Below, one piece after another: positions 1 through 64,000 of a DNA stretch of 64,000 nt. The translations under genes were made by a program, and so were the position numbers. Within the stretch, counting starts at the first letter, position 1; each line of letters opens with the position of its first letter. The notes below the pieces were generated by a model. It was not told the origin of the DNA. It did no database searches and saw only the letters and a program-made list of their open reading frames with translations. Source of the stretch: Bradyrhizobium sp. cir1 (GTDB lineage: Bacteria > Pseudomonadota > Alphaproteobacteria > Rhizobiales > Xanthobacteraceae); NCBI RefSeq assembly GCF_014198245.1, contig NZ_JACIHE010000030.1:1-64000 (forward strand). The letters are read 5' to 3'.

Positions 1-355
1 GCCCTCGAAATCGTCATAGCGCTTCTCCTAGGATTACCCCTAGGACCTGCAGCGATTGCGTTCGTCAGACAAGGCGGCCTTTGGCGGAGGGATACCCCGA
101 AACGGCCGAGGATCAGGATGATCCTCTTGCGGATTTTGGCGAGAAGGCTGCGAAGTGCTTCCCACGGATCACCCTCAAAGGCTCCCGGCTGGTCTTTGCT
201 AGTCCGTCCGCGACCAAATAGGTGCTGAGTGGGTCGCAAGCCAGATATGAATAGCGTCCGAGTGAATCGTGCCTTGCCGAACTATCAAGGAGCGTGAGTT
301 GCGGCCGATGCGCGAGACATTGCATTGCTGCGACGGGCTCAATGCGGAAGTACAT
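1..355 (-). pseudogene. Decayed N-terminal part of aminodeoxychorismate synthase component I (PabB-like)
   Basis: The first 80 codons from the ATG at 355 resemble the start of PabB/anthranilate-synthase component I proteins, including the pattern LLDSS...GRYSYLACDPL. The frame is then lost near 180-200. A second frame carries DPWEALRSLLAKIR, and a third carries a degenerate IPP-type segment near 60-75, so at least two frameshifts are present. The remnant runs toward the left edge of the window, so its full extent is unknown. The family makes 4-amino-4-deoxychorismate for folate; this copy cannot make a full product. Identification rests on remembered family patterns. Confidence 0.6.
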
Positions 356-519
356 TGCAATCAGTGACCAACGGCTCGCATGCTGGGAGTGGCGCTCCTA
401 TTGTGATTCCCACGCCAAGGGCAGCAATGCGTGTTTAGCGCCCGCAAGTTCTCGAGTCCGGTTGCGATATTGACCCGGAAGGACCGGGTACGCCGGCAAG
501 TCGGCCTATCATTGTCGTT

Positions 520-824
520 TTAAGCAAAGCGTGCATCCATTGCTATGTCGTAGTCAGCTGCGAAACGCAGTTCGCGGAACGGGCGTACTCGCTTGATCGA
601 GTCCTGATATAGAGATGCGCCTTGTAAGCGGCGAACCCCGCCTCGTTTTCGAACTCACCGTAAACCACAATGTCGATATCGTTTCCAAACTGGTCGTCCT
701 TGCGGTTGCGAGCAACCTCGAGCCGGCGCGCATGTGGAATTGTGGTGAGAACCGTAAGGCCCGCGATTATTTGATTGATATGGATCTTGTTCTTGGCAGT
801 GAAGAAGACGATGTGACGAATAAT
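520..824 (-). pseudogene. Dabb-family (stress-responsive alpha/beta barrel) protein, frameshifted
   Basis: Reading the minus strand from about 824 gives IRHIVFFTAKNK and then IPHARRLEVARNRKDDQFG and DIVVYGEFENEAGFAAYKAH, the pattern of Dabb-domain proteins of about 95 residues. After AYKAH the frame shifts by one. The new frame continues YQDSIKRVRPFRELRFAADY to a stop at 520-522. The codon where the initiating Met would sit is ATT. Loss of the start and the frameshift both suggest a dead gene. Dabb proteins are small dimeric barrels of mostly unknown function. Confidence 0.6.
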
Positions 825-982
825 GTATAAGCCTAGATTGATGTCGGAAGTAATCGTGCCCTATCGTGGGGATGCGTCTGCTACAAGCTCTACAGTCTCT
901 TTCCTCGTCGCGCGGGGAGGTGATCTGCCGATCTCGCGATATCCGACGCTCTGGAACGGAACTCGCTAGAGCTCATTTCTAG

Positions 983-1590
983 TCAGTATGCTAAAAGCGC
1001 AACGCGCTCGATGCTTTGAATATGGCGCGTGAGCAGTTGGCAGGCTTGATCGATGTTGCGCGCTCGCAGCGCTTGTAGAATGAGGCGGTCGTCCAGATTG
1101 AAGTGTGTCGTCAGCCGGCCCTCCGCGCCATCGCGAACATCAAACGAGAAGTTGCGAACTCTAGTGGCGAGCAGGCGAGACATCGCGCAGGGCACATGGT
1201 GAAACGCGCGGTTGCCTAGGTCAAACTCCGCGAGTTTTTGGGCTTTGTCTCCCTCCATCCGGGCAAGCTCGATTTTTGCTAGATCGGCCGGTGTGAGCTT
1301 TAGCGCCGCAAGCGTAACGCGATCACTTCGAGAGCGGCGCGCATCTCGGCGATCTCCTTCACTGTTTTGGTATCGAGTGGAGCAACCCGCACGCCACGAC
1401 GAGGCGAAGCAACGACAAGATGTTGGGCCTCCAGGTATCGAAAAGCCTCGCGTACGGGAACGTGGCTAGAATTGAACTCCCGGGCCACGGGATCCTGCCG
1501 GAGTGGGACATCCGGCTGCAGTGCAGCCGCTGACAATTCGCTCAGCCATTGTTTCTGCAATGCGCCCGCAATCGTCCTACTCTCGCTCAT
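983..1590 (-). pseudogene. GntR-family (FCD subgroup) transcriptional regulator, frameshifted
   Basis: From the ATG at 1590 (MSESRTIAGALQ) the product has a winged-helix GntR N-terminus, with VPVREAFRYLEAQHLV as the recognition-helix region and a GV-V-P turn. An FCD ligand-binding domain begins at TVKEIAEMRAALE. The frame breaks near 1300; the rest of the FCD domain continues in another frame (LTPADLAKIELARMEGDKAQKL onward) to a stop at 983. Intact members bind small acids and regulate adjacent catabolic operons. The gene is divergent from panD-bioFD, so it may once have controlled that region or a lost neighbour. Confidence 0.7.
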
Positions 1591-2196
1591 CAGATTATCT
1601 ATACAAGCTGTGCGCGTGATTATAACAGGAAGGGCCCTCATCGCGCAGTATTTCCCCGAACTCAGGCCGATTTCGCCCCCTTCAGTCGTCGGTCGGCTTC
1701 TACATTGGCTCGGAGCAACGGCAGGGTGACAGCAGGGCTGCAAGCCGCTCGATCATAGATATTTTGCGAAACTTATGTATGATCAGGCCATGGACAAGAA
1801 AAAAGACATAGGGTGGCGACAGGCGAGGGCCGGGTCAGTTTGCATGGTTCTGATCGCGCCCAGGCACGAGGTTTTAATTTGCCATATTGCTGTGCTGATG
1901 TGCCAGGCGCAAGGCGCGCGTCTCGATAGCATCGATCCAGGGCGCTTTGAAATCGCAGGCCTGCTTAGCATCGCATCCGCAACGATTGTGGGGCTGCTTG
2001 CAGAGTGCGTGGAGCTGCTAGTGTGGTTTTCGGCCAGCACGGAGTGAATCTTCATTGGTGGCGCGCTATTGACCGCAAGGAGCCCGGAGCGAGACGCCAG
2101 CACGGATTGGCTCGACCGGCTTGGCATTAAATCCGGGCGAGCCTCCTGTAAGTAGAGCGGCGAGTTCGCCTTGCATAACCAGACCTCCAGTTGACA
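1591..2196. other. Divergent intergenic region between gntR remnant and panD
   Basis: About 600 bp with no gene I can support. A 90-codon plus-strand frame (1775-2047) and its long minus-strand counterpart show no recognisable family and overlap each other. The region must contain the promoter of the panD-bioF-bioD block. I saw no -24/-12 element or TGT-N10-ACA site in it. Confidence 0.4.
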
Positions 2197-2610
2197 ATGC
2201 AGATTACGTTGATGAAGGGCAAAATACATCGCGCCTCGGTGACCGAGGCTGATCTGCACTATGAGAGCGCGATCTGGATTGATGGCGCATTGTTGGACGC
2301 GACGGGTTTCCTTGTCCATGAGCGCGTCGAGATCTTCAATACTGACACGGGAGCGGACTCTGCCACCTACGTGGTCGAGGCGCCCCGGGGATCGGGCACT
2401 ATAGACCTGAACGGTGCGGCTGCGCGCCGCGCGCTGCCCGGGGATAGAATCATGGTCGTTGCCTACGCCTCCTTGGAGGCGGCAGAAGCTAAAACCTTCA
2501 GGCCGCGGATCGTGGTTGTTGACCGACAAAGCCGCATCTTGCGGGTTGAGGGCCGAGAGGCCGGTGCTCCAGCAAATGCGTCTAGCGCGCCGGAGTTCTG
2601 TCGCACCTGA
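2197..2610 (+). CDS. panD: Aspartate 1-decarboxylase-like protein (PanD family) with altered processing site
   Basis: PanD normally decarboxylates L-aspartate to beta-alanine for pantothenate, using a pyruvoyl group made by self-cleavage of a Gly-Ser bond. This 137-residue product follows the family from end to end ([39 protein letters not shown]). The conserved Gly24-Ser25 pair after YE is replaced by Ser-Ala at equal length, and the region around Arg54 reads GADSATY rather than GKRFSTY, so the substrate Arg is absent. Lys9, the TY pair and the Asn of LNGAA remain. ATG 2197 is chosen over an upstream in-frame TTG at 2191. It sits 23 bp upstream of bioF. It is PanD by ancestry, but ordinary activity is doubtful. 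Confidence 0.8.
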
Positions 2611-2633
2611 TGGGTGCTTCTGCGAGGGACACA

Positions 2634-3788
2634 ATGAATTCTATGCGTCAAGCCGAGGGTTCTCGCTATGTCGAAGATTTGCAAGCTCTAGAAAGAGATG
2701 GCCGACTGCGCGGCCTCAAGCCTCGCGCGGGAATCGACTTCGTGTCGAACGATTATTTGGGGCTCGCAAGCGCGCCGCGAATAAAGAATGCCGTCTGGGA
2801 CGCGATTGATGCCGGTACGCCAATAGGAGCTGGTGGTTCGCGGCTCCTACGTGGCAACTGCGAGGAGCACGAACGGCTTGAAGCTGAAGCCGCTCAGTTT
2901 TTCGGGGCTGAGAAGGCGCTTTTCTTCAGCAGCGGTTATGTCGCAAATTTCTCTGTTCTGACGACGCTGCCACAGCGAGGTGACCTACTTGTTCTCGATT
3001 CCCTAGTGCACGCCAGCATCCATGAAGGCGCGCGGGCTGGCCGAGCCGATTTCCGGATAAGTGCGCATAACGATCCCCAGTCTGTCGAAAGTACAATCCG
3101 TGATTGGCGCGCCCAGGGCGGAATGGGGCGCATCTGGATAGTGGTCGAAAGCATCTACAGTATGGATGGCGATTTGGCGCCGCTGCAAGAGCTCAGCTTG
3201 ATCGCGGCCAAGCACGATGCGTTTCTTTTTGTGGACGAGGCGCATGCCACCGGGGTTTATGGCGAGCAGGGACGAGGGCTCTCCGCTTGCTTGGAAGGAC
3301 ACGAAAATCTGGTGGTCGTTCATACCTGCGGCAAAGCGCTGGGCTCCGCTGGAGCACTGGTTACAGCCTCTACCGCGGTACGCGACTTCATGGTCAATCG
3401 ATGCCGGCCGTTCATCTTTGCCACCGCGGCCTCGCCATTGATTGCGGTTGCCGTCCGGGAGGCGCTGTTGATCCTGCAGGAGGAACCCGAGCGTCAGCAG
3501 CGTCTAGCGAGCCTCGTCGCCCTCACGCATCGGGAGATGAAGATGCGCGGTCTGCGATGTCCGTCCAAATCGCAGATCGTACCGTACATCGTAGGTGACA
3601 ATTCGGATACGATGCGGCTTGCGGCTGCCCTGCAGGCGCGGGGCTTCGATATTCGCGGGATCCGGCCGCCAACCGTGCCGGCGGGAACGGCTCGCCTCCG
3701 CGTATCGCTGACGCTCAACGTGAGTGAGGATGACGTATGCGCGATGCTGGATGCCCTCGCTGACGAGACGAGAGGCCGGTCGCGATGA
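2634..3788 (+). CDS. bioF: 8-amino-7-oxononanoate synthase
   Basis: BioF is a PLP enzyme joining pimeloyl-ACP or pimeloyl-CoA with L-alanine to give 8-amino-7-oxononanoate, the first step of the biotin ring pathway. The 384-residue product has the normal length. It shows the substrate motif DYLGLA, the GAGGSRLLRGN stretch, DEAHATGVYG with the PLP-contacting Asp, and HTCGKALGSAGALV with the PLP lysine near residue 230. ATG 2634 is preferred to ATG 2610 because GCGAGGGA lies just upstream and the later start fits family length. The stop overlaps bioD by four bases, so translation is probably coupled. Confidence 0.93.
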   Translation: MNSMRQAEGSRYVEDLQALERDGRLRGLKPRAGIDFVSNDYLGLASAPRIKNAVWDAIDAGTPIGAGGSRLLRGNCEEHERLEAEAAQFFGAEKALFFSSGYVANFSVLTTLPQRGDLLVLDSLVHASIHEGARAGRADFRISAHNDPQSVESTIRDWRAQGGMGRIWIVVESIYSMDGDLAPLQELSLIAAKHDAFLFVDEAHATGVYGEQGRGLSACLEGHENLVVVHTCGKALGSAGALVTASTAVRDFMVNRCRPFIFATAASPLIAVAVREALLILQEEPERQQRLASLVALTHREMKMRGLRCPSKSQIVPYIVGDNSDTMRLAAALQARGFDIRGIRPPTVPAGTARLRVSLTLNVSEDDVCAMLDALADETRGRSR

Positions 3789-4417
3789 CGCTGCGTATCG
3801 TGGTGACCGGGACAGGTACCGGAGTCGGGAAAACTGTGTTTTCTGCCGGACTTGCCGCTCTCCTCGGTGCGAATTACTGGAAACCGATCCAGGCCGGACT
3901 TGAAGGTGAGAGTGATACCGAGACCGCAGCACGGCTGGGAAGTCTCCCGCGCGATCGGACCTTGCCGGAGCGTTACCGCCTTCGAACAGCCGCTTCGCCC
4001 CATCAATCCGCTGAGATTGACGGTGTTCGCATTGATGCGGCTTCAATCGATGTGCCAGATACGGCGGAGCGGCCGCTTGTGATCGAGGGCGCCGGCGGGC
4101 TGATGGTGCCGCTGGGGGGGGATGCACTCTACATCGATGTTTTCGAAAGGTGGCGGCTTCCGGTCGTGCTTTGCGCAACGACGGCGCTAGGTACCATCAA
4201 TCACTCGCTTCTCTCGATAGAGGCGCTCCGAAGGCGTCGGATTGACATTCTCGGGATTGCATTCATCGGCGAGCGAAACTCTGCGAGCCAAAGTGCGATT
4301 CGCGAAATCGGACGCGTGCGTTGGCTGGGGCGATTGCCTTGGCTTTCTCCTCTTACAGCAGGCACGCTGCAGTCAGCGTTCGAAGCGTCTTTCCATGCTG
4401 ATGATTTCAGACGTTGA
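3785..4417 (+). CDS. bioD: Dethiobiotin synthetase
   Basis: BioD carboxylates 7,8-diaminononanoate with CO2 and ATP to dethiobiotin in the cytoplasm. The 210-residue protein begins with a P-loop (TGTGTGVGKT, residues 7-16), has YWKPIQAGL for the substrate lysine region, EGAGGLMVPL for the second nucleotide/Mg motif, and TTALGTINHSLLS. The ATG overlaps the bioF stop (ATGA). No bioA or bioB follows or precedes in this window, so the diaminononanoate substrate must come from elsewhere or from genes outside the window. Confidence 0.93.
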   Translation: MTLRIVVTGTGTGVGKTVFSAGLAALLGANYWKPIQAGLEGESDTETAARLGSLPRDRTLPERYRLRTAASPHQSAEIDGVRIDAASIDVPDTAERPLVIEGAGGLMVPLGGDALYIDVFERWRLPVVLCATTALGTINHSLLSIEALRRRRIDILGIAFIGERNSASQSAIREIGRVRWLGRLPWLSPLTAGTLQSAFEASFHADDFRR

Positions 4418-4835
4418 TGCCAAACTCAAATTTCCCATCGGTTCAGGCAGCGCGCGGTTCAGGATGAGATAACGAAGATCCTAGGTGGGGATGCTGCCTG
4501 TCTCTGCAGCGCGGATAACCGACGGATCAAAGATGCGATTTCGTCCTGGTCAGTTGGGACCCGCGGTCATTGCCATCCAGATACTGAGCATCATTCGGGA
4601 TCAAGCCGGATCTCGATCAGGCCATCTTATGCCGGGAATGCCGCAATCCAGGTACGGAGCTTGGACAGACGCTTGCAACTCCTGCCCATGCTTTCGATTA
4701 GGTGTTATTTTCTGGCGCTTGCGGGCGATCACGCCGTCAAACACGATCCGCAGGTCCTCAAAATCAAATCCAGTGAAATGCCTCACCATGAAGCAGGATT
4801 GTCACAAGTGCGCAATCTTAGTGTCGCATTAGATT
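4418..4835. other. Spacer downstream of bioD without recognisable gene
   Basis: About 420 bp. A 62-codon minus-strand frame (4601-4789) is present but matches no family I recognise. No bioA-like start was found directly after bioD, which would be the usual next gene. It is probably a scar left by rearrangement next to the IS630 remnant. Confidence 0.35.
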
Positions 4836-5600
4836 CTATTCGCTGTGCCAGAGATGGCGGCTGCAACAGCGACGGAGGATCTGATGGCGGCCCGCGCACT
4901 TGCAGCCTTGATAGGATGATGTTAGTGCCGAACTACCGTCGCTGACTGCGCGGAAGGCGGTCAGCGCCTGCGCCGTCTTTGGCATCGTCAGCGACTGAAG
5001 TTCGGTTAGCTCATCATCGCTCAATATCAGGGGCGCAAGTCGCTGGGCTGACATCAGATCCTCCGTCGCTGTTGCAGCCGCCATCTCTGGCGCGGCGACG
5101 CGAATCTTCTGCGGATCTACGATTGCGAACTTGTGACTCAGGACCCTAGAAAAGGCACGGCATCACATCGCTGTTCGCCGCCCTCAACATCGCGACCGGA
5201 CGGGTCGTTGCAAATGCTACGGACGGCACAGTGCCGCCAAGTTTCGCAAGTTCCTCGTGATCGAGACCGCCATGCCGCGTGAACTCGTCGCCGCTGAGGG
5301 CGGCAACACTGCGATAGCCACAGCGTCTACTCTTCCTATTGGTGAGGAGCGCGATGAAGCGCTCGACCTGATTGAGCCATGACGAGCTGGTCGGATCAGA
5401 CGCACATGCTAACGCGGCGTTCGAGCCAGCCATCGCCAGATCAGCGGGGTCTTATGCGTGTCGTAGTTATCCATGACGAGTGGACGACACCACCAGTTCA
5501 ACGGCTTGGCGCTTGTAGTCTTCCGTGAACGACCGACGTTGACGCACTTCCACTCGACACCTCCGGGCTCTCGGAGCCTACTACAGGTGTCCATTCATTG
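4836..5600 (-). mobile_element. IS630-family transposase remnant
   Basis: The N-terminal part (start near 5053) reads MSAQRLAPLILSDDELTELQSL, typical of IS630 transposases, and soon loses frame. A C-terminal piece further upstream on the plus axis (5250-5500) reads MDNYDTHKTPLIWRWLA and LTPTS-type SSSWLNQVERFIALLTNRK, the DDE catalytic end. The order is wrong for one intact gene because the N-terminal piece lies downstream of the C-terminal piece on the minus strand, so fragments of at least two copies or an internal rearrangement are present. Not functional. Confidence 0.7.
4847..5091. repeat. 40-bp perfect inverted repeat of an IS630 start region
   Basis: Bases 4847-4886 on the plus strand are the exact reverse complement of 5052-5091. 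Both arms begin GCCAGAGATGGCGGCTGC and end GAGGATCTGATG. Similarity continues more weakly beyond the arms into the transposase codons (CAGCGACTTGC versus CGCGCACTTGC). The arms are about 165 bp apart, so two IS630 5' ends face each other. This is seen directly; the mechanism (head-to-head insertion or fold-back rearrangement) is inferred. Confidence 0.85.
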
Positions 5601-6348
5601 GGAGGAGGTTCACTCGATCGGGAAGACACTCTGTGTCGCTTCTCAAGAAGGTAACGTTACAAGTGTACCGAAATTCCCAAAGCTGCTAGGAGCGCTGCAT
5701 GAAGAACGCTTCATCTACTCGTTGGTCCAGGCTTCAACAACCTTTCAAGTGACATCTGCGCCAGTTATGTAACGAGAAGCGACTCGTGATGGCGATCTGT
5801 TGCGGGACATTAGCGGCGTTGCCGCGGGCCGGGCGAGGTAATAGTGCCGTAACGGCGACAGCCGTGCGGCGGCTGGGCTGTACATCCCAAAGCCGACGGC
5901 GGTAAGCGACTTCTCGGTGCGCCGGTATCAGAGGGCGGATCGTCCGAAGCGCATTGTCGCGGTGTTGAACGCTCCTTCTTTCCAGTCGGGGCAATTTTTA
6001 TATGGCACTAAATTGGCGGACTGCTAGAGCGTGGGAGATGCCGGCTGCCATGCCCATTCCCTTGATGTGTCGTTTCATCGCGCTCAGCGAAAACGAGATC
6101 AATTTCGTGGCATCAAGCGACAGGAAGCGCTCTCATAAAAATGCCCTTCTCATGGTGTCGGCGATGAATGATCGAGCAAACGTAAAGCGACAGAAATCTT
6201 ACGCTTCCCACCAGAATCGGCAGGAAGAGTCGCTTTCTTTTTTGTTGTACTCTTCAGCGGCCGTCGGCTCTTGAGCGTAGCCCCGAAAGTTATACGTGAC
6301 GACGAACCCGATTGGCGAGACACCTAATAGCCTCCAGAAAGACCAGCC
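5601..6348. other. Region upstream of the CmcJ-like gene, no supported gene
   Basis: About 750 bp. Short frames exist on both strands (for example 6002-6274 plus), but none shows a family pattern or convincing ribosome site. At 6003-6018 the sequence TGGCACTAAATTGGCG has the GG/GC spacing of a sigma-54 promoter, but with a poor -12 box and no TGT-N10-ACA site upstream. Confidence 0.3.
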
Positions 6349-7221
6349 ATGGAAACTCCGAAACAAGCATTATCGACAGCGAATGTGAACCGTGATCACT
6401 TGGACCATGTGCAAAGTCAAATTGTCTTTGCCCGACGCACATCCGACGAACGAGCTCCCGAAGTTGTTTTGTCGGGACTTGACATGGCTGCCAATCCGGT
6501 GAGGCATTGCGTCCTGCCGCCCATGGTGCGCCACAACGTTACTATTCGTAACGCGCGGCCGATCACGCACGAGCTATCACTAGATCGAGAAGGCTTTACG
6601 CTAATTCAGCGCAAAGTATCTTGTGTAAGCGAGCGTGATCCAAATGTTTTGCAAGACAGATACCTGAAAGAAATGGTTCCGTTCATCCAGAGTTACTTCA
6701 ACGCGTCGTGGGTTGTGGCACGCCGGAAATCGATCCTTGTTCGTGGTGCCAGCGGGCGGTCAAGGTCGGACGGCGAACCGATTGTATGGGCTCATCTTGA
6801 TTTCACGCCGGTTGCTGGCCCTATGCTGGCCGCCCTTGTGGACCAATCGGAGGGCGTTCCGACAAGACCCTATTCTCGATTGATAATCGCTCAAACGTGG
6901 CATGCTCTCTCGCCGCCTCCGCAAGATTTCCCCTTAGCGTTCTGCGACGGCGCCTCCGTTCGTGATACCGATAGCGTTGTCGTAAACTACCGTTTCTTTG
7001 ATACCACAACTAAGCTGTCGGTCATGCATTTCAATCCAGCGCAGCGTTGGTATTACTTTCCAGACATGGCCGCGGACGAGTTCATTCTATTCAAGGGATA
7101 TGATTCCGAGGTGTCTTGCAACGCAAAGGCAGCTCACGCGGCGTTCGACAATCGTCGCGCCTATCCCAATGCGAAGCCTCGAGAGAGTATCGAGGGTCGC
7201 TTCTTCGTGTACTACGCCTGA
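6349..7221 (+). CDS. CmcJ/NvfI-family oxidoreductase (2OG-Fe oxygenase-like)
   Basis: The 290-residue product belongs to the family of bacterial CmcJ and fungal NvfI/AsaB proteins, whose known members act in oxidative or methoxylation steps of secondary metabolism. Seen in the sequence: a conserved N-terminal NARPITHELSLDREGFTLIQ block, a central VWAHLDFTP with a possible His-x-Asp metal pair, RLIIAQTWHALSPPPQDFPLAFCD, and a C-terminal RWYYFPDMAADEFILFKGYDSE. Family recognition is by memory of these blocks. No other secondary-metabolism gene is adjacent; both flanks are IS debris. The substrate cannot be named. Confidence 0.75.
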   Translation: METPKQALSTANVNRDHLDHVQSQIVFARRTSDERAPEVVLSGLDMAANPVRHCVLPPMVRHNVTIRNARPITHELSLDREGFTLIQRKVSCVSERDPNVLQDRYLKEMVPFIQSYFNASWVVARRKSILVRGASGRSRSDGEPIVWAHLDFTPVAGPMLAALVDQSEGVPTRPYSRLIIAQTWHALSPPPQDFPLAFCDGASVRDTDSVVVNYRFFDTTTKLSVMHFNPAQRWYYFPDMAADEFILFKGYDSEVSCNAKAAHAAFDNRRAYPNAKPRESIEGRFFVYYA

Positions 7222-8047
7222 GCGGTCGAGATCGTTTCTGCCTTTCGATCGCTCTCCAAGCCCGTGTTAGCTGTCGCGGGTGATGGTACAGCTGCTTGTG
7301 TGCATCTGTCGATGAAGGAGTCTCGCCGTGTACCGCGTTGCAGGCCTTGCTGGCCGACCTTCACTACACGAAGACAATCCGGGACGGATTTTATAGCGAA
7401 GCAATTTTCATCCACTTACTGTGTCCTTCCAGGTCCGGACATTTTAGGTGGTTTGCGAGCGGAGTATAGACGGTGTTGTCCGGCAGGACCGTTCCCTCAC
7501 AGGCACAGTGCGCTGCCACTCGGCAACACTGGAGAACGCAGTTCGGACCTAAGTAGGGTCCTGTTCAGCAGCAAAAACGGCTCCCGGGGCAAGATCGGCA
7601 TGCTCGCGTTTGCGGGCGCTCAGTGCTAGAAATGCGGTTGAGGCATCGCGGTCAGAATGCGTGCGGCATCCGAAACTGTTCCGGTTTGGAAGTTGGATCA
7701 ACCAATCGTCCGCAGCTTATCAGCTCGTAAACGAGGACGGTCACCGTGGGGGCAAGCTGAGCCGGAATTGTTTCTTGGGATCGTGCCGTACCATGCAAAA
7801 GAGCAGCGGAGGCGGCAAGGGGTCTTCGCGCCACGCGTAAGCAGTAGATCACAGGAGGCGCCTACTTTGCGGAGTGTTCTACTGTCGCGGGCTTTTCAAG
7901 TTTTATAAGTGTACGGCCCTTGTCGATCACGCGAAGAACTCGCACAGCAATCTAATTCTGCGTCGGTAGAAGGCTCTGTCACGGCGAAACCAGTGTTCGG
8001 CGCGCGCTTCAGGGTATAGAGTGATCCAAAAAATCTCCATTTTCCCT
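7222..8047. other. Unassigned stretch after the CmcJ-like gene
   Basis: About 820 bp with several short overlapping frames on both strands and no recognised protein, RNA gene or terminator. Given the neighbouring decayed IS110 and methyltransferase fragments, it is probably old degenerate coding DNA. Confidence 0.3.
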
Positions 8048-8330
8048 TTATTGGTCGAAGAGTCCGAACTCCGGTCGATCGCTCCCAGGCGCCAAGCCGA
8101 AGCAGAGCTGGCGGGGACTCTCGAAGCGGTTCACGTCACGAACGTCGACGGCGAATGTTGCCGCGGCGATCAGATCGATTCCTCGCAACGTCTCGAGGGC
8201 ACGTACGAGAGCGGGGTAAAACACCCCGCCAACTCGGTTACGCCCTGGGACGGCTGCCCCATGCAGGCGCCGCAGTTCTTGACGGCCGAGATTGCCGACG
8301 AGCACAGTTCAGACTCGGCAGTGTCGATTC
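8048..8330 (-). mobile_element. IS110-family transposase fragment
   Basis: The minus strand encodes ALETLRGIDLIAAATFAVDV followed by NRFESPRQL, matching the C-terminal transposase_20 region of IS110/IS1111 elements (the usual form has a LRG-variant hydrophobic strand then RF-NPRQLMAYLGL). The frame ends soon after at 8048 without the usual HSSG block. No ends were found. Confidence 0.6.
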
Positions 8331-8744
8331 GAGGATCGGAAATGACGTTGGTGCGCAGCCAGCCGGAATGATCTTGCCATTTCGGAATGGAGTGAGGTGA
8401 TCGCGGCCGTAGACTGTATTTGGTCAGCTGTCTTCAGAATGCATAACAAAAATTCGTGGCTACCTTGAGTGATGAGCTCGCAAATCCTCCCTACCTAGCC
8501 CGATCGGATAAGGCATTTACGTCGTGATGTCCGGCGAGATGATAGCAATGAATGCTGTAATACATCTTGAACTAGGGACCGCTCCTGCGACATCGAATAG
8601 GTTGGGGCGTAATCAGTCGGCTCAAGCGAACCGTGAGTGAACCCGATTTGTCACGCGTGGAGTTTGGCCCTTGTGATCTGGCTTACGGCGTCGCCGGCCC
8701 CGCCAGTGCTACAGTCGGCGTTAGCGTCCAGCGGATCAACGCCG

Positions 8745-9721
8745 CCCGAGGGTAAACACCATCTGCGAGAGTTGGGCGAAGCGCTTGCGGGCAAACTCGA
8801 AGGGAGCGAAGCTCGCCTGCAATAGCGGATTCAGCGGATGTTGGGACGCCAGACGTTGAGCCGAGATCTCGATAACCAGATCGGCGCAGTCGCGCTTAGC
8901 AATGATCGGCTCTAATACAATGCGCCTTGCTCATAAGAGAACGACGCGACGCCCAGGCCACTCGGTTTCGCCAAATCCGTAAATCTGTGGCGGTTGAACA
9001 GTACGAAATGACGTGGCGTGTGGTAGCCGATCCAAGAACAATGCCGAGCCGCGCATCAAGCGCGTCGAAGTGTGGCGCTCTGGATCAGCACGCGGCCGTG
9101 ACCTGTAAGGAGTCCTTCGATATGGCGCAACATGAGCGCACCGACGAGTACATGCTCAATCAGACCGAGCGCTAGGACCAAATCAAAGCGTCGATCGGTT
9201 TCGAACTGCTCGGTCCGACCGAGATGACAGGCATGTCCGCGTGCGACCGCCTGAGCTTGTGCGCCCTCGTCAAGGTCGAGACATTGCGTGAGGCTCACAC
9301 TTGGTGAACAGGACTGGGCCTGGTCGAGCACCCAACCGCCGCCCCGCCGATATCTTGAACGCTAAGTCGGATCGCCGGGGATGGAAGCCAGCAGTTTCAA
9401 TAGACGCCGATTGAGCGATCGAGATCGCTGGCGCGATACGACATCCGTTTTTGTCGGAGCGTAGGCAAATAATTCTTCGGATAGATCTCTCCGAGATGAT
9501 CCCACATCGTCGGGACGATGAACCACATTGCACCTCTGGCATTTGTAGAAAGAGTAGGTGCGGTCGGACGTATAGTACTCGACGTCGTTGGCATTCGCGT
9601 ACCAGCTTGCGTCGGTGCAGCCTTTGATCGGGCACGCCTGTGACGGGCTGTCCTTCGTGATCAGCGTCCGCGACCGGTCATCGTCGATTTTAGCCCCCAG
9701 CCTGGCAAGCCTCCAGCTCAA
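8745..9721 (-). pseudogene. Class I SAM-dependent methyltransferase, multiply frameshifted
   Basis: The pieces in order on the minus strand are: a possible zinc-binding N-terminus with Cys pairs (CPIKGC...CQRC, 9520-9640), a segment with DLDEGAQAQAVARGH and FDLVLALGLIEHV (9100-9330) that fits the SAM-binding core, then YHTPRHFVLFNRHRFTDLA and SFSYEQGA (8930-9020), and finally FEFARKRFAQLSQMVFTL near 8745-8790. The pieces lie in different frames, so several indels have accumulated. The original was probably a methyltransferase of about 310 residues of the kind found in surface-polysaccharide or natural-product loci. Confidence 0.55.
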
Positions 9722-10230
9722 AGTCTTCGTGCACGATCCAAAAAAATGTGCAGCGATTTTCTAGAGCTTCGAACTGATGCAAGCCCTATGATCTCCTAAG
9801 CACTGGTAGAGTCCATTACTCGAGGAGCGCAATGGAACTTTGTGCTACCTAGGATGACTTTGTACCCTGATGGTGCATTCTTTATCGTACGATTAAGCAT
9901 GCAGTTTGGGGCAAGTTTACCTGAGCTGCTACCGGTTTGATGGACAGCGAGTTAAGCTAATCCCATCTTGCGCTCGAACTCAACCAGGCTGAGACAGCCG
10001 ATGTTGGAGCGCCTGCGGATCGTATTGTAGAATCGTTCGATGTAGTCGAACACATCGGCTCGCGCTTGGTCTCTGGGCCTGTAGGTTTTGCCTTCCGTCC
10101 GTTCGGTCTTGAGCGAGGAGAAGAAGCTTTCCATCGCCGCGTTGTCCCAGACATTGCCGGAACCGCCCATGCTGCAGACAATGCCGTGGTCGGCCATTAA
10201 ACGCTGGAACTGCTCGCTGGTGTACTGGGC

Positions 10231-11660
10231 GGATTCAAACGGTCGTCGCAACATCCTGAAGTTGGAGGTTGCGATGAAAGTTGTAATTCGACGTTCGGCG
10301 CGGTCAGGATGAGCGCCATTGCCATCGCAAGGCCGGCCGTCTGTGGCCGGAGGCGATGAACAGAATAGATTTTGGAAGGCGATTGCCACGGGGCAGGGCA
10401 GCGAAGATGCTGCGTTTGAGGTCGGCGTATCGCTACCTGTCGGAAGCAGATTGTTCCGAAAGGCTGGCGGCATGCCACCAGCGATTTTCAGATCTTCGGT
10501 CAAGCTTCTCTCCGGGCGCTACCTTTCATTGGCTGAACGCGAGGAAATCGCGCTTCTAAAGGTGCAGGGCCATTCCATACGGGAGATTGGGTGCCGCTTA
10601 GGACGGGCTGCTTCGACGGTCTCCCGTGAATTGCGGCGGAACACGGCCACCCGCGGCGGCGGGTTGGATTATCGGGCCACGACTGCCCAATGGCATGCAG
10701 ACCGATCTGCCCGCCGGCCCAAGCCGACTAAGCTTGCGCCCAACGCAGCCTTGCGCACTTATGTGGAGGAGAGACTTGCCGGCAGTGTTGTAGTGCCGAG
10801 CGGAGCTTGTATTGCTGGCCCCACCGTTCGGTGGAACGGCCGCCGGCATGGCCGACGAAAGGATCGACGATGGATCAAGGCATGGAGCGCCGAGCAGGTT
10901 GCCCGACGCTTGCCGATCGCCTTCCTGGGCGACAAGACAATGCGCATCAGCCACGAAGCCATCTATCAGGCTCTCTTCGTTCGGGGCCGCGGTGTACTAC
11001 GCAGCGAACTGACGGCCTGCTCGCGAGCCGGACGCGTGTTGCGCACACCCAGGGGGCGCGTACGTAGGCGGGGCAAGGGCTTTGTCTCGCCGGAGCTCAT
11101 GACCCGCTGAAGCGGCCGATCGAGCCGTGTCGGGCCGTTACCTCATCCTCGCTCGTGGCAGCTCGGGCGATCGGCACGTTGGTCGAACGCACGACGCGCT
11201 TCAAATGCTATTGCACTTCCCCGATTAGAGGGGCATGGCGAAGCTCCGCGCAAGAAGAGCGGACCTGCGCTTGCGGGACACGGGGCGGAACCCGTGCGTG
11301 ACGCGATCTCGCGCACCATCATCACTTTGCCCGAAGAACTACGTCGCACGCTGACTTGGGATCAAGGAGCCGAAATGGCTCAGCACGACCGCCTCAAGAT
11401 CGACGCGGGCGTCCAAGTCTTCTGCGACCCGCAAAGCCCTTGGCAGCGCGGCACTAACGAGAACGCCAATGGGTTGCTGCGGCAGTACTTTCCGAAAGGC
11501 ACAGACTTGGGCATCCAAGGCACCGACGAGATATCCGCTGTAGCAGCGGCCCTCAACGCCCGACCGAGAAAGACACTGGGCTGGAAAACGCCGGCAGAAG
11601 CGCTTGACGAGTTACTGTCATCAGTGAAAACAATTGCTGTTGCGACGACCGTTTGAATCC
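10231..11660 (+). mobile_element. IS30-family insertion sequence with perfect 22-bp terminal inverted repeats
   Basis: The left end 10231-10252 (GGATTCAAACGGTCGTCG then CAAC) is the exact reverse complement of 11639-11660. The element interrupts the IS3 orfB. It carries one transposase frame on the plus strand that is broken near 11105. Perfect ends with a broken gene suggest a recent but now immobile insertion. Confidence 0.88.
10319..11656 (+). pseudogene. IS30 transposase, frameshifted
   Basis: The N-terminus contains the IS30 HTH block LSGRYLSLAEREEIALLKVQ, SIREIGCRLGRAASTVSREL, and the middle block ISHEAIYQALFVRGRGVLR. The frame stops at 11110. The catalytic end resumes in another frame: LRRTLTWDQGAEMAQHDRLK, FCDPQSPWQRGTNENANGLL, TLGWKTPAEALDELL. 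The HWEGDL-type catalytic Asp segment lies in the disrupted part. Confidence 0.85.
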
Positions 11661-12269
11661 GTCCTGACTGTCCTGATCGGAGTGGTGCAACAGCGCGTCC
11701 GGCTTGCCGCGTCGCCAGACTGCCATCAGCAGGTCATTGGTCAGCAACTGAGCTGTCATGGCGGCGCTCATCGACCAGCCCACCACCCGGCGTGAAAACA
11801 GGTGCGATACTGCTGCGACATAGAGCCAGCCCTCGGCCGTCCAGAGATACGTAAAATCGGCAATCCACTTCTGGTTCGGCCGCTCTGCGGCGAACTGCCG
11901 ACCAAGGAGACTCGCCGGCACGATCTCGAGCTGCAGATCGCCGCTGTCCTTCGGCAAGCGACGGCTTCGCGGCCGTGCCCGCAAGCCTTGCAGCCGCATC
12001 AGCCGTTCGATTTGATGGAGGCCACAGTCCGCCCCATCGAAGAGCAGATCACGCCACACCCAGCGCGCACAATAGGTGCGATCACTCGCCATGAAGCTGG
12101 CCTTCACCTTGCCGCCGAGCTCTTCGTCGCTGCGGCATCTGGCGCTAGGTGAGCGATTCAGCCAGGCATGGAAGCCCGACCGCGACACCCCCAGCGCATC
12201 GCATAGCCATGCCACCGGCCAGATCGGCAGGTGCTTCGCGATGAAGACGAGCTTCATGTCGCTTCCTTC

Positions 12270-12741
12270 GCGTAGGCGACCTTCCTAAGAAACAGCCACT
12301 TGGCCCGAGTGACTTGGCACGTCGCCTCAGATTGGCGACGACACGGCTGCGATATTGTTCCTCGTAGCAATCAGCACCCGGATCTTTTTAGGTCATGCCG
12401 TGCCTCAGCGTATTGTAGAACAGGACCGCTATTTTGCGAGCGGTTGCCGTCACCGCCTTTGCGTTACCGGCGCGCAAAGCCGTCGATAGAATGCACCAAG
12501 CGCCGTATCGCTCCGCCCAACCGTCGTGGCTGCAAGCCGCAGCAGTGCCGCTGCTCGACTGGACGATCGTCGCGTGCGCGAAGACAGTATCTTGCCACCG
12601 GAGATCTTCTTTCACCCATTTGCGCAGGACGTTCTCATGGACATCCAGGTCGCGCCCGGCCTGCGCCACCGACATCCTACGCTCCCTAACGAGCTTGATC
12701 GCCTCGATCTTGAGCTCGCGACGGAACTTCCGTCTCTTCAT
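12270..12741 (-). pseudogene. IS3 orfA start fused to an IS110-like transposase tail
   Basis: From ATG 12741 the product begins MKRRKFRRELKIEAIKLVRE and DLDVHENVLRKWVKE, the IS3 orfA helix-turn-helix. It then switches to NAKAVTATARKIAVLFYNTL, which is the C-terminal pattern of IS110-type transposases, followed after a stop by DPGADCYEEQYRSRVVANL. The last codons before orfB (FLRKVAYAKEAT) look like orfA again. So an IS110 fragment is embedded inside orfA. Confidence 0.6.
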
Positions 12742-12801
12742 CGCCCACCTCCGGATTCATCAATCACCTAATCTCGGTATACATCAAACCGGCGGAGCTG
12801 G

Positions 12802-13169
12802 CGAGTGACTTACAGTCTACTGTCCAGTCAACCCCCAGCATTAATAGTTGAGCTGATGACAACAGCATGCCACGGATTGGCTAGTAACCGTCAAGTTGAT
12901 CAAAACTTCCTCCGAGTATGCGATGCAAATCGATAATCTAGCCTTTCCAGCGGCTAGGAACAAAGTCGTTTTTCGTCGGCTAGCGTTGCGCGGCGATCGC
13001 TCTGAAGCCGTTTGCGTCGAACTCGTCGTATTGCTTACGCGTTCGACGCGTAGCGAGCCTACATCTGCTGGATCAACGTGGCAAATGTCGTCATTGTCGA
13101 TTCCAACTTAATGCAGCGGCTTGAATGACGTTTGCTGCAAACCAAGATCTAGCTAAAAGGAGCATAGCC
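12802..13169. other. Spacer before the nitronate monooxygenase gene
   Basis: About 370 bp between the IS3 end and the next gene. No gene was recognised. An AAAGGAG ribosome site near 13156-13162 belongs to the downstream gene. No sigma-54 or NifA site seen. Confidence 0.35.
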
Positions 13170-14135
13170 GTGGCTGCGATTTCCGAGACCAGCAGGTTGC
13201 CGGATGCCCTTTCTTCCAGGCTCGCGTTACCCCTCATCATCGCGCCAATGGGCGATGTCTCTGGTGTGGAACTAGTTACTACCGTTTGCAAATCAGGAGT
13301 TATTGGCGCGTTTCCCACAACCAACGCCCGATCGGTCCAGGAACTTGATCATTGGCTAATCCGGATTGAGCAAGATCTCGCTAACCAGGATCAGCCAGTT
13401 GCGCCGCATTGCCCAACGCTTATGATGCGTCATCCGCGCTTCAAAGAGGACCTTGCCTGTCTCGTGCACCACAAGGCGGAGCTGGTTATCACTAGCGTCG
13501 GATCGCCGGCTCTTGCAATCGAATCCCTGCACAGAACTGGTTGCCTTGTATTGGCGGATGTCGCCTCGCTGCACCATGCGGAAAGAGCCATTGAAGCCGG
13601 TGCGGACGGGTTGATATTGCTCGCCGCTGGCGCCGGAGGCCACACCGGTTGGGCCAATCCATTCGCTTTTGTTCGCTCGGTCCGCAACATATTCGATGGT
13701 CCAATCATAATTGCGGGCGGTATCACAGACGGCATTTCGCTCGCGGCAGCGCGCGTCCTTGGATGCGATCTCGCTTGCATGGGGACTCGCTTCATCGCCA
13801 CGTGGGAGAGTATGGCAAGTGAGACCTATCGTCGGATGCTGGTCGATAGCACGCTCGATGACATCGTCTTGACCAGTGCATTTTGGGGCCTCAATGCAAA
13901 TGTGCTGCGGAGCTCAATCGTTGCGGCCGGTCTCGACCTCTCCCGGCTTGAGGAGTCAGTGTCCGAGACGCGCACGAAGCAGAAAAGTGCCAGGAATGAC
14001 CGCTGGACAAATATCTGGTGTGCTGGTCACTCAGTTTCAGGCGTGCGCTCGGTCATCGGCGCAGCCGATCTTGTGAAGGAACTCGCTGCACAATACGAGG
14101 CGGCGTTGGCGAACCTCGTTTGCGCTCGTAGGTGA
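13170..14135 (+). CDS. Nitronate monooxygenase / 2-nitropropane dioxygenase-family flavoprotein
   Basis: An FMN-dependent TIM-barrel enzyme whose characterised members oxidise alkyl nitronates to carbonyls and nitrite; close relatives include enoyl-reductase-like proteins. The 321-residue product shows the first strand LPLIIAPMGDVSG, LVLADVASLHHAERAIEAGA, the FMN phosphate loop LLAAGAGGHTGW, IIAGGITDG and GTRFIATWES. I chose GTG 13170 because AAAGGAG stands about seven bases upstream; an in-frame ATG at 13125 lacks such a site. Flanked by IS3 and IS4 debris, so it is a lone survivor. The physiological substrate is unknown. Confidence 0.82.
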   Translation: MAAISETSRLPDALSSRLALPLIIAPMGDVSGVELVTTVCKSGVIGAFPTTNARSVQELDHWLIRIEQDLANQDQPVAPHCPTLMMRHPRFKEDLACLVHHKAELVITSVGSPALAIESLHRTGCLVLADVASLHHAERAIEAGADGLILLAAGAGGHTGWANPFAFVRSVRNIFDGPIIIAGGITDGISLAAARVLGCDLACMGTRFIATWESMASETYRRMLVDSTLDDIVLTSAFWGLNANVLRSSIVAAGLDLSRLEESVSETRTKQKSARNDRWTNIWCAGHSVSGVRSVIGAADLVKELAAQYEAALANLVCARR

Positions 14136-14310
14136 TTAGGATAACGGTACCAGTCGGAATAAGTTTGGTGAGCGTCATCAACCGATGCAGATCGGACGAA
14201 GCAACGCGGCTAGTATTCCCAGAATAAGTTCATAGGCGCGCGGTCCTCCCGATCCTTGATTTGGTAGAGGTCGAGTAGCTTGTGACGATATCGCAGTATA
14301 GCGTTAACCA

Positions 14311-15847
14311 TCCGGTGAGGCTTTCAATTACCTATAACTTTGACCATTCGGACGGATCCGCTGGTCGGCGAAATCTGGAGTAGATCACTCGCGATTCCTT
14401 GCTGAGCACCTGATTCGCGAGGGGGTGCTCTATGGGGCTGAGATTAAGAGATCGATCTGCAACAGTCCGTTTGCGATCCTTGGAAGGTGAATGTTGGATT
14501 GATCGAGGGAGTGGTGGATGCGAGTTTAGGGACGCGCGGCTCGGCGACAGATTCCGAAAACTGCTCGCGCAGATTGGGAGCACCATAAGACAAAGCATTC
14601 CGCTCGTCTGCCAGAATTGGGCGAATACCAAGGCAGCCTATCGCTTCTTCTCTAATGAGCGGGTCCGCGAAGTGGACATTCTGGCCGGCCACTTCCAATC
14701 GACACGTGATCGTGCGCCGCCGCTGAAGGTCTCGTTCTTATGCTGCACGACACAACCGAGTTCAGCTATCAACGCGGGAAGTCAGAAGCGATCGGCATCA
14801 CCAAGAGTATAAACAGTGGACGGGATAAGGCGGGCCGGCCCAGATCGCATACTCCTGATGCATTCGAGCCTTGCGGTTACAATCGAAGGGCGGCCGTTAA
14901 GTTCTGGACAAGGAAAAAATTCAAGGGGACGGCAGCGCTTAAGAAGAAGGTCAATCCGACCCGGATTCCCATCGAGAAAAAGGAAAGCGTCCGGTGGTTG
15001 GAAAATCTCAAGAAGTCTACGCAACTCTTGGATCATCCGGGACGATGCATGCATATCGGTGATCGCGAGAGGGACATCTACGAGCTCTTCTGCGCAGCAC
15101 ACGAGGTCGGAACTCATTTCCTGATCAGGGCCTGCGGCGACCGCTTGGCTGTAGATGGGGGTCACACGATCGCCGGCGAAATGGACGAGGTCGCCGTCAA
15201 AGGCCCATCGCATCGAAGTCAGAGATAGTAACAGCGATCCCGACCAGGCCGTCTTGAACTTAGGTATCGCAAAATTTGCGTCCTGCCGCTGCTCGGAAAG
15301 CAGAAGTGCTATCCCGCTCTGACCCTGACGATGAGGGGGACACCGAAAAACAAAAAGAAGATCAATTGGAATCTGATCACCGACCTGCCTGTTGGTTTTC
15401 GCACCGACGCCATTTAGGAGCTCGAATGGTATGCTTTGAGATGGAAGATTGAGGTGTTCCCCAATATCCTCAAATCGGGCTGCACGGCTGAGGAGTCGAA
15501 GCTCAGGACCGCCCAGCGTCCGACCAATCTGATCTCGCTCTTTTGCATCCTGAGTTGCTGGGTCTTCTGGACGACGGTGCTACCGTTCCGCCCCGGACGC
15601 GCCGCCAACCCTCGTCGCTGACTGCGGCTGAAATCGGCGTGCTCGATCGGCTGGTCAACAACAAACCAAAAGCAAGAAAAACGCTCTCGCCCTATCTGAT
15701 CAAGATCGCCCGGCTCGGCGGGTATCTCGCCCGCGCCAGCGATCCGCCGGGCAATACCGTCATGTGTCGCGGACTGTCACGCCTCACTGACATCGCGCTG
15801 GGCGCTATGGTCCAGTAGAATTTGTGGGTAATTGAAAGCCCCACCGG
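14311..15847 (+). mobile_element. IS4-family (Tn5-type transposase) element with matched ends
   Basis: The left end CCGGTGAGGCTTTCAATTAC (14312-14331) and the reverse complement of the right end (CCGGTGGGGCTTTCAATTAC, about 15846-15827) differ at one base. They bracket a broken transposase on the plus strand. Copies of the right-end sequence recur at 49854-49875, and an internal piece recurs at 30085-30235. Confidence 0.8.
14432..15818 (+). pseudogene. IS4-family transposase, broken into several frames
   Basis: The N-terminus contains EFRDARLGDRF and SIPLVCQNWANTKAAYRFFS (Tn5-type DNA-binding domain). The next frame gives VLMLHDTTEFSYQRGKSE with the first DDE Asp and HIGDRERDIYELF with the second. 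A later frame gives WYALRWKIEVFPNILKSGC, the YREKK-like catalytic Glu region, and TAEESKLRT. The tail GLSRLTDIALGAMV ends at 15818. At least three frame breaks are visible, so it is not active. Confidence 0.8.
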
Positions 15848-15929
15848 AGGCCTACAGCATAGCAGCGTGGGAATGCATTCGACCGACGAGCGCTCAGGTT
15901 GTCTAGTAGTTTAAGCATGAATGAATATC

Positions 15930-16620
15930 GGAAGGCAGCCAGCGGCGATCGAACGTCTGCACGCACGCGATCTCACTGCCTTGGCACGTGGTCTTAAGTT
16001 CTGGCTCACGGTCTGGCGGGCGGATGCCGCCGAAATAAGCTAAGGCCCGAACGTACGAGGTGATCCAATCTGGTGCTCTGGCTGAGGCTGGCGTCGACGA
16101 GGTGTAGTTCGAGGCGCCTTGCGTCGCGACAAAGATCTGCTCGTTGCGCACTTCGCCCGTGAGCTGTCAACTTGAACAGAATGTCGACGAACAGCTTCGC
16201 GCCGGCGACATGAACCTTGGCGTAGGATCGGCTTAAGCCGGCTGGCCCATCCCTTGCGGCGTTCGCAGAAACCACGAATAGCTGAAACTGGCGGAGTGCG
16301 AACCGCAATGCTCCTCCCACAACAACGTCAGAGTGACGTTCCTCCGCCGGAGCTCGCGATGCGGAGCGCCCGATCCGGCCGCGGACGCTCGTCGCTCGAA
16401 TCGGATGGTGGCGAAAACAGCCGGTTCTCGAGCCGGGCGTCATCAAACTCCGGAGCGACGGCCAACTCAGGCCGGTCCGGCGCGTTCGCTTGAGTTATTT
16501 GTAGAATGAGCCGTGGGCCAGGCCGAGGTTGCGGGCAAGAGCGCGTTGCCACAAGCCCATGCTGTGGTGCAGGCACAAAACTTCGCGAATGTGACGCATG
16601 GATCGTCTCTCTGTTGGCAT
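15930..16620 (-). mobile_element. IS21-family IstA transposase remnant
   Basis: In shifting frames on the minus strand are HVAGAKLFVDILFKL, then GEVRNEQIFVATQGASNYT and APDWITSYVRALAYFGGIRP. These match the catalytic-core start of IstA (HVAGEKLFVDF, A-IFVA-LGASNYTY, W-AHVRAFEFFGG-P). Upstream, the N-terminal MRHIREVLCLHH segment is readable near 16600. The partner IstB was not found. Confidence 0.65.
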
Positions 16621-17034
16621 CTAAACCTCTGCGATTGGGCAAACGACCGAGCTACCTGGATGCAGACCGTCACCTAAACTACAATGATGCCTAGATTTTC
16701 ATTGATATGCTTGCATCTGCTCCTGCAGTTGTTTGTCCATACGCCAAGTGGGTCATCGTTCAGCACGAGCTTGCGAAAGACAGAGCGCGGGCGAGCGCAA
16801 CGCGCTGCTGATGGTCACTAGACTACGGACGGCAAGCCGGACCAGTCGAGCGCGCCCATCTGGTCCTGCCTCGGTCTCAAATTTGCTACAGCGGCGGATC
16901 CCGCGTTCGCAACGATGCGCCCTTCGCGCCCTTCACGAGGCGCTGCCTTACTCTCCTTCACTTTTGACTTGCGAAATGCCGGTCAAGCAGAGGGATTCTC
17001 TCTTTAACAAAAAACATCTATCGGTTGGCAGGGC
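16621..17034. other. Unassigned spacer between IS21 and IS5 remnants
   Basis: About 410 bp. A 125-codon plus-strand frame (16733-17110) is low in sequence character and overlaps the IS5 remnant on the opposite strand; I do not consider it a gene. Confidence 0.3.
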
Positions 17035-17130
17035 CTATTTCATGAATCGGACCCGACGGAACTGCTTGAGCTTACTGAGGCAACATTCCACGAGATGGCG
17101 CCGGGCATAGAGATGCTTGTCGACTGAAGG
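17035..17130 (-). mobile_element. IS5-family transposase fragment
   Basis: The minus strand reads KHLYARRHLVECCLSKLKQF followed by RRV, the C-terminal DDE signature of IS5/IS427-type transposases (Y--RH-VE--F--LK--R-VATRYDK). Only about 30 codons remain. Confidence 0.6.
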
Positions 17131-17350
17131 CCCTGCAAGGCCCCGCACACGTTACGAATACGTGTGCAAGTTCTTGAACGTTCCATCCAGAGCGAACTAA
17201 ATTGAACCGGCCGCAGCAAAGCAGCGGGACTAAACACCCGGCCTCGGCGGGTCGCGTTCAGATTCTCCTGACGACTTTTGCTCTATAGGCTGTCTCTGCC
17301 TTTATGGCTGCGCCACGTAAGGTGTAAATAGTGCGTCGTTAGAATGCACG

Positions 17351-18523
17351 TCAGACTCCGATGCCGCCGAGTCTGGCATGACCCTTGAAAAGGTTTCGCG
17401 CGATGGTGCGTCGTTGGATCTCGTCAGTGCCATCTTGGATGCGGTACATTCTAAGTTCGCGGTACCACCGCTCGATCGGCAGCTCCTTGGTGTAGCCGAT
17501 CCCGCCGTGGATCTGCATGACGCGATCAACGACCTTATCAGCGGTAATCGAACCCATTAGTTTCGCGATCGACGATGTGTGTCGCGCGTCGTGTCCGCTG
17601 TCCACCTGCCATGCAGCGAGCAGAGTAAGGTACTTCACCGCCTCGATTTCGACATGTGAGTCGGCAATCTGCCACTGGACGGCTTGGTATTGCGCGATGG
17701 GGTGTCCCATAGACACCCGTTTCTTCGAATGCTGGATCGCCATCTCGAGCAGGCGCTCCGATGAGCCCACGAGCAGCGAGGGGACTTCATACAGGCCGCT
17801 GCTAATCCATTTCATCGCTAACTGAAAGCCCCATCCCAGTTCGCCGACGATGTTGGAACTCGGTACACGGACGTCCTCGAAAACTAATGATGCTAAGCTC
17901 GCTTCGCCCATAGTGGCGATGGGTTGGGACCGCCAGCCCATCCCGCGGTCGACGAGAAAACAAGTGATGCCGCCCGACCCGCCCCTGCTCGGATCGGTGA
18001 CGGCAAACACGATCACGAAGTCGGCCTCATTTCCGCCGGAGATGAAGGTCTTTTCACCATTGATGATCCAATGGTCACCGTCTCGGACGGCGCGCGTGCG
18101 AATTGCACTGGCGTCTGAGCCGGCGCCAGACTCCGTGATCGCGAAGCAGCTGGCCCGCTCACCGTTGATCGTCGGAATGAGATATTGTTGCTTCTGGCTG
18201 TCTGTGCCGGAAAACAGGATGTTGTCACCGTATCCACCGAATCGAAACGGGACGAAGGTGCGCCCCCTTTCGATACAAGCGAGCGAGTTCATGATTGCGC
18301 CCAGTCCCGCACCGCCGTACTCTTTCGGAGTGGTGAAGCCCCAAAGGCCCGCGCTCTTCGCTTTCAGCTGTAGGTCTCGCAGCTGTCCCCGTTCGAGGCC
18401 GGGACGACCCTCGCGCTCGTTGCGGAGAACTTGCGTCTCGAGAGGAATGATTTCTTTATCGATGAACGAGCGAACAGAGTCCCGGAAAATGCGCTGTTCG
18501 TCGCTAAGTGAAAAATCGAGCAT
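17351..18523 (-). CDS. Acyl-CoA dehydrogenase
   Basis: A FAD-dependent alpha,beta-dehydrogenase of acyl-CoA esters, 390 residues, full family length. Seen: N-terminal helical domain (DFSLSDEQRIFRDSVRSFID), the FAD-binding middle strand CFAITESGAGSDASAIRTRA, WIINGEKTFISGGNEADFVI, and the C-terminal MQIHGGIGYTKELPIERWYR and RIQDGTDEIQRRTIARNL. The usual catalytic Glu of the Y-EGT motif is Asp here (QDGTDEIQ), as in some ACAD subgroups. It faces away from the CitE-like gene with a 1.75-kb gap. It probably belongs functionally with the CoA ligases and lyases of this region; the chain or ring substrate is unknown. Confidence 0.9.
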   Translation of the reverse strand: MLDFSLSDEQRIFRDSVRSFIDKEIIPLETQVLRNEREGRPGLERGQLRDLQLKAKSAGLWGFTTPKEYGGAGLGAIMNSLACIERGRTFVPFRFGGYGDNILFSGTDSQKQQYLIPTINGERASCFAITESGAGSDASAIRTRAVRDGDHWIINGEKTFISGGNEADFVIVFAVTDPSRGGSGGITCFLVDRGMGWRSQPIATMGEASLASLVFEDVRVPSSNIVGELGWGFQLAMKWISSGLYEVPSLLVGSSERLLEMAIQHSKKRVSMGHPIAQYQAVQWQIADSHVEIEAVKYLTLLAAWQVDSGHDARHTSSIAKLMGSITADKVVDRVMQIHGGIGYTKELPIERWYRELRMYRIQDGTDEIQRRTIARNLFKGHARLGGIGV

Positions 18524-20208
18524 GGTTTAGTTCCTAGGCGGGTATGGTGAGTGCTCTGCGAGGAAACTGCGCGTCAATGCCAGAGGCTTCCTCGACATCA
18601 TAATCTGCTGGTTCCGGAAGTGCCCGTGCTCTGCGAGCGGTCCTCCAACGCCACAATGTTCAGAGCCAAAGCGGTTATGCACGATGCTTGAGCTGAGTCC
18701 ATTGCGCGCGAATCTCCAAATGGATGGCTCGTGCCACCGGGTTACGTTGAGTACAGCTCTGGACGTTCTCGCACCCAGGGGTCTTGCGCTCTCGAGTGTC
18801 GTTACGAACGCGCGAGCATTCGGCGCGACCAGTCGGTAGTCAGGCAGTGGTCCAACTACAGGAGATCGGTCTGTGACCATCGGTTGGCGCCCGATCGAGC
18901 AGCTGCATGTTGAATTCAAAGGTAACCCGATCATCATCACGAGCATGCGGGTTTAAGCAAGCCATCTGATAACAAGGCGTTGTTACCACCGCTTAGGTAG
19001 CATCTTGATCACTTCCACCGTCGGGTTCGGTCGAATTTCCGACCAAAGCGGCACCAGGCACAACGGATGGATCGGCATCTGAAGGGTACGAGTTGTCGAC
19101 CGCAAGGTTCTTCCTATTGAGGCCCGCGTGCCACTTCTTGCCCGCGAGGCCAAGTTTGATCGACTGCGCGACGACGCCTGTCGCCTGCCGCACACCACAA
19201 ACTGCGTCGAGTTCGGAGGCAGATATTGTTCCAGTTTATGGATCGGATTAGTCTTCGAGCACCTGGATCCAGAGACAAGATTCGTTCCGCAGACGAGTTG
19301 AAATCGAGTCAAGATCGGGCGCAGAACCAATGTAATGACCTCTGCGCCTCGCCCAGCTACGGTCATGAGATGATCGTCGAGGTCGCGGCACGAATTCAAA
19401 TGCCTGCCGAATGGCGCCAAGCAGACCGTTGCTGTTGTCCTGAGCAATGACGCGCCCGGTCTTGAGCCGTCCACGGACCCCGTGAGACCAACTGCGTGGG
19501 CTGCATCGAGATACGTATCGGTGATCAGACAATGTTCGATTGGGCGAGCAGCATCCGAGGAATCGGCCCGCTGTTGCATTTCTTTCTCCACACTGGTCCG
19601 CCGCAGATGTGCAACCGGCACATCGACGGTCGAGGCTTTGCGACATTTGGCTGCAGATCTTAGGCAGCGCGGTCAGTCCAAGCGATTTAGCTCACTAATG
19701 CCCGCTTGGTCATCTACCAATTCAAATAGGGCTAGTTAATGCGTCCGCCGAGCTGAATTGATCGGAAGAGAGTGAACGAGGCCGCCGCCGCAATGTTTGA
19801 GGAGAGGTGGATGATGGTTGGTTTCTGTCTGAGAGGATATGAAGCTCCAGGCCACGCAGGTCGAAGCATTCATTCGTGCTTCCATGTATCTGCAAACAGA
19901 AGTCCGAAGCCCTCAAATGGAATAAGCCGGCCACCAGATTTTCATCGAACGCTTTCGCCACAAAAGTCGAGCACACTCTGCATCCAGCAAACCGTCCCGC
20001 TTTGAAGAAGGAGATCTCGATTACGGTAGCGCCGCAGAGCCTAGTATTCCGAACGAGGCGATTGTCTAATATAAATTAGATGCGTTCGGCCATGGGCTAG
20101 GGTAAGCCGTCAATGAGCATTGGGAGTTTGCAGCATGGTGTGGCCTCCTAATTCCGCGACATTTCCGGCGTTAGGCCCGATGTACGGCTGATTGTAAAGT
20201 CATCATGA
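18524..20208. other. Long gap with a decayed unidentified gene on the minus strand
   Basis: Between the acyl-CoA dehydrogenase and the lyase. On the minus strand at about 18983-19646, complementary frames join into one readable stretch (PIEHCLITDTYLDAAHAVGL..., RVIAQDNSNGLLGAIRQAFE..., QSIKLGLAGKKWHAGLNRKN). It looks like a frameshifted gene of about 220 codons that I cannot assign to a family. The remainder holds no supported feature. Confidence 0.4.
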
Positions 20209-20220
20209 GGCACATGTGCC
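20209..20220. promoter_or_regulatory. 12-bp perfect palindrome upstream of the CitE-like gene
   Basis: GGCACATGTGCC reads the same on both strands and lies 60 bp before the ATG at 20281. It could be an operator for a dimeric regulator. Chance occurrence of a 12-bp palindrome in a 64-kb window is not negligible. Confidence 0.3.
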
Positions 20221-20280
20221 CTTTCGATTGGGCGAGCGAGATGATATTGGTTAGCTCGTTGTCAGTTAGGAGCAAATGCC

Positions 20281-21159
20281 ATGAGTCGTCTACGCCGCAG
20301 CGTGTTGTTTCTGCCGGGGTCCAATGCGCGTGCTCTTGAAAAAGGTGGCAACCTCAGGGCGGATGCGCTGGTGCTCGATCTGGAGGACTCCGTCGCCCTG
20401 GACGCTAAGCACAAGGCGCGCGAGGACGTTGCGGAGGCCGTCAAGGCCCGCAGTTACGGCGAGCGCGAGGTGCTGATCCGCATTAACTCCGTGGAAACGC
20501 CTTGGTGGCGCGAAGATATCGCCATGGCAGCGCAGGCGCGGCCTGATGGCATTCTGGTGCCAAAGCTCTCGAGCCTGGCGGAGCTCAATAGCATCGCGGA
20601 CCAAATCGAGGCGAGTGGTGCAGAGGGCTCGCTCTCACTCTGGGTTATAATCGAGACCGCTTGGGCGGCCTGTCATGCGGACGAGCTTGCGACGGCCGCC
20701 ACCAATTTCAAGACGAGACTCGCGGGCTTTATGTTCGGCCCGAACGACTTGTCGCGAGAGACGCGGATAAGAATGGTACCGGGACGCGCAACGATGATGC
20801 CCGCGATCATTCATTGCATTTTGGCTGCACGTGCGCACGGAATTGAAATCCTCGATGGCCCTTACAGCGACTTTTCCAATTCTGCGGGCTTCGCTGCTGA
20901 ATGCCAGCAGGCGCGAGACCTTGGGTTTGACGGAAAGGCGCTGATTCATCCGAACCAGATAGACGAATGTAACGCCATCTTTACGCCTTCCGTGGAGGAA
21001 CTGGCACAGGCGCGGCGCATCATTGAAGTCTTTGAATTGGCGGAGAACGCCTCTTGTGGGGCGATCCAGATAAATGGGCAAATGGTGGAGCGGTTACATG
21101 CCGAAATGGCCAAGCGAACAATCGCAGTCGCAGATGCCATCGCCGGCATGACAATGTGA
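20281..21159 (+). CDS. HpcH/HpaI aldolase / citrate lyase beta-subunit-like (CoA ester lyase)
   Basis: Members cleave or hydrolyse CoA esters such as citryl-, malyl- or citramalyl-CoA with Mg2+ in a TIM barrel. The 292-residue product has LRRSVLFLPGSNARALEKG, ADALVLDLEDSVALDAK with the metal Asp/Glu, VLIRINSVETPWWREDI (conserved Arg), LWVIIETAWA (metal Glu), MFGPNDLSRET and GKALIHPNQI. ATG 20281 is preceded by AGGAG at about 20267-20271. Its length and motifs fit the stand-alone CitE-like group rather than the citrate lyase complex; no citD or citF is nearby. The specific substrate is unknown. Confidence 0.87.
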   Translation: MSRLRRSVLFLPGSNARALEKGGNLRADALVLDLEDSVALDAKHKAREDVAEAVKARSYGEREVLIRINSVETPWWREDIAMAAQARPDGILVPKLSSLAELNSIADQIEASGAEGSLSLWVIIETAWAACHADELATAATNFKTRLAGFMFGPNDLSRETRIRMVPGRATMMPAIIHCILAARAHGIEILDGPYSDFSNSAGFAAECQQARDLGFDGKALIHPNQIDECNAIFTPSVEELAQARRIIEVFELAENASCGAIQINGQMVERLHAEMAKRTIAVADAIAGMTM

Positions 21160-21971
21160 AGCGGCGCGCCAGAGAACTACTATCGGGGGTTGGCTGCTTC
21201 CGTGCCTGCTGAGGCAGTCCTTGGCGTACGGAGCAATCCTACGCACTATGCTAGCCGCTTTAATGTCATCTAAGTGGAGGCATTTTAGAATGAGCACAGG
21301 CGCCGCATCGGTTGTGGGCTTGACTCGCTGCGTGAGTGAAAGTGCGATCACGCGCGTGGCATCGCCATCGAGATGATCGAACACGAGGGAGTGGCTTAAG
21401 CAGAGGCTGCCATTCATTACGTTGGCGTGGCATCGATAGTTGCTTCGGAATTATCATCCTAGAGAACGGATATGCAAATTCACCCTAGGCTTTCGTCCGG
21501 GGTGATTTACCTCCAGATTCGTCACCGTCCGTGTCGGAGGGATACTGACTCATGGTGATATCGCAATAGGGCATATAATCCCCGGGCGAACCTAGCCGCC
21601 ATCATGGGAGGCGATCAGAAGTAATATTCAGCTGCCAAGCCCGTTGTATCATCCATGTCGGATAGATCACGTCGATGTCCAAGACTCGACAAAGCGCGCG
21701 GCGCATTTCCCTACATTGACGGTTAGACGTCGTCCCTCATTGAGTGAGCGCGTAACTCAAGCCGGGGTGGCAAGCCGTTGAACAATAGGATCGACCGCGG
21801 GACTTGCTTTTGAAAAATGCGGCCGTGAGATTGTCGCGCCCGCGAAAAACTGTTCGAGGTTGGGAGCTCTTTTGACTGCGGCTGTTAGCCGGGCCGAGAG
21901 TGGAACTACTAGACCTGGCTGCTTAGGCGGATGTGTTCTCCGAGGCAAAGCCGCGCGTGCGATTTTGCGAC
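21160..21971. other. Upstream region of the BKACE operon
   Basis: About 810 bp. A 63-codon minus-strand frame at 21757-21948 and a 22-codon frame near 21490-21555 have no recognisable family. It contains no exact TGT-N10-ACA site, although the region ends at a good -24/-12 promoter. Confidence 0.35.
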
Positions 21972-21987
21972 TGGCATGCCAATTGCT
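21972..21987 (+). promoter_or_regulatory. Sigma-54 (-24/-12) promoter before the BKACE/carnitine dehydrogenase-like operon
   Basis: TGGCATGCCAATTGCT matches the RpoN consensus TGGCACG-N4-TTGCW at 11 of 12 defined positions, with exact GG-N10-GC spacing. It lies 182 bp upstream of ATG 22169 in the correct orientation. No exact NifA site (TGT-N10-ACA) was found in the preceding 200 bp, so the activator is uncertain. Confidence 0.65.
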
Positions 21988-22168
21988 CCGCTGAGATTAC
22001 CACAGCCAAGCCCGCGGCCTTATTCGCCGGATATTCAAATTGAAATGCAGGTATGGGGCCGGGCCAATGCGCTGATACTATCTCAGCCCCCAAAAGCCAT
22101 AGATATCATTCGAACAGCTTTCGAGTGGACCGGGATACATGCAGCTTCAGCGAAAAGGGGAGATGAGA

Positions 22169-23062
22169 ATGATCTCTGAGGTGTTCATCACCTGCGCTAT
22201 CACAGGAACTGGAAGTTCAGTCGAGCGTAGCCCGCATGTACCGGTGACGCCGGAGCAGATCGCCAACTCGGCCATTGAGGCGACGCGTTCGGGTGCGGCG
22301 GCTGTACACATTCATGTACGTAATCCAGAGACCGGGAGGGGCTCGCGTGATCCGGCGTTGTTTCGTGACGTCGTCCGTCGCATTCGGGCGTCAGACGTGA
22401 ACCCAGTGATCAACCTCACTGCGGGAATGGGCGGCGACATGGTGCTGGGCGGGGCGGAGTCTCCCCTGCCGTTGGACCCGGGGACCGATATGGTGGGCGC
22501 GCTGGAGCGTTTGGTCCACGTGGAGGAGCTGCGGCCCGAGATCTGCACGTTGGATTGTGGGTCGATGAACTTCGCTCCGCGCGACGAGTACATCATGGCC
22601 AACACTCCTGGGGCTCTGCGTGCGATGGCTGCGCGCGTGAAGCAACTCGGTGTTCGTCCTGAGCTCGAGGTGTTCGATGCCGGTCATCTGGTGATGGTGC
22701 ACGATCTAATTGAAGCTGGGCTCATCGACGATCCGCCGCTGATCCAGCTGTGCATGGGGATTCGTTACGGCGCACCGGATGATCCGACCACGCTAATGGC
22801 GATGGTGCACCAGTTACCGCCGCGCGCTATCTACTCGGCTTTTTCGGTCGGACGAATGCAATTTCCATACGTGGCTTTGGCGCCGCTGGTGGGGGCGAAC
22901 GTGCGGGTAGGGTTGGAGGACAATCTGTACCTATCCCGCGGGCGGCTAGCGACCAATGCCGAGCTCGTGGAGCGGGCGGTGCAGATTCTTGACCGGATCG
23001 GGGTACGGGTGATGAGCCCGGATGAGGTGCGTGAGAAGCTCACGCTCGCGGCTCATGGGTGA
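22169..23062 (+). CDS. BKACE-family beta-keto acid cleavage enzyme (dehydrocarnitine-cleavage-like)
   Basis: BKACE/Kce enzymes use Zn2+ and acetyl-CoA to split beta-keto acids into acetoacetate plus a new CoA ester. The 297-residue product has the zinc pair H47-I-H49 (VHIHVRNPETG), INLTAGMGGDM, LRPEICTLDCGSMNF, ELEVFDAGHL, FSVGRMQFP and VRVGLEDNLYL with the third metal Glu. ATG 22169 is chosen because AGGGGAG lies seven bases upstream; in-frame ATGs at 22139 and 22163 lack a usable site. The next gene is carnitine-dehydrogenase-like, a pairing known from carnitine catabolism (CdhC with CdhA), which favours dehydrocarnitine as substrate by inference. Confidence 0.85.
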   Translation: MISEVFITCAITGTGSSVERSPHVPVTPEQIANSAIEATRSGAAAVHIHVRNPETGRGSRDPALFRDVVRRIRASDVNPVINLTAGMGGDMVLGGAESPLPLDPGTDMVGALERLVHVEELRPEICTLDCGSMNFAPRDEYIMANTPGALRAMAARVKQLGVRPELEVFDAGHLVMVHDLIEAGLIDDPPLIQLCMGIRYGAPDDPTTLMAMVHQLPPRAIYSAFSVGRMQFPYVALAPLVGANVRVGLEDNLYLSRGRLATNAELVERAVQILDRIGVRVMSPDEVREKLTLAAHG

Positions 23063-23075
23063 GGTTTCAAAGCTC

Positions 23076-24080
23076 ATGCCTGTAAAGATGCCGAGGGCGG
23101 TTGGGTTGCTGGGAGGCGGAGTGATCGGTGGCGGCTGGGCCGCTCGATTTCTCCTCAACGGAGTGAACGTCCGTCTGTATGGTCCGTCGCCTAGTGCGGT
23201 CGAGCGCGTGCAGAAGATGCTCGCCAACGCGCGCCGGGCCTACCGGCGGCTGACCCCGTTGCAGCTGCCTCCTGAAGGGGCGCTGACCGTTGCGGAAACG
23301 GTTGCGGAAGCGGTGCATGGTGTCGAGCTGGTGCAGGAGTCCGCGCCCGAGCGCTTGGAGCTCAAGCAGGAGTTGCTTGCGGCGGCCGATCGGGGGACTC
23401 CGCCCGAGGTCCTGATCTGCTCCTCGACCTCCGGGTTGCGGCCATCGTTGCTACAAGCGCGGGTGAAACACCGCGATCGCCTGCTCGTCGCACACCCGTT
23501 CAACCCGGTATACCTTCTGCCGCTGGTTGAACTATGCGCTGGAGAGGGCAACGCATCTGCGTCGTCTTTGGCGCGGGCGGCAGAGATCTATCGCGCGGTG
23601 GGGATGCACCCCATCGTAGTGCGCAAAGAGATGGACGGGTTCGTCGCAAACCGGCTGCAGGAGGCGATGTGGCGCGAGGCGCTTTGGCTGGTGCACGACG
23701 ATGTTGCGACCGTGCAGGAGGTTGACGATGCGATCCGGTACTCCTTCGGACTGCGCAGAGCGGTCGTAGGACCCTTCCGCGTTGGCGGTGGTGGAACTGG
23801 CATGCGTCAGTTCCTGGAGAAATGGGGACCCGGACTGAAGTGGCCATGGACGAAGCTCACCGACGTCCCCGAACTCACTGATGCATTCGTAGACAAACTC
23901 GTTAAGCAAACCGACGCACGAGGCGAGAACCCGACGGGACCGGAGCTTGAGCAGAAGCGCGACGACTGCCTCGTGGCCCTGCTGCAGGGATTGCGCTCAC
24001 AGACCTATGGCGCCGGCGAGACGCTTGCGCGCTGGGAACGAGAGCTTCTCAACCGTGCTCCTCGGCTTAAGAATGCCTAA
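23076..24080 (+). CDS. 3-hydroxyacyl-CoA dehydrogenase-type protein, L-carnitine dehydrogenase-like
   Basis: NAD-dependent oxidation of a 3-hydroxy group. The 334-residue product has an N-terminal Rossmann fold (GLLGGGVIGGGWAARFLL), the QESAPERLELKQELLAA block, SSTSGLRPS, the catalytic HPFNPVYLLPLVELCAG, KEMDGFVANRLQEAMWREAL and a C-terminal helical domain. These blocks match L-carnitine dehydrogenases better than fatty-acid HADs. ATG 23076 has GAGG upstream; an in-frame ATG at 23055 overlaps the BKACE stop, and either start implies translational coupling. With the BKACE it could convert carnitine to betaine plus acetoacetyl-CoA, but the third usual gene (thioesterase) is absent. Confidence 0.82.
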   Translation: MPVKMPRAVGLLGGGVIGGGWAARFLLNGVNVRLYGPSPSAVERVQKMLANARRAYRRLTPLQLPPEGALTVAETVAEAVHGVELVQESAPERLELKQELLAAADRGTPPEVLICSSTSGLRPSLLQARVKHRDRLLVAHPFNPVYLLPLVELCAGEGNASASSLARAAEIYRAVGMHPIVVRKEMDGFVANRLQEAMWREALWLVHDDVATVQEVDDAIRYSFGLRRAVVGPFRVGGGGTGMRQFLEKWGPGLKWPWTKLTDVPELTDAFVDKLVKQTDARGENPTGPELEQKRDDCLVALLQGLRSQTYGAGETLARWERELLNRAPRLKNA

Positions 24081-24424
24081 TGCAGCTAAACGCCGGCGAT
24101 CGCGCAGGCCCACAATCAAGTCTTCGGTGCTCGATAACAATGCTCCCGCACCCGCACACTACTCGACATAATGCGAGTCGTCGAAAATCATTAAATTTGA
24201 ATCCTCTGTCTCGGCCTGACCAGAAAAAATACACTCAACCTCGATCAGTGTTGAGGTCGCATGCTATCGTGAGTAGTCGTCGATGTGGCATGATGGACAA
24301 CCGGTCACATGAGCCTTCATTTGTCATTACGAGCGTGGCTCGTTGCATACGGACATGTCGGACGTCTCACGTCGAGAAGATCGGCCGCTAATGGGCTGTG
24401 TGTCCTCCGTAGGCAAGCCGTATG
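24081..24424. other. Spacer after the carnitine dehydrogenase-like gene
   Basis: About 340 bp with no recognised gene, promoter or terminator; it leads into a short BKACE remnant. Confidence 0.3.
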
Positions 24425-24510
24425 TGCATATCGGTGCACGGAGAGCTTGATGCAAGTCGAGGACTTGCGGCCTGAGATTTGCACGGTGGTTTCGCCTATT
24501 TGCGCTCGGA
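24425..24510 (+). pseudogene. Short remnant of a BKACE gene
   Basis: The plus strand encodes LMQVEDLRPEICTV, closely matching LVHVEELRPEICTL inside the intact BKACE (around 22510-22555). The DNA also matches in blocks such as TGCGGCCTGAGATTTGCACG against TGCGGCCCGAGATCTGCACG. Only about 30 codons are left. It points to a second BKACE copy once present between the carnitine dehydrogenase-like gene and the SDR. Confidence 0.65.
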
Positions 24511-24561
24511 TAGGATCTGCCGCTCGTAACGTAAGGCTTGAATGTTTGGAAAGAGGAATCG

Positions 24562-25347
24562 ATGTCAAAGAATGAATTGTGCGCAATCGTTACCGGTTCA
24601 GCATCGGGACTAGGAGCGGCGACCGCGAGTCTTTTGGCTAAGGGCGGGGCGAGAGTTGTTGTTAACTATTCCAAAAGCCAAAAGCGAGCGGAAGTCACGG
24701 CCGAAACTTGCCGCATGGCCGGTGCTTCCGAGGTCTTCGTAGTGCAGGGCGACGTTTCTCGGGATGAAGATTGCAGAAAAATAGTGGCTGCTGCTGCGCC
24801 GTGGGGGCGGCTCGACGTGCTCGTCAACAATGCCGGAATCACGAGACATGTCCCGCATCACGATCTGGATGGCCTGGCGGCGGAAGATTTTCAACGCATT
24901 TATGCCGTCAATACTGTCGGCCCGTATCAGATGATCCGTGCGGCGCGCTCGCTCCTCGAGGCCAGCGCGAAATTGAGCGGACGGCCAGCCGCCGTGGTGA
25001 ACGTCTCCTCGATTGCGGGCATCAATGGTGACGGCTCATCGGTCGCGTACATAGCGAGCAAGGCCGCTCTGAATGCCGTGACGGTGTCGCTTGCCCGAGC
25101 ACTAGCACCCTCTATTCGCTTAAACTCCGTTTGTCCCGGCTATATAGATACGGCCTGGTTTACCAAGGCACGTGGCGAGGCAGGAGCCCGGCAGGTGCGC
25201 GATGCCGTGTTAGCGCACGTGCCGCTCAAGCTCGCGTCGACGGCCGAGGACATCGCACAGCTCGTCTGCTTCCTCGCAGGCCCGGCATCGATCAACATGA
25301 CAGGCGAATGCGTGCGCATTGACGCGGGTTTGCATCTAATCTTGTGA
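24562..25347 (+). CDS. Short-chain dehydrogenase/reductase (SDR)
   Basis: An NAD(P)-dependent oxidoreductase of 261 residues. The cofactor motif is TGSASGLGAA near residue 10, then DVSRDEDC, NNAGITRH, the catalytic Ser in VNVSSIAG and the Y-x3-K pair in YIASKAALNA, followed by RLNSVCPGYIDT. This is the FabG-like classical SDR layout. ATG 24562 has AAAGAGGAA upstream; the earlier in-frame start at 24538 does not. It probably acts on a hydroxy or keto intermediate with the preceding CoA genes. The exact reaction is unknown. Confidence 0.88.
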   Translation: MSKNELCAIVTGSASGLGAATASLLAKGGARVVVNYSKSQKRAEVTAETCRMAGASEVFVVQGDVSRDEDCRKIVAAAAPWGRLDVLVNNAGITRHVPHHDLDGLAAEDFQRIYAVNTVGPYQMIRAARSLLEASAKLSGRPAAVVNVSSIAGINGDGSSVAYIASKAALNAVTVSLARALAPSIRLNSVCPGYIDTAWFTKARGEAGARQVRDAVLAHVPLKLASTAEDIAQLVCFLAGPASINMTGECVRIDAGLHLIL

Positions 25348-25374
25348 GAAAAATTGGGAGGGCCGGCACGTAGA

Positions 25375-25626
25375 TCACACATAGCATCGATAGTGTAGTC
25401 CCCGCTTTTCGCGTATTTCGAGATCGCGGCCTGAAACTATCCAGCTAAATTGATCGCTGGCCTGCCACTGCGTTTTATCCCGCGACCGGTTAGAGTTTCG
25501 GATGTTTGTGTCCATCCTCTGTTTAAACTTCGTGAGCGAGGAATAGTCTTCTCGGGCGTAGAAATGGATTCCATCCGGAATCGCGCTTAAGCCCTGCGGA
25601 GTCCGGAAACACAGCTTGGTCGACAT
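25375..25626 (-). CDS. Hypothetical small protein (83 aa)
   Basis: From ATG 25626 the frame gives a charged 83-residue product (MSTKLCFRTPQGLS...DGIHFYARED...), ending GLHYRCYV. TAGGAG directly abuts the ATG, which is too close for a normal ribosome site. No family recognised, no membrane segment. It lies convergent to the SDR and next to an IS66 remnant. It may be a real small gene or a leftover piece. Confidence 0.3.
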   Translation of the reverse strand: MSTKLCFRTPQGLSAIPDGIHFYAREDYSSLTKFKQRMDTNIRNSNRSRDKTQWQASDQFSWIVSGRDLEIREKRGLHYRCYV

Positions 25627-25752
25627 CTCCTAAAATCAGGAAAGTGAAAGTGAGCGGAGAATGCACGCGTTCAAAGAGCTCCCTGCATCTTCAAGGTAGG
25701 CATTCGGCACGGGCCACGGGATAGCCAGGCCGCAGCGTCGTCAGCTCGCAGA

Positions 25753-25895
25753 TCATGCTGCTTGCGCGGCAATCGCTAATCCCGGCGTCCAATTCCAGGG
25801 CAAAAGCTGATCGAGCCGATGAGCTGGGTGGGTGGCGATGCGAGCAGCGACGTCCGCGAGCCACGCCTGCGGGTCGACGCCGTTCATTTTCGCTG
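25753..25895 (-). mobile_element. IS66-family TnpC C-terminal remnant
   Basis: The minus strand reads [20 protein letters not shown] followed by [14 protein letters not shown] and stops at 25753. That is the conserved end of IS66 TnpC ([27 protein letters not shown]). A second such tail, on the opposite strand, lies at 27205-27310. Confidence 0.8.
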
Positions 25896-26030
25896 TTTAT
25901 GCCGCATAATATCGTGCGGGGGTCGGGTCGTTTCCCCAGATTTCTGGCTGACCGGCCTTTGGTCGGTTCGGCATAGTTCATTATGTGCCTCCGCCGTCAA
26001 AGCGGAGAACAGGAAGATGGAAATTGAAGA

Positions 26031-27082
26031 GTGCTTCGGCGGAAGCCGGCTCACCGGCGTCTCAGAAGCGGGCCGCACGAGCGGCTCGTCGTGTCCTATG
26101 GCGCAATGTTAGCGCAACACGATCGCCTCCTATACGGGCCTGCTGTTCATGTTCGCACAGGCCGCGGCCCTGACGCTCACCGATTGGACGCAACGTTCAT
26201 CGGCGCGTTCCTAACCGATCTCGACGTAAAGCGCGGCGCCAACGCGAAGACGCGTAACCGGCGCCTGACCGCGATCCGATCCTCCTTGAGGTTCGTGTTC
26301 TTTGAGTAGCCGGCACACAGTGCCCTGATCCAGCGCGTGCTCGCCATACCGAGCAAGCGCCACGATAGGCGACAGGTGCAATTCCTGACGCGGCCCGAGA
26401 TCTAGGTGGTTCTCGCCGCGCCCGACCCGACGACGTGGCTTGGCCGCCTCAATTACATCTTGCTACTGGTCGCGGACGGGCTTACGCCTCTCAGAGCTGA
26501 TTGGCCTTGACCGGAGTGCCGTCCACCTCCGGTGCGATGCGTCGGTAAAGGGCAAAAAGCAGCGGACCACTCCGCTGACCACACTCGCTACGTGTCACGC
26601 TCCAGGCGTGCCTCAAGGAACCATTGCGGGAGGAAGCAACAGCGTTGTTCCTAAACGTGCACGGGGCCGGCTCAGTGCCGACAGCATCCATCCCCGTTGG
26701 TAAAGTATGTTCGTATCACTCACGAGAGTTGCCCGTCTTTGAAGGCCAAGAGCGTGTCACCGCACGTGCTGAGGCACAGCGCTGCGATGGAACTGCAGCA
26801 GGCCGGCCTCCACCTCCGAGACGGCCGAGCGCGGGTGGGACGGATCGGGATCACCCTTGCTGGGGCCGGCGATCTGCGCCATACCAGCGCGGGGGCAATT
26901 CCGGGATTTCCATCGTTCGCGCGTGGCTCGGTCATGAATCCGTCGAGCCGGCGCAGACGAATCTGCACGCCCACCTCGCCGTTAAGGAAGCTGCCCTGGT
27001 GAAGCTCAAACCGTACGAGCGCGGCAAGCGAACCCGCTTCCAACAGAACGATCGCCTGCTCGCCGTTCTGGAGGCGCTCTAA
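26031..27082 (+). pseudogene. Tyrosine recombinase / phage-type integrase, frameshifted
   Basis: Readable pieces: an N-terminal SAM-like domain (AQHDRLLYG..., FIGAFLTDLDVKRGANAKTR, RRLTAIRSSLRFVFFE), a catalytic-domain start (GLRLSELIGLDRSAVHLRCD, KGKKQRTTPLT), then SPHVLRHSAAMELQQAG carrying the HxxR box, and AWLGHESVEPAQTNLHAHLA near the position of the nucleophile Tyr, which reads Asn here. Pieces sit in different frames with in-frame stops. The family is the integrase trio type common on rhizobial islands. Inactive. Confidence 0.78.
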
Positions 27083-27204
27083 ACGACCAGTCTGTGTCGA
27101 ATGGAATGGGGCTGCCCTGTACGCGATGGACGGTCACCACCGTGACAATGGCGCGCCATACTGGACCCATTCGGCATAGTTTGGCTGGCGGCCAAAAACG
27201 CCAA

Positions 27205-27310
27205 AGCTCAATGACATATCCGCAAGCGTTGTTGGCGGACGTCTTGGCCCGCATCGCCAGCACCCCGCAAGCTCGGCTCAATTAGCTGCTGCCTTGGGAA
27301 TGGAAGAACA
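27205..27310 (+). mobile_element. IS66-family TnpC C-terminal remnant, opposite orientation
   Basis: The plus strand gives YPQALLADVLARIASTPQAR then LN, stop, LLPWEWK, the TnpC tail with one in-frame stop. Together with 25753-25895 it brackets the integrase remnant with facing IS66 ends. Confidence 0.7.
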
Positions 27311-27391
27311 GTCCTGTTCAGTCTGCGGCTTGGTGGGCCACCGCCCTGCGCGATCATCCCGCGGCGCTCACCAGACGGTTACGGCAGTTCT

Positions 27392-28798
27392 CTATGTTGA
27401 CGCATGCCACTCGATCACTTTGTCCATCGCTCGAATCGAGATCGCTGTGCCTTGCAAGAGCGGGCGACCCGCGAACATAGGCGGGCTTCCATCAAGTTGA
27501 TGTCCGCCTGAGACTCCATTCATCTGCGAGACTGGGATGATAACGATTTCAGGATGTTGGATCGTCAGCTCCTTAAGAGCGAGTCCAACCGGTGATCCGT
27601 CATCAATGGTCATTGGCAGGTCTTTGCCCCAGAGAAGGATATCAAACTCTCCGCTCTCTCCTAGTACCCGCATGCAACTGTTCAGGCCTTCGGTATCGAA
27701 GGCACTCTGGGCGCTTAGATCAAGAGGATTGAAGCTGTTTGCAAATCTCGGAAGGATGTCGCGGAGTCGTTTGCGCAATGGCTCGGAGAACCTAGCAAGC
27801 TTCATGCCTCGTGCCGACAATATCAAGTCCGCCATGATATTTCCCATTCCACCTGAAAAGCTCACGAAGGCGATGCGATTACCCCGCGGTCTGCGGATCG
27901 CATTGAAGGCCACAACGGTTTCTATCAGGTCCTCGGTAGAATCGACCGTGATCACACCTAGTTCTTTCAGAAACCGGATGTCCCATTCATAGCAATTGGA
28001 AGCCTGCGTCGCTGTATGTCGGCTGATGCCCATTCGAACTTCGGGATGCGCACCGACGCGCAACATGATTATCGGCTTCCGTTGCTCGCGCGCCCGCGCG
28101 CAGGCAGCAGCGAAGAGTTCAACGTTCTTGATCCCTTCGGAATAACTGACAATAACTTCTGTTTGTGGATCGGCCGCGAGAAAATGGATTATCTCTGCGC
28201 TTGTTACGTTGATCTCGTTGCCGGTGGTCACGACTTTGCTGATGCCTACGCCCCTTCCAATCAGCGGATGTATCATCGCAACCATCTGCCCGCTTTGGAA
28301 GACGCCACTGACCCCTCCGGCAATGGTCCTTGGTATCCTGTTTTCCCCAACGGCGATGATCGGCCGATGCAGATTCATGACGCCGAAGGTATTGGGCCCC
28401 ACAACGATTGTTGTCGCCGATTCGTTTGCCCAGCGGAGAATTTGCTGCTGCCTTGCGTGGCCTTCCAGAGAATCGAGTTCGGAAAAACCGCTTGAGATGA
28501 TCTGTGCTACGCCCACCGCCTTTCGCTTACACTCCTCCAAAATGGGCAAAATGCTTTCGGCTCGAACGCATAACACGGCCAAATCGACATGGAACGGAAC
28601 GTCTAATATGCACTTGTAACAGTTCACGTCATCGACCTTGCTGTAGTTGGAATTAACCGCAGCGACGTTTCCGTCGTATCCAGACGATACAATGTTGTTA
28701 AGGATATTCTTCGCAAGGCTCGGTTTCGGAGATGCGCCGACCACGGCAACCCCGCGCGGCTCGAAGAGGGGGCGAAAATTCAGTTCGTTGCTGGTCAT
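27392..28798 (-). CDS. CoA-binding / NDP-forming acyl-CoA synthetase-like protein lacking the ATP-grasp domain
   Basis: The 468-residue product has an N-terminal CoA-binding Rossmann domain (LFEPRGVAVVGASPKPSLAK), then two flavodoxin-like succinyl-CoA-ligase domains (VVGPNTFGVMNLHRP, GGVSGVFQSGQMVAMIHPLI, VSYSEGIKN, RIAFVSFSGGMGNIMADLIL). Full NDP-forming acetate-CoA ligases (about 700 residues) add an ATP-grasp domain, missing here, so it is either an alpha-type subunit or a partial paralog. ATG 28798 matches where relatives begin; an upstream in-frame start at 28897 would add 33 unconserved residues. It is co-directional with the AMP-forming ligase upstream (30297-31949), with a 1.5-kb gap. 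Confidence 0.8.
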   Translation of the reverse strand: MTSNELNFRPLFEPRGVAVVGASPKPSLAKNILNNIVSSGYDGNVAAVNSNYSKVDDVNCYKCILDVPFHVDLAVLCVRAESILPILEECKRKAVGVAQIISSGFSELDSLEGHARQQQILRWANESATTIVVGPNTFGVMNLHRPIIAVGENRIPRTIAGGVSGVFQSGQMVAMIHPLIGRGVGISKVVTTGNEINVTSAEIIHFLAADPQTEVIVSYSEGIKNVELFAAACARAREQRKPIIMLRVGAHPEVRMGISRHTATQASNCYEWDIRFLKELGVITVDSTEDLIETVVAFNAIRRPRGNRIAFVSFSGGMGNIMADLILSARGMKLARFSEPLRKRLRDILPRFANSFNPLDLSAQSAFDTEGLNSCMRVLGESGEFDILLWGKDLPMTIDDGSPVGLALKELTIQHPEIVIIPVSQMNGVSGGHQLDGSPPMFAGRPLLQGTAISIRAMDKVIEWHAST

Positions 28799-30084
28799 CT
28801 CCACTTTGCTCCAATCAGGCGATAAGAAGATGTGAAATTGACTGGTTACATATTTCTTGTTGCTCTCGTCCTTCGTCTCGCCAAGGTTGGAGGGCAAGGA
28901 CGCGCACGCTCTCCGATGCCGTGGGGAGGCGAGAGCAGCGATCAGCCCTCAGATCCTCGGACATGAGTAGCGTTGTGCGTGTCAGTGCGGCTAGCTCGTC
29001 GAGGAGTTAATTGTCGAGGCCGCGCGCGACATTGACGGTCGTCACCCTCATGTGTCTCTCCATTAGACAGAACGTGCGCTCACTGGTTCTTCCTCGCCCA
29101 ACTCGTTGGCGGACAAACGTTTGAAGGGGAGTAAGTCGCGCGTTGTGAGCGTCTGAACGCATTCGCCCCTCTCTTCAATGGTGCCGCTTCCTAATAGCAA
29201 CGCCCGTGCCAACGGCGTTAAGCTCACCAACCTTGTGATTTGCTTTCAAAGCACCGTTTTCGTGCCGCAAGCGGCGGTTTGGTGTTTCTAATCCGACAGA
29301 CCCGTACCGTTGTCATCGACCAGACAAGAACCGGTGGACGGTCGTGCGTGAAAGCCATAGCGCCCGACGATGCTGGCGAAGCCGAGTCGAATGTGGGCAT
29401 GCTGTGATGAAAGAGGGCCTCGTTGCCCTTGTTTCGACCCTCAAACGCCTGTTGGAATGACTTGGGCGGGCTAGTGGTGACGGGGCTCGGAGAAAGTGTA
29501 CCGGTCGGAGAGTTGTCGCGTGTTTGGTGGGAGCGCCCTGCGTAGGCGATCTCTTGACGTCTAGAGATCGTACGGCGTCCCTCGAGAGAAAAAGAAAATC
29601 CGAGACCGAGGAAGAGGCAATCATATCGTTTTCCGGCGACGCGCTGTTGCCATTCGACTTAGCCCTGGGGGACGTTCAGGGCAGCAAGTGTTTGTATCGA
29701 TATCTCCGGTCGCTGAGGACAGCTGTACCTCTATCGCCTTTGACTGCACCAGAAAATTTGCGTTCGTGACCGCTGGTGAAGAACGCGGGAGGACTCCCGG
29801 CCTCAGGCCTTGGTCAAATCTCTGATCTCGGCCAGCTCCTACAATAGCAATCTCGGTAGATGCAATTCCCCTTCCCGCCCTGCTTACAAGGGCCAGGAAG
29901 TCAGATCGGCATCTACTCTCAAGCCAGCTTTGCTGACCAATGGACAAGTCTAGCGTGCCGACGCTCCCCAACGCTTCGATTACGATCAAAAGAGCGCCAG
30001 AAGCTCATAGTGTCGACTTCATGAGCGCCCGCAATTGTGCTCGGGAGAGATCCGCGGAGGCGTACGAATCCGAAGGCGGAGTAA
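28799..30084. other. Gap between two CoA-ligase-type genes, with small decayed frames
   Basis: About 1.3 kb. On the minus strand 28860-29052 reads MRVTTVNVARGLDN, stop, LLDELAALTRTTLLMSEDLR, a small protein with an in-frame stop that I cannot name. The rest (29100-30084) has overlapping short frames only. Confidence 0.35.
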
Positions 30085-30235
30085 GAACTAACCTGAACTC
30101 GCACTTTTGCATTCTGAGTTGGTCGTCCTTAGGACTATGATGCTTAACGACAGGCCGCCAACCCTCGCGTTGACTGCGACTGAAATCGGCGTCGATCACC
30201 TCGCCAATGGTAAACCAAAAAGGCAAGATGCAAAA
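30085..30235 (+). mobile_element. IS4-family remnant
   Basis: This segment aligns with 15535-15690 of the IS4 element: shared blocks include TTTTGCATTCTGAGTT against TTTTGCATCCTGAGTT, CGCCAACCCTCG, and GACTGCGACTGAAATCGGCG against GACTGCGGCTGAAATCGGCG, then AAACCAAAA. It is a degenerate internal fragment of a second copy. Confidence 0.75.
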
Positions 30236-30296
30236 TGCTCTAGCTCTCTCTGACTTGCTTCGCGCGCAAGCAAGAATTGGAACCGGAAAAAAGGCT

Positions 30297-31949
30297 TCAG
30301 CGCCAGCGCTTCTGCTCAGTATCGTAGGCGCCGGCAAATGGATCAGCCACTGCCATCAACTCGCGTTTGAGCACCTTGTTGCTTGCAGTGGTTCTGGGGA
30401 GTGCCGCGATAAAGGCGATGTATCGCGGCACTTTGAACACGGCAAGACGAGCACGAGCATGTTCAAGAATGCGCTCGACGGGGATATCACCTGGTGTGAA
30501 GCCTTCTTCCAGCTCCAGGTAGACCTTAACTTCCTCTCCGCGCTTGGCGTCGGGAACGGGCACAGCGGCCACATCTGCGATCTCAGGAATCTCGCGGATG
30601 ATGTCCTCGACCTCGCGAGCAGCAATATTCTCGCTTGAGCGTCGGATCATATCTTTGATGCGTCCCACAAGCCAATAGAAGCCTAGCTCGTTGCGCCGCA
30701 GTAAGTCCCCTGTCTTGAACCATTCTCCTTCGAACGAGGTCGCATTCGCCTCTGGCCTATTCCAATAGCCCTTAAAGATTCCACGACCGCTCACCCACAG
30801 CTCGCCGACTTCGCCGACCGACGCGGGTGTGCCGTCATCATTCATCAGCCGCAGCTTCCGAAATGGGGCTCGAATGCCAACCGATCCGGAGTTGGCTAAC
30901 TCGTCAAGGTCGTTCGGCATCTGTGTCCCAAACCCGATTTCCGTCATGCCGTAAGCATCCTGGGTCCGCACTCGAAACCGTTTCCGGAATTTGTTCACCG
31001 TCTCAGGACTCCAGCCCCAATTCAGGGTCTGCTTCAGGCATGTTGCCCCGTCGTCGCCCGCAGCTTCGGCCCTGCGCGCTACAAGCTCGGGAAACACGCA
31101 CCAATCGATGCAATGCTCTTTGACCCAGCCGAGGAAGCGCGTCGAACTGAGTGACGGAGCTAGGTAGAATGTGCCGCCCTGTCGATAGGACTTCAGAAGA
31201 TATCCTTGCGGATCGCCGTAGAAAAACGGCAGAACAGACAGATACCTCTGGTACGCTCGGCCGTCCCCGCACGCCCCCTGATACGAACTCACTCCCCAAT
31301 AGTCATGTGTCAACATGCAACCCTTCGGAAAACCGCTTGTGCCCGAGGTATACTGAATGTTCAACAGGTCGTCGGGGAGGATATCCACCTGGACTGAAGA
31401 GTCGTCGACTCCCTTGAGCAGCTTATCCAGGGCAATGGCTCCCGGCGAAGGCTGGCCAACGAGGATTACTCGGTCTTTGGCGAGGTCTCGCGGCCAAGGT
31501 TCGAGTCTCAGGAACACCGGCCATGCGGACTCGTCGATGACGGCGAACTCGGCCTGCGTATCGCTGAGAACATATTCGATCTCCCTCGGGGTGTAGCGCA
31601 TGTTGATCGGGACCATCACCGCACCGAGCTTGGCAATCGCAAACCAGAGGATGGGGAAATCGATGCGATTGGGTAACATCACTCCAATGCGATCGCGCTT
31701 TCGTACGCCCAATGCGTGCAACGCATGGGCGTATTTATTCGACAATCCGTTCATCTCGGAGTAGGTCGCGCGCTCGCCGCGCTCAAAGACCTCTATCGCG
31801 GTCCTCGAGCCGTGCATTGTCGCCCGCATCGAAACCAGTTGTCCGATTGTGATGGTCTCATATTCCGATTCCAAGGTAGCGATCTTGTGCAATCGATCTG
31901 CGATGCGCTCAAGCAAGATATCTTGTGATAAGCCTTTTGTGTCCGTCAT
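30297..31949 (-). CDS. AMP-forming acyl-CoA synthetase (ANL superfamily)
   Basis: Activates a carboxylic acid with ATP to the adenylate and transfers it to CoA. The 550-residue product shows the P-loop-like A3 motif YTSGTSGFPKGCML, the A5 motif DAYGMTEIGFG, GEWFKTGDLLRR (A7), GRIKDMIRRSSENIAAREVE (A8), and the adenylation lysine near the C-terminus in TTASNKVLKREL. The order and length are normal. The motif set resembles the crotonobetaine/carnitine-type and long-chain ligases. Possible partner of the acyl-CoA dehydrogenase and BKACE genes; the acid is unknown. Confidence 0.9.
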   Translation of the reverse strand: MTDTKGLSQDILLERIADRLHKIATLESEYETITIGQLVSMRATMHGSRTAIEVFERGERATYSEMNGLSNKYAHALHALGVRKRDRIGVMLPNRIDFPILWFAIAKLGAVMVPINMRYTPREIEYVLSDTQAEFAVIDESAWPVFLRLEPWPRDLAKDRVILVGQPSPGAIALDKLLKGVDDSSVQVDILPDDLLNIQYTSGTSGFPKGCMLTHDYWGVSSYQGACGDGRAYQRYLSVLPFFYGDPQGYLLKSYRQGGTFYLAPSLSSTRFLGWVKEHCIDWCVFPELVARRAEAAGDDGATCLKQTLNWGWSPETVNKFRKRFRVRTQDAYGMTEIGFGTQMPNDLDELANSGSVGIRAPFRKLRLMNDDGTPASVGEVGELWVSGRGIFKGYWNRPEANATSFEGEWFKTGDLLRRNELGFYWLVGRIKDMIRRSSENIAAREVEDIIREIPEIADVAAVPVPDAKRGEEVKVYLELEEGFTPGDIPVERILEHARARLAVFKVPRYIAFIAALPRTTASNKVLKRELMAVADPFAGAYDTEQKRWR

Positions 31950-33620
31950 TGGAAGCCAGGTTTTTGAAGATCAAAGACAAGCTGAAAGCAGGCGAAGCCC
32001 TTTCATCGCATAGCCTGCCGAGCTTGCCGATCACCAGAACGAGCGTACCGCGTAGCGGATGCCCCGGCACTCGGCACGCCGAGAGATTGAGGCGTCCTGA
32101 AAGGAGCTCGGCGGCTTGCATTCTTTGGTAAAGAAGTCCGTCCTTTGATGAACGTGCAACGGATCAATTGCCCTCGCTATTTTTTCACTTGCCTTCTCCT
32201 GATGACTTGCTCCTGATGAGCTGTGTCGCACAGCCATAAGTGGGACCGTAGATCATTAACGAGGATAGAGGTACTACCTGTTTTGGATTAGGAGCGTCGT
32301 ATTTGACTACTGAATAGGAAGTGTTGGAAGGTGTCAGCATTCTAAGGCAGGTAGCGCGTTACAGCGGCGGCGGATCGGGGTGAACCTTGCGCCACATAAT
32401 ACGTCTACCAAAATGCTGCGTGTAAGGATGTAAGTATATGTGTGCCAGTCGGGCGTTGCATCTTACTCGGTTCGCGCGCGTGAGAGGGCCGGGAGGCAGG
32501 TAGACGTCCAACTAATCGCAGCCGAATCTTGCGTCGCCGCGAGAATGACTGCCACCGACAGCGAGCGCGAGAGCACAACACGTTGCGCTTCACTCGAGAC
32601 GCGCGGGATAGTTGCTCGAGCGCTACTCCTCCGGCTGATCAGGCGTAACCGCGTTTGTCCAGCTCCTCGGTATCCCTCGCCTACCGCGCGATATGGGCCG
32701 ATGTAAGCCGATCGGTCGAGACGGAACGGTAACAAATGCTATGCTTGATGTCGGGCAGCAAGCCTATTGTTGCGTCGAGCTGGTCGCTGGGAAACGTCGG
32801 AGCGGGATCGACGGGCAAGGAAGGACTGGATCAAGGTGAGCAGCTTCAGGTTAACGCGCCGGAATGACGTTACCGTTGGCTGCTCACGGTGCTGCGGCGC
32901 CAGATTGTGCAGAAGTAGCGGGCGAGGTGCAGAGCTTGGTGCCAATCCGAATTGCTGCCGAGAGAGGCGGCGCAACTGCGCGCGCATTGTTCGGCACAGG
33001 ACCCCCTGCCTGCAGCCCCTGTGGTAAACTGAGATCGAGCTGAGTGAAATGCGCATCTGAATCGAGCCGGGCGTGGATTGGCGACGCGCTGACGGTGCAC
33101 TCGACGCTTCTTGCTGCTGGCGGACGTTGCCGGTTCGAAAGTCGGTGCGCTGTCGGTCCTGGAGCGAAGCACTTACCATAAACCATTCAACAGGGCCGTC
33201 GTTGCGTTCCTCCGCGCATCGACAGAATGAAACGTCTGGCATAGACCGGCAGCGGCATGATGCTGATACGTGCGGTGCCGGCTGGCGTTTCACCAAGCTG
33301 TCGATCCGTAACGATCTGGCCTATCTCTGCGGCACAACGTGCGACGATGCTGACCGGCTTCGACTATAGACGCGTGCCTCGCATCGTCCTACGGGGCCCC
33401 ACGTGCGGCGCGCGACTGAATCGTGCCCTAGCGATACTGCGGATCTTGCTGCCGGCGCGTACTTCGTGTGCCTGCCGCAACTGTACCGATGATGTGTTCG
33501 AAGATGCTGCCGCGCCTGATTGACAGCGGCATGGCCCGACGACACTCGTAAGCCACGCTGTTGACTCGAACGTCGCTAGCAACTGCCGCTGTACTGCGCG
33601 GGCAAATTCTAGCGCAAACT
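31950..33620. other. Large gap without a supported gene
   Basis: About 1.7 kb. Several 60-185-codon frames exist (for example 32739-33296 minus) but overlap others on the opposite strand and have arginine/serine-rich shadow composition. A GGATCAATTGC string at 32161-32170 resembles the start of the 27-bp element described elsewhere but lacks its second half. A 14-bp string ACCTGTTTTGGATT at 32276-32289 recurs exactly at 36049-36062. Confidence 0.3.
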
Positions 33621-33644
33621 ACCTACTTCGGTAGGTTCATTTTT
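33621..33644 (+). terminator. UUCG-tetraloop hairpin followed by T-rich run
   Basis: ACCTAC-TTCG-GTAGGT forms a perfect 6-bp stem with the very stable UUCG loop (33621-33636), followed by TCATTTTT. It lies about 145 bp before the EctB-like ATG. It could end a transcript arriving from upstream or act as an attenuator for the aminotransferase gene. Confidence 0.45.
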
Positions 33645-33788
33645 CCGCGGTGTCAGATAACCAATGGAGCCGGCTTGGAGCGATCAGGCAAGCCAGCCCC
33701 GCGTGGGTCCGGGGTGTCGACAGCTTCCAATCGTGCAATTCGGGAAAGCGCTTTTGTTGAGAAACAACGTGACTTCTGAGGAGACAAC

Positions 33789-35108
33789 ATGTCCCGGGAC
33801 GCTATCAACTCACGCACGATGGAGGCTCTCGACGTACTTGAATCAAACGTCCGCTCCTACTCACGTTCATTTCCAGCGATTTTCAACCGAGCGCGCGGCT
33901 CGATTATGTTGACGGAAAATGGGAGGAAAGTCATTGACTTCTTGTCGGGTGCCGGAGCGCTAAACTACGGGCACAACAATCACGCGATTAAAGCTGCTAT
34001 TACTGAATATTTGGCTTCCGATGCCGTGATACATGGGCTTGACATGGCCACGCCTGCCAAGCTCGAATTTATGGAGACGTTCAGGTCTGTCATACTTCAA
34101 GAGCGAAGTATGCAGTACAAATTCCAATTCACTGGACCAACCGGAGCGAATGCCATCGAAGCAGCGCTAAAGCTCTCACGAAAAATTACGGGACGTCAAA
34201 ACATTGTCTCGTTTACTAACGGGTATCACGGGATGAGCTTAGGAGCACTTGCTGGGAGTGGTAATCGGTTTTATCGCGCAGCCAGCGGCGTGTCTTTGTC
34301 CGGCGCAACATTTGTGCCCTATGATGGGTATCTTGGACCAACTCTTGATACGGCCGACTATCTTCGAAAGGTGCTGATGGACGAAAGCAGTGGCATCGAT
34401 CGTCCTGCTGCCATTCTCGTTGAAACAGTGCAGGGCGAAGGTGGCATAAACGTCGCAGGCAGAAAATGGTTGCGATCAATTCAAGCAATCGCAAAAGATG
34501 TTGATGCTCTTTTCGTGGTCGATGACATACAGATGGGCTGCGGCCGCACAGGTGAGTTCTTTAGCTTCGAGTTCGCCGGTTTGTCGCCGGACATTATTGT
34601 GTTGTCGAAGTCGCTAAGCGGGTACGGTCTTCCGTTAGCAATGCTGCTGATCAAAGACGGGTTTGATGCATGGCGGCCAGGGGAACACATTGGGACGTTC
34701 AGAGGAAACAACCTTGCGCTGGTCGCCGGAACCGCAGCTATAAACCTTTATTGGCGCAGCGGATCGTTCTCAGACGAAATTCGGCGCATGGGAGAATTGG
34801 TCCGGGGCCGGCTCGAGACCATTGCATCCAAGCATGAGAACCGCTTTGCGGTTCGGGGGCGCGGAATGGCATTTGGTTTTGATTGCCATCTTGCTGAAAT
34901 CGCTGAAGCAACCGCACGCAAGGCTTTTGATAAGGGATTAATGATTGAGCGATGCGGACCGGCCGATCAGGTCGTAAAAATGTTGCCTGCACTCACCATC
35001 GACACTGACACTTTGAACCGCGGCCTTGACTTATTCGAAGAAGCGTTGGCCGAAGCACTGGCGGAGTGTTCATCTGTTCGAGACCGCAGTCCTGGGGAGG
35101 CGGCCTAA
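33789..35108 (+). CDS. Class III aminotransferase, EctB-like (diaminobutyrate--2-oxoglutarate type)
   Basis: A PLP enzyme of 439 residues. EctB normally converts aspartate semialdehyde plus an amino donor to 2,4-diaminobutyrate. Seen: YGHNNHAIKAAI, FTGPTGANAIEAALKLSRK (PLP phosphate loop), TNGYHGMSLGALAGSG, VETVQGEGGINVAG, VVDDIQMGCGRTGEFFSFE (PLP Asp) and IIVLSKSLSGYGLPLAMLLI with the Schiff-base lysine, then GTFRGNNLALVAG. This is the EctB subgroup pattern. GAGGAGACAAC precedes the ATG. No ectA or ectC is present, so ectoine is unlikely; diaminobutyrate or a related diamino acid may feed another product. Confidence 0.85.
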   Translation: MSRDAINSRTMEALDVLESNVRSYSRSFPAIFNRARGSIMLTENGRKVIDFLSGAGALNYGHNNHAIKAAITEYLASDAVIHGLDMATPAKLEFMETFRSVILQERSMQYKFQFTGPTGANAIEAALKLSRKITGRQNIVSFTNGYHGMSLGALAGSGNRFYRAASGVSLSGATFVPYDGYLGPTLDTADYLRKVLMDESSGIDRPAAILVETVQGEGGINVAGRKWLRSIQAIAKDVDALFVVDDIQMGCGRTGEFFSFEFAGLSPDIIVLSKSLSGYGLPLAMLLIKDGFDAWRPGEHIGTFRGNNLALVAGTAAINLYWRSGSFSDEIRRMGELVRGRLETIASKHENRFAVRGRGMAFGFDCHLAEIAEATARKAFDKGLMIERCGPADQVVKMLPALTIDTDTLNRGLDLFEEALAEALAECSSVRDRSPGEAA

Positions 35109-36031
35109 TTGCTTTGGCGTGCAGAAGTAAGAAACGAGGTTTCGGGCGCTCACGAGAGCAGGCGCGGGTCAACAGGCCACCGGACCGGATCCGTCATCGC
35201 AAAGTTGCGTGCCGGGGTCAGGCAGTTAGCCCTGAAAGCTGGCTCCAGAATTGGACAGGGCGATAAGTGGAGTTTCTGACTGACGGCGGGCAAGATTGAC
35301 CCGCGAATCCGGAGAGACGATGAGCAGACGAACCCGTCGGCACCACGCGCCGGCTCTGTTACTTTAAGAAGGGCCTGATGTTGGCCAAATTGGATCGTTG
35401 CCAGGAACTGGGGCCGGCGTCCACAATAATACGTCGCTCGCCGGTCACCTCGATCGCAATCCGACGTTCGGTTGAATGTGCCGCCATGCTCCGCGACCGG
35501 ACCGCCGGTGACGCCAGCCACAACCGCCCTGACAAATGGGTGCCTCGGGGTTTGTCCGATTCGCTGCGAAATTCCTTCGCCAGCAAAGAACGCGACAGGC
35601 CATATCGCCACGCCGGCAACGTGGTGCGGACAGAGCTTTCCAAAAAATCCGCGCCTTCTCCTCTTCAGGCGTCGCCGGGCCACCTAAAATACCTCAAGTC
35701 GATTCAACGCAATGATCGTATCCTGTCATGCGTAAAGTTCTCAACCATCTCGTTGGCTCGCCGAAATGTCTCTCCTCGGAGACTTACGGCGATGTCGACG
35801 GCCGACTCGGCAAATAAATTTGCGGTAAATCAACCGTGCATTGGAAGCTTCGTTGAAGCCTGAACAGGTCAGCGTGGCGCTTAAGAGCGGTCTTCTCGCC
35901 GGGGAAATCCATCGCAGCGAGATGTGCAATTGGCGACGATGGTCGCGCTACTCTCCCGGAGGGGAAGCGATTAAGTTGCCCTCGTCGTCGAGTCAGAGCA
36001 AACAGATCTCAAGAGTAACATTCCCCACCAG
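35109..36031. other. Spacer between the EctB-like and GNAT-like genes
   Basis: About 920 bp with mutually overlapping frames on both strands (35150-35683 minus and 35378-35863 plus). None is recognisable. No promoter of sigma-54 type seen. Confidence 0.3.
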
Positions 36032-36055
36032 AACAGGTAGTTCATCAAACCTGTT
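36032..36055. promoter_or_regulatory. Inverted repeat upstream of the GNAT-like gene
   Basis: AACAGGT (36032-36038) and ACCTGTT (36049-36055) form a perfect 7-bp dyad with a 10-base spacer, 80 bp before the ATG at 36136. It suits a dimeric regulator site. The right half is part of a 14-bp string repeated at 32276-32289. Confidence 0.35.
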
Positions 36056-36135
36056 TTGGATTCTAACTCAAAGTGTAAAAAGCGTCAGGTGCAGGTCAAT
36101 ACTCACCAGATTATTGCGAGAGGACGAGGTGCCCA

Positions 36136-36867
36136 ATGAAAAGCCTAATTAATCCGTTGCACGTCTCACGCTATCTGCGAACATACGATGAAGATGCGGC
36201 GAAGAAAGGCATTAAGATCTCAATAGGGTTCGATTTTCATAAGTATGTATCAATTACGCGAGCAATTCCAACCAAAGCACGGACATATCCGATGTTCCGG
36301 CCAGATCGCTCGCCGCTCAAATTCGGGGACGGATATTGGATCGTAGGAGTGGACAAAAAAAACGAGGTGGCAGTTGTAGAGGCTGCTCGACTGTACGATC
36401 TTTCGCACAGCTGCTTTGCAGAGCATCTTGAATCGCTAAGGGCGTTTTACGCTGATCCGACCGCCCATGCACATCCTGGAGATCACTGCACATGCACTGC
36501 GCCAAGCGCCAAAGAAATACGAGGGAAAGTAGCCTATCATGGCGATCTTTGGGTACGAAGAGACTTTCGGGGGCGGGGTATGCCCAAGATCATGTCAGGA
36601 GTAGCGAGGGGCGTTTCTTTCGCGATGTGGGCGCCTGAATTCGTATGTGGACTCGTATCAAGCCAGCTCGTGGCCAAGGGGGTTGTCGCGCAATATGGAT
36701 ACGCGCACCAGGAACCCGGCGGATCGATATTGAAGCTCGTAGAGGAGGATATCTTGGACGACGATTGGATTCACTGGCTAACGGGCGAAGAGTTGAGGAG
36801 CCTTGTTAGTGGCAATGACAGAGATGATATGCTGGTACCTCCATTTGCTGGGGAAACCGAAGGGTAG
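36136..36867 (+). CDS. Uncharacterised protein with GNAT-like C-terminal region
   Basis: A 243-residue soluble protein with no signal peptide. Residues about 60-110 form a plausible beta-sheet segment (FGDGYWIVGVDKKNEVAVVE). Around residues 130-155 it reads GKVAYHGDLWVRRDFRGRGM, resembling the acetyl-CoA pyrophosphate loop (R-x-x-G-x-G/A) of GNAT acetyltransferases. There is also a Cys/His-rich stretch HPGDHCTCTAPS near residue 115. I do not recognise a named family. It sits between two aminotransferases and before a KamA-like gene, so N-acylation of an amino acid is a reasonable guess only. Confidence 0.6.
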   Translation: MKSLINPLHVSRYLRTYDEDAAKKGIKISIGFDFHKYVSITRAIPTKARTYPMFRPDRSPLKFGDGYWIVGVDKKNEVAVVEAARLYDLSHSCFAEHLESLRAFYADPTAHAHPGDHCTCTAPSAKEIRGKVAYHGDLWVRRDFRGRGMPKIMSGVARGVSFAMWAPEFVCGLVSSQLVAKGVVAQYGYAHQEPGGSILKLVEEDILDDDWIHWLTGEELRSLVSGNDRDDMLVPPFAGETEG

Positions 36868-37678
36868 GCAAGCGGCGTCGGGTAGGTCATGTTACCACAT
36901 TTTGAGACGCGACGAGGCGTAAGCCTTGGACAGCATCGTCAACCATGTTGCGCGACGGATGTCAGACAAGCGGCGCTTGAGGACGTCAATCTCCGTTCAT
37001 AAGTGCGTCGATTCGATACTTGGCAGGTCGTTGGCGCTAGGCTGAAGCGTTAGCGCGGCGCTAGGCGGATTGGTCGGCGTTCTTCACTTTCGGTGTCTGC
37101 AGCAGCGTTGCGATGGCTGCCTAGGTTCGTCCGCCGCCATCACCGCCAGCTAGAATACCGTTTTTCTCGCAATCGTTGGTGGCCTGGCATCGCGCCGTGT
37201 TCGCAGCCCGCCGCCAAGGCCTGAAAGCGCGCGAACGTCATTGAACCCTGTTTTGCGGCCACTTGGGCGAACGGGACGGAATCGCCGATATCACCAACCT
37301 CTCCCTTCAGAGCGCTGAATCAAGCTGTCGGGCTTCTTCAGCCGCGTTAAGCGATGACGCAATCACATAAGGTCGAACTCGTCTCGCCGGAAGTATCATC
37401 CTGTTAGCGCTCTGAGCTCATGCGACATCCTTGAATACCGAACCGGTCTATCATCGCTCAATTGAACGAGCCAGGTCCCAGCGTGACCTCATGAGGGCTT
37501 TCACGATCGGACCCGGCTCAATTCTGTCAGTCCAGCCCCGGCGGATGTTGCTGGCGACTCGCAATCTCCATAGAGGCTAGACCTGATGATATCGCCGCCG
37601 CGGCAGTGAACGACTGTGGGCTGGCAAACGCGATCAAGTCAGCCGGTGTAGTTGGCTGAGCTGCCTTGTTGCATGAGC
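36868..37678. other. Spacer with probable IS debris
   Basis: About 810 bp downstream of the GNAT-like gene. A plus-strand start MTQSHKVELVSPEVSS near 37355 has the flavour of an IS66 TnpA N-terminus but stops within 20 codons. The remainder has many stops in all frames. No supported gene. Confidence 0.3.
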
Positions 37679-38866
37679 TCAGCTCCACGTGTTTAGAATC
37701 TCAGTTAAGCGCCGCAAGCCCTCGCTCAATTGCGCGAGATCTATACCGTACGAGAGCCGAATGCCGGCGGGGTCGCCAAACACTGTGCCCGAAGCTGCTG
37801 AAACTCTTGCCTTCATCAGTAATGTGTTCGCGACATCATCAGCGTCAATTTCGCGGCCCTTGGCATTAGCCTTACGTCGCAATTCGGTAAGATCCAGATA
37901 AAAGTAGATTCCACCTTCCGCGGGAGGCCTGGGGACCAATGCGAGGTTCGAAAGAATTGACAATCCGAGTGCTCGCGCCGTTGCAACTTGGCGCTCCAAC
38001 TGCATTTGAAAGTAAAGATCTCCCCGTTCTAGATAGTAGAGCAGTGCGTGCTGTGCAATGATATTTACGTTAGTCGTCATAATGCTTTGCAGGGCTTTAA
38101 CTGCGCTAATGACGGTCTTAGGACCAGCGAGATATCCAATTCGCCAACCACTTAGCGCCAACGAACTGGAAAACGAGTTGACGATCAAAGTACGATCGCG
38201 CGCTTGCGGCGCCACAGATACAATTGGTTGGTGAGCATGCGGGGCATAGGTAAAGGCCTTGTAGGATTCATCGAAGATAATCCAGAGATCCCGTTCGATG
38301 GCGAGTTGAGCAATATCGGCAAGGGTGTCACGGTCATATACCGCACCGGTTGGATTATTCGGCGTATTAACAACGATCGCCTTAGTCTTTGATGTAATGG
38401 CCGTCGCGAGATCCGTAAGCTGCGGTACATAGTTATTGTGGCGTGTCTCTAACAAAATCGGCCGACCGCCAGCTAGAGCAACTTGAGTTGGAAAAGTAGT
38501 CCAATGCGGAGCTGGAATCAGCACTTCGTCGCCCGGATTCAAAATACTCATGGCCACGTTGAGGAGCGCGTGTCTGGCGCCATTCGTCACCGCGATCTCG
38601 TCTTCGGACCAGGGTTGAGCTGTTTCGGCGGAAACCTTGCGAGCAAGTGCGTGGCGCAACTTCCTCACCCCAATCGTGCCCGTGTAGCGGTTGAGGTTAT
38701 GGTCTATGGCGGCGATAGCTCCGTCGCGCACGACGGGGCTTAGATCGCTACAGATTTCTTCGACGCTCAAGTCGATTATTTCCTCGCCCGTCGCGCGCAG
38801 CTGATCGGCTTTGCTCACAGCAGGAGCATCCAAGGAGTTAAAGAGGGTTGTCCGTTGCGCTAACAT
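37679..38866 (-). CDS. Class I/II PLP-dependent aminotransferase
   Basis: A 395-residue fold-type I aminotransferase of the aspartate-aminotransferase type. Seen: YTGTIGVRKLRHALARK, TNGARHALLNVAMSILNPGD, PAPHWTTFPTQVALAGG, VVNTPNNPTGAVYDRDTL (substrate/PLP Asn), IIFDESYKAFTYAPH (PLP Asp), NSFSSSLALSGWRIGYLAGP and IRLSYGIDL (substrate Arg). The usual Schiff-base lysine in the S-SK segment reads FSSSLALSG here, i.e. Ser in place of Lys, which is striking. ATG 38866 is chosen because AAAGGAGAG lies five bases upstream. One copy of the 27-bp element lies 280 bp upstream. Confidence 0.85.
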   Translation of the reverse strand: MLAQRTTLFNSLDAPAVSKADQLRATGEEIIDLSVEEICSDLSPVVRDGAIAAIDHNLNRYTGTIGVRKLRHALARKVSAETAQPWSEDEIAVTNGARHALLNVAMSILNPGDEVLIPAPHWTTFPTQVALAGGRPILLETRHNNYVPQLTDLATAITSKTKAIVVNTPNNPTGAVYDRDTLADIAQLAIERDLWIIFDESYKAFTYAPHAHQPIVSVAPQARDRTLIVNSFSSSLALSGWRIGYLAGPKTVISAVKALQSIMTTNVNIIAQHALLYYLERGDLYFQMQLERQVATARALGLSILSNLALVPRPPAEGGIYFYLDLTELRRKANAKGREIDADDVANTLLMKARVSAASGTVFGDPAGIRLSYGIDLAQLSEGLRRLTEILNTWS

Positions 38867-39147
38867 GAGTGCTCTCCTTTCGTTGAAAGTGCTCTCTGCA
38901 GGAGTCGCTGAAAAGTGAGAACAGGGGGTGGACCGCCGTTCTGCCCGCATCGTGGCCAGAGACATCATCGTAGGCCTTCATAGGGAAGCCCCGAGGGGGA
39001 GGCCTGATCGGCGGCGTCTGTAGGCGACGGTTTAGACATCGATCGAAACCGTCGGCGATGACTGCTGTAGCCGAAGCTGATGTTGCATGCCGAGTTCCTC
39101 GTGACTTTTGCATAACTTGTCAGCTGTTGCCACGCATTTCTCATCTG

Positions 39148-39174
39148 GATCAATTGCAAGATTTGGGAGTTGAC
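39148..39174 (-). promoter_or_regulatory. 27-bp conserved element, copy 1 (upstream of the class I aminotransferase)
   Basis: The plus-strand form begins GATCAATTGC, has AAG at positions 11-13 and ends TTGGGAGTTGAC. It matches copy 3 (54393-54419) at 23 of 27 positions and copy 2 (45530-45556) at 20 of 27, without gaps. It lies about 280 bp upstream of the ATG at 38866 on the minus strand. Confidence 0.6.
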
Positions 39175-40347
39175 GCGGCGCAAACGTTGGTCGTCGTTAC
39201 CGTTTGTATTTCTGCCACGTGAGGACCGTCGATACATTTCAGCCTCTAGGAGCGCGCCGGGACGTATGACTTCTCGCATGTTTGTGCGGTCTAACGTTCA
39301 GCGTCGAGCCGAGACAATTGTCTTTCGCGCCTCGCGCTTGTGGACCGGACAAGCAGCGCTTTGCGTGAGCAGGGGCGGCGGCTCCCTCTTGACCGCCAGC
39401 CATGCATGCCTTTTGCTTGCAGCTCGCACATCAGAAGCGACTGGCCGCTGTCGGCACTAAGCCGACTATGTGCACATTCGGGAACTGGGAGTTTGCCTGG
39501 TGGCCAGTCGATTTCCATGACCGCGCCCGGAGGTGCCAGCGTGGTTAGTGACGCGCTCCGTCGAGGCTGATGGCCTAGCAAGCCCACGGCGTTCGGGGTC
39601 GCTATTATTGCGGCGCCCGAAGTCGCGACCTGGCCAACTCCTTCGCCTGCCTCCTCCCGACTTCCGCTCGTGTGCAATTACTTGATGCAACGATCGCACG
39701 TGATCGGGACGTCCATGCATGCAGCTGACCGTGATCGCTGACGGCTCACCGCAGCTCGGGCTTGAGGCGACGCGTGGTGTTTGGTTGCGCAGCTGAAGCG
39801 CAACTCGCGTCGACACGCGGGTGTTGCTATCGTCGTGACGGCGCCTCCCGATGCCGCAGGATGTGACCTAGTCGATAGCCGTGCGGTAGGACAGATCTCC
39901 TTGATCTCCGATTTGAGGATAGCTGGCCCGAACGACGGAATTGTAGCAGGCGGAGGCCTTCGAGCTACTGCGACGTGTACGCTTTGCGGATCGAGACACC
40001 CACCGCTAGTTTCGTCAACCTTGCATTCGGGCTAGTCAGAAGATTGCGTCTTTGCAGCGTCGACTTGTCATCGCGATCTGTACGTCAAGCGAATTCGGCA
40101 GCGAAAGCCCTCTCCAGGAATGATTCGGTTTGCCGACAGATCATGATCCAGCTAAGCAGCTTGGTTTCAAATATCGACCGGAGTGACGCATTCCTTCGCT
40201 CCCGATCGTTCTCATAAAGCTAAAATGATGTCATTGGCCGAGCAAAGACCGCCCCGAAGCACGCTCTCAGATGGCGCTCGTGGCCTGTTAGCTCTATCAA
40301 GCAACGGCAAGGTCGGATTAGTGACATCGTGCGCTGAAACGATCTTT
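39175..40347. other. Gap between the class I aminotransferase and the KamA-like gene
   Basis: About 1.2 kb with no recognised protein. Frames of 76-128 codons at 39291-39816 on both strands overlap each other. The right end leads into the NifA/sigma-54 promoter of the KamA-like gene. Confidence 0.35.
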
Positions 40348-40363
40348 TGTCCGATCAACAACA
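40348..40363 (+). promoter_or_regulatory. NifA upstream activator sequence
   Basis: TGTCCGATCAACAACA is an exact TGT-N10-ACA site. It lies 99 bp upstream of the -24 box at 40462, the normal working distance for NifA, and reads toward the KamA-like gene. Confidence 0.75.
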
Positions 40364-40461
40364 TCCATACTCGAGGCTGGCAAACTGCACGACGACGGTC
40401 CCTCGACCGGCTGGGACGCTCAAATTCCCGTGCATTTCCCGTATGGAGCGCCACACCTTCT

Positions 40462-40477
40462 TGGCACGCAGATTGCT
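40462..40477 (+). promoter_or_regulatory. Sigma-54 (-24/-12) promoter, perfect consensus
   Basis: TGGCACGCAGATTGCT matches TGGCACG-N4-TTGCW at every defined position. It predicts a start of transcription near 40488 and a leader of about 45 bases with AAAGGAGC ahead of ATG 40533. Combined with the upstream TGT-N10-ACA it is a classical NifA-RpoN promoter. Confidence 0.88.
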
Positions 40478-40532
40478 GATTGGGTTGAGAACTACATCCC
40501 GCACGATCTCACGCCTGCCCAAAGGAGCTCAG

Positions 40533-41711
40533 ATGGAATCCTCTCCATTGACCCAAATCGAGGATACGGACTGTGCGCCGGGCCCATTGGCAGGCTCTGG
40601 CGATCGCCTGCCACAATCATGGCCTAAACACGATCCGCCGCTTCGCAGTGCGCTCATGAAATTCATAGATGGCGGCGCTCGCATGATCACAGAGAGCGAT
40701 GTGCAAGCTCATGGCATCACACGTTATCATATCACAAAGTTCTACCGTGAGCACATCGCCAATAGCGGTTACTACGACCAGCTAAAGTACATTGTTGAGC
40801 CCTCAATCGAAGAGTTCGACAGTCCGGGGAGGTTGGATACGAGCGGCGAGCACGACAACACTGTTGTACCAGGGCTTCAGCACAAGTACGCCCAGACCGG
40901 CCTGCTGTTGGTAACTAACCGTTGCGCTTCTTATTGTCGTTTTTGCTTCCGCAAACGACTGGTGGGCAAAGAATCCGATGAAATCGTACCAGACGTCGCG
41001 AAGGCGGCCCAATATATTATCCGCCATCCTGAGATGACGAATGTGCTGTTGTCAGGAGGTGATCCGTTCGTTCTTAGCACAGCAAAGCTAGATGAAATCC
41101 TTACACACCTGCTCCCGATCCCGCATTTGGAGACCATTCGGATCGGCACAAAATTCTTCGCCTTCGAACCAAAACGATTCCGAGATCCTGCTCTACCTGC
41201 TTTCTTCCAGCGAATCCGCGATGCAGGCAAGACAGCCGTGCTTGTCACACATTTCGATCACATCGGTGAGATATCGGTTGAGGCTGAGCAGGTTATCCAT
41301 ACTTTGCGCACACAGGGGGTGCAGTTCCTCAATCAATCTGTCCTTCTCTCAAAGGTAAATGATAATCCCGAGATCTTGGCACGGACTTTTGCTAAGTGTC
41401 ACCAAATAGGTGTCCGTCCGTACTATCTCTTCCAAGCAAGGCCCGTGAAGGGCGCGTCTCATTTTCAGATTCCGCTTCATCGCGGATTAGAGGTTGCGCG
41501 CGGCGTCAATCAGCGTCTTGCAGGCATCCAAAAGACATTCAAATACATCATGTCGCACTACACCGGAAAGATCGAGATCCTCGATATTGCAGACGATGGC
41601 CGCATTTATATGAGATACCATCAGAACAAGAGCGCGGACAAGATTGGAAAGATCTTTTCGAGGCCATATACCGAGACCGCTTGCTGGTTGGACGATCTAC
41701 CGGAACGATGA
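40533..41711 (+). CDS. KamA-family radical SAM aminomutase-like protein
   Basis: A radical SAM enzyme with PLP, related to lysine 2,3-aminomutase, 392 residues. The [4Fe-4S] cysteines are C131-x3-C135-x2-C138 (NRCASYCRFCFRKRLVG). Also seen are VLLSGGDPFVLSTAKLDEIL, RIGTKFFAFEPKRF and VTHFDHIGEISVEA. Positions that bind the substrate epsilon-amine in lysine aminomutase (Asp293, Asp330) read Arg (QARPVKGASHFQIP) and Ser (IMSHYTGKIEI); the PLP lysine is kept in YTGK. So the substrate is probably not lysine and may carry an acidic side chain. ATG 40533 has AAAGGAGC upstream; an in-frame start at 40347 would lie inside the promoter. Confidence 0.87.
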   Translation: MESSPLTQIEDTDCAPGPLAGSGDRLPQSWPKHDPPLRSALMKFIDGGARMITESDVQAHGITRYHITKFYREHIANSGYYDQLKYIVEPSIEEFDSPGRLDTSGEHDNTVVPGLQHKYAQTGLLLVTNRCASYCRFCFRKRLVGKESDEIVPDVAKAAQYIIRHPEMTNVLLSGGDPFVLSTAKLDEILTHLLPIPHLETIRIGTKFFAFEPKRFRDPALPAFFQRIRDAGKTAVLVTHFDHIGEISVEAEQVIHTLRTQGVQFLNQSVLLSKVNDNPEILARTFAKCHQIGVRPYYLFQARPVKGASHFQIPLHRGLEVARGVNQRLAGIQKTFKYIMSHYTGKIEILDIADDGRIYMRYHQNKSADKIGKIFSRPYTETACWLDDLPER

Positions 41712-42544
41712 ATTGAAGTAGTCTTCCGTCGCGGAAAGTCGCTCGCTTGTGGACCCTGTGAGGCTTTAGGACGCATGGGACGGCTACTCATTGATTCGTT
41801 AAAAACAATGTGGTGTTTGCGCGGACACGACCAAGCTGCACCTATTGAGCCAAGGGGACCTATTTCTCAGTCGGGGGCCCACGAACATGGCGCGGCCCCC
41901 CGGGATAACCAGTATTAGTCTAGGCCGGTTCATCCCGATGCTAGGTCGCTGCGATCCGAACAGGCGCGAGAGCTTGGGTCTGAGAACCGGGACTTGTCTC
42001 GATCGTTGGAAGGATCAGGCGAGAAGCCTCTGGAGAACTTTGCAATCTTGCATACGCGAGCGTTATGATTCAGGCGGGCAGATCGGTGGTTACCAGCCTT
42101 GCCTGCGACCCACAAAAGCAGGCGACCGAATTGCCGTTCTGTTCGCGGGCGATCCAGATGCCACAACGGGGCCTCATGCGCCTTCGCCGCCGCGCATTCC
42201 TCCACAAGTGCAGAGGCAGGAGCGACAGTTCATGAGCTCTTGGGCGATCAATGGCACGCCTCCGTTCTGTGCAGCCAATTCTTCTGGCACGGCTCGACCG
42301 CGGATAGGATGAGATCTCTGCGTTCCGATCCATCACGCTGGCGTCTGGACAGCTGCAACAGAGAGGCGCTATTTTCGTAAGGGTTCGACGGCTCTGCTCG
42401 GATGTGTTTTCGAGTTGAGTGCTCTCGACTTGAATAGCGGGCGATGCATCGACATTTCGAGTTGTACTGGTCTGAGGGGCGCCTGCTAGGAGCAGGCAGC
42501 CTGCGCAAGTGCAGGCTTCTTGCAAAGACGAGCCACCCATCGGA
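41712..42544. other. Spacer with a decayed paralog of the small 43786-44019 gene
   Basis: About 830 bp. On the minus strand near 42100-42170, IWIAREQNGNS is readable and corresponds to NWIAREQSGSF in the intact small gene at 43786-44019; downstream frames are scrambled. Nothing else was recognised. Confidence 0.4.
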
Positions 42545-43375
42545 AAAAAAGAGCGAGCGATCTCGGGATGCTCGCGTCGATCCACAGCATAGGCGCGATA
42601 TTGCATGCCTCTTGGAGCGCGTGAGCCGGGGATGACTTGCAAAGCGTCCCCTCGCAGCAGATCACTGACGATGAGTTCCGGTGGGACAAGAAGGATTTTC
42701 CTGTCATGACGGCCGGCAGAATAAGATAGTTGTGATTATAGCGCACGCCCTCTCGTATGTCGTTTGAGGACAGGTTCATGGCCTCAGCCATGTGGGCAGG
42801 ATGTCGGGACGCGATGTGATATTCAGTATCGGGGTTAAGCGAGCGATCGAGAGCTCTCTGCCCGCCACCAGATTTGGCGGCCCGACGCATACCAGCTCCT
42901 CATTGTAGATCTTCCAGCTGTCGGCGGGTTCGATGACGAACGGGTCGCTTGTGATCAGAAGATTGAAATCATCCGAAGATATCGGCGGCGAGAGCGAGCT
43001 CACGATGTCCACCCCGCCCGCTTCAGACGAGAACGCTTGCAGCTTTGGAATCAGATTAGAGAAAGCAAAAGTCGATAGTGATGTGCGAACGACAAATTGA
43101 TTGGTGCCTGCGGCCAACCGCCTCCGGATTCTCCTGACTGTCTCGAGCGGTTCAGAGACTGCGTTAGCGAATAGCCTTCCGAACTCGGCGCAATTCACTG
43201 GGCCGCCCACGCCGCTCAATGAGATCCGCACCCAGATAGTCCTGCAGGACGGACAAACAGCGGCTGACCGAGCTCTGCGTCGTTCCCAGGCTGCTGGCAG
43301 CGCGGGTGACGCTGCTTCGCGTGCGACGGTCACAAAAGCGGGGATGGGATTTAAAGGAACTTCATGGCTTAAGCC
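42545..43375 (-). pseudogene. LysR-family transcriptional regulator, frameshifted
   Basis: The HTH is readable near 43330-43210 in one frame: SVTRAASSLGTTQSSVSRCL then LQDYLGADLIERRGRP. The effector domain continues in another frame from FGRLFANAVSEPLETVRRIR through FNLLITSDPF and ELVCVGPPNLVAGRELSIA. The last part (HMAEAMNLSSNDIREGVRYN, MTGKSFL, then VIPGSRAPRGMQYRAYAVDR) lies in further frames. At least three indels are present. The gene stood between the KamA-like gene and PEP mutase and might once have regulated either. Confidence 0.75.
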
Positions 43376-43785
43376 GCCATTGTCTGCTCCGGCGCCAGAA
43401 TGAACATTATTCGGCGTCCATGGCGGGATTGCCGCCTATCAAGGGTCGGCTGCGCACAAAATCCGCGTGGAGCGCGCATTGATACTTGTCGAGTACCGAA
43501 CAAGATCTGCTTCAACAGCTCGGTGCTGTCGCGGGGGGTAGGGCATTTTGCGGCGTGACTGCTTCGGAGAGGTATGGCTATTGACGCCGGACGCCAAGCG
43601 GCCCGTCCGGTGCTTGCTTCAACTTGACAAATCTGCGCAGCGCCAATTCGCGGCCGAAGGGACGGCAGGCCGTCATACTTTTGTCCGCAGGTCCTCACTA
43701 TCGTCAGCGTCGATGCCTTGTGCCTCGGGTGGGAGTGCCGTCATGGGGCAGTGGTCAACGCTTGAACCTACGCTCTTCACGTGAT
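43376..43785. other. Unassigned spacer
   Basis: About 410 bp between the LysR remnant and the small minus-strand gene. Overlapping short frames only; nothing supported. Confidence 0.3.
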
Positions 43786-44019
43786 TTATCGTCTGGTCCG
43801 AATTTCGAGTTCGATCTCATGCGTCACCTCGATGATGCTCTCTGGATGGCGGCCATTCTCGACAAGAGCGTATTTCAAGGCTTGGGCGCGGCTGACAAAA
43901 AGACCACCAAAGGAGCCGCTTTGTTCCCGCGCAATCCAGTTACCGCGTCGGTTCCTGCCAATAAAGACAATCGGCGGTGCCGAGCCACGCGAAGGGGGCT
44001 CCAAGATCTGAGTCATCAT
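43786..44019 (-). CDS. Conserved-looking small hypothetical protein (77 aa)
   Basis: From ATG 44019 (or 44016) the product reads PPIVFIGRNRRGNWIAREQS, GSFGGLFVSRAQALKYALVE and ends EVTHEIELEIR. The pattern (a G-NW-A-E-G--GGLF--R--A--YA--E layout) is reminiscent of small alpha/beta proteins of the DUF2188 type that occur in multiple copies in Bradyrhizobium. A decayed paralog at about 42100-42170 supports that it is a real family. No function can be given. Confidence 0.6.
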   Translation of the reverse strand: MMTQILEPPSRGSAPPIVFIGRNRRGNWIAREQSGSFGGLFVSRAQALKYALVENGRHPESIIEVTHEIELEIRTRR

Positions 44020-44245
44020 GTATCACCCGTGACCTGGCGATTAGGTTCGCCAGTCGAGATGCCAATTTTCCATGACTGGTTGCCAGCTGCTGATCGAGAT
44101 TGTGACGCTATCGTGCACGATGGCCCTCAAGGCGTTGGTGGCCTCAAATATCGTTCCTCTGCCGGCCGCCAATAAGTTGTGGCTCTGATCGCCAGCGCTA
44201 AGGAATAGAGCAGACCTGAACCGAGTTCTCCTACCAGTTCTGGAA

Positions 44246-44460
44246 TCAAATGACCCCGAGCATAGGTCCCGTCGGGCGCTGAGACTCGCTGATTGTCATG
44301 AGCGCCATCGCTGTCGTTGCGATAACGAGGCCCGGCGCGAGGGCGATCCACCAGGCGGTCATTAAATAGTCTCTGCCGTATCCCACCAAATTGCCCAACC
44401 CGGACATCGGCGGCTGTATCTCCAACCCCAGAAAGCTCAGGGTGACACCGCAGCGGAACC
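44246..44460 (-). pseudogene. C-terminal fragment of a DppC/OppC-type ABC transporter permease
   Basis: The minus strand reads GVTLSFLGLEIQPPMSGLGN, LVGYGRDYLMTAWWIALAPG and LVIATTAMALM and stops at 44246. This matches the end of peptide/nickel ABC permeases (LSFLGLG-QPP-P-WG--L, P-L-L-LFN-LGD-LRD). The usual final LGD-LRDALDP is replaced by ISESQRPTG. No other transporter part is near. Confidence 0.6.
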
Positions 44461-44533
44461 GACGAGAGGCGAGGGGGCGCGTTGGGCAGGTCTTGAAGAA
44501 GCAAACTTTACGTGCCAGCCCTGCTGTCCCGGC

Positions 44534-45460
44534 CTACCGAGGCTGTAGATATCGCTTCTCGGATGCGGCCAGTTCGTCATATCTCATGAGATCGAATACC
44601 TCAGTGAGCGGTGCGATATGAGATTCAATGCTCGCAACGCTCTCTTGGGCTGCGATACTATCGCAGACACGCCGCATTGCAGCTGCTGCAGCTCGCATGG
44701 AATGATTGGCCCAAACGACCGTGGAGATGCGCGCATCGCGATAGGCGGAGACTGGCGTTCGGTAGTATGTCGTCGGAACGAGCACGACAGGAAGCCGGTT
44801 CGCCCACTCGGTGGCGAACGAAAGCACCTCGTCCGCGCTACTCTTTCGCGAGTGAATCAAGATAGCATCCGCCCCCGCGTCGGCATAAGCGTGGGCACGA
44901 ACGATAGCTTCGTTCAGTCCGTGCCCGGCGATCAGCGCTTCGATCCTGGCTACGAGAATAAGAGTTTCGCCGACTACATCCTTTACAGCCCGCAGACGAC
45001 CGGAGAACTCATCGATATCGGCGAGCGCATGCCGCTCTCCAATGAGCGAGTTCAGCTTCGGAAAGCAGCTGTCCTCAAGCGAGATGCCCGCCCCGCCAGC
45101 CTGACGAAGTTTGCGTGCGAGAAGGCGCGCATTGTTGAAATTGCCAAAGCCCCCATCCCCGTCAACGAGCACCGGTAGCTCAGTCGAATCCACGATGCGT
45201 TCGACGCTCTCGACGAGCTGGCTCCATGAAGCTTCGTTGGCGTCGCGAAAGCCCAGCGAGCTGGCAATCGACAAACCGGACGCCCAGAGCCCCTTGAATC
45301 CCGAGCGCTCGGCGATTCTGGCCGAAAGGCCATCATGCGCCTCCATCAGAAACGAGAGCTCACCATTCGAACAGACCTCGGCGCGAAGCCTTTCGACAGT
45401 CGATGGCCGCGTGTATTGGTGAGCTGCGGTGGGCCGAACGGCTTCTGGTTGACACTGCAT
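44534..45460 (-). CDS. Phosphoenolpyruvate mutase (isocitrate lyase superfamily)
   Basis: PEP mutase converts PEP to phosphonopyruvate, the entry step of nearly all phosphonate biosynthesis. The 308-residue product shows LSFLMEAHDGLSARIAERSG, GLWASGLSIASSLGFRDANE, VLVDGDGGFGNF (metal Asp pair) and the diagnostic loop EDSCFPKLNS against the canonical EDKxFPKxNS. Glu, Asp, the second Lys, Asn and Ser are kept; the first Lys is Ser. The retained Asn argues for mutase rather than phosphonopyruvate hydrolase. I chose ATG 45460; an in-frame TTG at 45496 is possible. A copy of the 27-bp element lies 70 bp upstream. The partner decarboxylase is 6.3 kb away (51786-52928). Confidence 0.85.
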   Translation of the reverse strand: MQCQPEAVRPTAAHQYTRPSTVERLRAEVCSNGELSFLMEAHDGLSARIAERSGFKGLWASGLSIASSLGFRDANEASWSQLVESVERIVDSTELPVLVDGDGGFGNFNNARLLARKLRQAGGAGISLEDSCFPKLNSLIGERHALADIDEFSGRLRAVKDVVGETLILVARIEALIAGHGLNEAIVRAHAYADAGADAILIHSRKSSADEVLSFATEWANRLPVVLVPTTYYRTPVSAYRDARISTVVWANHSMRAAAAAMRRVCDSIAAQESVASIESHIAPLTEVFDLMRYDELAASEKRYLQPR

Positions 45461-45529
45461 GCACAAATCCTGGAAGCCGAGCTTCGTTTGGCGCAAACGT
45501 CGCTGTTCTTATCCTTTTGGATTGACATC

Positions 45530-45556
45530 GATCAATGACCAGCTTTGGTAGTTTAT
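45530..45556 (-). promoter_or_regulatory. 27-bp conserved element, copy 2 (upstream of PEP mutase)
   Basis: The plus-strand form begins GATCAATGACC, then AGCTTTGGTAGTTTAT. It agrees with copy 3 at 21 of 27 positions with no gap. It sits 70 bp before the chosen PEP mutase ATG on the minus strand. Confidence 0.55.
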
Positions 45557-45852
45557 TTTGACGTAAAGGGCTTGCATGATTGCCAAGTATTGACGTGAAA
45601 CGCAAAGTCGTCGTTAGGAATTCATGGGTGTTGATCCCGCTCTCTGGCGCGATGAACGCTTAGTGAAGGGGCGATATTTCACACACAGTTTGGTCTCGAC
45701 CGCTACGATTGTCGTAATGAAGGTTGTGGCGTTTACGACATATGGCGAGAGCTCCTCGATAGGGCGGGCTTGAAATGGCAGCCTCACGAGAGTAGAGCCG
45801 CTAACTCCGAAGAACTTGCTCTGATTCGGCGGGATTTTGCCTGGGCGAGTGA

Positions 45853-46122
45853 ATGGTATGGCATTTGCTGATGCCGTTCCTGATCACTCAAGCCCAGGAA
45901 AAAGTCATGGCCGATGTCGAAGAGAAAGTGGTTGTACTGTCGGAACGGGAAGTACAGTGTTTGCGATGGGTCGAGAAGGGGAAGTCATCCTGGTCGATCG
46001 GGGTCATCCTGAACGTCAGCGAGAACACCGTCAACTTCCATATCAAGAATGCGATGCGAAAGCTCGAAACGAGCACCCGGACCGAGTGTGTCGTCAAAGC
46101 GCGACGTCTGCGTCTTATTTAG
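45853..46122 (+). CDS. LuxR-type HTH regulator, truncated to its DNA-binding half
   Basis: The 89-residue product ends in a complete LuxR HTH: VVLSEREVQCLRWVEKGKSS followed by WSIGVILNVSENTVNFHIKNA and MRKLETSTRTECVVKARRLRLI. The preceding 25 residues resemble the end of an autoinducer-binding domain (HLLMPFLITQAQEKVM), but the rest of that domain is not readable upstream. It may act as a constitutive HTH fragment or be a pseudogene. It is divergent from PEP mutase. Confidence 0.65.
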   Translation: MVWHLLMPFLITQAQEKVMADVEEKVVVLSEREVQCLRWVEKGKSSWSIGVILNVSENTVNFHIKNAMRKLETSTRTECVVKARRLRLI

Positions 46123-46903
46123 GTCGCGGTTCGCGGTGGCGCTAATAAGGCCGTGGATTGCTGTGGCGAAATGCGAAGCAAATTGCGTCCTGCCAACTGT
46201 ACTGCAATGAAAGAGGCGCTGATACTATAAACATGGCGTGCTTCCAGGTCGTCGCCCATCGTAATGGTGAGGCGTAACGCGGACGAGCGAGCCGATGTAG
46301 TGCCGCCGGCGTGTCACGCTCTTGAAAGCTCGACGGTGAGTCCGGCCCCAATCGTCTGTCTCCCTGTTGCGAGCCTACTGGGCTTATACGTGTCACAGGA
46401 AGGTCCGGTGATCATAGCGGCAGACGTCCTAAAGCTATGCCTAACCAAAGGCGGATTGGACGGCGTTGGGGGGCAGCAGTGACAGTCGGCCGACGCATTT
46501 CCAAAACGTGCTGCTGGTAGACGTTGCTCGAACTCTAGCGGTCTACATGCCTCACCAAAATCGGGTGATGCTCACGGAGCTTTGCCGGCTTGGTGAACGA
46601 TCTTCGCGGGCCACTAATCCCCAGCTCGTCTTTTGGGTGATTAGAGCGGCGTATGCTATGCATGCAATTCTCCTGTGAATCGTTAGCCACAGCAACCGAA
46701 GGAGGCAAAAGCGTCATCAGGACCCTGAGGCCTGGAATTCGCGCCAGGGTCGTTTCTATAGTTCGCGCATTGAGCATAGTAGGCCATCCGACAAAAAAAG
46801 AGCGCGAGCCCTTCGCATCGAGCCCGCGGCGTTAGTTGTCGCTGCTCTTGATGATCGGAAGACTCTTCGCTAGATCACAAGCGTTCAGTATGGAGGTGCC
46901 GCA
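46123..46903. other. Spacer upstream of the cold-shock gene
   Basis: About 780 bp. A minus-strand 80-codon frame at 46535-46777 and others have no family. GGAGGTG about seven bases before GTG 46904 is the ribosome site of the next gene. Confidence 0.35.
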
Positions 46904-47110
46904 GTGGCAATGGGTATTGTGAAGTGGTTCAATCCGACAAAGGGTTATGGGTTTATCAGGCCCGAGGATGGAAGCCCCGATGTCTTCGTGCACCTTAGTG
47001 CCGTTGAAAAAGCTGGTTTCACCACCCTCGAAGAGGGAGCCCGCGTAAGTTATGAGCTCAAGACGGGGCGTACGGGCAAAATGTCAGCTGAGGATCTCCG
47101 GGTTGGCTGA
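46904..47110 (+). CDS. Cold-shock-domain protein (CspA family)
   Basis: A single-stranded nucleic-acid binding OB-fold protein of 68 residues. RNP1 is KGYGFIRPE and RNP2 is DVFVHLSAV; the start is [14 protein letters not shown]. The GTG start at 46904 is preceded by GGAGGTG at good distance; a second start is the ATG two codons later. CspA proteins act as RNA chaperones. Length and motifs are normal. It stands alone between a LuxR fragment and rpoN. Confidence 0.95.
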
Positions 47111-48231
47111 TACGAGCAACGTGATGATGCCCTAAACGAGAGCACGGCTTGTTGAGGATAATTGTGCAGTGGTGGTGACGTCTCGCTGACGTGGCCACCT
47201 CTTTTCCGCGCAAGGAACATAACTTCGGCGTGCTCCGCCGGAGCATTGCTATGATGAAGGAGGTGAAGCGCTGGTAACGCAGGAGCCATTAGCTTGTCGC
47301 GGGACAAAAGGGGTCTCTTAGCGCGGGCCAGTAGACGATCGTGGTTTTAGTGCAGCGATCTTTTTACCACGAGATCTGAGTTACAAGAACGCGCCAGTAT
47401 AGCTCCGCACCGTGCTCTGTTGTGGGTCCGGCGCGTTTTCTCTGGCTGGATTGCCTGCTGAAGATGCTCCGTCAATCTATTTCTTGATAAGCACCACCTG
47501 AGACGGAGTGAGTTTTGGGAGCATTCGCTAATTGCTGATCAAGGGGCTCTTGCGACTTCTAGCCGGTCTCATGATCATTCCACGCGTGCTGGACCTTCAT
47601 CAAAAGCGCTCTCTTAGATGGGTATGATTGTCCCGGTCTCACCACGTCTTTCGTATACAAGGACGGCACCGTTACCCCGGAAACCTTGCGAGAAGCTGAC
47701 GGGCTTCGCCGCTGGCTCGGAAAAAGGCGAGGCACCAGTGCCGCTTCCGCTCCTGCCGTTTGCGGGCTACGATTGTTCTAGCGCAATTGTCTAGACCACT
47801 GTCGGCGGCTTTGCCAACCTGCTTGGGGCGAAACGTGCAAAGCGCACGAGAATGGTGCCAACTGCCTTCTGAGCTTTCTCGTCATCGACCTGCCGCGCAA
47901 AGTCTCTGAGGCGAAGAAGCCGCGTCCCATCGCGATCGGCGGTGTTGCCTCGAGCAACGTTGCTCATGATCTAATCCAAAGCCGCGCGTTGGTAGCAGCG
48001 GCCGCCGGGATTATCATCTAAACCTCCCCGAATTGCACCCTCCAAGAGCCCCCATCCGCCCTCCAGCTGCGCGCTAATAACGGATTTCATCTCGATGATG
48101 TGATCGAGCCGAGCCGGGGAAGGTCTCGTTCTCCAATATCGCAGCACTCCAGTCGTTGCTTATCGCTCCTGGCCAACGCAGTCCGAGGCGAGTAATAACG
48201 CCCGACGAAGTTCAAGGCCGCTTTTCGGTAG
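47111..48231. other. Gap between csp and rpoN
   Basis: About 1.1 kb. A minus-strand segment near 47840-47970 reads MSNVARGNTADRDGTRLLRL then RDFARQVDDEKAQKAVGTIL and could be a decayed small gene, unidentified. Many stops elsewhere; no promoter called. Confidence 0.35.
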
Positions 48232-49725
48232 TTAGGACAAAGGGTCGCTTTCGGGCTCCCCAATCAACGGCTTGGGAGGACGGCGAGATATGGCCGATGC
48301 TCGGCTGTTGATTGTCACCCACTCTTTGTCGAGACGGCGCTGCACCGAGGAAGGAATGCGCATGGCTTCGCGGTACTTCGCGACCGTGCGGCGGGCAATA
48401 TCAATCCCCGAAGCGCGCAACCGTTCCACGATCGTATCGTCGGAGAGGACCGCTGCGGGCTCCTCCGAATCGATCAGCTGCTTGATGTGGTGACGCACGG
48501 CTTCGGCCGAATGCGCCTCGCCGCCATCAGCCGAGGCGATTGACGCGGTGAAGAAATATTTCAACTCGAATGTACCGCGATTTGTCGCCATGTATTTGTT
48601 GGCGGTGACGCGTGAGACCGTGGATTCATGCATCTGAATGGCCTCGGCGACGTCCTTTAGATTCAGCGGGTTCAAATGCGCGACTCCATGGGTGAAGAAT
48701 CCGTCCTGCTGGCGCACGATCTCGGTTGCAACTTTCAGGATAGTGCGCGCCCGCTGGTCGAGCGCGCGCACCAGCCACGACGCGTTCTGCAGTGCATCAG
48801 TGAAATATGACTTGTCGCCGTCCTTACCGATCTTCTTCGACAGCTCGGAATAGTAGGTCTGGTTGACCAGCACGCGCGGCAAGGTGTCGCTGTTGAGCTC
48901 GACATGCCAGCCGCCGTCCGGACCCGGGCGGACATAGACGTCGGGCACCATGGTCTGGAGCCGCGCCGAGCCGAACTTCATGCCGGGCTTGGGATTGAGC
49001 CGGCGGATCTCGCCGATCATGTCGGCGATGTCCTCATCGTCGACGCCGCAGAGCTTGCGCAGGCTCGCAATGTCGCGCTTGGCGAGGAGATCGAGATGCT
49101 CGACGAGCGCCTGCATCGCGGGATCGTAGCGGTCGAGCTCGCGGAGCTGGATCGCTAAGCATTCGCTCAAATTGCGCGCGCAGACGCCGGGCGGATCGAA
49201 TTTTTGCAGCACGGCAAGAACATTCTCGACGTCCTCTTGCGTTGCCCCAAGCCGCTCGGTCGCCCCGCCGAGATCGGGCGGCAGATAGCCGGCTTCATCG
49301 ACGAGGTCGATCAAATACTGCCCGATCATCCGCTGCGTGGGTGAGGTGACGGCGACCGAGAGCTGCTCGGCGAGAGAGCCTAACAATGTTGTCTCGGCCG
49401 CGACAAAAGCTTCAAGATTGTAGTCTTCGTCACCCGAGGAGGCGCCGCCCCATTCGGTGTGGGCAGTCGGCGCCGCGTCCTGGTCGTTGCGCGCGGCCGC
49501 CGCGGCCGGCTGTTCGGCGCTGACCTCACCGCCCCCGGTCAGGGATTCGACGCCAGCTGCCTCGCCACTGGCGCGCTCGAGCAGAGGATTGCGCTCGAGC
49601 TCCTCCTCCACGAACGCTGTGAGATCGAGATTGGACAATTGCAGCAGTTTGATCGCCTGCATCAACTGCGGCGACATGACCAACGATTGCGAATGCCGGT
49701 ACTCTAATCTCTGCGCGAGCGACAT
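48232..49725 (-). CDS. rpoN: RNA polymerase sigma-54 factor
   Basis: Sigma-54 directs polymerase to -24/-12 promoters and needs an ATP-driven activator such as NifA. The 497-residue product has the Gln-rich region I (YRHSQSLVMSPQLMQAIKLL), an acidic linker (about residues 45-100), the core-binding region, the HTH (HESTVSRVTANKYMATNRGT) and the RpoN box ARRTVAKYREAMRIP near the C-terminus. All domains are present. By eye the gene is richer in G+C than its flanks, which would fit a copy of a chromosomal gene (an inference). Three or four sigma-54-like promoters lie in this same window. Confidence 0.95.
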   Translation of the reverse strand: MSLAQRLEYRHSQSLVMSPQLMQAIKLLQLSNLDLTAFVEEELERNPLLERASGEAAGVESLTGGGEVSAEQPAAAAARNDQDAAPTAHTEWGGASSGDEDYNLEAFVAAETTLLGSLAEQLSVAVTSPTQRMIGQYLIDLVDEAGYLPPDLGGATERLGATQEDVENVLAVLQKFDPPGVCARNLSECLAIQLRELDRYDPAMQALVEHLDLLAKRDIASLRKLCGVDDEDIADMIGEIRRLNPKPGMKFGSARLQTMVPDVYVRPGPDGGWHVELNSDTLPRVLVNQTYYSELSKKIGKDGDKSYFTDALQNASWLVRALDQRARTILKVATEIVRQQDGFFTHGVAHLNPLNLKDVAEAIQMHESTVSRVTANKYMATNRGTFELKYFFTASIASADGGEAHSAEAVRHHIKQLIDSEEPAAVLSDDTIVERLRASGIDIARRTVAKYREAMRIPSSVQRRLDKEWVTINSRASAISRRPPKPLIGEPESDPLS

Positions 49726-49853
49726 GGAGGAAGAACCAATGCTGGACTTAGCTGAGGTTCCTTCATCTAGTCAGGAGCTGATCCACGCGCAAAAGCAGAG
49801 TCGAGGTGGAAGTTCTGGTGCGAACAACTGGAAGGGCGGAAGGTATGCAGGAT

Positions 49854-49875
49854 GAATTCGTGGGTAATTGAAAGC
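49854..49875 (+). repeat. Orphan IS4 right-end sequence
   Basis: GAATTCGTGGGTAATTGAAA and the next two bases match 15818-15839 of the IS4 element at 21 of 22 positions. It lies 130 bp upstream of rpoN on the other side of its start. No transposase is attached, so it is a scar of insertion or excision that may have altered the rpoN promoter. Confidence 0.7.
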
Positions 49876-50143
49876 ATCTCGGGATGCTTGCGTCGTTCCA
49901 GCATGATGCGGATCGTCGCTTCTCCGAGCGCTGCGGGCGTGTCTGACGCGGAATGCGTTTGGCACTCGTCCTGCCGGCGCTTTACCTGGTCCGATTTCCG
50001 CTTCATCTTCGCTCTTGGTGGCTATCAGGAACCAGAAATCCTCGCTCCGTGAGGGTCTTCAACGCGTCCACTAGTGCTGGCGGCAACCGGGCTCTTGCCC
50101 TTTCCACGAATCGATTTTCGGAATGCTGTAGCCCGTTGAAGGC

Positions 50144-51586
50144 TTAGACCGGCCACGGGAGGGAGTACGTCTTCACCTGGGTGAAGCCGCGCATCGCCTC
50201 GAGAACACCCTCCTTATAGCCGAGCCCGGATTGCTTGATCCCGCCGAAGGGCGTCATTTCGGTCCGATAACCGGGGACTTCCCATACGTTCACGCTTCCT
50301 ACGTCGAGACCATTGATCAATCTTGTGACATGATCAATCCGGTTAGAGCAAACACCCGCGGAAAGTCCAAACTTGGTCGCATTCGCAATTGATATGATTT
50401 GATCGATATCGTTCGGGCAACGGATGATCGGAAGCACGGGCCCGAATGTTTCTTCAACAACAAGTTCGGAGGTCGCCCGAACATGATCCAGAAGCGTAGG
50501 TGGATAAAATGCGCCGTGAGGCCGACTGCCGAGTAGCCGGACCGCACCATCATCAATCGCACCGGCAACACGTCGGGCGATAACTTGAGCGGCCTCTTGG
50601 CTGATCACGGTCCCGACGTCCACAAATGGATCGCTGGGGTCGCCGGTCATGAGCTGCCGCATGTAATGGAGCGCGCGATCTGCAAAATCGTCTGCGATAG
50701 TTCCGGCTACCAACGCCCGCTTGACGGCTGTGCATCGTTGACCCGAATTCTTGGTTGCACCTTGGACGGCCAAATACGCCGCACGTTCGGGATTAGCATC
50801 CCCAAGAACGATGATTGGGTCGTTCCCTCCGAGCTCGAGTATGAGCTTCCGGTACCCGGCCCGCTCGGCGATGTATCGCCCCACGCCAACGGACCCTGTA
50901 AATGTCACCAGCTCCGCATCCGGGTCGGTGAACATAGCATCTTGCAACGAGTCCGGAGTTCCCGTCAGGATTGAAAGCATCTCCTCTGGCAGTCCCTGCT
51001 CAAACAGTATCCTGCCAAGCGCCAGGGCGGTCAGTGGAGCGCGCTCGGATGGCTTTAGGACCACCCGGTTGTTTGTCGCGATGGCGGGAGCAAGTTTATG
51101 GCTGACAAGATTGAGAGGATGATTGAATGGAGTAATTGCTGAGATCACACCGACAAGAGGCCTGCGCATGGCAAAGATGCGTCGTTCGTGAGGAGTTGTG
51201 CCAATGTCACATGGATAAATCTCGCCCTCGCTCTGAATCAGTGCGTGGGCGGCAAACGACCAGACGTCGCAGGCGCGTTTGGTCTCATGCAGAGCGTCTT
51301 TCAGGCAGAGACCAGTCTCGGACGTAATTAGCCGCGCGAGCTGGTCTTGATCTCGTCTAATCGCGCTTGCGGTCCCAAGGAGAATATCCGTCCGTTCGCG
51401 TCGGGTCAGCTGGGGACGGGTTCGCGCCGCCGCCTGAAACGCCTTTCGTACATGGTCCGGTCGTGCCTGCGGCACTTTGCCCACAAGCGTCCCCGTGAAA
51501 GGATTCCTTACGTCGATCGTCAGGTCCGAATGGGAAGCCGAACCTGCTATGAGCATCGGATGATAGTCTTGATCGGTATCAGGCAT
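50144..51586 (-). CDS. Aldehyde dehydrogenase, phosphonoacetaldehyde-dehydrogenase-like
   Basis: NAD(P)-dependent oxidation of an aldehyde to the acid. The 480-residue product has VRNPFTGTLVGKVPQARPDH, TPFNHPLNLVSHKLAPAIAT, VVLKPSERAPLTAL, FTGSVGVGRYIAE, the catalytic Glu in LELGGNDPII and the catalytic Cys in KNSGQRCTAVKR, then EETFGPVLP. Membership in the phosphonoacetaldehyde group is inferred from sequence flavour and from the co-directional phosphonopyruvate decarboxylase just upstream. ATG 51586 is chosen; TTG 51721 would give a longer unconserved N-terminus. The expected product is phosphonoacetate. Confidence 0.8.
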   Translation of the reverse strand: MPDTDQDYHPMLIAGSASHSDLTIDVRNPFTGTLVGKVPQARPDHVRKAFQAAARTRPQLTRRERTDILLGTASAIRRDQDQLARLITSETGLCLKDALHETKRACDVWSFAAHALIQSEGEIYPCDIGTTPHERRIFAMRRPLVGVISAITPFNHPLNLVSHKLAPAIATNNRVVLKPSERAPLTALALGRILFEQGLPEEMLSILTGTPDSLQDAMFTDPDAELVTFTGSVGVGRYIAERAGYRKLILELGGNDPIIVLGDANPERAAYLAVQGATKNSGQRCTAVKRALVAGTIADDFADRALHYMRQLMTGDPSDPFVDVGTVISQEAAQVIARRVAGAIDDGAVRLLGSRPHGAFYPPTLLDHVRATSELVVEETFGPVLPIIRCPNDIDQIISIANATKFGLSAGVCSNRIDHVTRLINGLDVGSVNVWEVPGYRTEMTPFGGIKQSGLGYKEGVLEAMRGFTQVKTYSLPWPV

Positions 51587-51785
51587 GCGATAGCTCAACC
51601 AGGATGTGACTATGAGATTGCCGGAATGTGTCTCGTCTTCGCCGGGAATAGCTCCACTGGCGGCGAGCGGAGCCGTCGGAGCGGTTGTTTGATGGCAGGT
51701 CGCTTTGGAAAGGAGCGCCAATGTAGGCCAGGCGCAGGATGGCCAGAGTCGAATATGATAGCTTCCGGTGCATCACTATTTCCTT

Positions 51786-52928
51786 CTACCATGCTGTAGC
51801 CGGCTCGCTGCCGCGGTTGTGGAGCGCTCGCTGGAACGTGGTCTTGTTCTGAAGAGGCGAATATCGGGAGGTGACGCGAGGAAGCCGAGACGGATGCTTC
51901 TGATTGACCTTGCAAACTATGAAATGAGGGCCACTCGTCCTCAAGCATTGCTGCGTGACCTCTATGAGATGATCTGACCGTTTACAAAGGGCGGTGGTGC
52001 GATACCCGCAAGCTGAGGCAACGGCGTCGAGAGATGATGTTCGTGAGGTTGAGAGCTGGCCACCTGTTGAAACGTAGCCTTCGTTGTCTAGCACCACGTG
52101 GATCAGGTTGTTTGGGCTTGTGTAGCCAATGGTGGACAGAGTCCCCATGTGCATCAGTACGCTGCCGTCTCCATCCAGTGCCAGGACCGTTCTGGTAGGC
52201 GCCGTAAGCGCGAGTCCTGCAGCGACCGCGCTGCAATGTCCCAGCGAGCCCTGGATATAGAGATTCAGCGGACGATCCCGGACCCGGAACAGCTCACGAG
52301 AGATAAATCCGGACGTAGAGACAATGAGGGTATCTGAGTCGATCTGCTTGCAAATCGTCTCGATGACCTCCCCGACACTGAGGTCATAGCCGATCGTGCT
52401 CGGCGGTCGTTTTCCTGCGATCGAACTGGATAGCTGGCCACTCCGAAAGAGCAGCGCAAAAGACGCCCCTTTGCGAAATAATTCGTCGCTGCGCGCGATT
52501 GCGTGATCCAATCCGGAATCAGTTCCATCGAAGTCGCACCACTCGATAGAGAGCAAGTCTAGGAGGGCCGTTGTCTTGGCTCCCATCATCGTGTGTTGTG
52601 GCTCGTCCGCAGGCTCATCGGGATGACCGCGGACGGATAGGAGGAGCAGGACCGGTATTTCACTGACCATTAAGAGTGACGTCAACGGGTTGATGATATT
52701 TCCGAGGCCGGAGTTCTGAAGCGCCACCACTGCTCGGCGACCAGACAGCACCGCACCCGCGGCCAGGGCAACTGCACTGCCTTCATTGGCTGCAGGGATC
52801 GCCAAGAATCCAGGCTCACGAGCCGCTTCGTCGAACAGGTCCCCAAAGTGTGAACAGGGGACGCCGGAGAACAGACTGTACCCAGCCGTCCGGAGCTTCG
52901 ACAACAGAACGTTGGTCTGGATCGGCAT
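51786..52928 (-). CDS. Phosphonopyruvate decarboxylase
   Basis: A thiamine-diphosphate enzyme converting phosphonopyruvate to phosphonoacetaldehyde and CO2, which pulls the unfavourable PEP mutase reaction forward. The 380-residue product has the family start YSLFSGVPCSHFGDLFDEA, the catalytic Glu in IPAANEGSAVALAAG, QNSGLGNIINPLTSLL, LLLSVRGHPDEPADEPQHTM and the ThDP/Mg motif ALDGDGSVLMHMGTLSTIGY to VLDNEGYVSTGGQ. ATG 52928 fits family length; an upstream frame opens at 53015. It is the middle gene of a minus-strand operon after the methyltransferase (64-bp gap). Confidence 0.88.
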   Translation of the reverse strand: MPIQTNVLLSKLRTAGYSLFSGVPCSHFGDLFDEAAREPGFLAIPAANEGSAVALAAGAVLSGRRAVVALQNSGLGNIINPLTSLLMVSEIPVLLLLSVRGHPDEPADEPQHTMMGAKTTALLDLLSIEWCDFDGTDSGLDHAIARSDELFRKGASFALLFRSGQLSSSIAGKRPPSTIGYDLSVGEVIETICKQIDSDTLIVSTSGFISRELFRVRDRPLNLYIQGSLGHCSAVAAGLALTAPTRTVLALDGDGSVLMHMGTLSTIGYTSPNNLIHVVLDNEGYVSTGGQLSTSRTSSLDAVASACGYRTTALCKRSDHLIEVTQQCLRTSGPHFIVCKVNQKHPSRLPRVTSRYSPLQNKTTFQRALHNRGSEPATAW

Positions 52929-52992
52929 GTCGGACTCACGAAATTGATGAAGAGCAGCGCAGTACCAACTGCCTCTCAACCCGTCTTGAATT

Positions 52993-54081
52993 TTAGGTGG
53001 CCTTTCGTGCGACAACTAAGCTGCGGTTGCAGATAGATTTGTGGTAATCGATTTGCTTGAAGCCAGCGTCCTCAAGCATCGTGCGCATGTCCTCGAAGCT
53101 GTAACAGCAGCCCTCATACCCTGTCGTGAGCAGCACGGAATATTCTGCTTCAGCAGCCGGAGACGGATGGCCTCCACGGTCGTCCGGATGGCAGCTGAAA
53201 ATCGCCAGGCGCCCGCCGGAACGAAGGGCGTCGTAAGACTTGTTCAGGAGAAGGCGGACCTTGTCTGATCCCCAATTATGAAGAACGTGCGAATAAAGAT
53301 GGAGGGTTGCGTCCCTTGGCAGCGGGTTAACGAACATGTCTCCAGCTATGACTTGGGCGCGATCCGGGTAAAGATTTCGATCCGTGAGACATCTCCGCGC
53401 AAGCTGGTCAACGGGTGGCCGTTCCAAAATGGTCGCTGTGAGTGCGGGATAGCGCATTAGCAAATAGGCGGAATACACGCCCGATCCACCGCCCACGTCG
53501 AGGACAGAACTGTCGTTCGTGCAGTCAAGAAGAGCTGCAAGGTGTGGAGCAAAAACCCGCCCTCGCTCCTCCATCCCGCGTGTATTCAGGTCGGCGAACT
53601 CGTCGGTCTGCATCAGGGCGTCCCAGCTTTTTGTCACACCACGCTCAATGTGCCAGGTGTCGGCGCCGCCATCTCGCAAAATTTCGTAAAGCTCCCGAAC
53701 GGAAGGCTTATACTTCATTGTAGCGATATACGATGCGACGCTATCCGGGGAGTTTCCACTCAGATACCGAACGGACGCGGCGGTTGCGTGCAGCCGGCCG
53801 GCTTCCTTGGTGATGAGGCCCCACGATTCGAAGAGGCGAAGCATGGTCCGCGTCGGACGCTCCCGAAGAGAGAAATGGACCCGAAGTTCCTCCTCCGTTA
53901 CCGGATGACCATCAAGGTAGGTAAAAAGATCAAGCCATGAGACTGCCGCAATATAGAGATCCGCGGCATAGGAGCTGTCGCGCCACCTGATTATCTGCGC
54001 AATGTTGGGCGCACGGTCAGGGCCATCGGGCGAGCCTTTGGAAACTAAAGCGGCGCTAGATGATGCTGCAGATGATTGCAT
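52993..54081 (-). CDS. SAM-dependent O-methyltransferase (hydroxyneurosporene/HIOMT type)
   Basis: A 362-residue enzyme with an N-terminal dimerisation winged-helix domain (AAVSWLDLFTYLDGHPVTEE, TRTMLRLFESWGLITKEAGR) and a C-terminal Rossmann SAM domain (VLDVGGGSGVYSAYLLMRYP, TILERPPV, GDMFVNPLPRDATLHLYSHV with LHNW). This is the acetylserotonin-O-methyltransferase-like class used in natural-product pathways. ATG 54081 has AGAGGGAC upstream; 54111 is an alternative. As first gene of the operon with the decarboxylase and dehydrogenase, it may methylate a phosphonate-derived product. Confidence 0.82.
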   Translation of the reverse strand: MQSSAASSSAALVSKGSPDGPDRAPNIAQIIRWRDSSYAADLYIAAVSWLDLFTYLDGHPVTEEELRVHFSLRERPTRTMLRLFESWGLITKEAGRLHATAASVRYLSGNSPDSVASYIATMKYKPSVRELYEILRDGGADTWHIERGVTKSWDALMQTDEFADLNTRGMEERGRVFAPHLAALLDCTNDSSVLDVGGGSGVYSAYLLMRYPALTATILERPPVDQLARRCLTDRNLYPDRAQVIAGDMFVNPLPRDATLHLYSHVLHNWGSDKVRLLLNKSYDALRSGGRLAIFSCHPDDRGGHPSPAAEAEYSVLLTTGYEGCCYSFEDMRTMLEDAGFKQIDYHKSICNRSLVVARKAT

Positions 54082-54392
54082 GATCGCATGTCCCTCTAGA
54101 TGAAAGTGCATTCAGGAGCAGATGATGTCGCTCATCAGGCCGGCAAACCTCTCACCTCTGAGGAAGCTGGGGCAGCAACGAAAGACGCTGAAGGCGCGGT
54201 AACTCAGAGCGGACCGATCGACAGCCCGAGAGCTAGAAATATCTCCGGTGACATCTGAGGCCGCGCTCGGCCATTGCGCGTCCGAGTCACACTACGTTTC
54301 CATGAGGTAGAGAGCTCCTGTTGCATTCGACCGCTGACGGCACGCAATTGTAGCGCTCGTCCTAATCTGCAGTGACACATGTCCTTCCACTG
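54082..54392. other. Leader/upstream region of the methyltransferase operon
   Basis: About 310 bp, non-coding as far as I can see. A weak minus-strand sigma-54-like string (around 54156-54141) has GG-N10-GC spacing but a poor -24 box and no nearby TGT-N10-ACA. Confidence 0.35.
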
Positions 54393-54419
54393 GATCAATT
54401 GCGAGCGTTGGTAGTTGAC
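54393..54419 (-). promoter_or_regulatory. 27-bp conserved element, copy 3 (upstream of the methyltransferase operon)
   Basis: The plus-strand form begins GATCAATTGCGAG, then CGTTGGTAGTTGAC. It matches copy 1 at 23 and copy 2 at 21 of 27 positions. Its right end (GTAGTTGACTAC) is itself palindromic. It lies about 310 bp upstream of the methyltransferase ATG. Confidence 0.6.
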
Positions 54420-54517
54420 TACGAGGAATGGAGCGAGGCGCCGCCACCAACGGAGAGTGTTGCGACATTCGCCTATTGGATCTTGTTCGGCAGATAGCCG
54501 AGCGCAAGCGGACGCTT

Positions 54518-54533
54518 TGTCTCATTCCGCACA
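54518..54533 (+). promoter_or_regulatory. NifA upstream activator sequence
   Basis: TGTCTCATTCCGCACA is an exact TGT-N10-ACA site, 114 bp upstream of the -24 box at 54632. The spacing is close to the 114 bp between the corresponding elements at 40348 and 40462. Confidence 0.72.
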
Positions 54534-54631
54534 TTTTGTGATAATTGCGTCAATTCGCTTGATTGCGTCGAACGAGATGCAATGTCTATCTAGCCCTTGT
54601 CTTGCGTTATGAATTGCGCGCGCGACGTGAT

Positions 54632-54647
54632 TGGTACGATTGTTGCT
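54632..54647 (+). promoter_or_regulatory. Sigma-54 (-24/-12) promoter before the double CoA-transferase
   Basis: TGGTACGATTGTTGCT matches TGGCACG-N4-TTGCW at 11 of 12 positions, with T for C at one tolerated place and exact GG-N10-GC spacing. Transcription would start near 54659, giving a leader of about 330 bases before ATG 54993. Confidence 0.82.
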
Positions 54648-54992
54648 GCGTTGGCGTCACTTCCTCTACGAGAGCGAAGAGATCGCATATGGCCTTGTCT
54701 GCATCCAGGTGTTCCTACGTTCTGCACAAATTCGGCAATTCATTCCGCCGTGGACAGGCAAGCGCCGGCCACTCAATGACATTTTGCTTCTTCGAGCCGG
54801 ATGTCGAGTGTCCTAGTCATTGTCGCTCGGGTCCACGTCATTTCCGCCGTGCTCAGGCTCGATTCCGCGTACCGGCTACAGAACGGGCCCTTGATCGCTA
54901 TACCACGACGGCCGGGATACCCATGGCCTGCTAGGCGGCGGCACGCTTGCTCGTCGAGACGCGGATTCGGCGAGTGATATTTGGGGCATGGT

Positions 54993-57440
54993 ATGGATAG
55001 CAAAAGGAAACAGTCTCCGGGGGTATTGTCACATCTGAGGGTGATCGAGATCGGCAGCTCGGACGCAAGCAGCTATTGCGCTCGATTGTTCGCAGATTTC
55101 GGGGCTGCCGTTCAGAAGATCGAGCCGCCGGGGGGAGATCTAATACGCCGTACTGCGCCACTCACTCCCAAGGGCCAAAGTGCGTGGTTCGCATTTCTCA
55201 ATTTCAACAAATCGAGCACTATCCTCGATCCTGCGGACGCGGGCGCAATCGCCCGACTAACTGCACTGGTCGAGGGTTGCGATGTCTTGATCGATGGTCG
55301 GGATGTTGATTCGGCGAATTGCCCGCCCATTGATGTCGCTGCGATCCGTGACCGACACTCCGGCTTGATCCACGTTGCGGCGAGCTGGTTCGGGCGTGGA
55401 GGACCCTATACGGACTTTGCAGCGACAGATTCGACCGTCCGTGCACTTGCTGGCCTCATCAAGCTGGTTGGGCCGGCAGAGGGGCCACCTTCACACGCTC
55501 CAGATTTCCAGACGGGTATTCTTGCCGGCCTGTGGGCGTTTATTGCCGCGGCTTCTTCGGTGATTGCTCGAATGCGGGGCGAGCAGGGCCGGAGGTGGTC
55601 ACTCAGTATCTTCGAATCGACCCTCGCTCTCAGCGAATACCTCATCTTTGAGGCATCGGCGCAAGGCGACGTCGTACGCCGTATTGGCATCAATCGCTTC
55701 TGGCCGGTCTTTCCGGCGGGTATTTACGAAACAAAAAGGGGATGGCTTGGCGTTACAGCCTTCACACCCGCTCAGTGGAGAGCGTTCTGCGATATGCTCG
55801 ACCTTTCCGAACTTGGAGACAATCCGGATCTGCTCCTTGGCAAGGATCGTCTGCAAGACATTGAACAGATCGAACAACAATTCGCACCGAGACTGAAAAC
55901 GCGTACATCGCAGCAGTGGGTTACCGAGGGGCGTAAACGTAAGATTCCTATCGTGCCAGTGCCCAAAATGTCTGAGCTTCTCTACGACGCTGAGATGAAA
56001 GAGCGCGGCGCGATCGTGCCTGTTGTCCTTGACGGAGAGCAGGGCCTGACCGCCGGCTCGATGCAACGCCTGACGTTAACTCCGCCGCGCCGAGGTGGTA
56101 AGGTTCCGGCTGCGGGCGGACAGCAAGCTATCGCGCACCTCCGGAGGCGTCTGCCTTCACCTTCAGCGGCCAGCGTTGATGCCGGACGGCCGCCCTTGGA
56201 TGGGGTTCGCGTGATGGACTTCTCGATGGGGTGGTCAGGACCGTTGTGTACGCGCATCCTGGCGGATCTTGGTGCGGACGTCATCAAAATCGAGGCCATC
56301 CAACATCCCGATTGGTGGCGCGGCGTCGACCGACGCCCAGCTTTCATCGAAGATAAAATGTACGAGCGGGCGCCATGCTTCTGCATCATGAACCGCAACA
56401 AACGCGGCATTACACTCGACCTCACGCGGCCACGAGGTCTCGCTCTTGTTAAGGAACTTGTGTCGAAAGCCGATATTGTCGTCGATAATTATTCAGTAGA
56501 TGTCCTGCCGAAGCTCGGACTAGGCTTTGATGTGCTCCGAGCGCTCAACCCTCGACTGGTTAAGCTGTCGCTGTCCGCGTTTGGCGTGGATAGTATTTAT
56601 CGCGATTGTCGGGCTTACGGCTCGACTCTCGAACAGGGCTCGGGCTTGCCGACTGTGGTCGGAAAGTCCGACATGCCGCCCGTGATGAGCCATATTGCCT
56701 TCGGAGATGCTATCGGCGGCTTGAACGGCTGCGCCGCAATTCTGATCGCGCTGATTTGGGCCCGTGATGCCGGGCAAGGACAGCTTATTGATCTTGCCCA
56801 GATCGAATGCATGCTGCCATTTGCGGCGCCATGGTTCACTGTCCACTCGATTGACCGTATGCCGCCGAAAAGGTACGGCAATCGGCATCCGCAGTTCGTG
56901 CCTCACGGCTGCTTTCGATGCGCGGGCGAGGATAACTGGCTTATAGTAGCCGCCACCGACAATGAGATGTGGCAGAGGCTTGCCATTCTTATTGGTCGAC
57001 CAGACTGGGCCATGAACGCATCGCTTAATTCTGCAGAAGCCCGCCGTAGCATTGAAGACGACATCGAGAACGCTATAGAAGCCTGGACGCGCGCCCGTGA
57101 TGCAGATCAGGCGATGTTCGAATTGCAGTCGGTAAGGGTTGCGTCCGGCGTAGCTCGGCATCCAATCGACCTGCTCCAGGATCCCCATCTAAGGTCGCGG
57201 GCATTTCTGCAACAAGTCGAGCGCCCCTTCATAGGCGCGCATCTACAGCCATCGATGCCGATCCGCGAAGGGGCAGGACCTTATACGATTCGTGCGGCAG
57301 CGCCGACATTGGGGCAGCACAACAGCGAGATCCTGACTGGGCTTCTCGAGCTCTCCGATAGCGATGTTGCTGAACTCGCGAGAGAAGGCATCATCGGGAC
57401 GACAATGCTTCGCGAGGGACGGAGTGTGTCTTCAGGATAA
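54993..57440 (+). CDS. Fused double-domain CaiB/BaiF (class III) CoA-transferase
   Basis: Class III CoA-transferases move CoA between acids through an Asp-bound anhydride. The 815-residue product holds two complete family domains: residues about 10-380 (HLRVIEIGSSDASSYCARLF, KIEPPGGDLIRR, PDFQTGILAGLWAF) and about 400-810 (GVRVMDFSMGWSGPLCTRIL, DVIKIEAIQHPDWWRG, NRNKRGITLDLTRPRG, FGDAIGGLNGCAAIL). Each has an Asp at the catalytic place (APD-FQTG, FGD-AIGG). Single-domain members are about 400 residues. ATG 54993 is preferred to TTG 54981. It is driven by the NifA/sigma-54 promoter and heads a plus-strand group ending with an MFS permease. Confidence 0.88.
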   Translation: MDSKRKQSPGVLSHLRVIEIGSSDASSYCARLFADFGAAVQKIEPPGGDLIRRTAPLTPKGQSAWFAFLNFNKSSTILDPADAGAIARLTALVEGCDVLIDGRDVDSANCPPIDVAAIRDRHSGLIHVAASWFGRGGPYTDFAATDSTVRALAGLIKLVGPAEGPPSHAPDFQTGILAGLWAFIAAASSVIARMRGEQGRRWSLSIFESTLALSEYLIFEASAQGDVVRRIGINRFWPVFPAGIYETKRGWLGVTAFTPAQWRAFCDMLDLSELGDNPDLLLGKDRLQDIEQIEQQFAPRLKTRTSQQWVTEGRKRKIPIVPVPKMSELLYDAEMKERGAIVPVVLDGEQGLTAGSMQRLTLTPPRRGGKVPAAGGQQAIAHLRRRLPSPSAASVDAGRPPLDGVRVMDFSMGWSGPLCTRILADLGADVIKIEAIQHPDWWRGVDRRPAFIEDKMYERAPCFCIMNRNKRGITLDLTRPRGLALVKELVSKADIVVDNYSVDVLPKLGLGFDVLRALNPRLVKLSLSAFGVDSIYRDCRAYGSTLEQGSGLPTVVGKSDMPPVMSHIAFGDAIGGLNGCAAILIALIWARDAGQGQLIDLAQIECMLPFAAPWFTVHSIDRMPPKRYGNRHPQFVPHGCFRCAGEDNWLIVAATDNEMWQRLAILIGRPDWAMNASLNSAEARRSIEDDIENAIEAWTRARDADQAMFELQSVRVASGVARHPIDLLQDPHLRSRAFLQQVERPFIGAHLQPSMPIREGAGPYTIRAAAPTLGQHNSEILTGLLELSDSDVAELAREGIIGTTMLREGRSVSSG

Positions 57441-57669
57441 CCGGCCCAGGTATTGTGTCTGAGAGCGGCTGTCGTGCGTGACGATAACGGCACGATCTCG
57501 CGTCCTGAGCGAAAGTCGTGACGGGACGACGAAAGGATCACATGGACGGCGCCAAAAGTATCGGTGGCATAGTCATACCCAGCGTGTGCCGATCTCTCAC
57601 CGTGTGACGGCGCTTCAAGTGAGCAGCCGTGACGAGCCATGAAACATATAGCTAAGCGAGCATGCCACT
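57441..57669. other. Spacer between CoA-transferase and phosphatase-like gene
   Basis: About 230 bp; no feature recognised. The next ATG has only a weak GCGAG upstream, so read-through from the CoA-transferase transcript is plausible. Confidence 0.3.
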
Positions 57670-59163
57670 ATGTCATCAGGTCCAAACCGCGTTATCATCG
57701 TGCTATTTGGCGGGCTTCGGCCCGATCTGATTAGTCGATCGCTGACGCCGAACCTGGATAGACTGAAGCGCCGAGGTGCTACTCTGGCGCGACAGCGCAC
57801 CATCTACCCCAGCGAGACCCGGATTTCACTGACGAGCCTGATCACTGGCGCGACGCCAGATCGTCACGGCATTGTCGGCAACAGGTTTCTCGATCGCGTG
57901 GCCGCAGCGCCGCGCTTGATCGACACGAGCGACGACCGCCTGGTCGAGGACCTCGATGCCGCGAGCTGCGGCCATCTGGTCGGTGCGCCATCGCTGGGCG
58001 AGATCCTCGCGGCCAACGGCAAGACGTTTGCGGTTCTCGCCTCCAATTCGGCGGGAGCAACTCGCATGCTGAACCACAAGGCTCGATCGCTCAGCCAAGT
58101 GACGCTCTCGGGTCATTTCCCTCGCGTCGCGACGTCGGCCACAATGCTCGAAAGGGTCGAAGCGCGGCTTGGGCCGACGCCCGCGCCGACGCCTCACGGT
58201 ACCCCGGATCTTTCCGCTCAAGCCTTTCTAACATCGGCGCTGCTTGATGAGGTCTGGCCCCAAATTCAGCCCGATGTCGCAATTCTCTCCTTCGGCGAGC
58301 CTCACACTTCGTCGCATTATTGCGGAATCGGCGCGACGCGGACTCTGGAGGTGATCGGCTTTCTCGACCGCCAATTTGGCCGCGTGCTTGAATGGTGGGA
58401 ATCTGAAGGGGCGCCGAAAGGCGTGCACCTTATCGTAGCATCCGATCATGGCCATGTCACGGTGCACGCGCAGGCTGATCTCTTGGACACGTTGAAGGCG
58501 ACTGGGATGCGCTGTGGCCAAGTGCCAGGACCGGGGACCGACGCGGTCGTCATCTCGGGGCAGGTTGGCGCCATTTACTTGACGGAGCCATCCGACCGCG
58601 CCATCAGCCGCTTGGTTGCGGCAATGATGGAGCGCCCTTGGTGCGGACCGGTTTTTACGGCCGCTAAGAGCGGGGAGGAGGGGATCGCACCAGGTAGCCT
58701 CGCCCGCCATCTGGTCTTCGCCGATCATCCCCGGTCGGCCGACATTTTGTTTTCGTTTCGGGGGGATGATGGTCTCGATCCCTTTGGCCTTCCCGGCCGC
58801 TGCTGGAGTCCGAACTCGCCGGTTGGGCTCGGCGTGCACGGCGGGCTGAACGCCAGGGAAATGTCGTCGCTTGGCATCCTAGCGGGCCCATTGTTCAGAA
58901 GCGGCGTGGAATCGCATGTGCCTTCGGGTATCTGCGACTTTGCACCGACCGTGCTCAGCCTGCTTGGCATTTCGCGACCGTCCACGATGACCGGCCGCGT
59001 CCTCGCGGAGGTCCTCATCTTCGGTGCAGAGAATCCTCCAGCCATCGAGACGGTTCATAGGGCGAGAGCCGGTGGATACCAGCAGGACCTGCGTCGTGTG
59101 CAGGTCGGCGCGACAATCTACGTCGATTCGGCGGATGCTTCTTCATCCAATCACCGCGGTTGA
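57670..59163 (+). CDS. Alkaline-phosphatase-superfamily (phosphodiesterase/phosphonoacetate-hydrolase-like) protein with altered metal ligands
   Basis: The 497-residue product follows the nucleotide-pyrophosphatase/phosphonoacetate hydrolase fold. Nucleophile T50 lies in PSETRISLTSLITGATPDRHG; SDHGHV (D259, H260) and VHGG (H390) supply metal ligands. Two expected acidic ligands are changed: the DG of the first strand (usually F-DGLRPD) is G14-G15 (LFGGLRPD), and the Asp of the SEPD-S-HYG motif is H212 (GEPHTSSHYCG). Binding of both zinc ions is therefore in doubt. Its neighbours include phosphonate genes, so a role on phosphonoacetate or a phosphate ester is possible but unproven. Confidence 0.8.
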   Translation: MSSGPNRVIIVLFGGLRPDLISRSLTPNLDRLKRRGATLARQRTIYPSETRISLTSLITGATPDRHGIVGNRFLDRVAAAPRLIDTSDDRLVEDLDAASCGHLVGAPSLGEILAANGKTFAVLASNSAGATRMLNHKARSLSQVTLSGHFPRVATSATMLERVEARLGPTPAPTPHGTPDLSAQAFLTSALLDEVWPQIQPDVAILSFGEPHTSSHYCGIGATRTLEVIGFLDRQFGRVLEWWESEGAPKGVHLIVASDHGHVTVHAQADLLDTLKATGMRCGQVPGPGTDAVVISGQVGAIYLTEPSDRAISRLVAAMMERPWCGPVFTAAKSGEEGIAPGSLARHLVFADHPRSADILFSFRGDDGLDPFGLPGRCWSPNSPVGLGVHGGLNAREMSSLGILAGPLFRSGVESHVPSGICDFAPTVLSLLGISRPSTMTGRVLAEVLIFGAENPPAIETVHRARAGGYQQDLRRVQVGATIYVDSADASSSNHRG

Positions 59164-59427
59164 TCGTACGCGAGGGTCGATCACGACCCGTGAAAAAAAC
59201 GCCGCTGATCTACTTCTGTCTGTCTTCCGTCTGATGGCCGTAACTGCAAGCGTCAAGCAGGGCGGCAGATTGCGTCGGCTTTGTTGTCCAAGGTCACTCG
59301 CAGCAATGCTGTCGGATTTGAAGCAAGAAAGCTGTGCCGCTCTCTTTCAGAAGCACGCCAGCACAATCAGGCCATCGTGGGCTTTGGCAGATTCCGGCGG
59401 TCAGAGCTGCCACAGACCGTTGTGAGT
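59164..59427. other. Spacer after the phosphatase-like gene
   Basis: About 260 bp, no gene seen; it precedes a sigma-54-like string. Confidence 0.3.
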
Positions 59428-59443
59428 TGGCCCAGCTCTTGCT
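59428..59443 (+). promoter_or_regulatory. Possible sigma-54 promoter before the YWTD gene
   Basis: TGGCCCAGCTCTTGCT matches the -24/-12 consensus at 10 of 12 positions with exact spacing and a perfect TTGCT -12 box. No TGT-N10-ACA site was found in the preceding 150 bp. About 200 bp upstream of the YWTD start. Confidence 0.4.
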
Positions 59444-59644
59444 CCGTTACTTGCCAAGGACTGTATAGTTCCGCCCGACTAGGCTTGCAAGGGACGGCGA
59501 TGCAAGATGCTCAGATGCTTCAAGCCTCAGATAATTCAAAGCGCGCTTCAGCCGAGCCTGACGCGATGAGATTGCTTGGCAAATGCTGCTAGCTCGAGCT
59601 CGTCAGCGACTAGCGTACGTTACATATCACACGAGGCGAAAAGC

Positions 59645-60565
59645 GTGCCGGGTGCTAGTACCCCCAATTTGAAGCCTTTGATTGGCCCGAAGCCGGCAGC
59701 TGGCCGGCTATTTTTTCTCGAGGTCAGCACCAACCGCGTTCAGGCCATGAAACCGGACGGCACCAATCGAGAGGTTATTGTCACCGATTGTCAACTTCCG
59801 GACGGTCTCGCCGTCGATGTCCGTGCCGGTCATGTCTATTGGACCAATATGGGTTCAGCCATCGATGTCAACGACGGGTCGATCGAGCGGGCTGACATTG
59901 ATGGAAGGGCTCGGAAAGTGATTGTCCCACGCGGTGCGACGTTCACGCCAAAGCAGATCCAACTCGATGAAGAGAACGCCAAGCTCTATTGGTGTGACCG
60001 TGAAGGAATGCGCGTGATGCGCTGCAATCTCGATGGGTCAGAGATCGAGACGCTGATCGAGGCCGGTCGCGGCGAGGTCGATCGACGGGATCCAACCAGA
60101 TGGTGCGTGGGCATCACGATCGATACCGAGCGTCAGCAGATGTATTGGACGCAGAAAGGTCCGGAAAATGGCGGGCTAGGCCGCATCTTTCGGGCCAACA
60201 CCGCTACTCCAAACGGCGAGGAGCCGGCGAATCGCTCGGATGTCGAGTTGCTCTACGGCGGTTTGCCGGAACCGATTCACTTAGAGTTCGATTTGTCGAA
60301 CCGGATCCTTTATTGGACTGACCGCGGCGACCCTCCCCGCGGCAACACTGTCAATCGGGCAAGACCGGATACCGAGGGTGGTCCAGAGATCCTGATCACG
60401 CACCTCATGGAGGGGATCGGCATAGCCCTCAACGTTCCAGGTAACGAGATGTTCGTCACTGACCTCGCCGGATCAATCTATTCTGCGGATCTCGATGGGA
60501 AGAACAAACGCAACGTGCTCTGGTCCCAAGGCAATTTCACCGGTATCGCATATGCCGAAATCTAA
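59645..60565 (+). CDS. YWTD/LDL-receptor-type beta-propeller protein
   Basis: The 306-residue product is built of repeated blades with the signature YW-D/N: VYWTNMG, LYWCDREG, MYWTQKG, LYWTDRGDPPRG, preceded by I--DG or RA-xDG turns (IERADIDGRARKVI, VMRCNLDGSEIETL, IYSADLDGKNKRNV). Such six-blade propellers bind sugars, lactones or proteins; SMP-30-like lactonases share the fold. No signal peptide. The GTG at 59645 has GAGG upstream; the in-frame TTG at 59576 would add a low-complexity Ser/Ala stretch. Probably cytoplasmic, with the BKACE and permease downstream. Confidence 0.78.
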   Translation: MPGASTPNLKPLIGPKPAAGRLFFLEVSTNRVQAMKPDGTNREVIVTDCQLPDGLAVDVRAGHVYWTNMGSAIDVNDGSIERADIDGRARKVIVPRGATFTPKQIQLDEENAKLYWCDREGMRVMRCNLDGSEIETLIEAGRGEVDRRDPTRWCVGITIDTERQQMYWTQKGPENGGLGRIFRANTATPNGEEPANRSDVELLYGGLPEPIHLEFDLSNRILYWTDRGDPPRGNTVNRARPDTEGGPEILITHLMEGIGIALNVPGNEMFVTDLAGSIYSADLDGKNKRNVLWSQGNFTGIAYAEI

Positions 60566-60827
60566 CGATCCTTTAGACGAATGCTATGGCCTGATCCAAC
60601 GAGGCCGCTGCGCGCTCACCACGACTACGTTTGGGAGCACGCCGGTCCGCGCAGTCTCGCCTGGCGGGGCTGATAGCAGCTATTGAATTGACACCGAAGG
60701 CAGGAGGCGCGCAGGCGCAAATCGTCGCGGAAGATGCGTAAGCTTCCGAGCCTTGCGCGGAATCGCCGACCTCGCATCGGAAAGCTGGCGAGGGATTCAT
60801 GCGACGGAGAACAAGAGGACGCTCCAG

Positions 60828-61805
60828 ATGACATTCGAGAAAAAGGTCATTGTCACGATCGCTCCAACGGGGGGAGTTGTGAAGAAGTCGCAAAACCCGC
60901 ACCTGCCGACGCAACCCGCCGAGATCGCTGAGGATGTGTACCGGTGTCACGGAGCGGGGGCGTCAATCGTGGCGCTGCATGCGCGCAGACCGGACGACGC
61001 TGCGACCTGCAATCCAGAGATCTATCAGGACATCAACTCGCGAATAACGGCAAAGTGCGACATCATCATCAACAATAGCACGGGCGGGGGCGTTGATGGT
61101 GACATGCTGCGGCCGATCGAGCCTGGTCTTGACGAGGTAATATTCGCAGAGCGTCTAAAAGGTCTTAAGGCTGGCGCCGAAATGGCGACATTTGATGCTC
61201 ACACCGTTCTCGCCAGTTTCAACGGACGCGAGGTTTTGGTGAGCACCTCGCCGGCGCGGTGCGACATCATGGCAAAATGCTTTCAGAAAGCGGGTATCAA
61301 GCCCGAATGGGAATGCTTTTCGCTCGCTCACCTTCTTCAGGATCCCACGCGCTTGATCAATGAAGGGATCGACAGGCCCCCATATTGGATCAACTTCGTC
61401 CTTGGCGCCGATCGCGCAATCCAGGGTGGATTGCCTTATACGCCTCGGATCCTCGACATGCTCATCAGTAATCTGCCGAAAAAAGCCATGTTTTGCGTCA
61501 GCGGGGTCGGTCGCGCTCAGTTGCCCGCAACCACTCACGCAGTGCTCGCCGGTGGTCACGTTCGTGTTGGCCTGGAAGACAATTTGTACCTCGAACAGGG
61601 AGTACTTGCTACGAATGTAGGACTCGTCGAGAAAACGGTGCGCGTTATCCGAGAACTTGGTTGCGAGCCCGCAACACCAGCTGAAGCCCGCGCGGTGCTT
61701 GGACTTGCGAGACGGAATCATTCTGAACAGCCGCCGAATGCTGCCGCTCGAGAGCAGTACGATAGCTTGGCCTTAGATGACGCGCCCTATCATGCGTTGG
61801 ACTAA
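60828..61805 (+). CDS. Second BKACE-family protein, one zinc His missing
   Basis: The 325-residue product has the BKACE layout: VIVTIAPTGGVVKKSQNPHL, ALHARRPDD, IIINNSTGGGVDGDM, PEWECFSLAHL, FCVSGVGRAQLP and HVRVGLEDNLYLEQGVLATN. In the HxH zinc motif the first His is A49 (V-A49-L-H51), while the intact homolog at 22169-23062 has H47-I-H49; the Glu of GLEDN is kept. The TGG-like loop and specificity residues also differ, so the substrate is probably different. ATG 60828 fits family starts; the frame opens earlier at 60753. It is followed by the MFS gene after 92 bp. Confidence 0.82.
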   Translation: MTFEKKVIVTIAPTGGVVKKSQNPHLPTQPAEIAEDVYRCHGAGASIVALHARRPDDAATCNPEIYQDINSRITAKCDIIINNSTGGGVDGDMLRPIEPGLDEVIFAERLKGLKAGAEMATFDAHTVLASFNGREVLVSTSPARCDIMAKCFQKAGIKPEWECFSLAHLLQDPTRLINEGIDRPPYWINFVLGADRAIQGGLPYTPRILDMLISNLPKKAMFCVSGVGRAQLPATTHAVLAGGHVRVGLEDNLYLEQGVLATNVGLVEKTVRVIRELGCEPATPAEARAVLGLARRNHSEQPPNAAAREQYDSLALDDAPYHALD

Positions 61806-61897
61806 CAATACCTGTGGTTCACGTCTTTCCACCTTCGGTTCCGATAGCCATCCCGCTCCGGGATGAAAGACGTTGCTGGCTGCGGAAGGAGAACTAA

Positions 61898-63169
61898 ATG
61901 GCGGACACTGAGGCGAGGTCCGCCTTGGTCGCCAGCGCTGTTGCCAAAAACACGCGGCGACTTTTACCCCTTTTGGTACTAGGTTATCTTTTCAATAACA
62001 TTGATCGCAGCAGCGTTGGCATCGCTGCGCTGCAAATGAACAGAGCCATCGGCTTGAGTCCTAGCCAATTCGGCTGGGGCGCAGGAATTCTCTTTGTCAG
62101 TTATTGCGTGCTGGAAGTGCCCAGCAACATGATCATGTATCGCTTCGGGGCACGCCGCTGGTTCGCTCGCATCATGATCACCTGGGGTGTTGCGGCGGCC
62201 TCGACGGCATTTGTAGTCGGACCGTACAGTTTCTATTTGGTCCGTTTGCTTCTGGGAGCGTTTGAATCAGGCTTCTTCCCTGGAGTGATTTGGTATCTTT
62301 CGATATGGTTTCCGGTGCGATCACGGACGCGGGCGCTCGCCTGGTTCATGGCTGCAACACCGCTGTCCTCCTTGATCGGCAATCCTCTCTCTGCCTGCCT
62401 ACTCCAAATGGATGGACTAGGCGGATTGGCGGGCTGGCAATGGATGTTCGTGCTTGAGGGACTTCCGGCTTGCCTTCTCGGACTGCTCTGCTTCGTGCTG
62501 CTTGCCGACAAGCCGACTGAGGCGTCGTGGCTGACGCCTGGAGAGCGGGAAGCGCTGCTCCAAGAACTTGCCAGGGAAGAGCACACGAATGTTAAAAAAG
62601 ACGTTTGGCTCGCAATCAAAGATGTCCGTGTTTTGATGTTGACGGGTATCGTGTTCGCTTTCACGATAGGCTCATTCGGAATTGGAATCTGGCTTCCTTT
62701 AATTCTAAAGACTCACAACATAAGCGACATGCAGGTTGGTTGGCTTTCTGCCTTGCCATATCTTTTTGTAAGCGTAGGCATGTTATTCTGGGCCGGGCTT
62801 GTCGATCGCAAGGGGTACAAGATCTACAATCTGATGGCTGCGTTGATGCTGGGTGCAATTGGTCTCGTCCTTTCGGCGGTCCTCTCGTCTCTCTTGACCA
62901 CGCTCACATGCTTAACGCTTGCTCTTGTGGGCACAATCTCTGCGCGTACAATCCTGTACACGATGCCGCAGACCTTTCTGACTGGCGCGGCTGCTGCCGG
63001 CGGTATCGCCTTCATCAATTCCGTCGGTGCCTTTGGTGCTTTCGTTGGCCCCTACATGGTCGGCTCGCTTAAGGATGCGACTGGATCCTTTAACGCCGGC
63101 ATGATTGGAATGGCCTTGGTCCTAGTTGTTGCGATGGGGATTGCAGGCAGAATAGGAGAGGTGGCTTGA
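61898..63169 (+). CDS. MFS transporter, anion:cation symporter (phthalate/tartrate permease) type
   Basis: A 423-residue inner-membrane carrier with about 12 hydrophobic segments. The loop between TM2 and TM3 reads GLSPSQFGWGAGILFVSYCV with NMIMYRFGARRWFARIMITW, typical of the ACS family that takes up organic anions such as tartrate, phthalate or glucarate. A central loop with charged residues separates the halves. AAGGAGA precedes ATG 61898. Being downstream of the CoA-transferase, propeller and BKACE genes, it probably imports the substrate of that pathway. Confidence 0.9.
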   Translation: MADTEARSALVASAVAKNTRRLLPLLVLGYLFNNIDRSSVGIAALQMNRAIGLSPSQFGWGAGILFVSYCVLEVPSNMIMYRFGARRWFARIMITWGVAAASTAFVVGPYSFYLVRLLLGAFESGFFPGVIWYLSIWFPVRSRTRALAWFMAATPLSSLIGNPLSACLLQMDGLGGLAGWQWMFVLEGLPACLLGLLCFVLLADKPTEASWLTPGEREALLQELAREEHTNVKKDVWLAIKDVRVLMLTGIVFAFTIGSFGIGIWLPLILKTHNISDMQVGWLSALPYLFVSVGMLFWAGLVDRKGYKIYNLMAALMLGAIGLVLSAVLSSLLTTLTCLTLALVGTISARTILYTMPQTFLTGAAAAGGIAFINSVGAFGAFVGPYMVGSLKDATGSFNAGMIGMALVLVVAMGIAGRIGEVA

Positions 63170-63383
63170 CCATAACCTTGACGCTCGCCTGAAATTGCGA
63201 TCAGGTCGCCGCCCTCACGGTCCGGAGCGCATCGCGTTCGATCGCGGCAAGTGGCTTCTGAAGACTGTCAGACTGTATCTCAGCCAACGGTTTCACGGCC
63301 TTGTCGGCGATATGAAAGAGTTCTTCGGTTGAATCCACTTATGCGCCATATCTTGGTTAGGCTGCTTTTCCCGATAGTCTGTT
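63170..63383. other. Spacer between convergent genes
   Basis: About 210 bp between the MFS stop and the minus-strand pseudogene stop. No clear terminator hairpin with T-run was seen. Confidence 0.3.
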
Positions 63384-63765
63384 TCAGAGGTCCGCAGGGA
63401 GGTGGGAGTACCCCATCGCGACCGCGGCATAAAATCGATGGACGCCGTTCGCTATGCGGAGGCGAAGGAGATGACACAAGATCAACGAACGGCATTTCAA
63501 CGACAGGCACAGGCTCGATCTCAGCGTCCGTCACCATACCATTTAGGAGGAGCACAAGCCGCGTGCGGTCCAGGCCGTGCCAGGACAGTGGATAGCCCGC
63601 TAGCCGTGCGGGCGGCTCCACCTCGGTCAAGGGTGCCGCCGCTGCCGAAAGAACTGACCGATAAGCTGCTCGCTTGGGCGCAAAACCTAATGCACCTGGC
63701 TCGACAAGCCAATCGTCGGGTATTTCGAACTCGCAGTGAAGGTGCGGCAACGCATTATCTACCAT
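63384..63765 (-). pseudogene. Conserved rhizobial hypothetical protein, frameshifted
   Basis: From ATG 63765 the frame gives HLHCEFEIPDDWLVEPGALG, RAAYRS, PLTEVEPPARLAGYPLSWHG and LLNGMVTDAEIEPVPVVEMP. After about codon 100 the frame shifts near 63470 and continues LRLRIANGVHRFYAAVAMGY then SHLPADL, stop at 63384. Homologous small proteins of about 125 residues occur on rhizobial plasmids and islands; function unknown. It overlaps the stop of the upstream gene by about ten bases. Confidence 0.65.
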
Positions 63766-64000
63766 CCCCCTGTTGCTTGTTTGAGGCGATTCGCGGCAAC
63801 GTGCCGGTTTTGAGTTCAGGCCACACGATTGCGAGGGCATCGTGTGACGTGTCGCGCCCGCAAAATTCGCAATCGTGAATGGGGGGGCGCATACGGCGCG
63901 TGAACGAATGCGGCGGTGACCAGGGGCTGAGGAACATATAGTTCTTGCCGTCTGCAATGCGGGCGCCGGACTTAAGGCGTGCAAGTTCGAGCGCAAGCAT
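63755..64000 (-). CDS. Small hypothetical protein at the window edge
   Basis: The frame starts with an ATG at the last three bases of the window and may extend beyond it. The 81-residue product reads MLALELARLKSGARIADGKN, YMFLSPWSPPHSFTRRM and CEFCGRDTSHDALAIVWPEL, with a Cys-x2-Cys pair. It overlaps the next frameshifted gene and probably forms a two-gene unit with it. No function known. Confidence 0.5.
   Translation of the reverse strand: MLALELARLKSGARIADGKNYMFLSPWSPPHSFTRRMRPPIHDCEFCGRDTSHDALAIVWPELKTGTLPRIASNKQQGDGR

Follow-up and report, generated by a model that had tools for sequence, protein, structure and literature searches.

A KamA-family aminomutase gene behind a predicted NifA–RpoN promoter in Bradyrhizobium sp. 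cir1 and its occurrence among legume symbionts

The stretch of DNA analyzed here, referred to in the following as the window, comprises 64,000 nucleotides from Bradyrhizobium sp. cir1. It contains an open frame on the plus strand (40533–41711) for a KamA-family radical SAM protein of 392 amino acids, in which C131, C135, C138, R303 and K346 are the residues of interest. On the same strand, the frame is preceded by a TGT-N10-ACA motif at 40348–40363, corresponding to a NifA upstream activator sequence (UAS), and by a −24/−12 sigma-54 promoter, TGGCACGCAGATTGCT, at 40462–40477. This box matched TGGCACG-N4-TTGCW, the −24/−12 consensus as printed in PMC3538637, at 12 of 12 scored positions with no mismatches. 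The GC doublet at −13/−12 of the box places the predicted transcription start at 40488, giving a predicted untranslated leader of 45 nt (40488–40532) that contains a ribosome site, AAAGGAG (40521–40527), ending 5 nt before the ATG at 40533. Relative to this start, which is inferred from the promoter, the UAS spans −140 to −125; such motifs usually lie ≈80–150 nt upstream. The initial annotation had described the motif at 40348, the 12/12 box at 40462 and a 45-nt leader with a good ribosome site before a radical SAM gene, and the sequence check agreed on all of these, with the coordinates confirmed and the frame intact. No further plus-strand gene was apparent directly 3′ of the aminomutase gene, which appears to be transcribed alone. 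An intergenic stretch of 1.5 kb separates it from a divergent neighbor encoding an aspartate-aminotransferase-like protein (37679–38968, minus strand).

Taken alone, the TGT-N10-ACA motif was within chance in the window, with 13 copies observed against 7.93 expected, and at least 13 in 9 of 100 shuffles. The zero-mismatch box occurred twice, at ≈29196–29211 on the minus strand and at 40462 on the plus strand, against a shuffle mean of 0.05, and the combination of a box of at least 11/12 with a TGT-N10-ACA starting 61–260 nt upstream was found three times, against none in each of 60 dinucleotide shuffles. When six Bradyrhizobium loci, including the window, were compared, the box and the ribosome site had been kept while the flanks had diverged, and an exact TGT-N10-ACA was present at the window's position in five of the six. 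In G230 this first copy was degraded, and a second, exact copy was found 19 nt further on, in register with second copies in G125 and G222.

The protein passed the KamA family model TIGR00238 barely, by 0.2 bits (199.4 against a cut-off of 199.2), and this model was matched by all 37 homologues; the Pfam Radical_SAM score was 31.8 against 29.5. The radical SAM CX3CX2C motif (C131, C135 and C138) was invariant in the 37 homologues. So was K346, which follows G345 and aligned with the PLP lysine in all 14 aligned rows; we take the PLP-binding lysine of structure 2a5h to be K337. An AlphaFold2 model (37 homologues; pLDDT 85.1, pTM 0.84) had as its nearest solved structure lysine 2,3-aminomutase, 2a5h, with a Z score of 31.3 over 316 residues, the next structure scoring 14.9. 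With this enzyme (KamA/AblA), the protein shares the fold, the CX3CX2C motif, an arginine at the position of R134 and the position of the PLP lysine. It differs in that the AblA stretch VVDAPGGGGK, which includes the Asp, reads YIMSHYTGK in the window protein, and in an identity of 27–28%. Judged from its sequence, the protein is probably an active 2,3-aminomutase dependent on PLP and SAM.

The main difference lies in the predicted side-chain pocket. R303 occupies the position of lysine 2,3-aminomutase D293, a residue that presumably binds the side-chain amino group of lysine, and it was invariant in 37 of 37 homologues, whereas the Asp was kept in the annotated AblA and BlsG controls and in RLV_1884 (14-row alignment; see below). 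Arg303 is basic, and glutamate 2,3-aminomutase presumably carries a lysine at this position. The replacement of Asp by an invariant Arg makes an acidic substrate likelier, and the balance tips slightly toward such a substrate, with glutamate the likeliest. Four specific assignments were tried and rejected: lysine 2,3-aminomutase AblA (TIGR03820; 179.1 against a cut-off of 525.4, passed by controls L190 and L193; Asp293 replaced by Arg303), EpmB, the EF-P beta-lysylation enzyme (TIGR03821; 177.9 against 369.3), arginine 2,3-aminomutase (TIGR04468; 166.1 against 600, passed by control L192) and the glutamate 2,3-aminomutase equivalog (TIGR04368; 178.5 against 650). The last score is far under its cut-off.

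An ordinary lysine 2,3-aminomutase, making beta-lysine as an osmolyte or for EF-P modification and only incidentally controlled by NifA, would account for the PGAP label "lysine 2,3-aminomutase" on most plasmid orthologues and for the fold match to 2a5h; moreover, R. leguminosarum has a different KamA protein in which the Asp is retained and which reaches 464 bits against the AblA model, near the cut-off of 525. Nevertheless, the window protein falls far under the AblA and EpmB cut-offs while the AblA controls pass, D293 is replaced by Arg in all 37 homologues, and neither AblB nor EpmA was noticed near the gene in the annotated plasmid loci, which were inspected unsystematically. We therefore consider a lysine enzyme distinctly unlikely. 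The enzyme is a new subfamily of the known KamA family. The KamA-type assignment made in the initial annotation was borne out by the family model, the fold and the 37 homologues, but does not extend to identity with lysine 2,3-aminomutase, by model score and by the side-chain-binding residue.

Upstream of the aminomutase gene, the window encodes an EctB-type diaminobutyrate–2-oxoglutarate transaminase (33789–35108, plus strand; 599.6 bits, cut-off 552.2). No other protein of this genome exceeds the cut-off of the EctB model, and the transaminase is likely to be a partner of the aminomutase. Of 43 other loci, 12 had an EctB homologue close to the aminomutase gene, in fragments in L147, L148 and L096. 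A GNAT-like protein (36136–36867, plus strand), for which there was no Pfam or NCBIfam match and which is named by our own reading, was found near the gene in 4 of the 43 (L145, L146, L148 and L096). Further downstream lies a phosphoenolpyruvate mutase (44534–45496, minus strand) that passes its model; its link to the aminomutase is weak. If Arg303 bound a phosphonate such as phosphonoalanine, supplied via this mutase, the gene would belong to a phosphonate pathway, and the phosphonopyruvate decarboxylase (51786) and phosphonoacetaldehyde dehydrogenase (50144) of the window pass their models as well. L148 likewise has a phosphoenolpyruvate mutase close to the gene, and L096 has one in pieces, but there was no such match in the other 41 of the 43 loci. 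With just 2 of 43 other loci having the mutase near the gene, we rejected the phosphonate link as shown, and a phosphonate substrate seems highly improbable.

Other parts of the window are recorded here in their own right. Between 44534 and 54111, the phosphoenolpyruvate mutase, phosphonopyruvate decarboxylase and phosphonoacetaldehyde dehydrogenase genes flank rpoN (48232–49725), forming a candidate phosphonate route in the symbiosis region. The regions 17351–31949 and 54981–63169 encode an acyl-CoA dehydrogenase, an HpcH/HpaI lyase, two BKACE proteins, a 3-hydroxyacyl-CoA dehydrogenase, a carnitine-CoA-ligase-like AMP ligase and a CoA transferase, a set that looks like beta-keto acid or carnitine breakdown. 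Two genes are candidate NifA targets: one for an acetate-CoA-ligase-alpha-like (acyl-CoA-synthetase-like) protein (27392–28897), behind the 12/12 box at 29211 on the minus strand with a TGT-N10-ACA, and one for a CoA-transferase-III protein (54981–57440), behind an 11/12 box at 54632 on the plus strand, also with a TGT-N10-ACA. Rfam searches of the window and of L156 gave no matches at gathering scores.

In other loci, the aminomutase gene was accompanied by genes for joining amino acids. An L-amino-acid-ligase domain (LAL_C2) was found in L071 and, fused to KamA, in the Bradyrhizobium protein L053, and a Pfam Condensation domain was fused to the gene in L059. ATP-grasp genes lay within 10–12 kb of the gene in 9 of 11 annotated plasmid loci, the exceptions being L165 and L169. 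Four loci (L061, L070, L073 and L142) had an operon of KamA, gamma-glutamyltranspeptidase, a 7TM protein and a D-Ala-D-Ala-ligase-like ATP-grasp protein. Single loci added an aspartate decarboxylase, an aspartate-semialdehyde dehydrogenase, a glutamate-5-kinase-like protein, an ectoine-synthase homologue and MFS/MATE carriers. The company of the gene thus consists of makers of unusual amino acids, enzymes that join them, and exporters. The genome of the window itself had no close relative of the L-amino-acid ligase, the best match having 30% identity. It does encode an EctC homologue, on contig C17 together with nodC (164.8 bits, cut-off 128), preceded by only a 10/12 box with a UAS ≈450 nt upstream. 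DoeA-like M24 proteins were found near the gene in L141, L167 and L059, with scores of 151–556 bits, under the cut-off of 613. EctB and the EctC homologue in the window's genome, and the DoeA-like M24 proteins near the gene in other loci, recall the ectoine pathway; however, ectoine needs no aminomutase, and the DoeA-like proteins remain under their model cut-off.

Two further gene groups were observed. In Mesorhizobium sp. LSJC280B00, the EctB gene close to the aminomutase gene is followed by one for a WelO5-like iron/2-oxoglutarate protein (L063:5717–6559); judging by its HxD motif, read by eye, a hydroxylase is likelier than a halogenase. On contig C43 of the window's genome (L201, G000:C43:3000–22900), genes for a DoeA-like M24 protein, an ABC transporter and an M20-like protein stand in a row at 9712–19399, with a content resembling the R. 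leguminosarum UPM791 region described below; the row is a possible uptake and cleavage set.

The genome of the window (G000, with the window on contig C30) carries nifH on C7 and nodC on C17. With the protein as query (E ≤ 1e-60), an orthologue was found in 44 of 265 Bradyrhizobium genomes, at 72–81% identity. All 44 carriers were positive for nifH, compared to 115 of 221 non-carriers (159 genomes with nifH in total), and 42 of the 44 were positive for nodC, compared to 93 of 221 non-carriers (135 in total); the two carriers in which a nodC match was absent, G218 and G245, are both drafts. Fisher tests, uncorrected for relatedness, gave p = 1.6e-11 for nifH and 4.6e-12 for nodC. In a scan of genome contigs, the matches listed included at least 18 loci at 69% identity or more and 62 others at 46% or less. 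Of the 18 listed, 17 were from Bradyrhizobium, Mesorhizobium, Microvirga, Rhizobium and Sinorhizobium, and one, at 69% identity, was from a metagenome bin of Pyrinomonadaceae, which is not a legume symbiont. Among the deeper homologues listed (38–46% identity), those of Cloacimonadota had purine genes as neighbors and those of Paenibacillus cobalamin genes, a gene context that had nothing in common with that in rhizobia. Among 72,556 plasmid records, there were 29 matches at 1e-60: one from Paenibacillus (38%) and 28 from rhizobia (60–80% identity; 65.7–77.3% among the matches listed), all of them Rhizobium, Sinorhizobium, Mesorhizobium or Bradyrhizobium, including R. tropici CIAT 899 pRtrCIAT899b and S. 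meliloti pHRC017. The symbiotic association proposed from the single locus was therefore supported both by the co-occurrence with nifH and nodC among the 265 Bradyrhizobium genomes and by the plasmid records.

For a comparison of promoters, 79 loci were reduced to 48 distinct loci by shared 12-mers; in five of the 48, the upstream DNA covered is shorter than 2 kb. Within 2 kb upstream, 24 of the 48 had a box scoring 11/12 or better, against 5.9% of random 2-kb stretches from the same loci, and 16 of the 48 had such a box together with TGT-N10-ACA, against 3.4%. With an upstream span of 700 nt, the box count was 15 of 48. In loci where a condensation-domain or ATP-grasp gene stands ahead of the aminomutase gene or is fused to it, the box lies in front of whichever gene comes first, as in L059, L060, L141, L164, L165, L166, L167, G155 (the same as L161) and L053/L158; in L053 it lies 1.77 kb upstream. 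The condensation-domain fusions of Mesorhizobium sp. L-8-3 and Microvirga sp. KLBC 81 were preceded by a box with a UAS (≈−90), and a box and UAS stood before the condensation-domain gene of Rhizobium sp. C104. In R. leguminosarum Norway, the box before the ATP-grasp gene was without a strict UAS, and in the group with the gamma-glutamyltranspeptidase operon a box was found upstream in L061, L142 and L070, with no strict TGT-N10-ACA. In all, the strict motif was absent from 8 of the 24 box-bearing loci, as might be expected if the promoter were sigma-54-dependent but activated by an enhancer-binding protein other than NifA. Against this, TGT-N10-ACA has a near-constant spacing in the six closest loci and recurs in the fused or operon copies (≈−90), and the gene is associated with nifH and nodC; we regard another activator as very unlikely. 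The proposed NifA–RpoN control gains support from the conserved box, accompanied by the UAS in 16 of 48 distinct loci, and from these sequence features the aminomutase gene is very probably under such control. Its expression in vivo would be expected to depend on NifA.

In the other half of the 48 loci, no box was found in the upstream DNA examined (up to 2 kb). In a phylogenetic tree, the deepest rhizobial branches bear the box, whereas an 18-row Bradyrhizobium clade (support 100/98) is without one in the upstream DNA covered, up to 2 kb. Because the deepest branches bear it, the simplest reading is that the box was lost in this clade. The clade has another conserved leader, CTCACCACA-N-TAGGTAGGT-W-TCGAT, of which each of nine gene-carrying genomes tested had a single copy; in the window's genome there were no copies, and a reversed control pattern also gave none. 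The conserved leader, CTCACCACACTAGGTAGGTATCGAT, stands in place of the sigma-54 promoter, for example at G072:C54:20055–20079. With half of the loci and one Bradyrhizobium clade lacking the box, the gene does not require NifA control, and the control predicted for the window is not universal.

A second KamA subfamily occurs in R. leguminosarum UPM791. Its RLV_1884 (pRlvC), presumably RLV_RS01150 by product, position and length, resembles the window protein in belonging to the KamA family, adjoining an ATP-grasp gene, lying behind a copy of the nifH-type promoter and being abundant in bacteroids. It differs in having 35% identity, in keeping the Asp and in being AblA-like, and represents another subfamily. 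RLV_1884, labeled lysine 2,3-aminomutase, was reported together with a diaminobutyrate transaminase and a D-Ala-D-Ala ligase among the top 50 proteins of UPM791 pea bacteroids, and none was detected in vegetative cells (PMC7950203). According to PMC10228743, strain UPM791 owes part of its symbiotic performance and of its competitiveness on pea to the diaminobutyrate transaminase (Dat); the paper reports no evident NifA site upstream of dat. We found that ≈200 bp of the nifH promoter region, including the box TGGCACGAATCTTGAG, is repeated before tlpA–ectB (dat) and before a dehydrogenase–ATP-grasp–KamA operon. The repeats on pRlvC are located at L187:6155–6460 (minus), L187:6860–7165 (plus) and L189:21022–21330 (minus). 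A second box-like sequence, TGGCACGAAACTTGAA, lies directly before ectB. Both TGGCACGAATCTTGAG and TGGCACGAAACTTGAA have GA at −13/−12, as in the local nifH promoter, and so would be missed by a standard consensus. The repeat may explain the nodule expression of Dat in UPM791.

Published nodule data from other symbionts bear on the same genes. In nodules of a P. phymatum nifA mutant, ectB (Bphy_7266) had a log2FC of −7.58, a GNAT gene −8.06, a D-Ala-D-Ala ligase −8.45 and MatE −8.21, and 2,4-diaminobutanoate was reduced (PMC8305402). The EctB of the window is 47% identical to that of Bphy_7266; the window's GNAT-like protein was dissimilar to Bphy_7268 by BLASTP, and the two GNAT genes are not equated. 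In M. loti R7A, msi260 (diaminobutyrate transaminase), pepM, aatA and asnB were poorly expressed in nifA2 mutant nodules; msi260 is placed by a table of the same paper among genes with a NifA promoter and by the section text among those without (PMC3538637). In B. diazoefficiens 113-2, the orthologues of bll8232 ("L-lysine 2,3-aminomutase"), bll8231 and bll8230 are among the genes differentially expressed in nodules (PMC8632152), and bll8229 is among bacteroid proteins (PMC6320959). The order of bll8232–bll8230 (aminomutase, gamma-glutamyltranspeptidase and an unnamed gene) is that of the operon in L061, L070, L073 and L142, and judging by order and names the genes are presumably orthologous; unlike the window, this operon group has no strict TGT-N10-ACA. 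These data (PMC8305402, PMC3538637, PMC7950203 and PMC8632152) are consistent with the reading proposed below. The initial annotation had not recognized such a nodule metabolite as described. KamA proteins were in fact already present in nodule data (RLV_1884, PMC7950203; bll8232, PMC8632152), but no product is assigned in the accounts given there, and in a partial coverage of the literature we found no paper giving this KamA subfamily a function.

The gene might also be a bystander, carried by mobile symbiosis regions and expressed without a function that matters in this strain. Consistent with this, M. loti mutants in the nifA2-dependent genes msi260, pepM, aatA and asnB nodulated with full effectiveness (PMC3538637). 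Yet the active site is conserved at 72–81% identity across the genus, the promoter has been retained, and the diaminobutyrate transaminase of UPM791 aids symbiotic performance and competitiveness on pea, as reported in PMC10228743. A functionless passenger is accordingly an unlikely explanation.

From the computed promoter and its conservation, the protein family, its residues and the gene company, we infer a substrate, a product and a role for that product as follows. Sigma-54 RNA polymerase activated by NifA would transcribe the aminomutase gene, chiefly in micro-oxic nitrogen-fixing bacteroids. The encoded KamA-family radical SAM, PLP-dependent 2,3-aminomutase, with Arg303 instead of Asp in the side-chain pocket, would act on an acidic amino acid, in the likeliest case glutamate, and transfer its amino group from the alpha to the beta carbon, giving in bacteroids the kind of beta-amino acid that the initial annotation supposed. 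ATP-grasp L-amino-acid ligases, in some strains with a condensation-domain protein, would then join the beta-amino acid to other unusual amino acids, for example 2,4-diaminobutyrate from the neighboring EctB, yielding a small peptide-like metabolite. We assign a probability of roughly 0.7 to the reading as a whole, namely that this is a NifA–RpoN-controlled symbiotic gene for an aminomutase of its own subfamily, whose beta-amino acid product would go into a peptide-like metabolite of nodules. That the product is built with diaminobutyrate or ligated into a peptide has about even odds; for the window's own strain, the ligation step is conjectural. The recurrence of the gene beside amino-acid-joining enzymes in unrelated legume symbionts points to an undescribed small molecule of nodules.

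More speculatively, such a molecule could serve as an opine-like currency of the nodule. Diaminobutyrate from EctB and the beta-amino acid from the aminomutase would be joined by an ATP-grasp ligase, and the resulting compound, resembling ectoine or a peptide, would in some strains be cyclised by an EctC homologue and exported by MFS/MATE carriers. Kin would take it up and cleave it via ABC transporters, DoeA-like M24 proteins and M20 hydrolases (as in UPM791 L187 and, in the window's own genome, L201). Being made only during nitrogen fixation, it would reward bacteria related to the fixing bacteroids. Rhizopines (mos/moc) are synthesized in bacteroids under NifA regulation and used by kin; the aminomutase locus, for which a compound and its use by kin are hypothetical, differs from them in its chemistry. 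As a whole, a NifA-switched pathway of synthesis, export, kin uptake and reward is doubtful.

Two KamA subfamilies, that of the window and that of RLV_1884, appear to have been placed independently behind NifA-type promoters beside ATP-grasp ligases, a pattern suggesting that nodules have a use for a beta-amino-acid compound. R. tropici CIAT 899 carries these genes, as does R. leguminosarum UPM791 for the second subfamily, so that both the compound and its role are directly testable. If the reading is true, the nodule expression of Dat in UPM791, so far unexplained, may find a regulatory basis, and the substrate pocket of the aminomutase would be new for the KamA family. The NifA regulon would then govern, beyond nitrogenase, a recurrent and horizontally shared biosynthetic module with a radical aminomutase.
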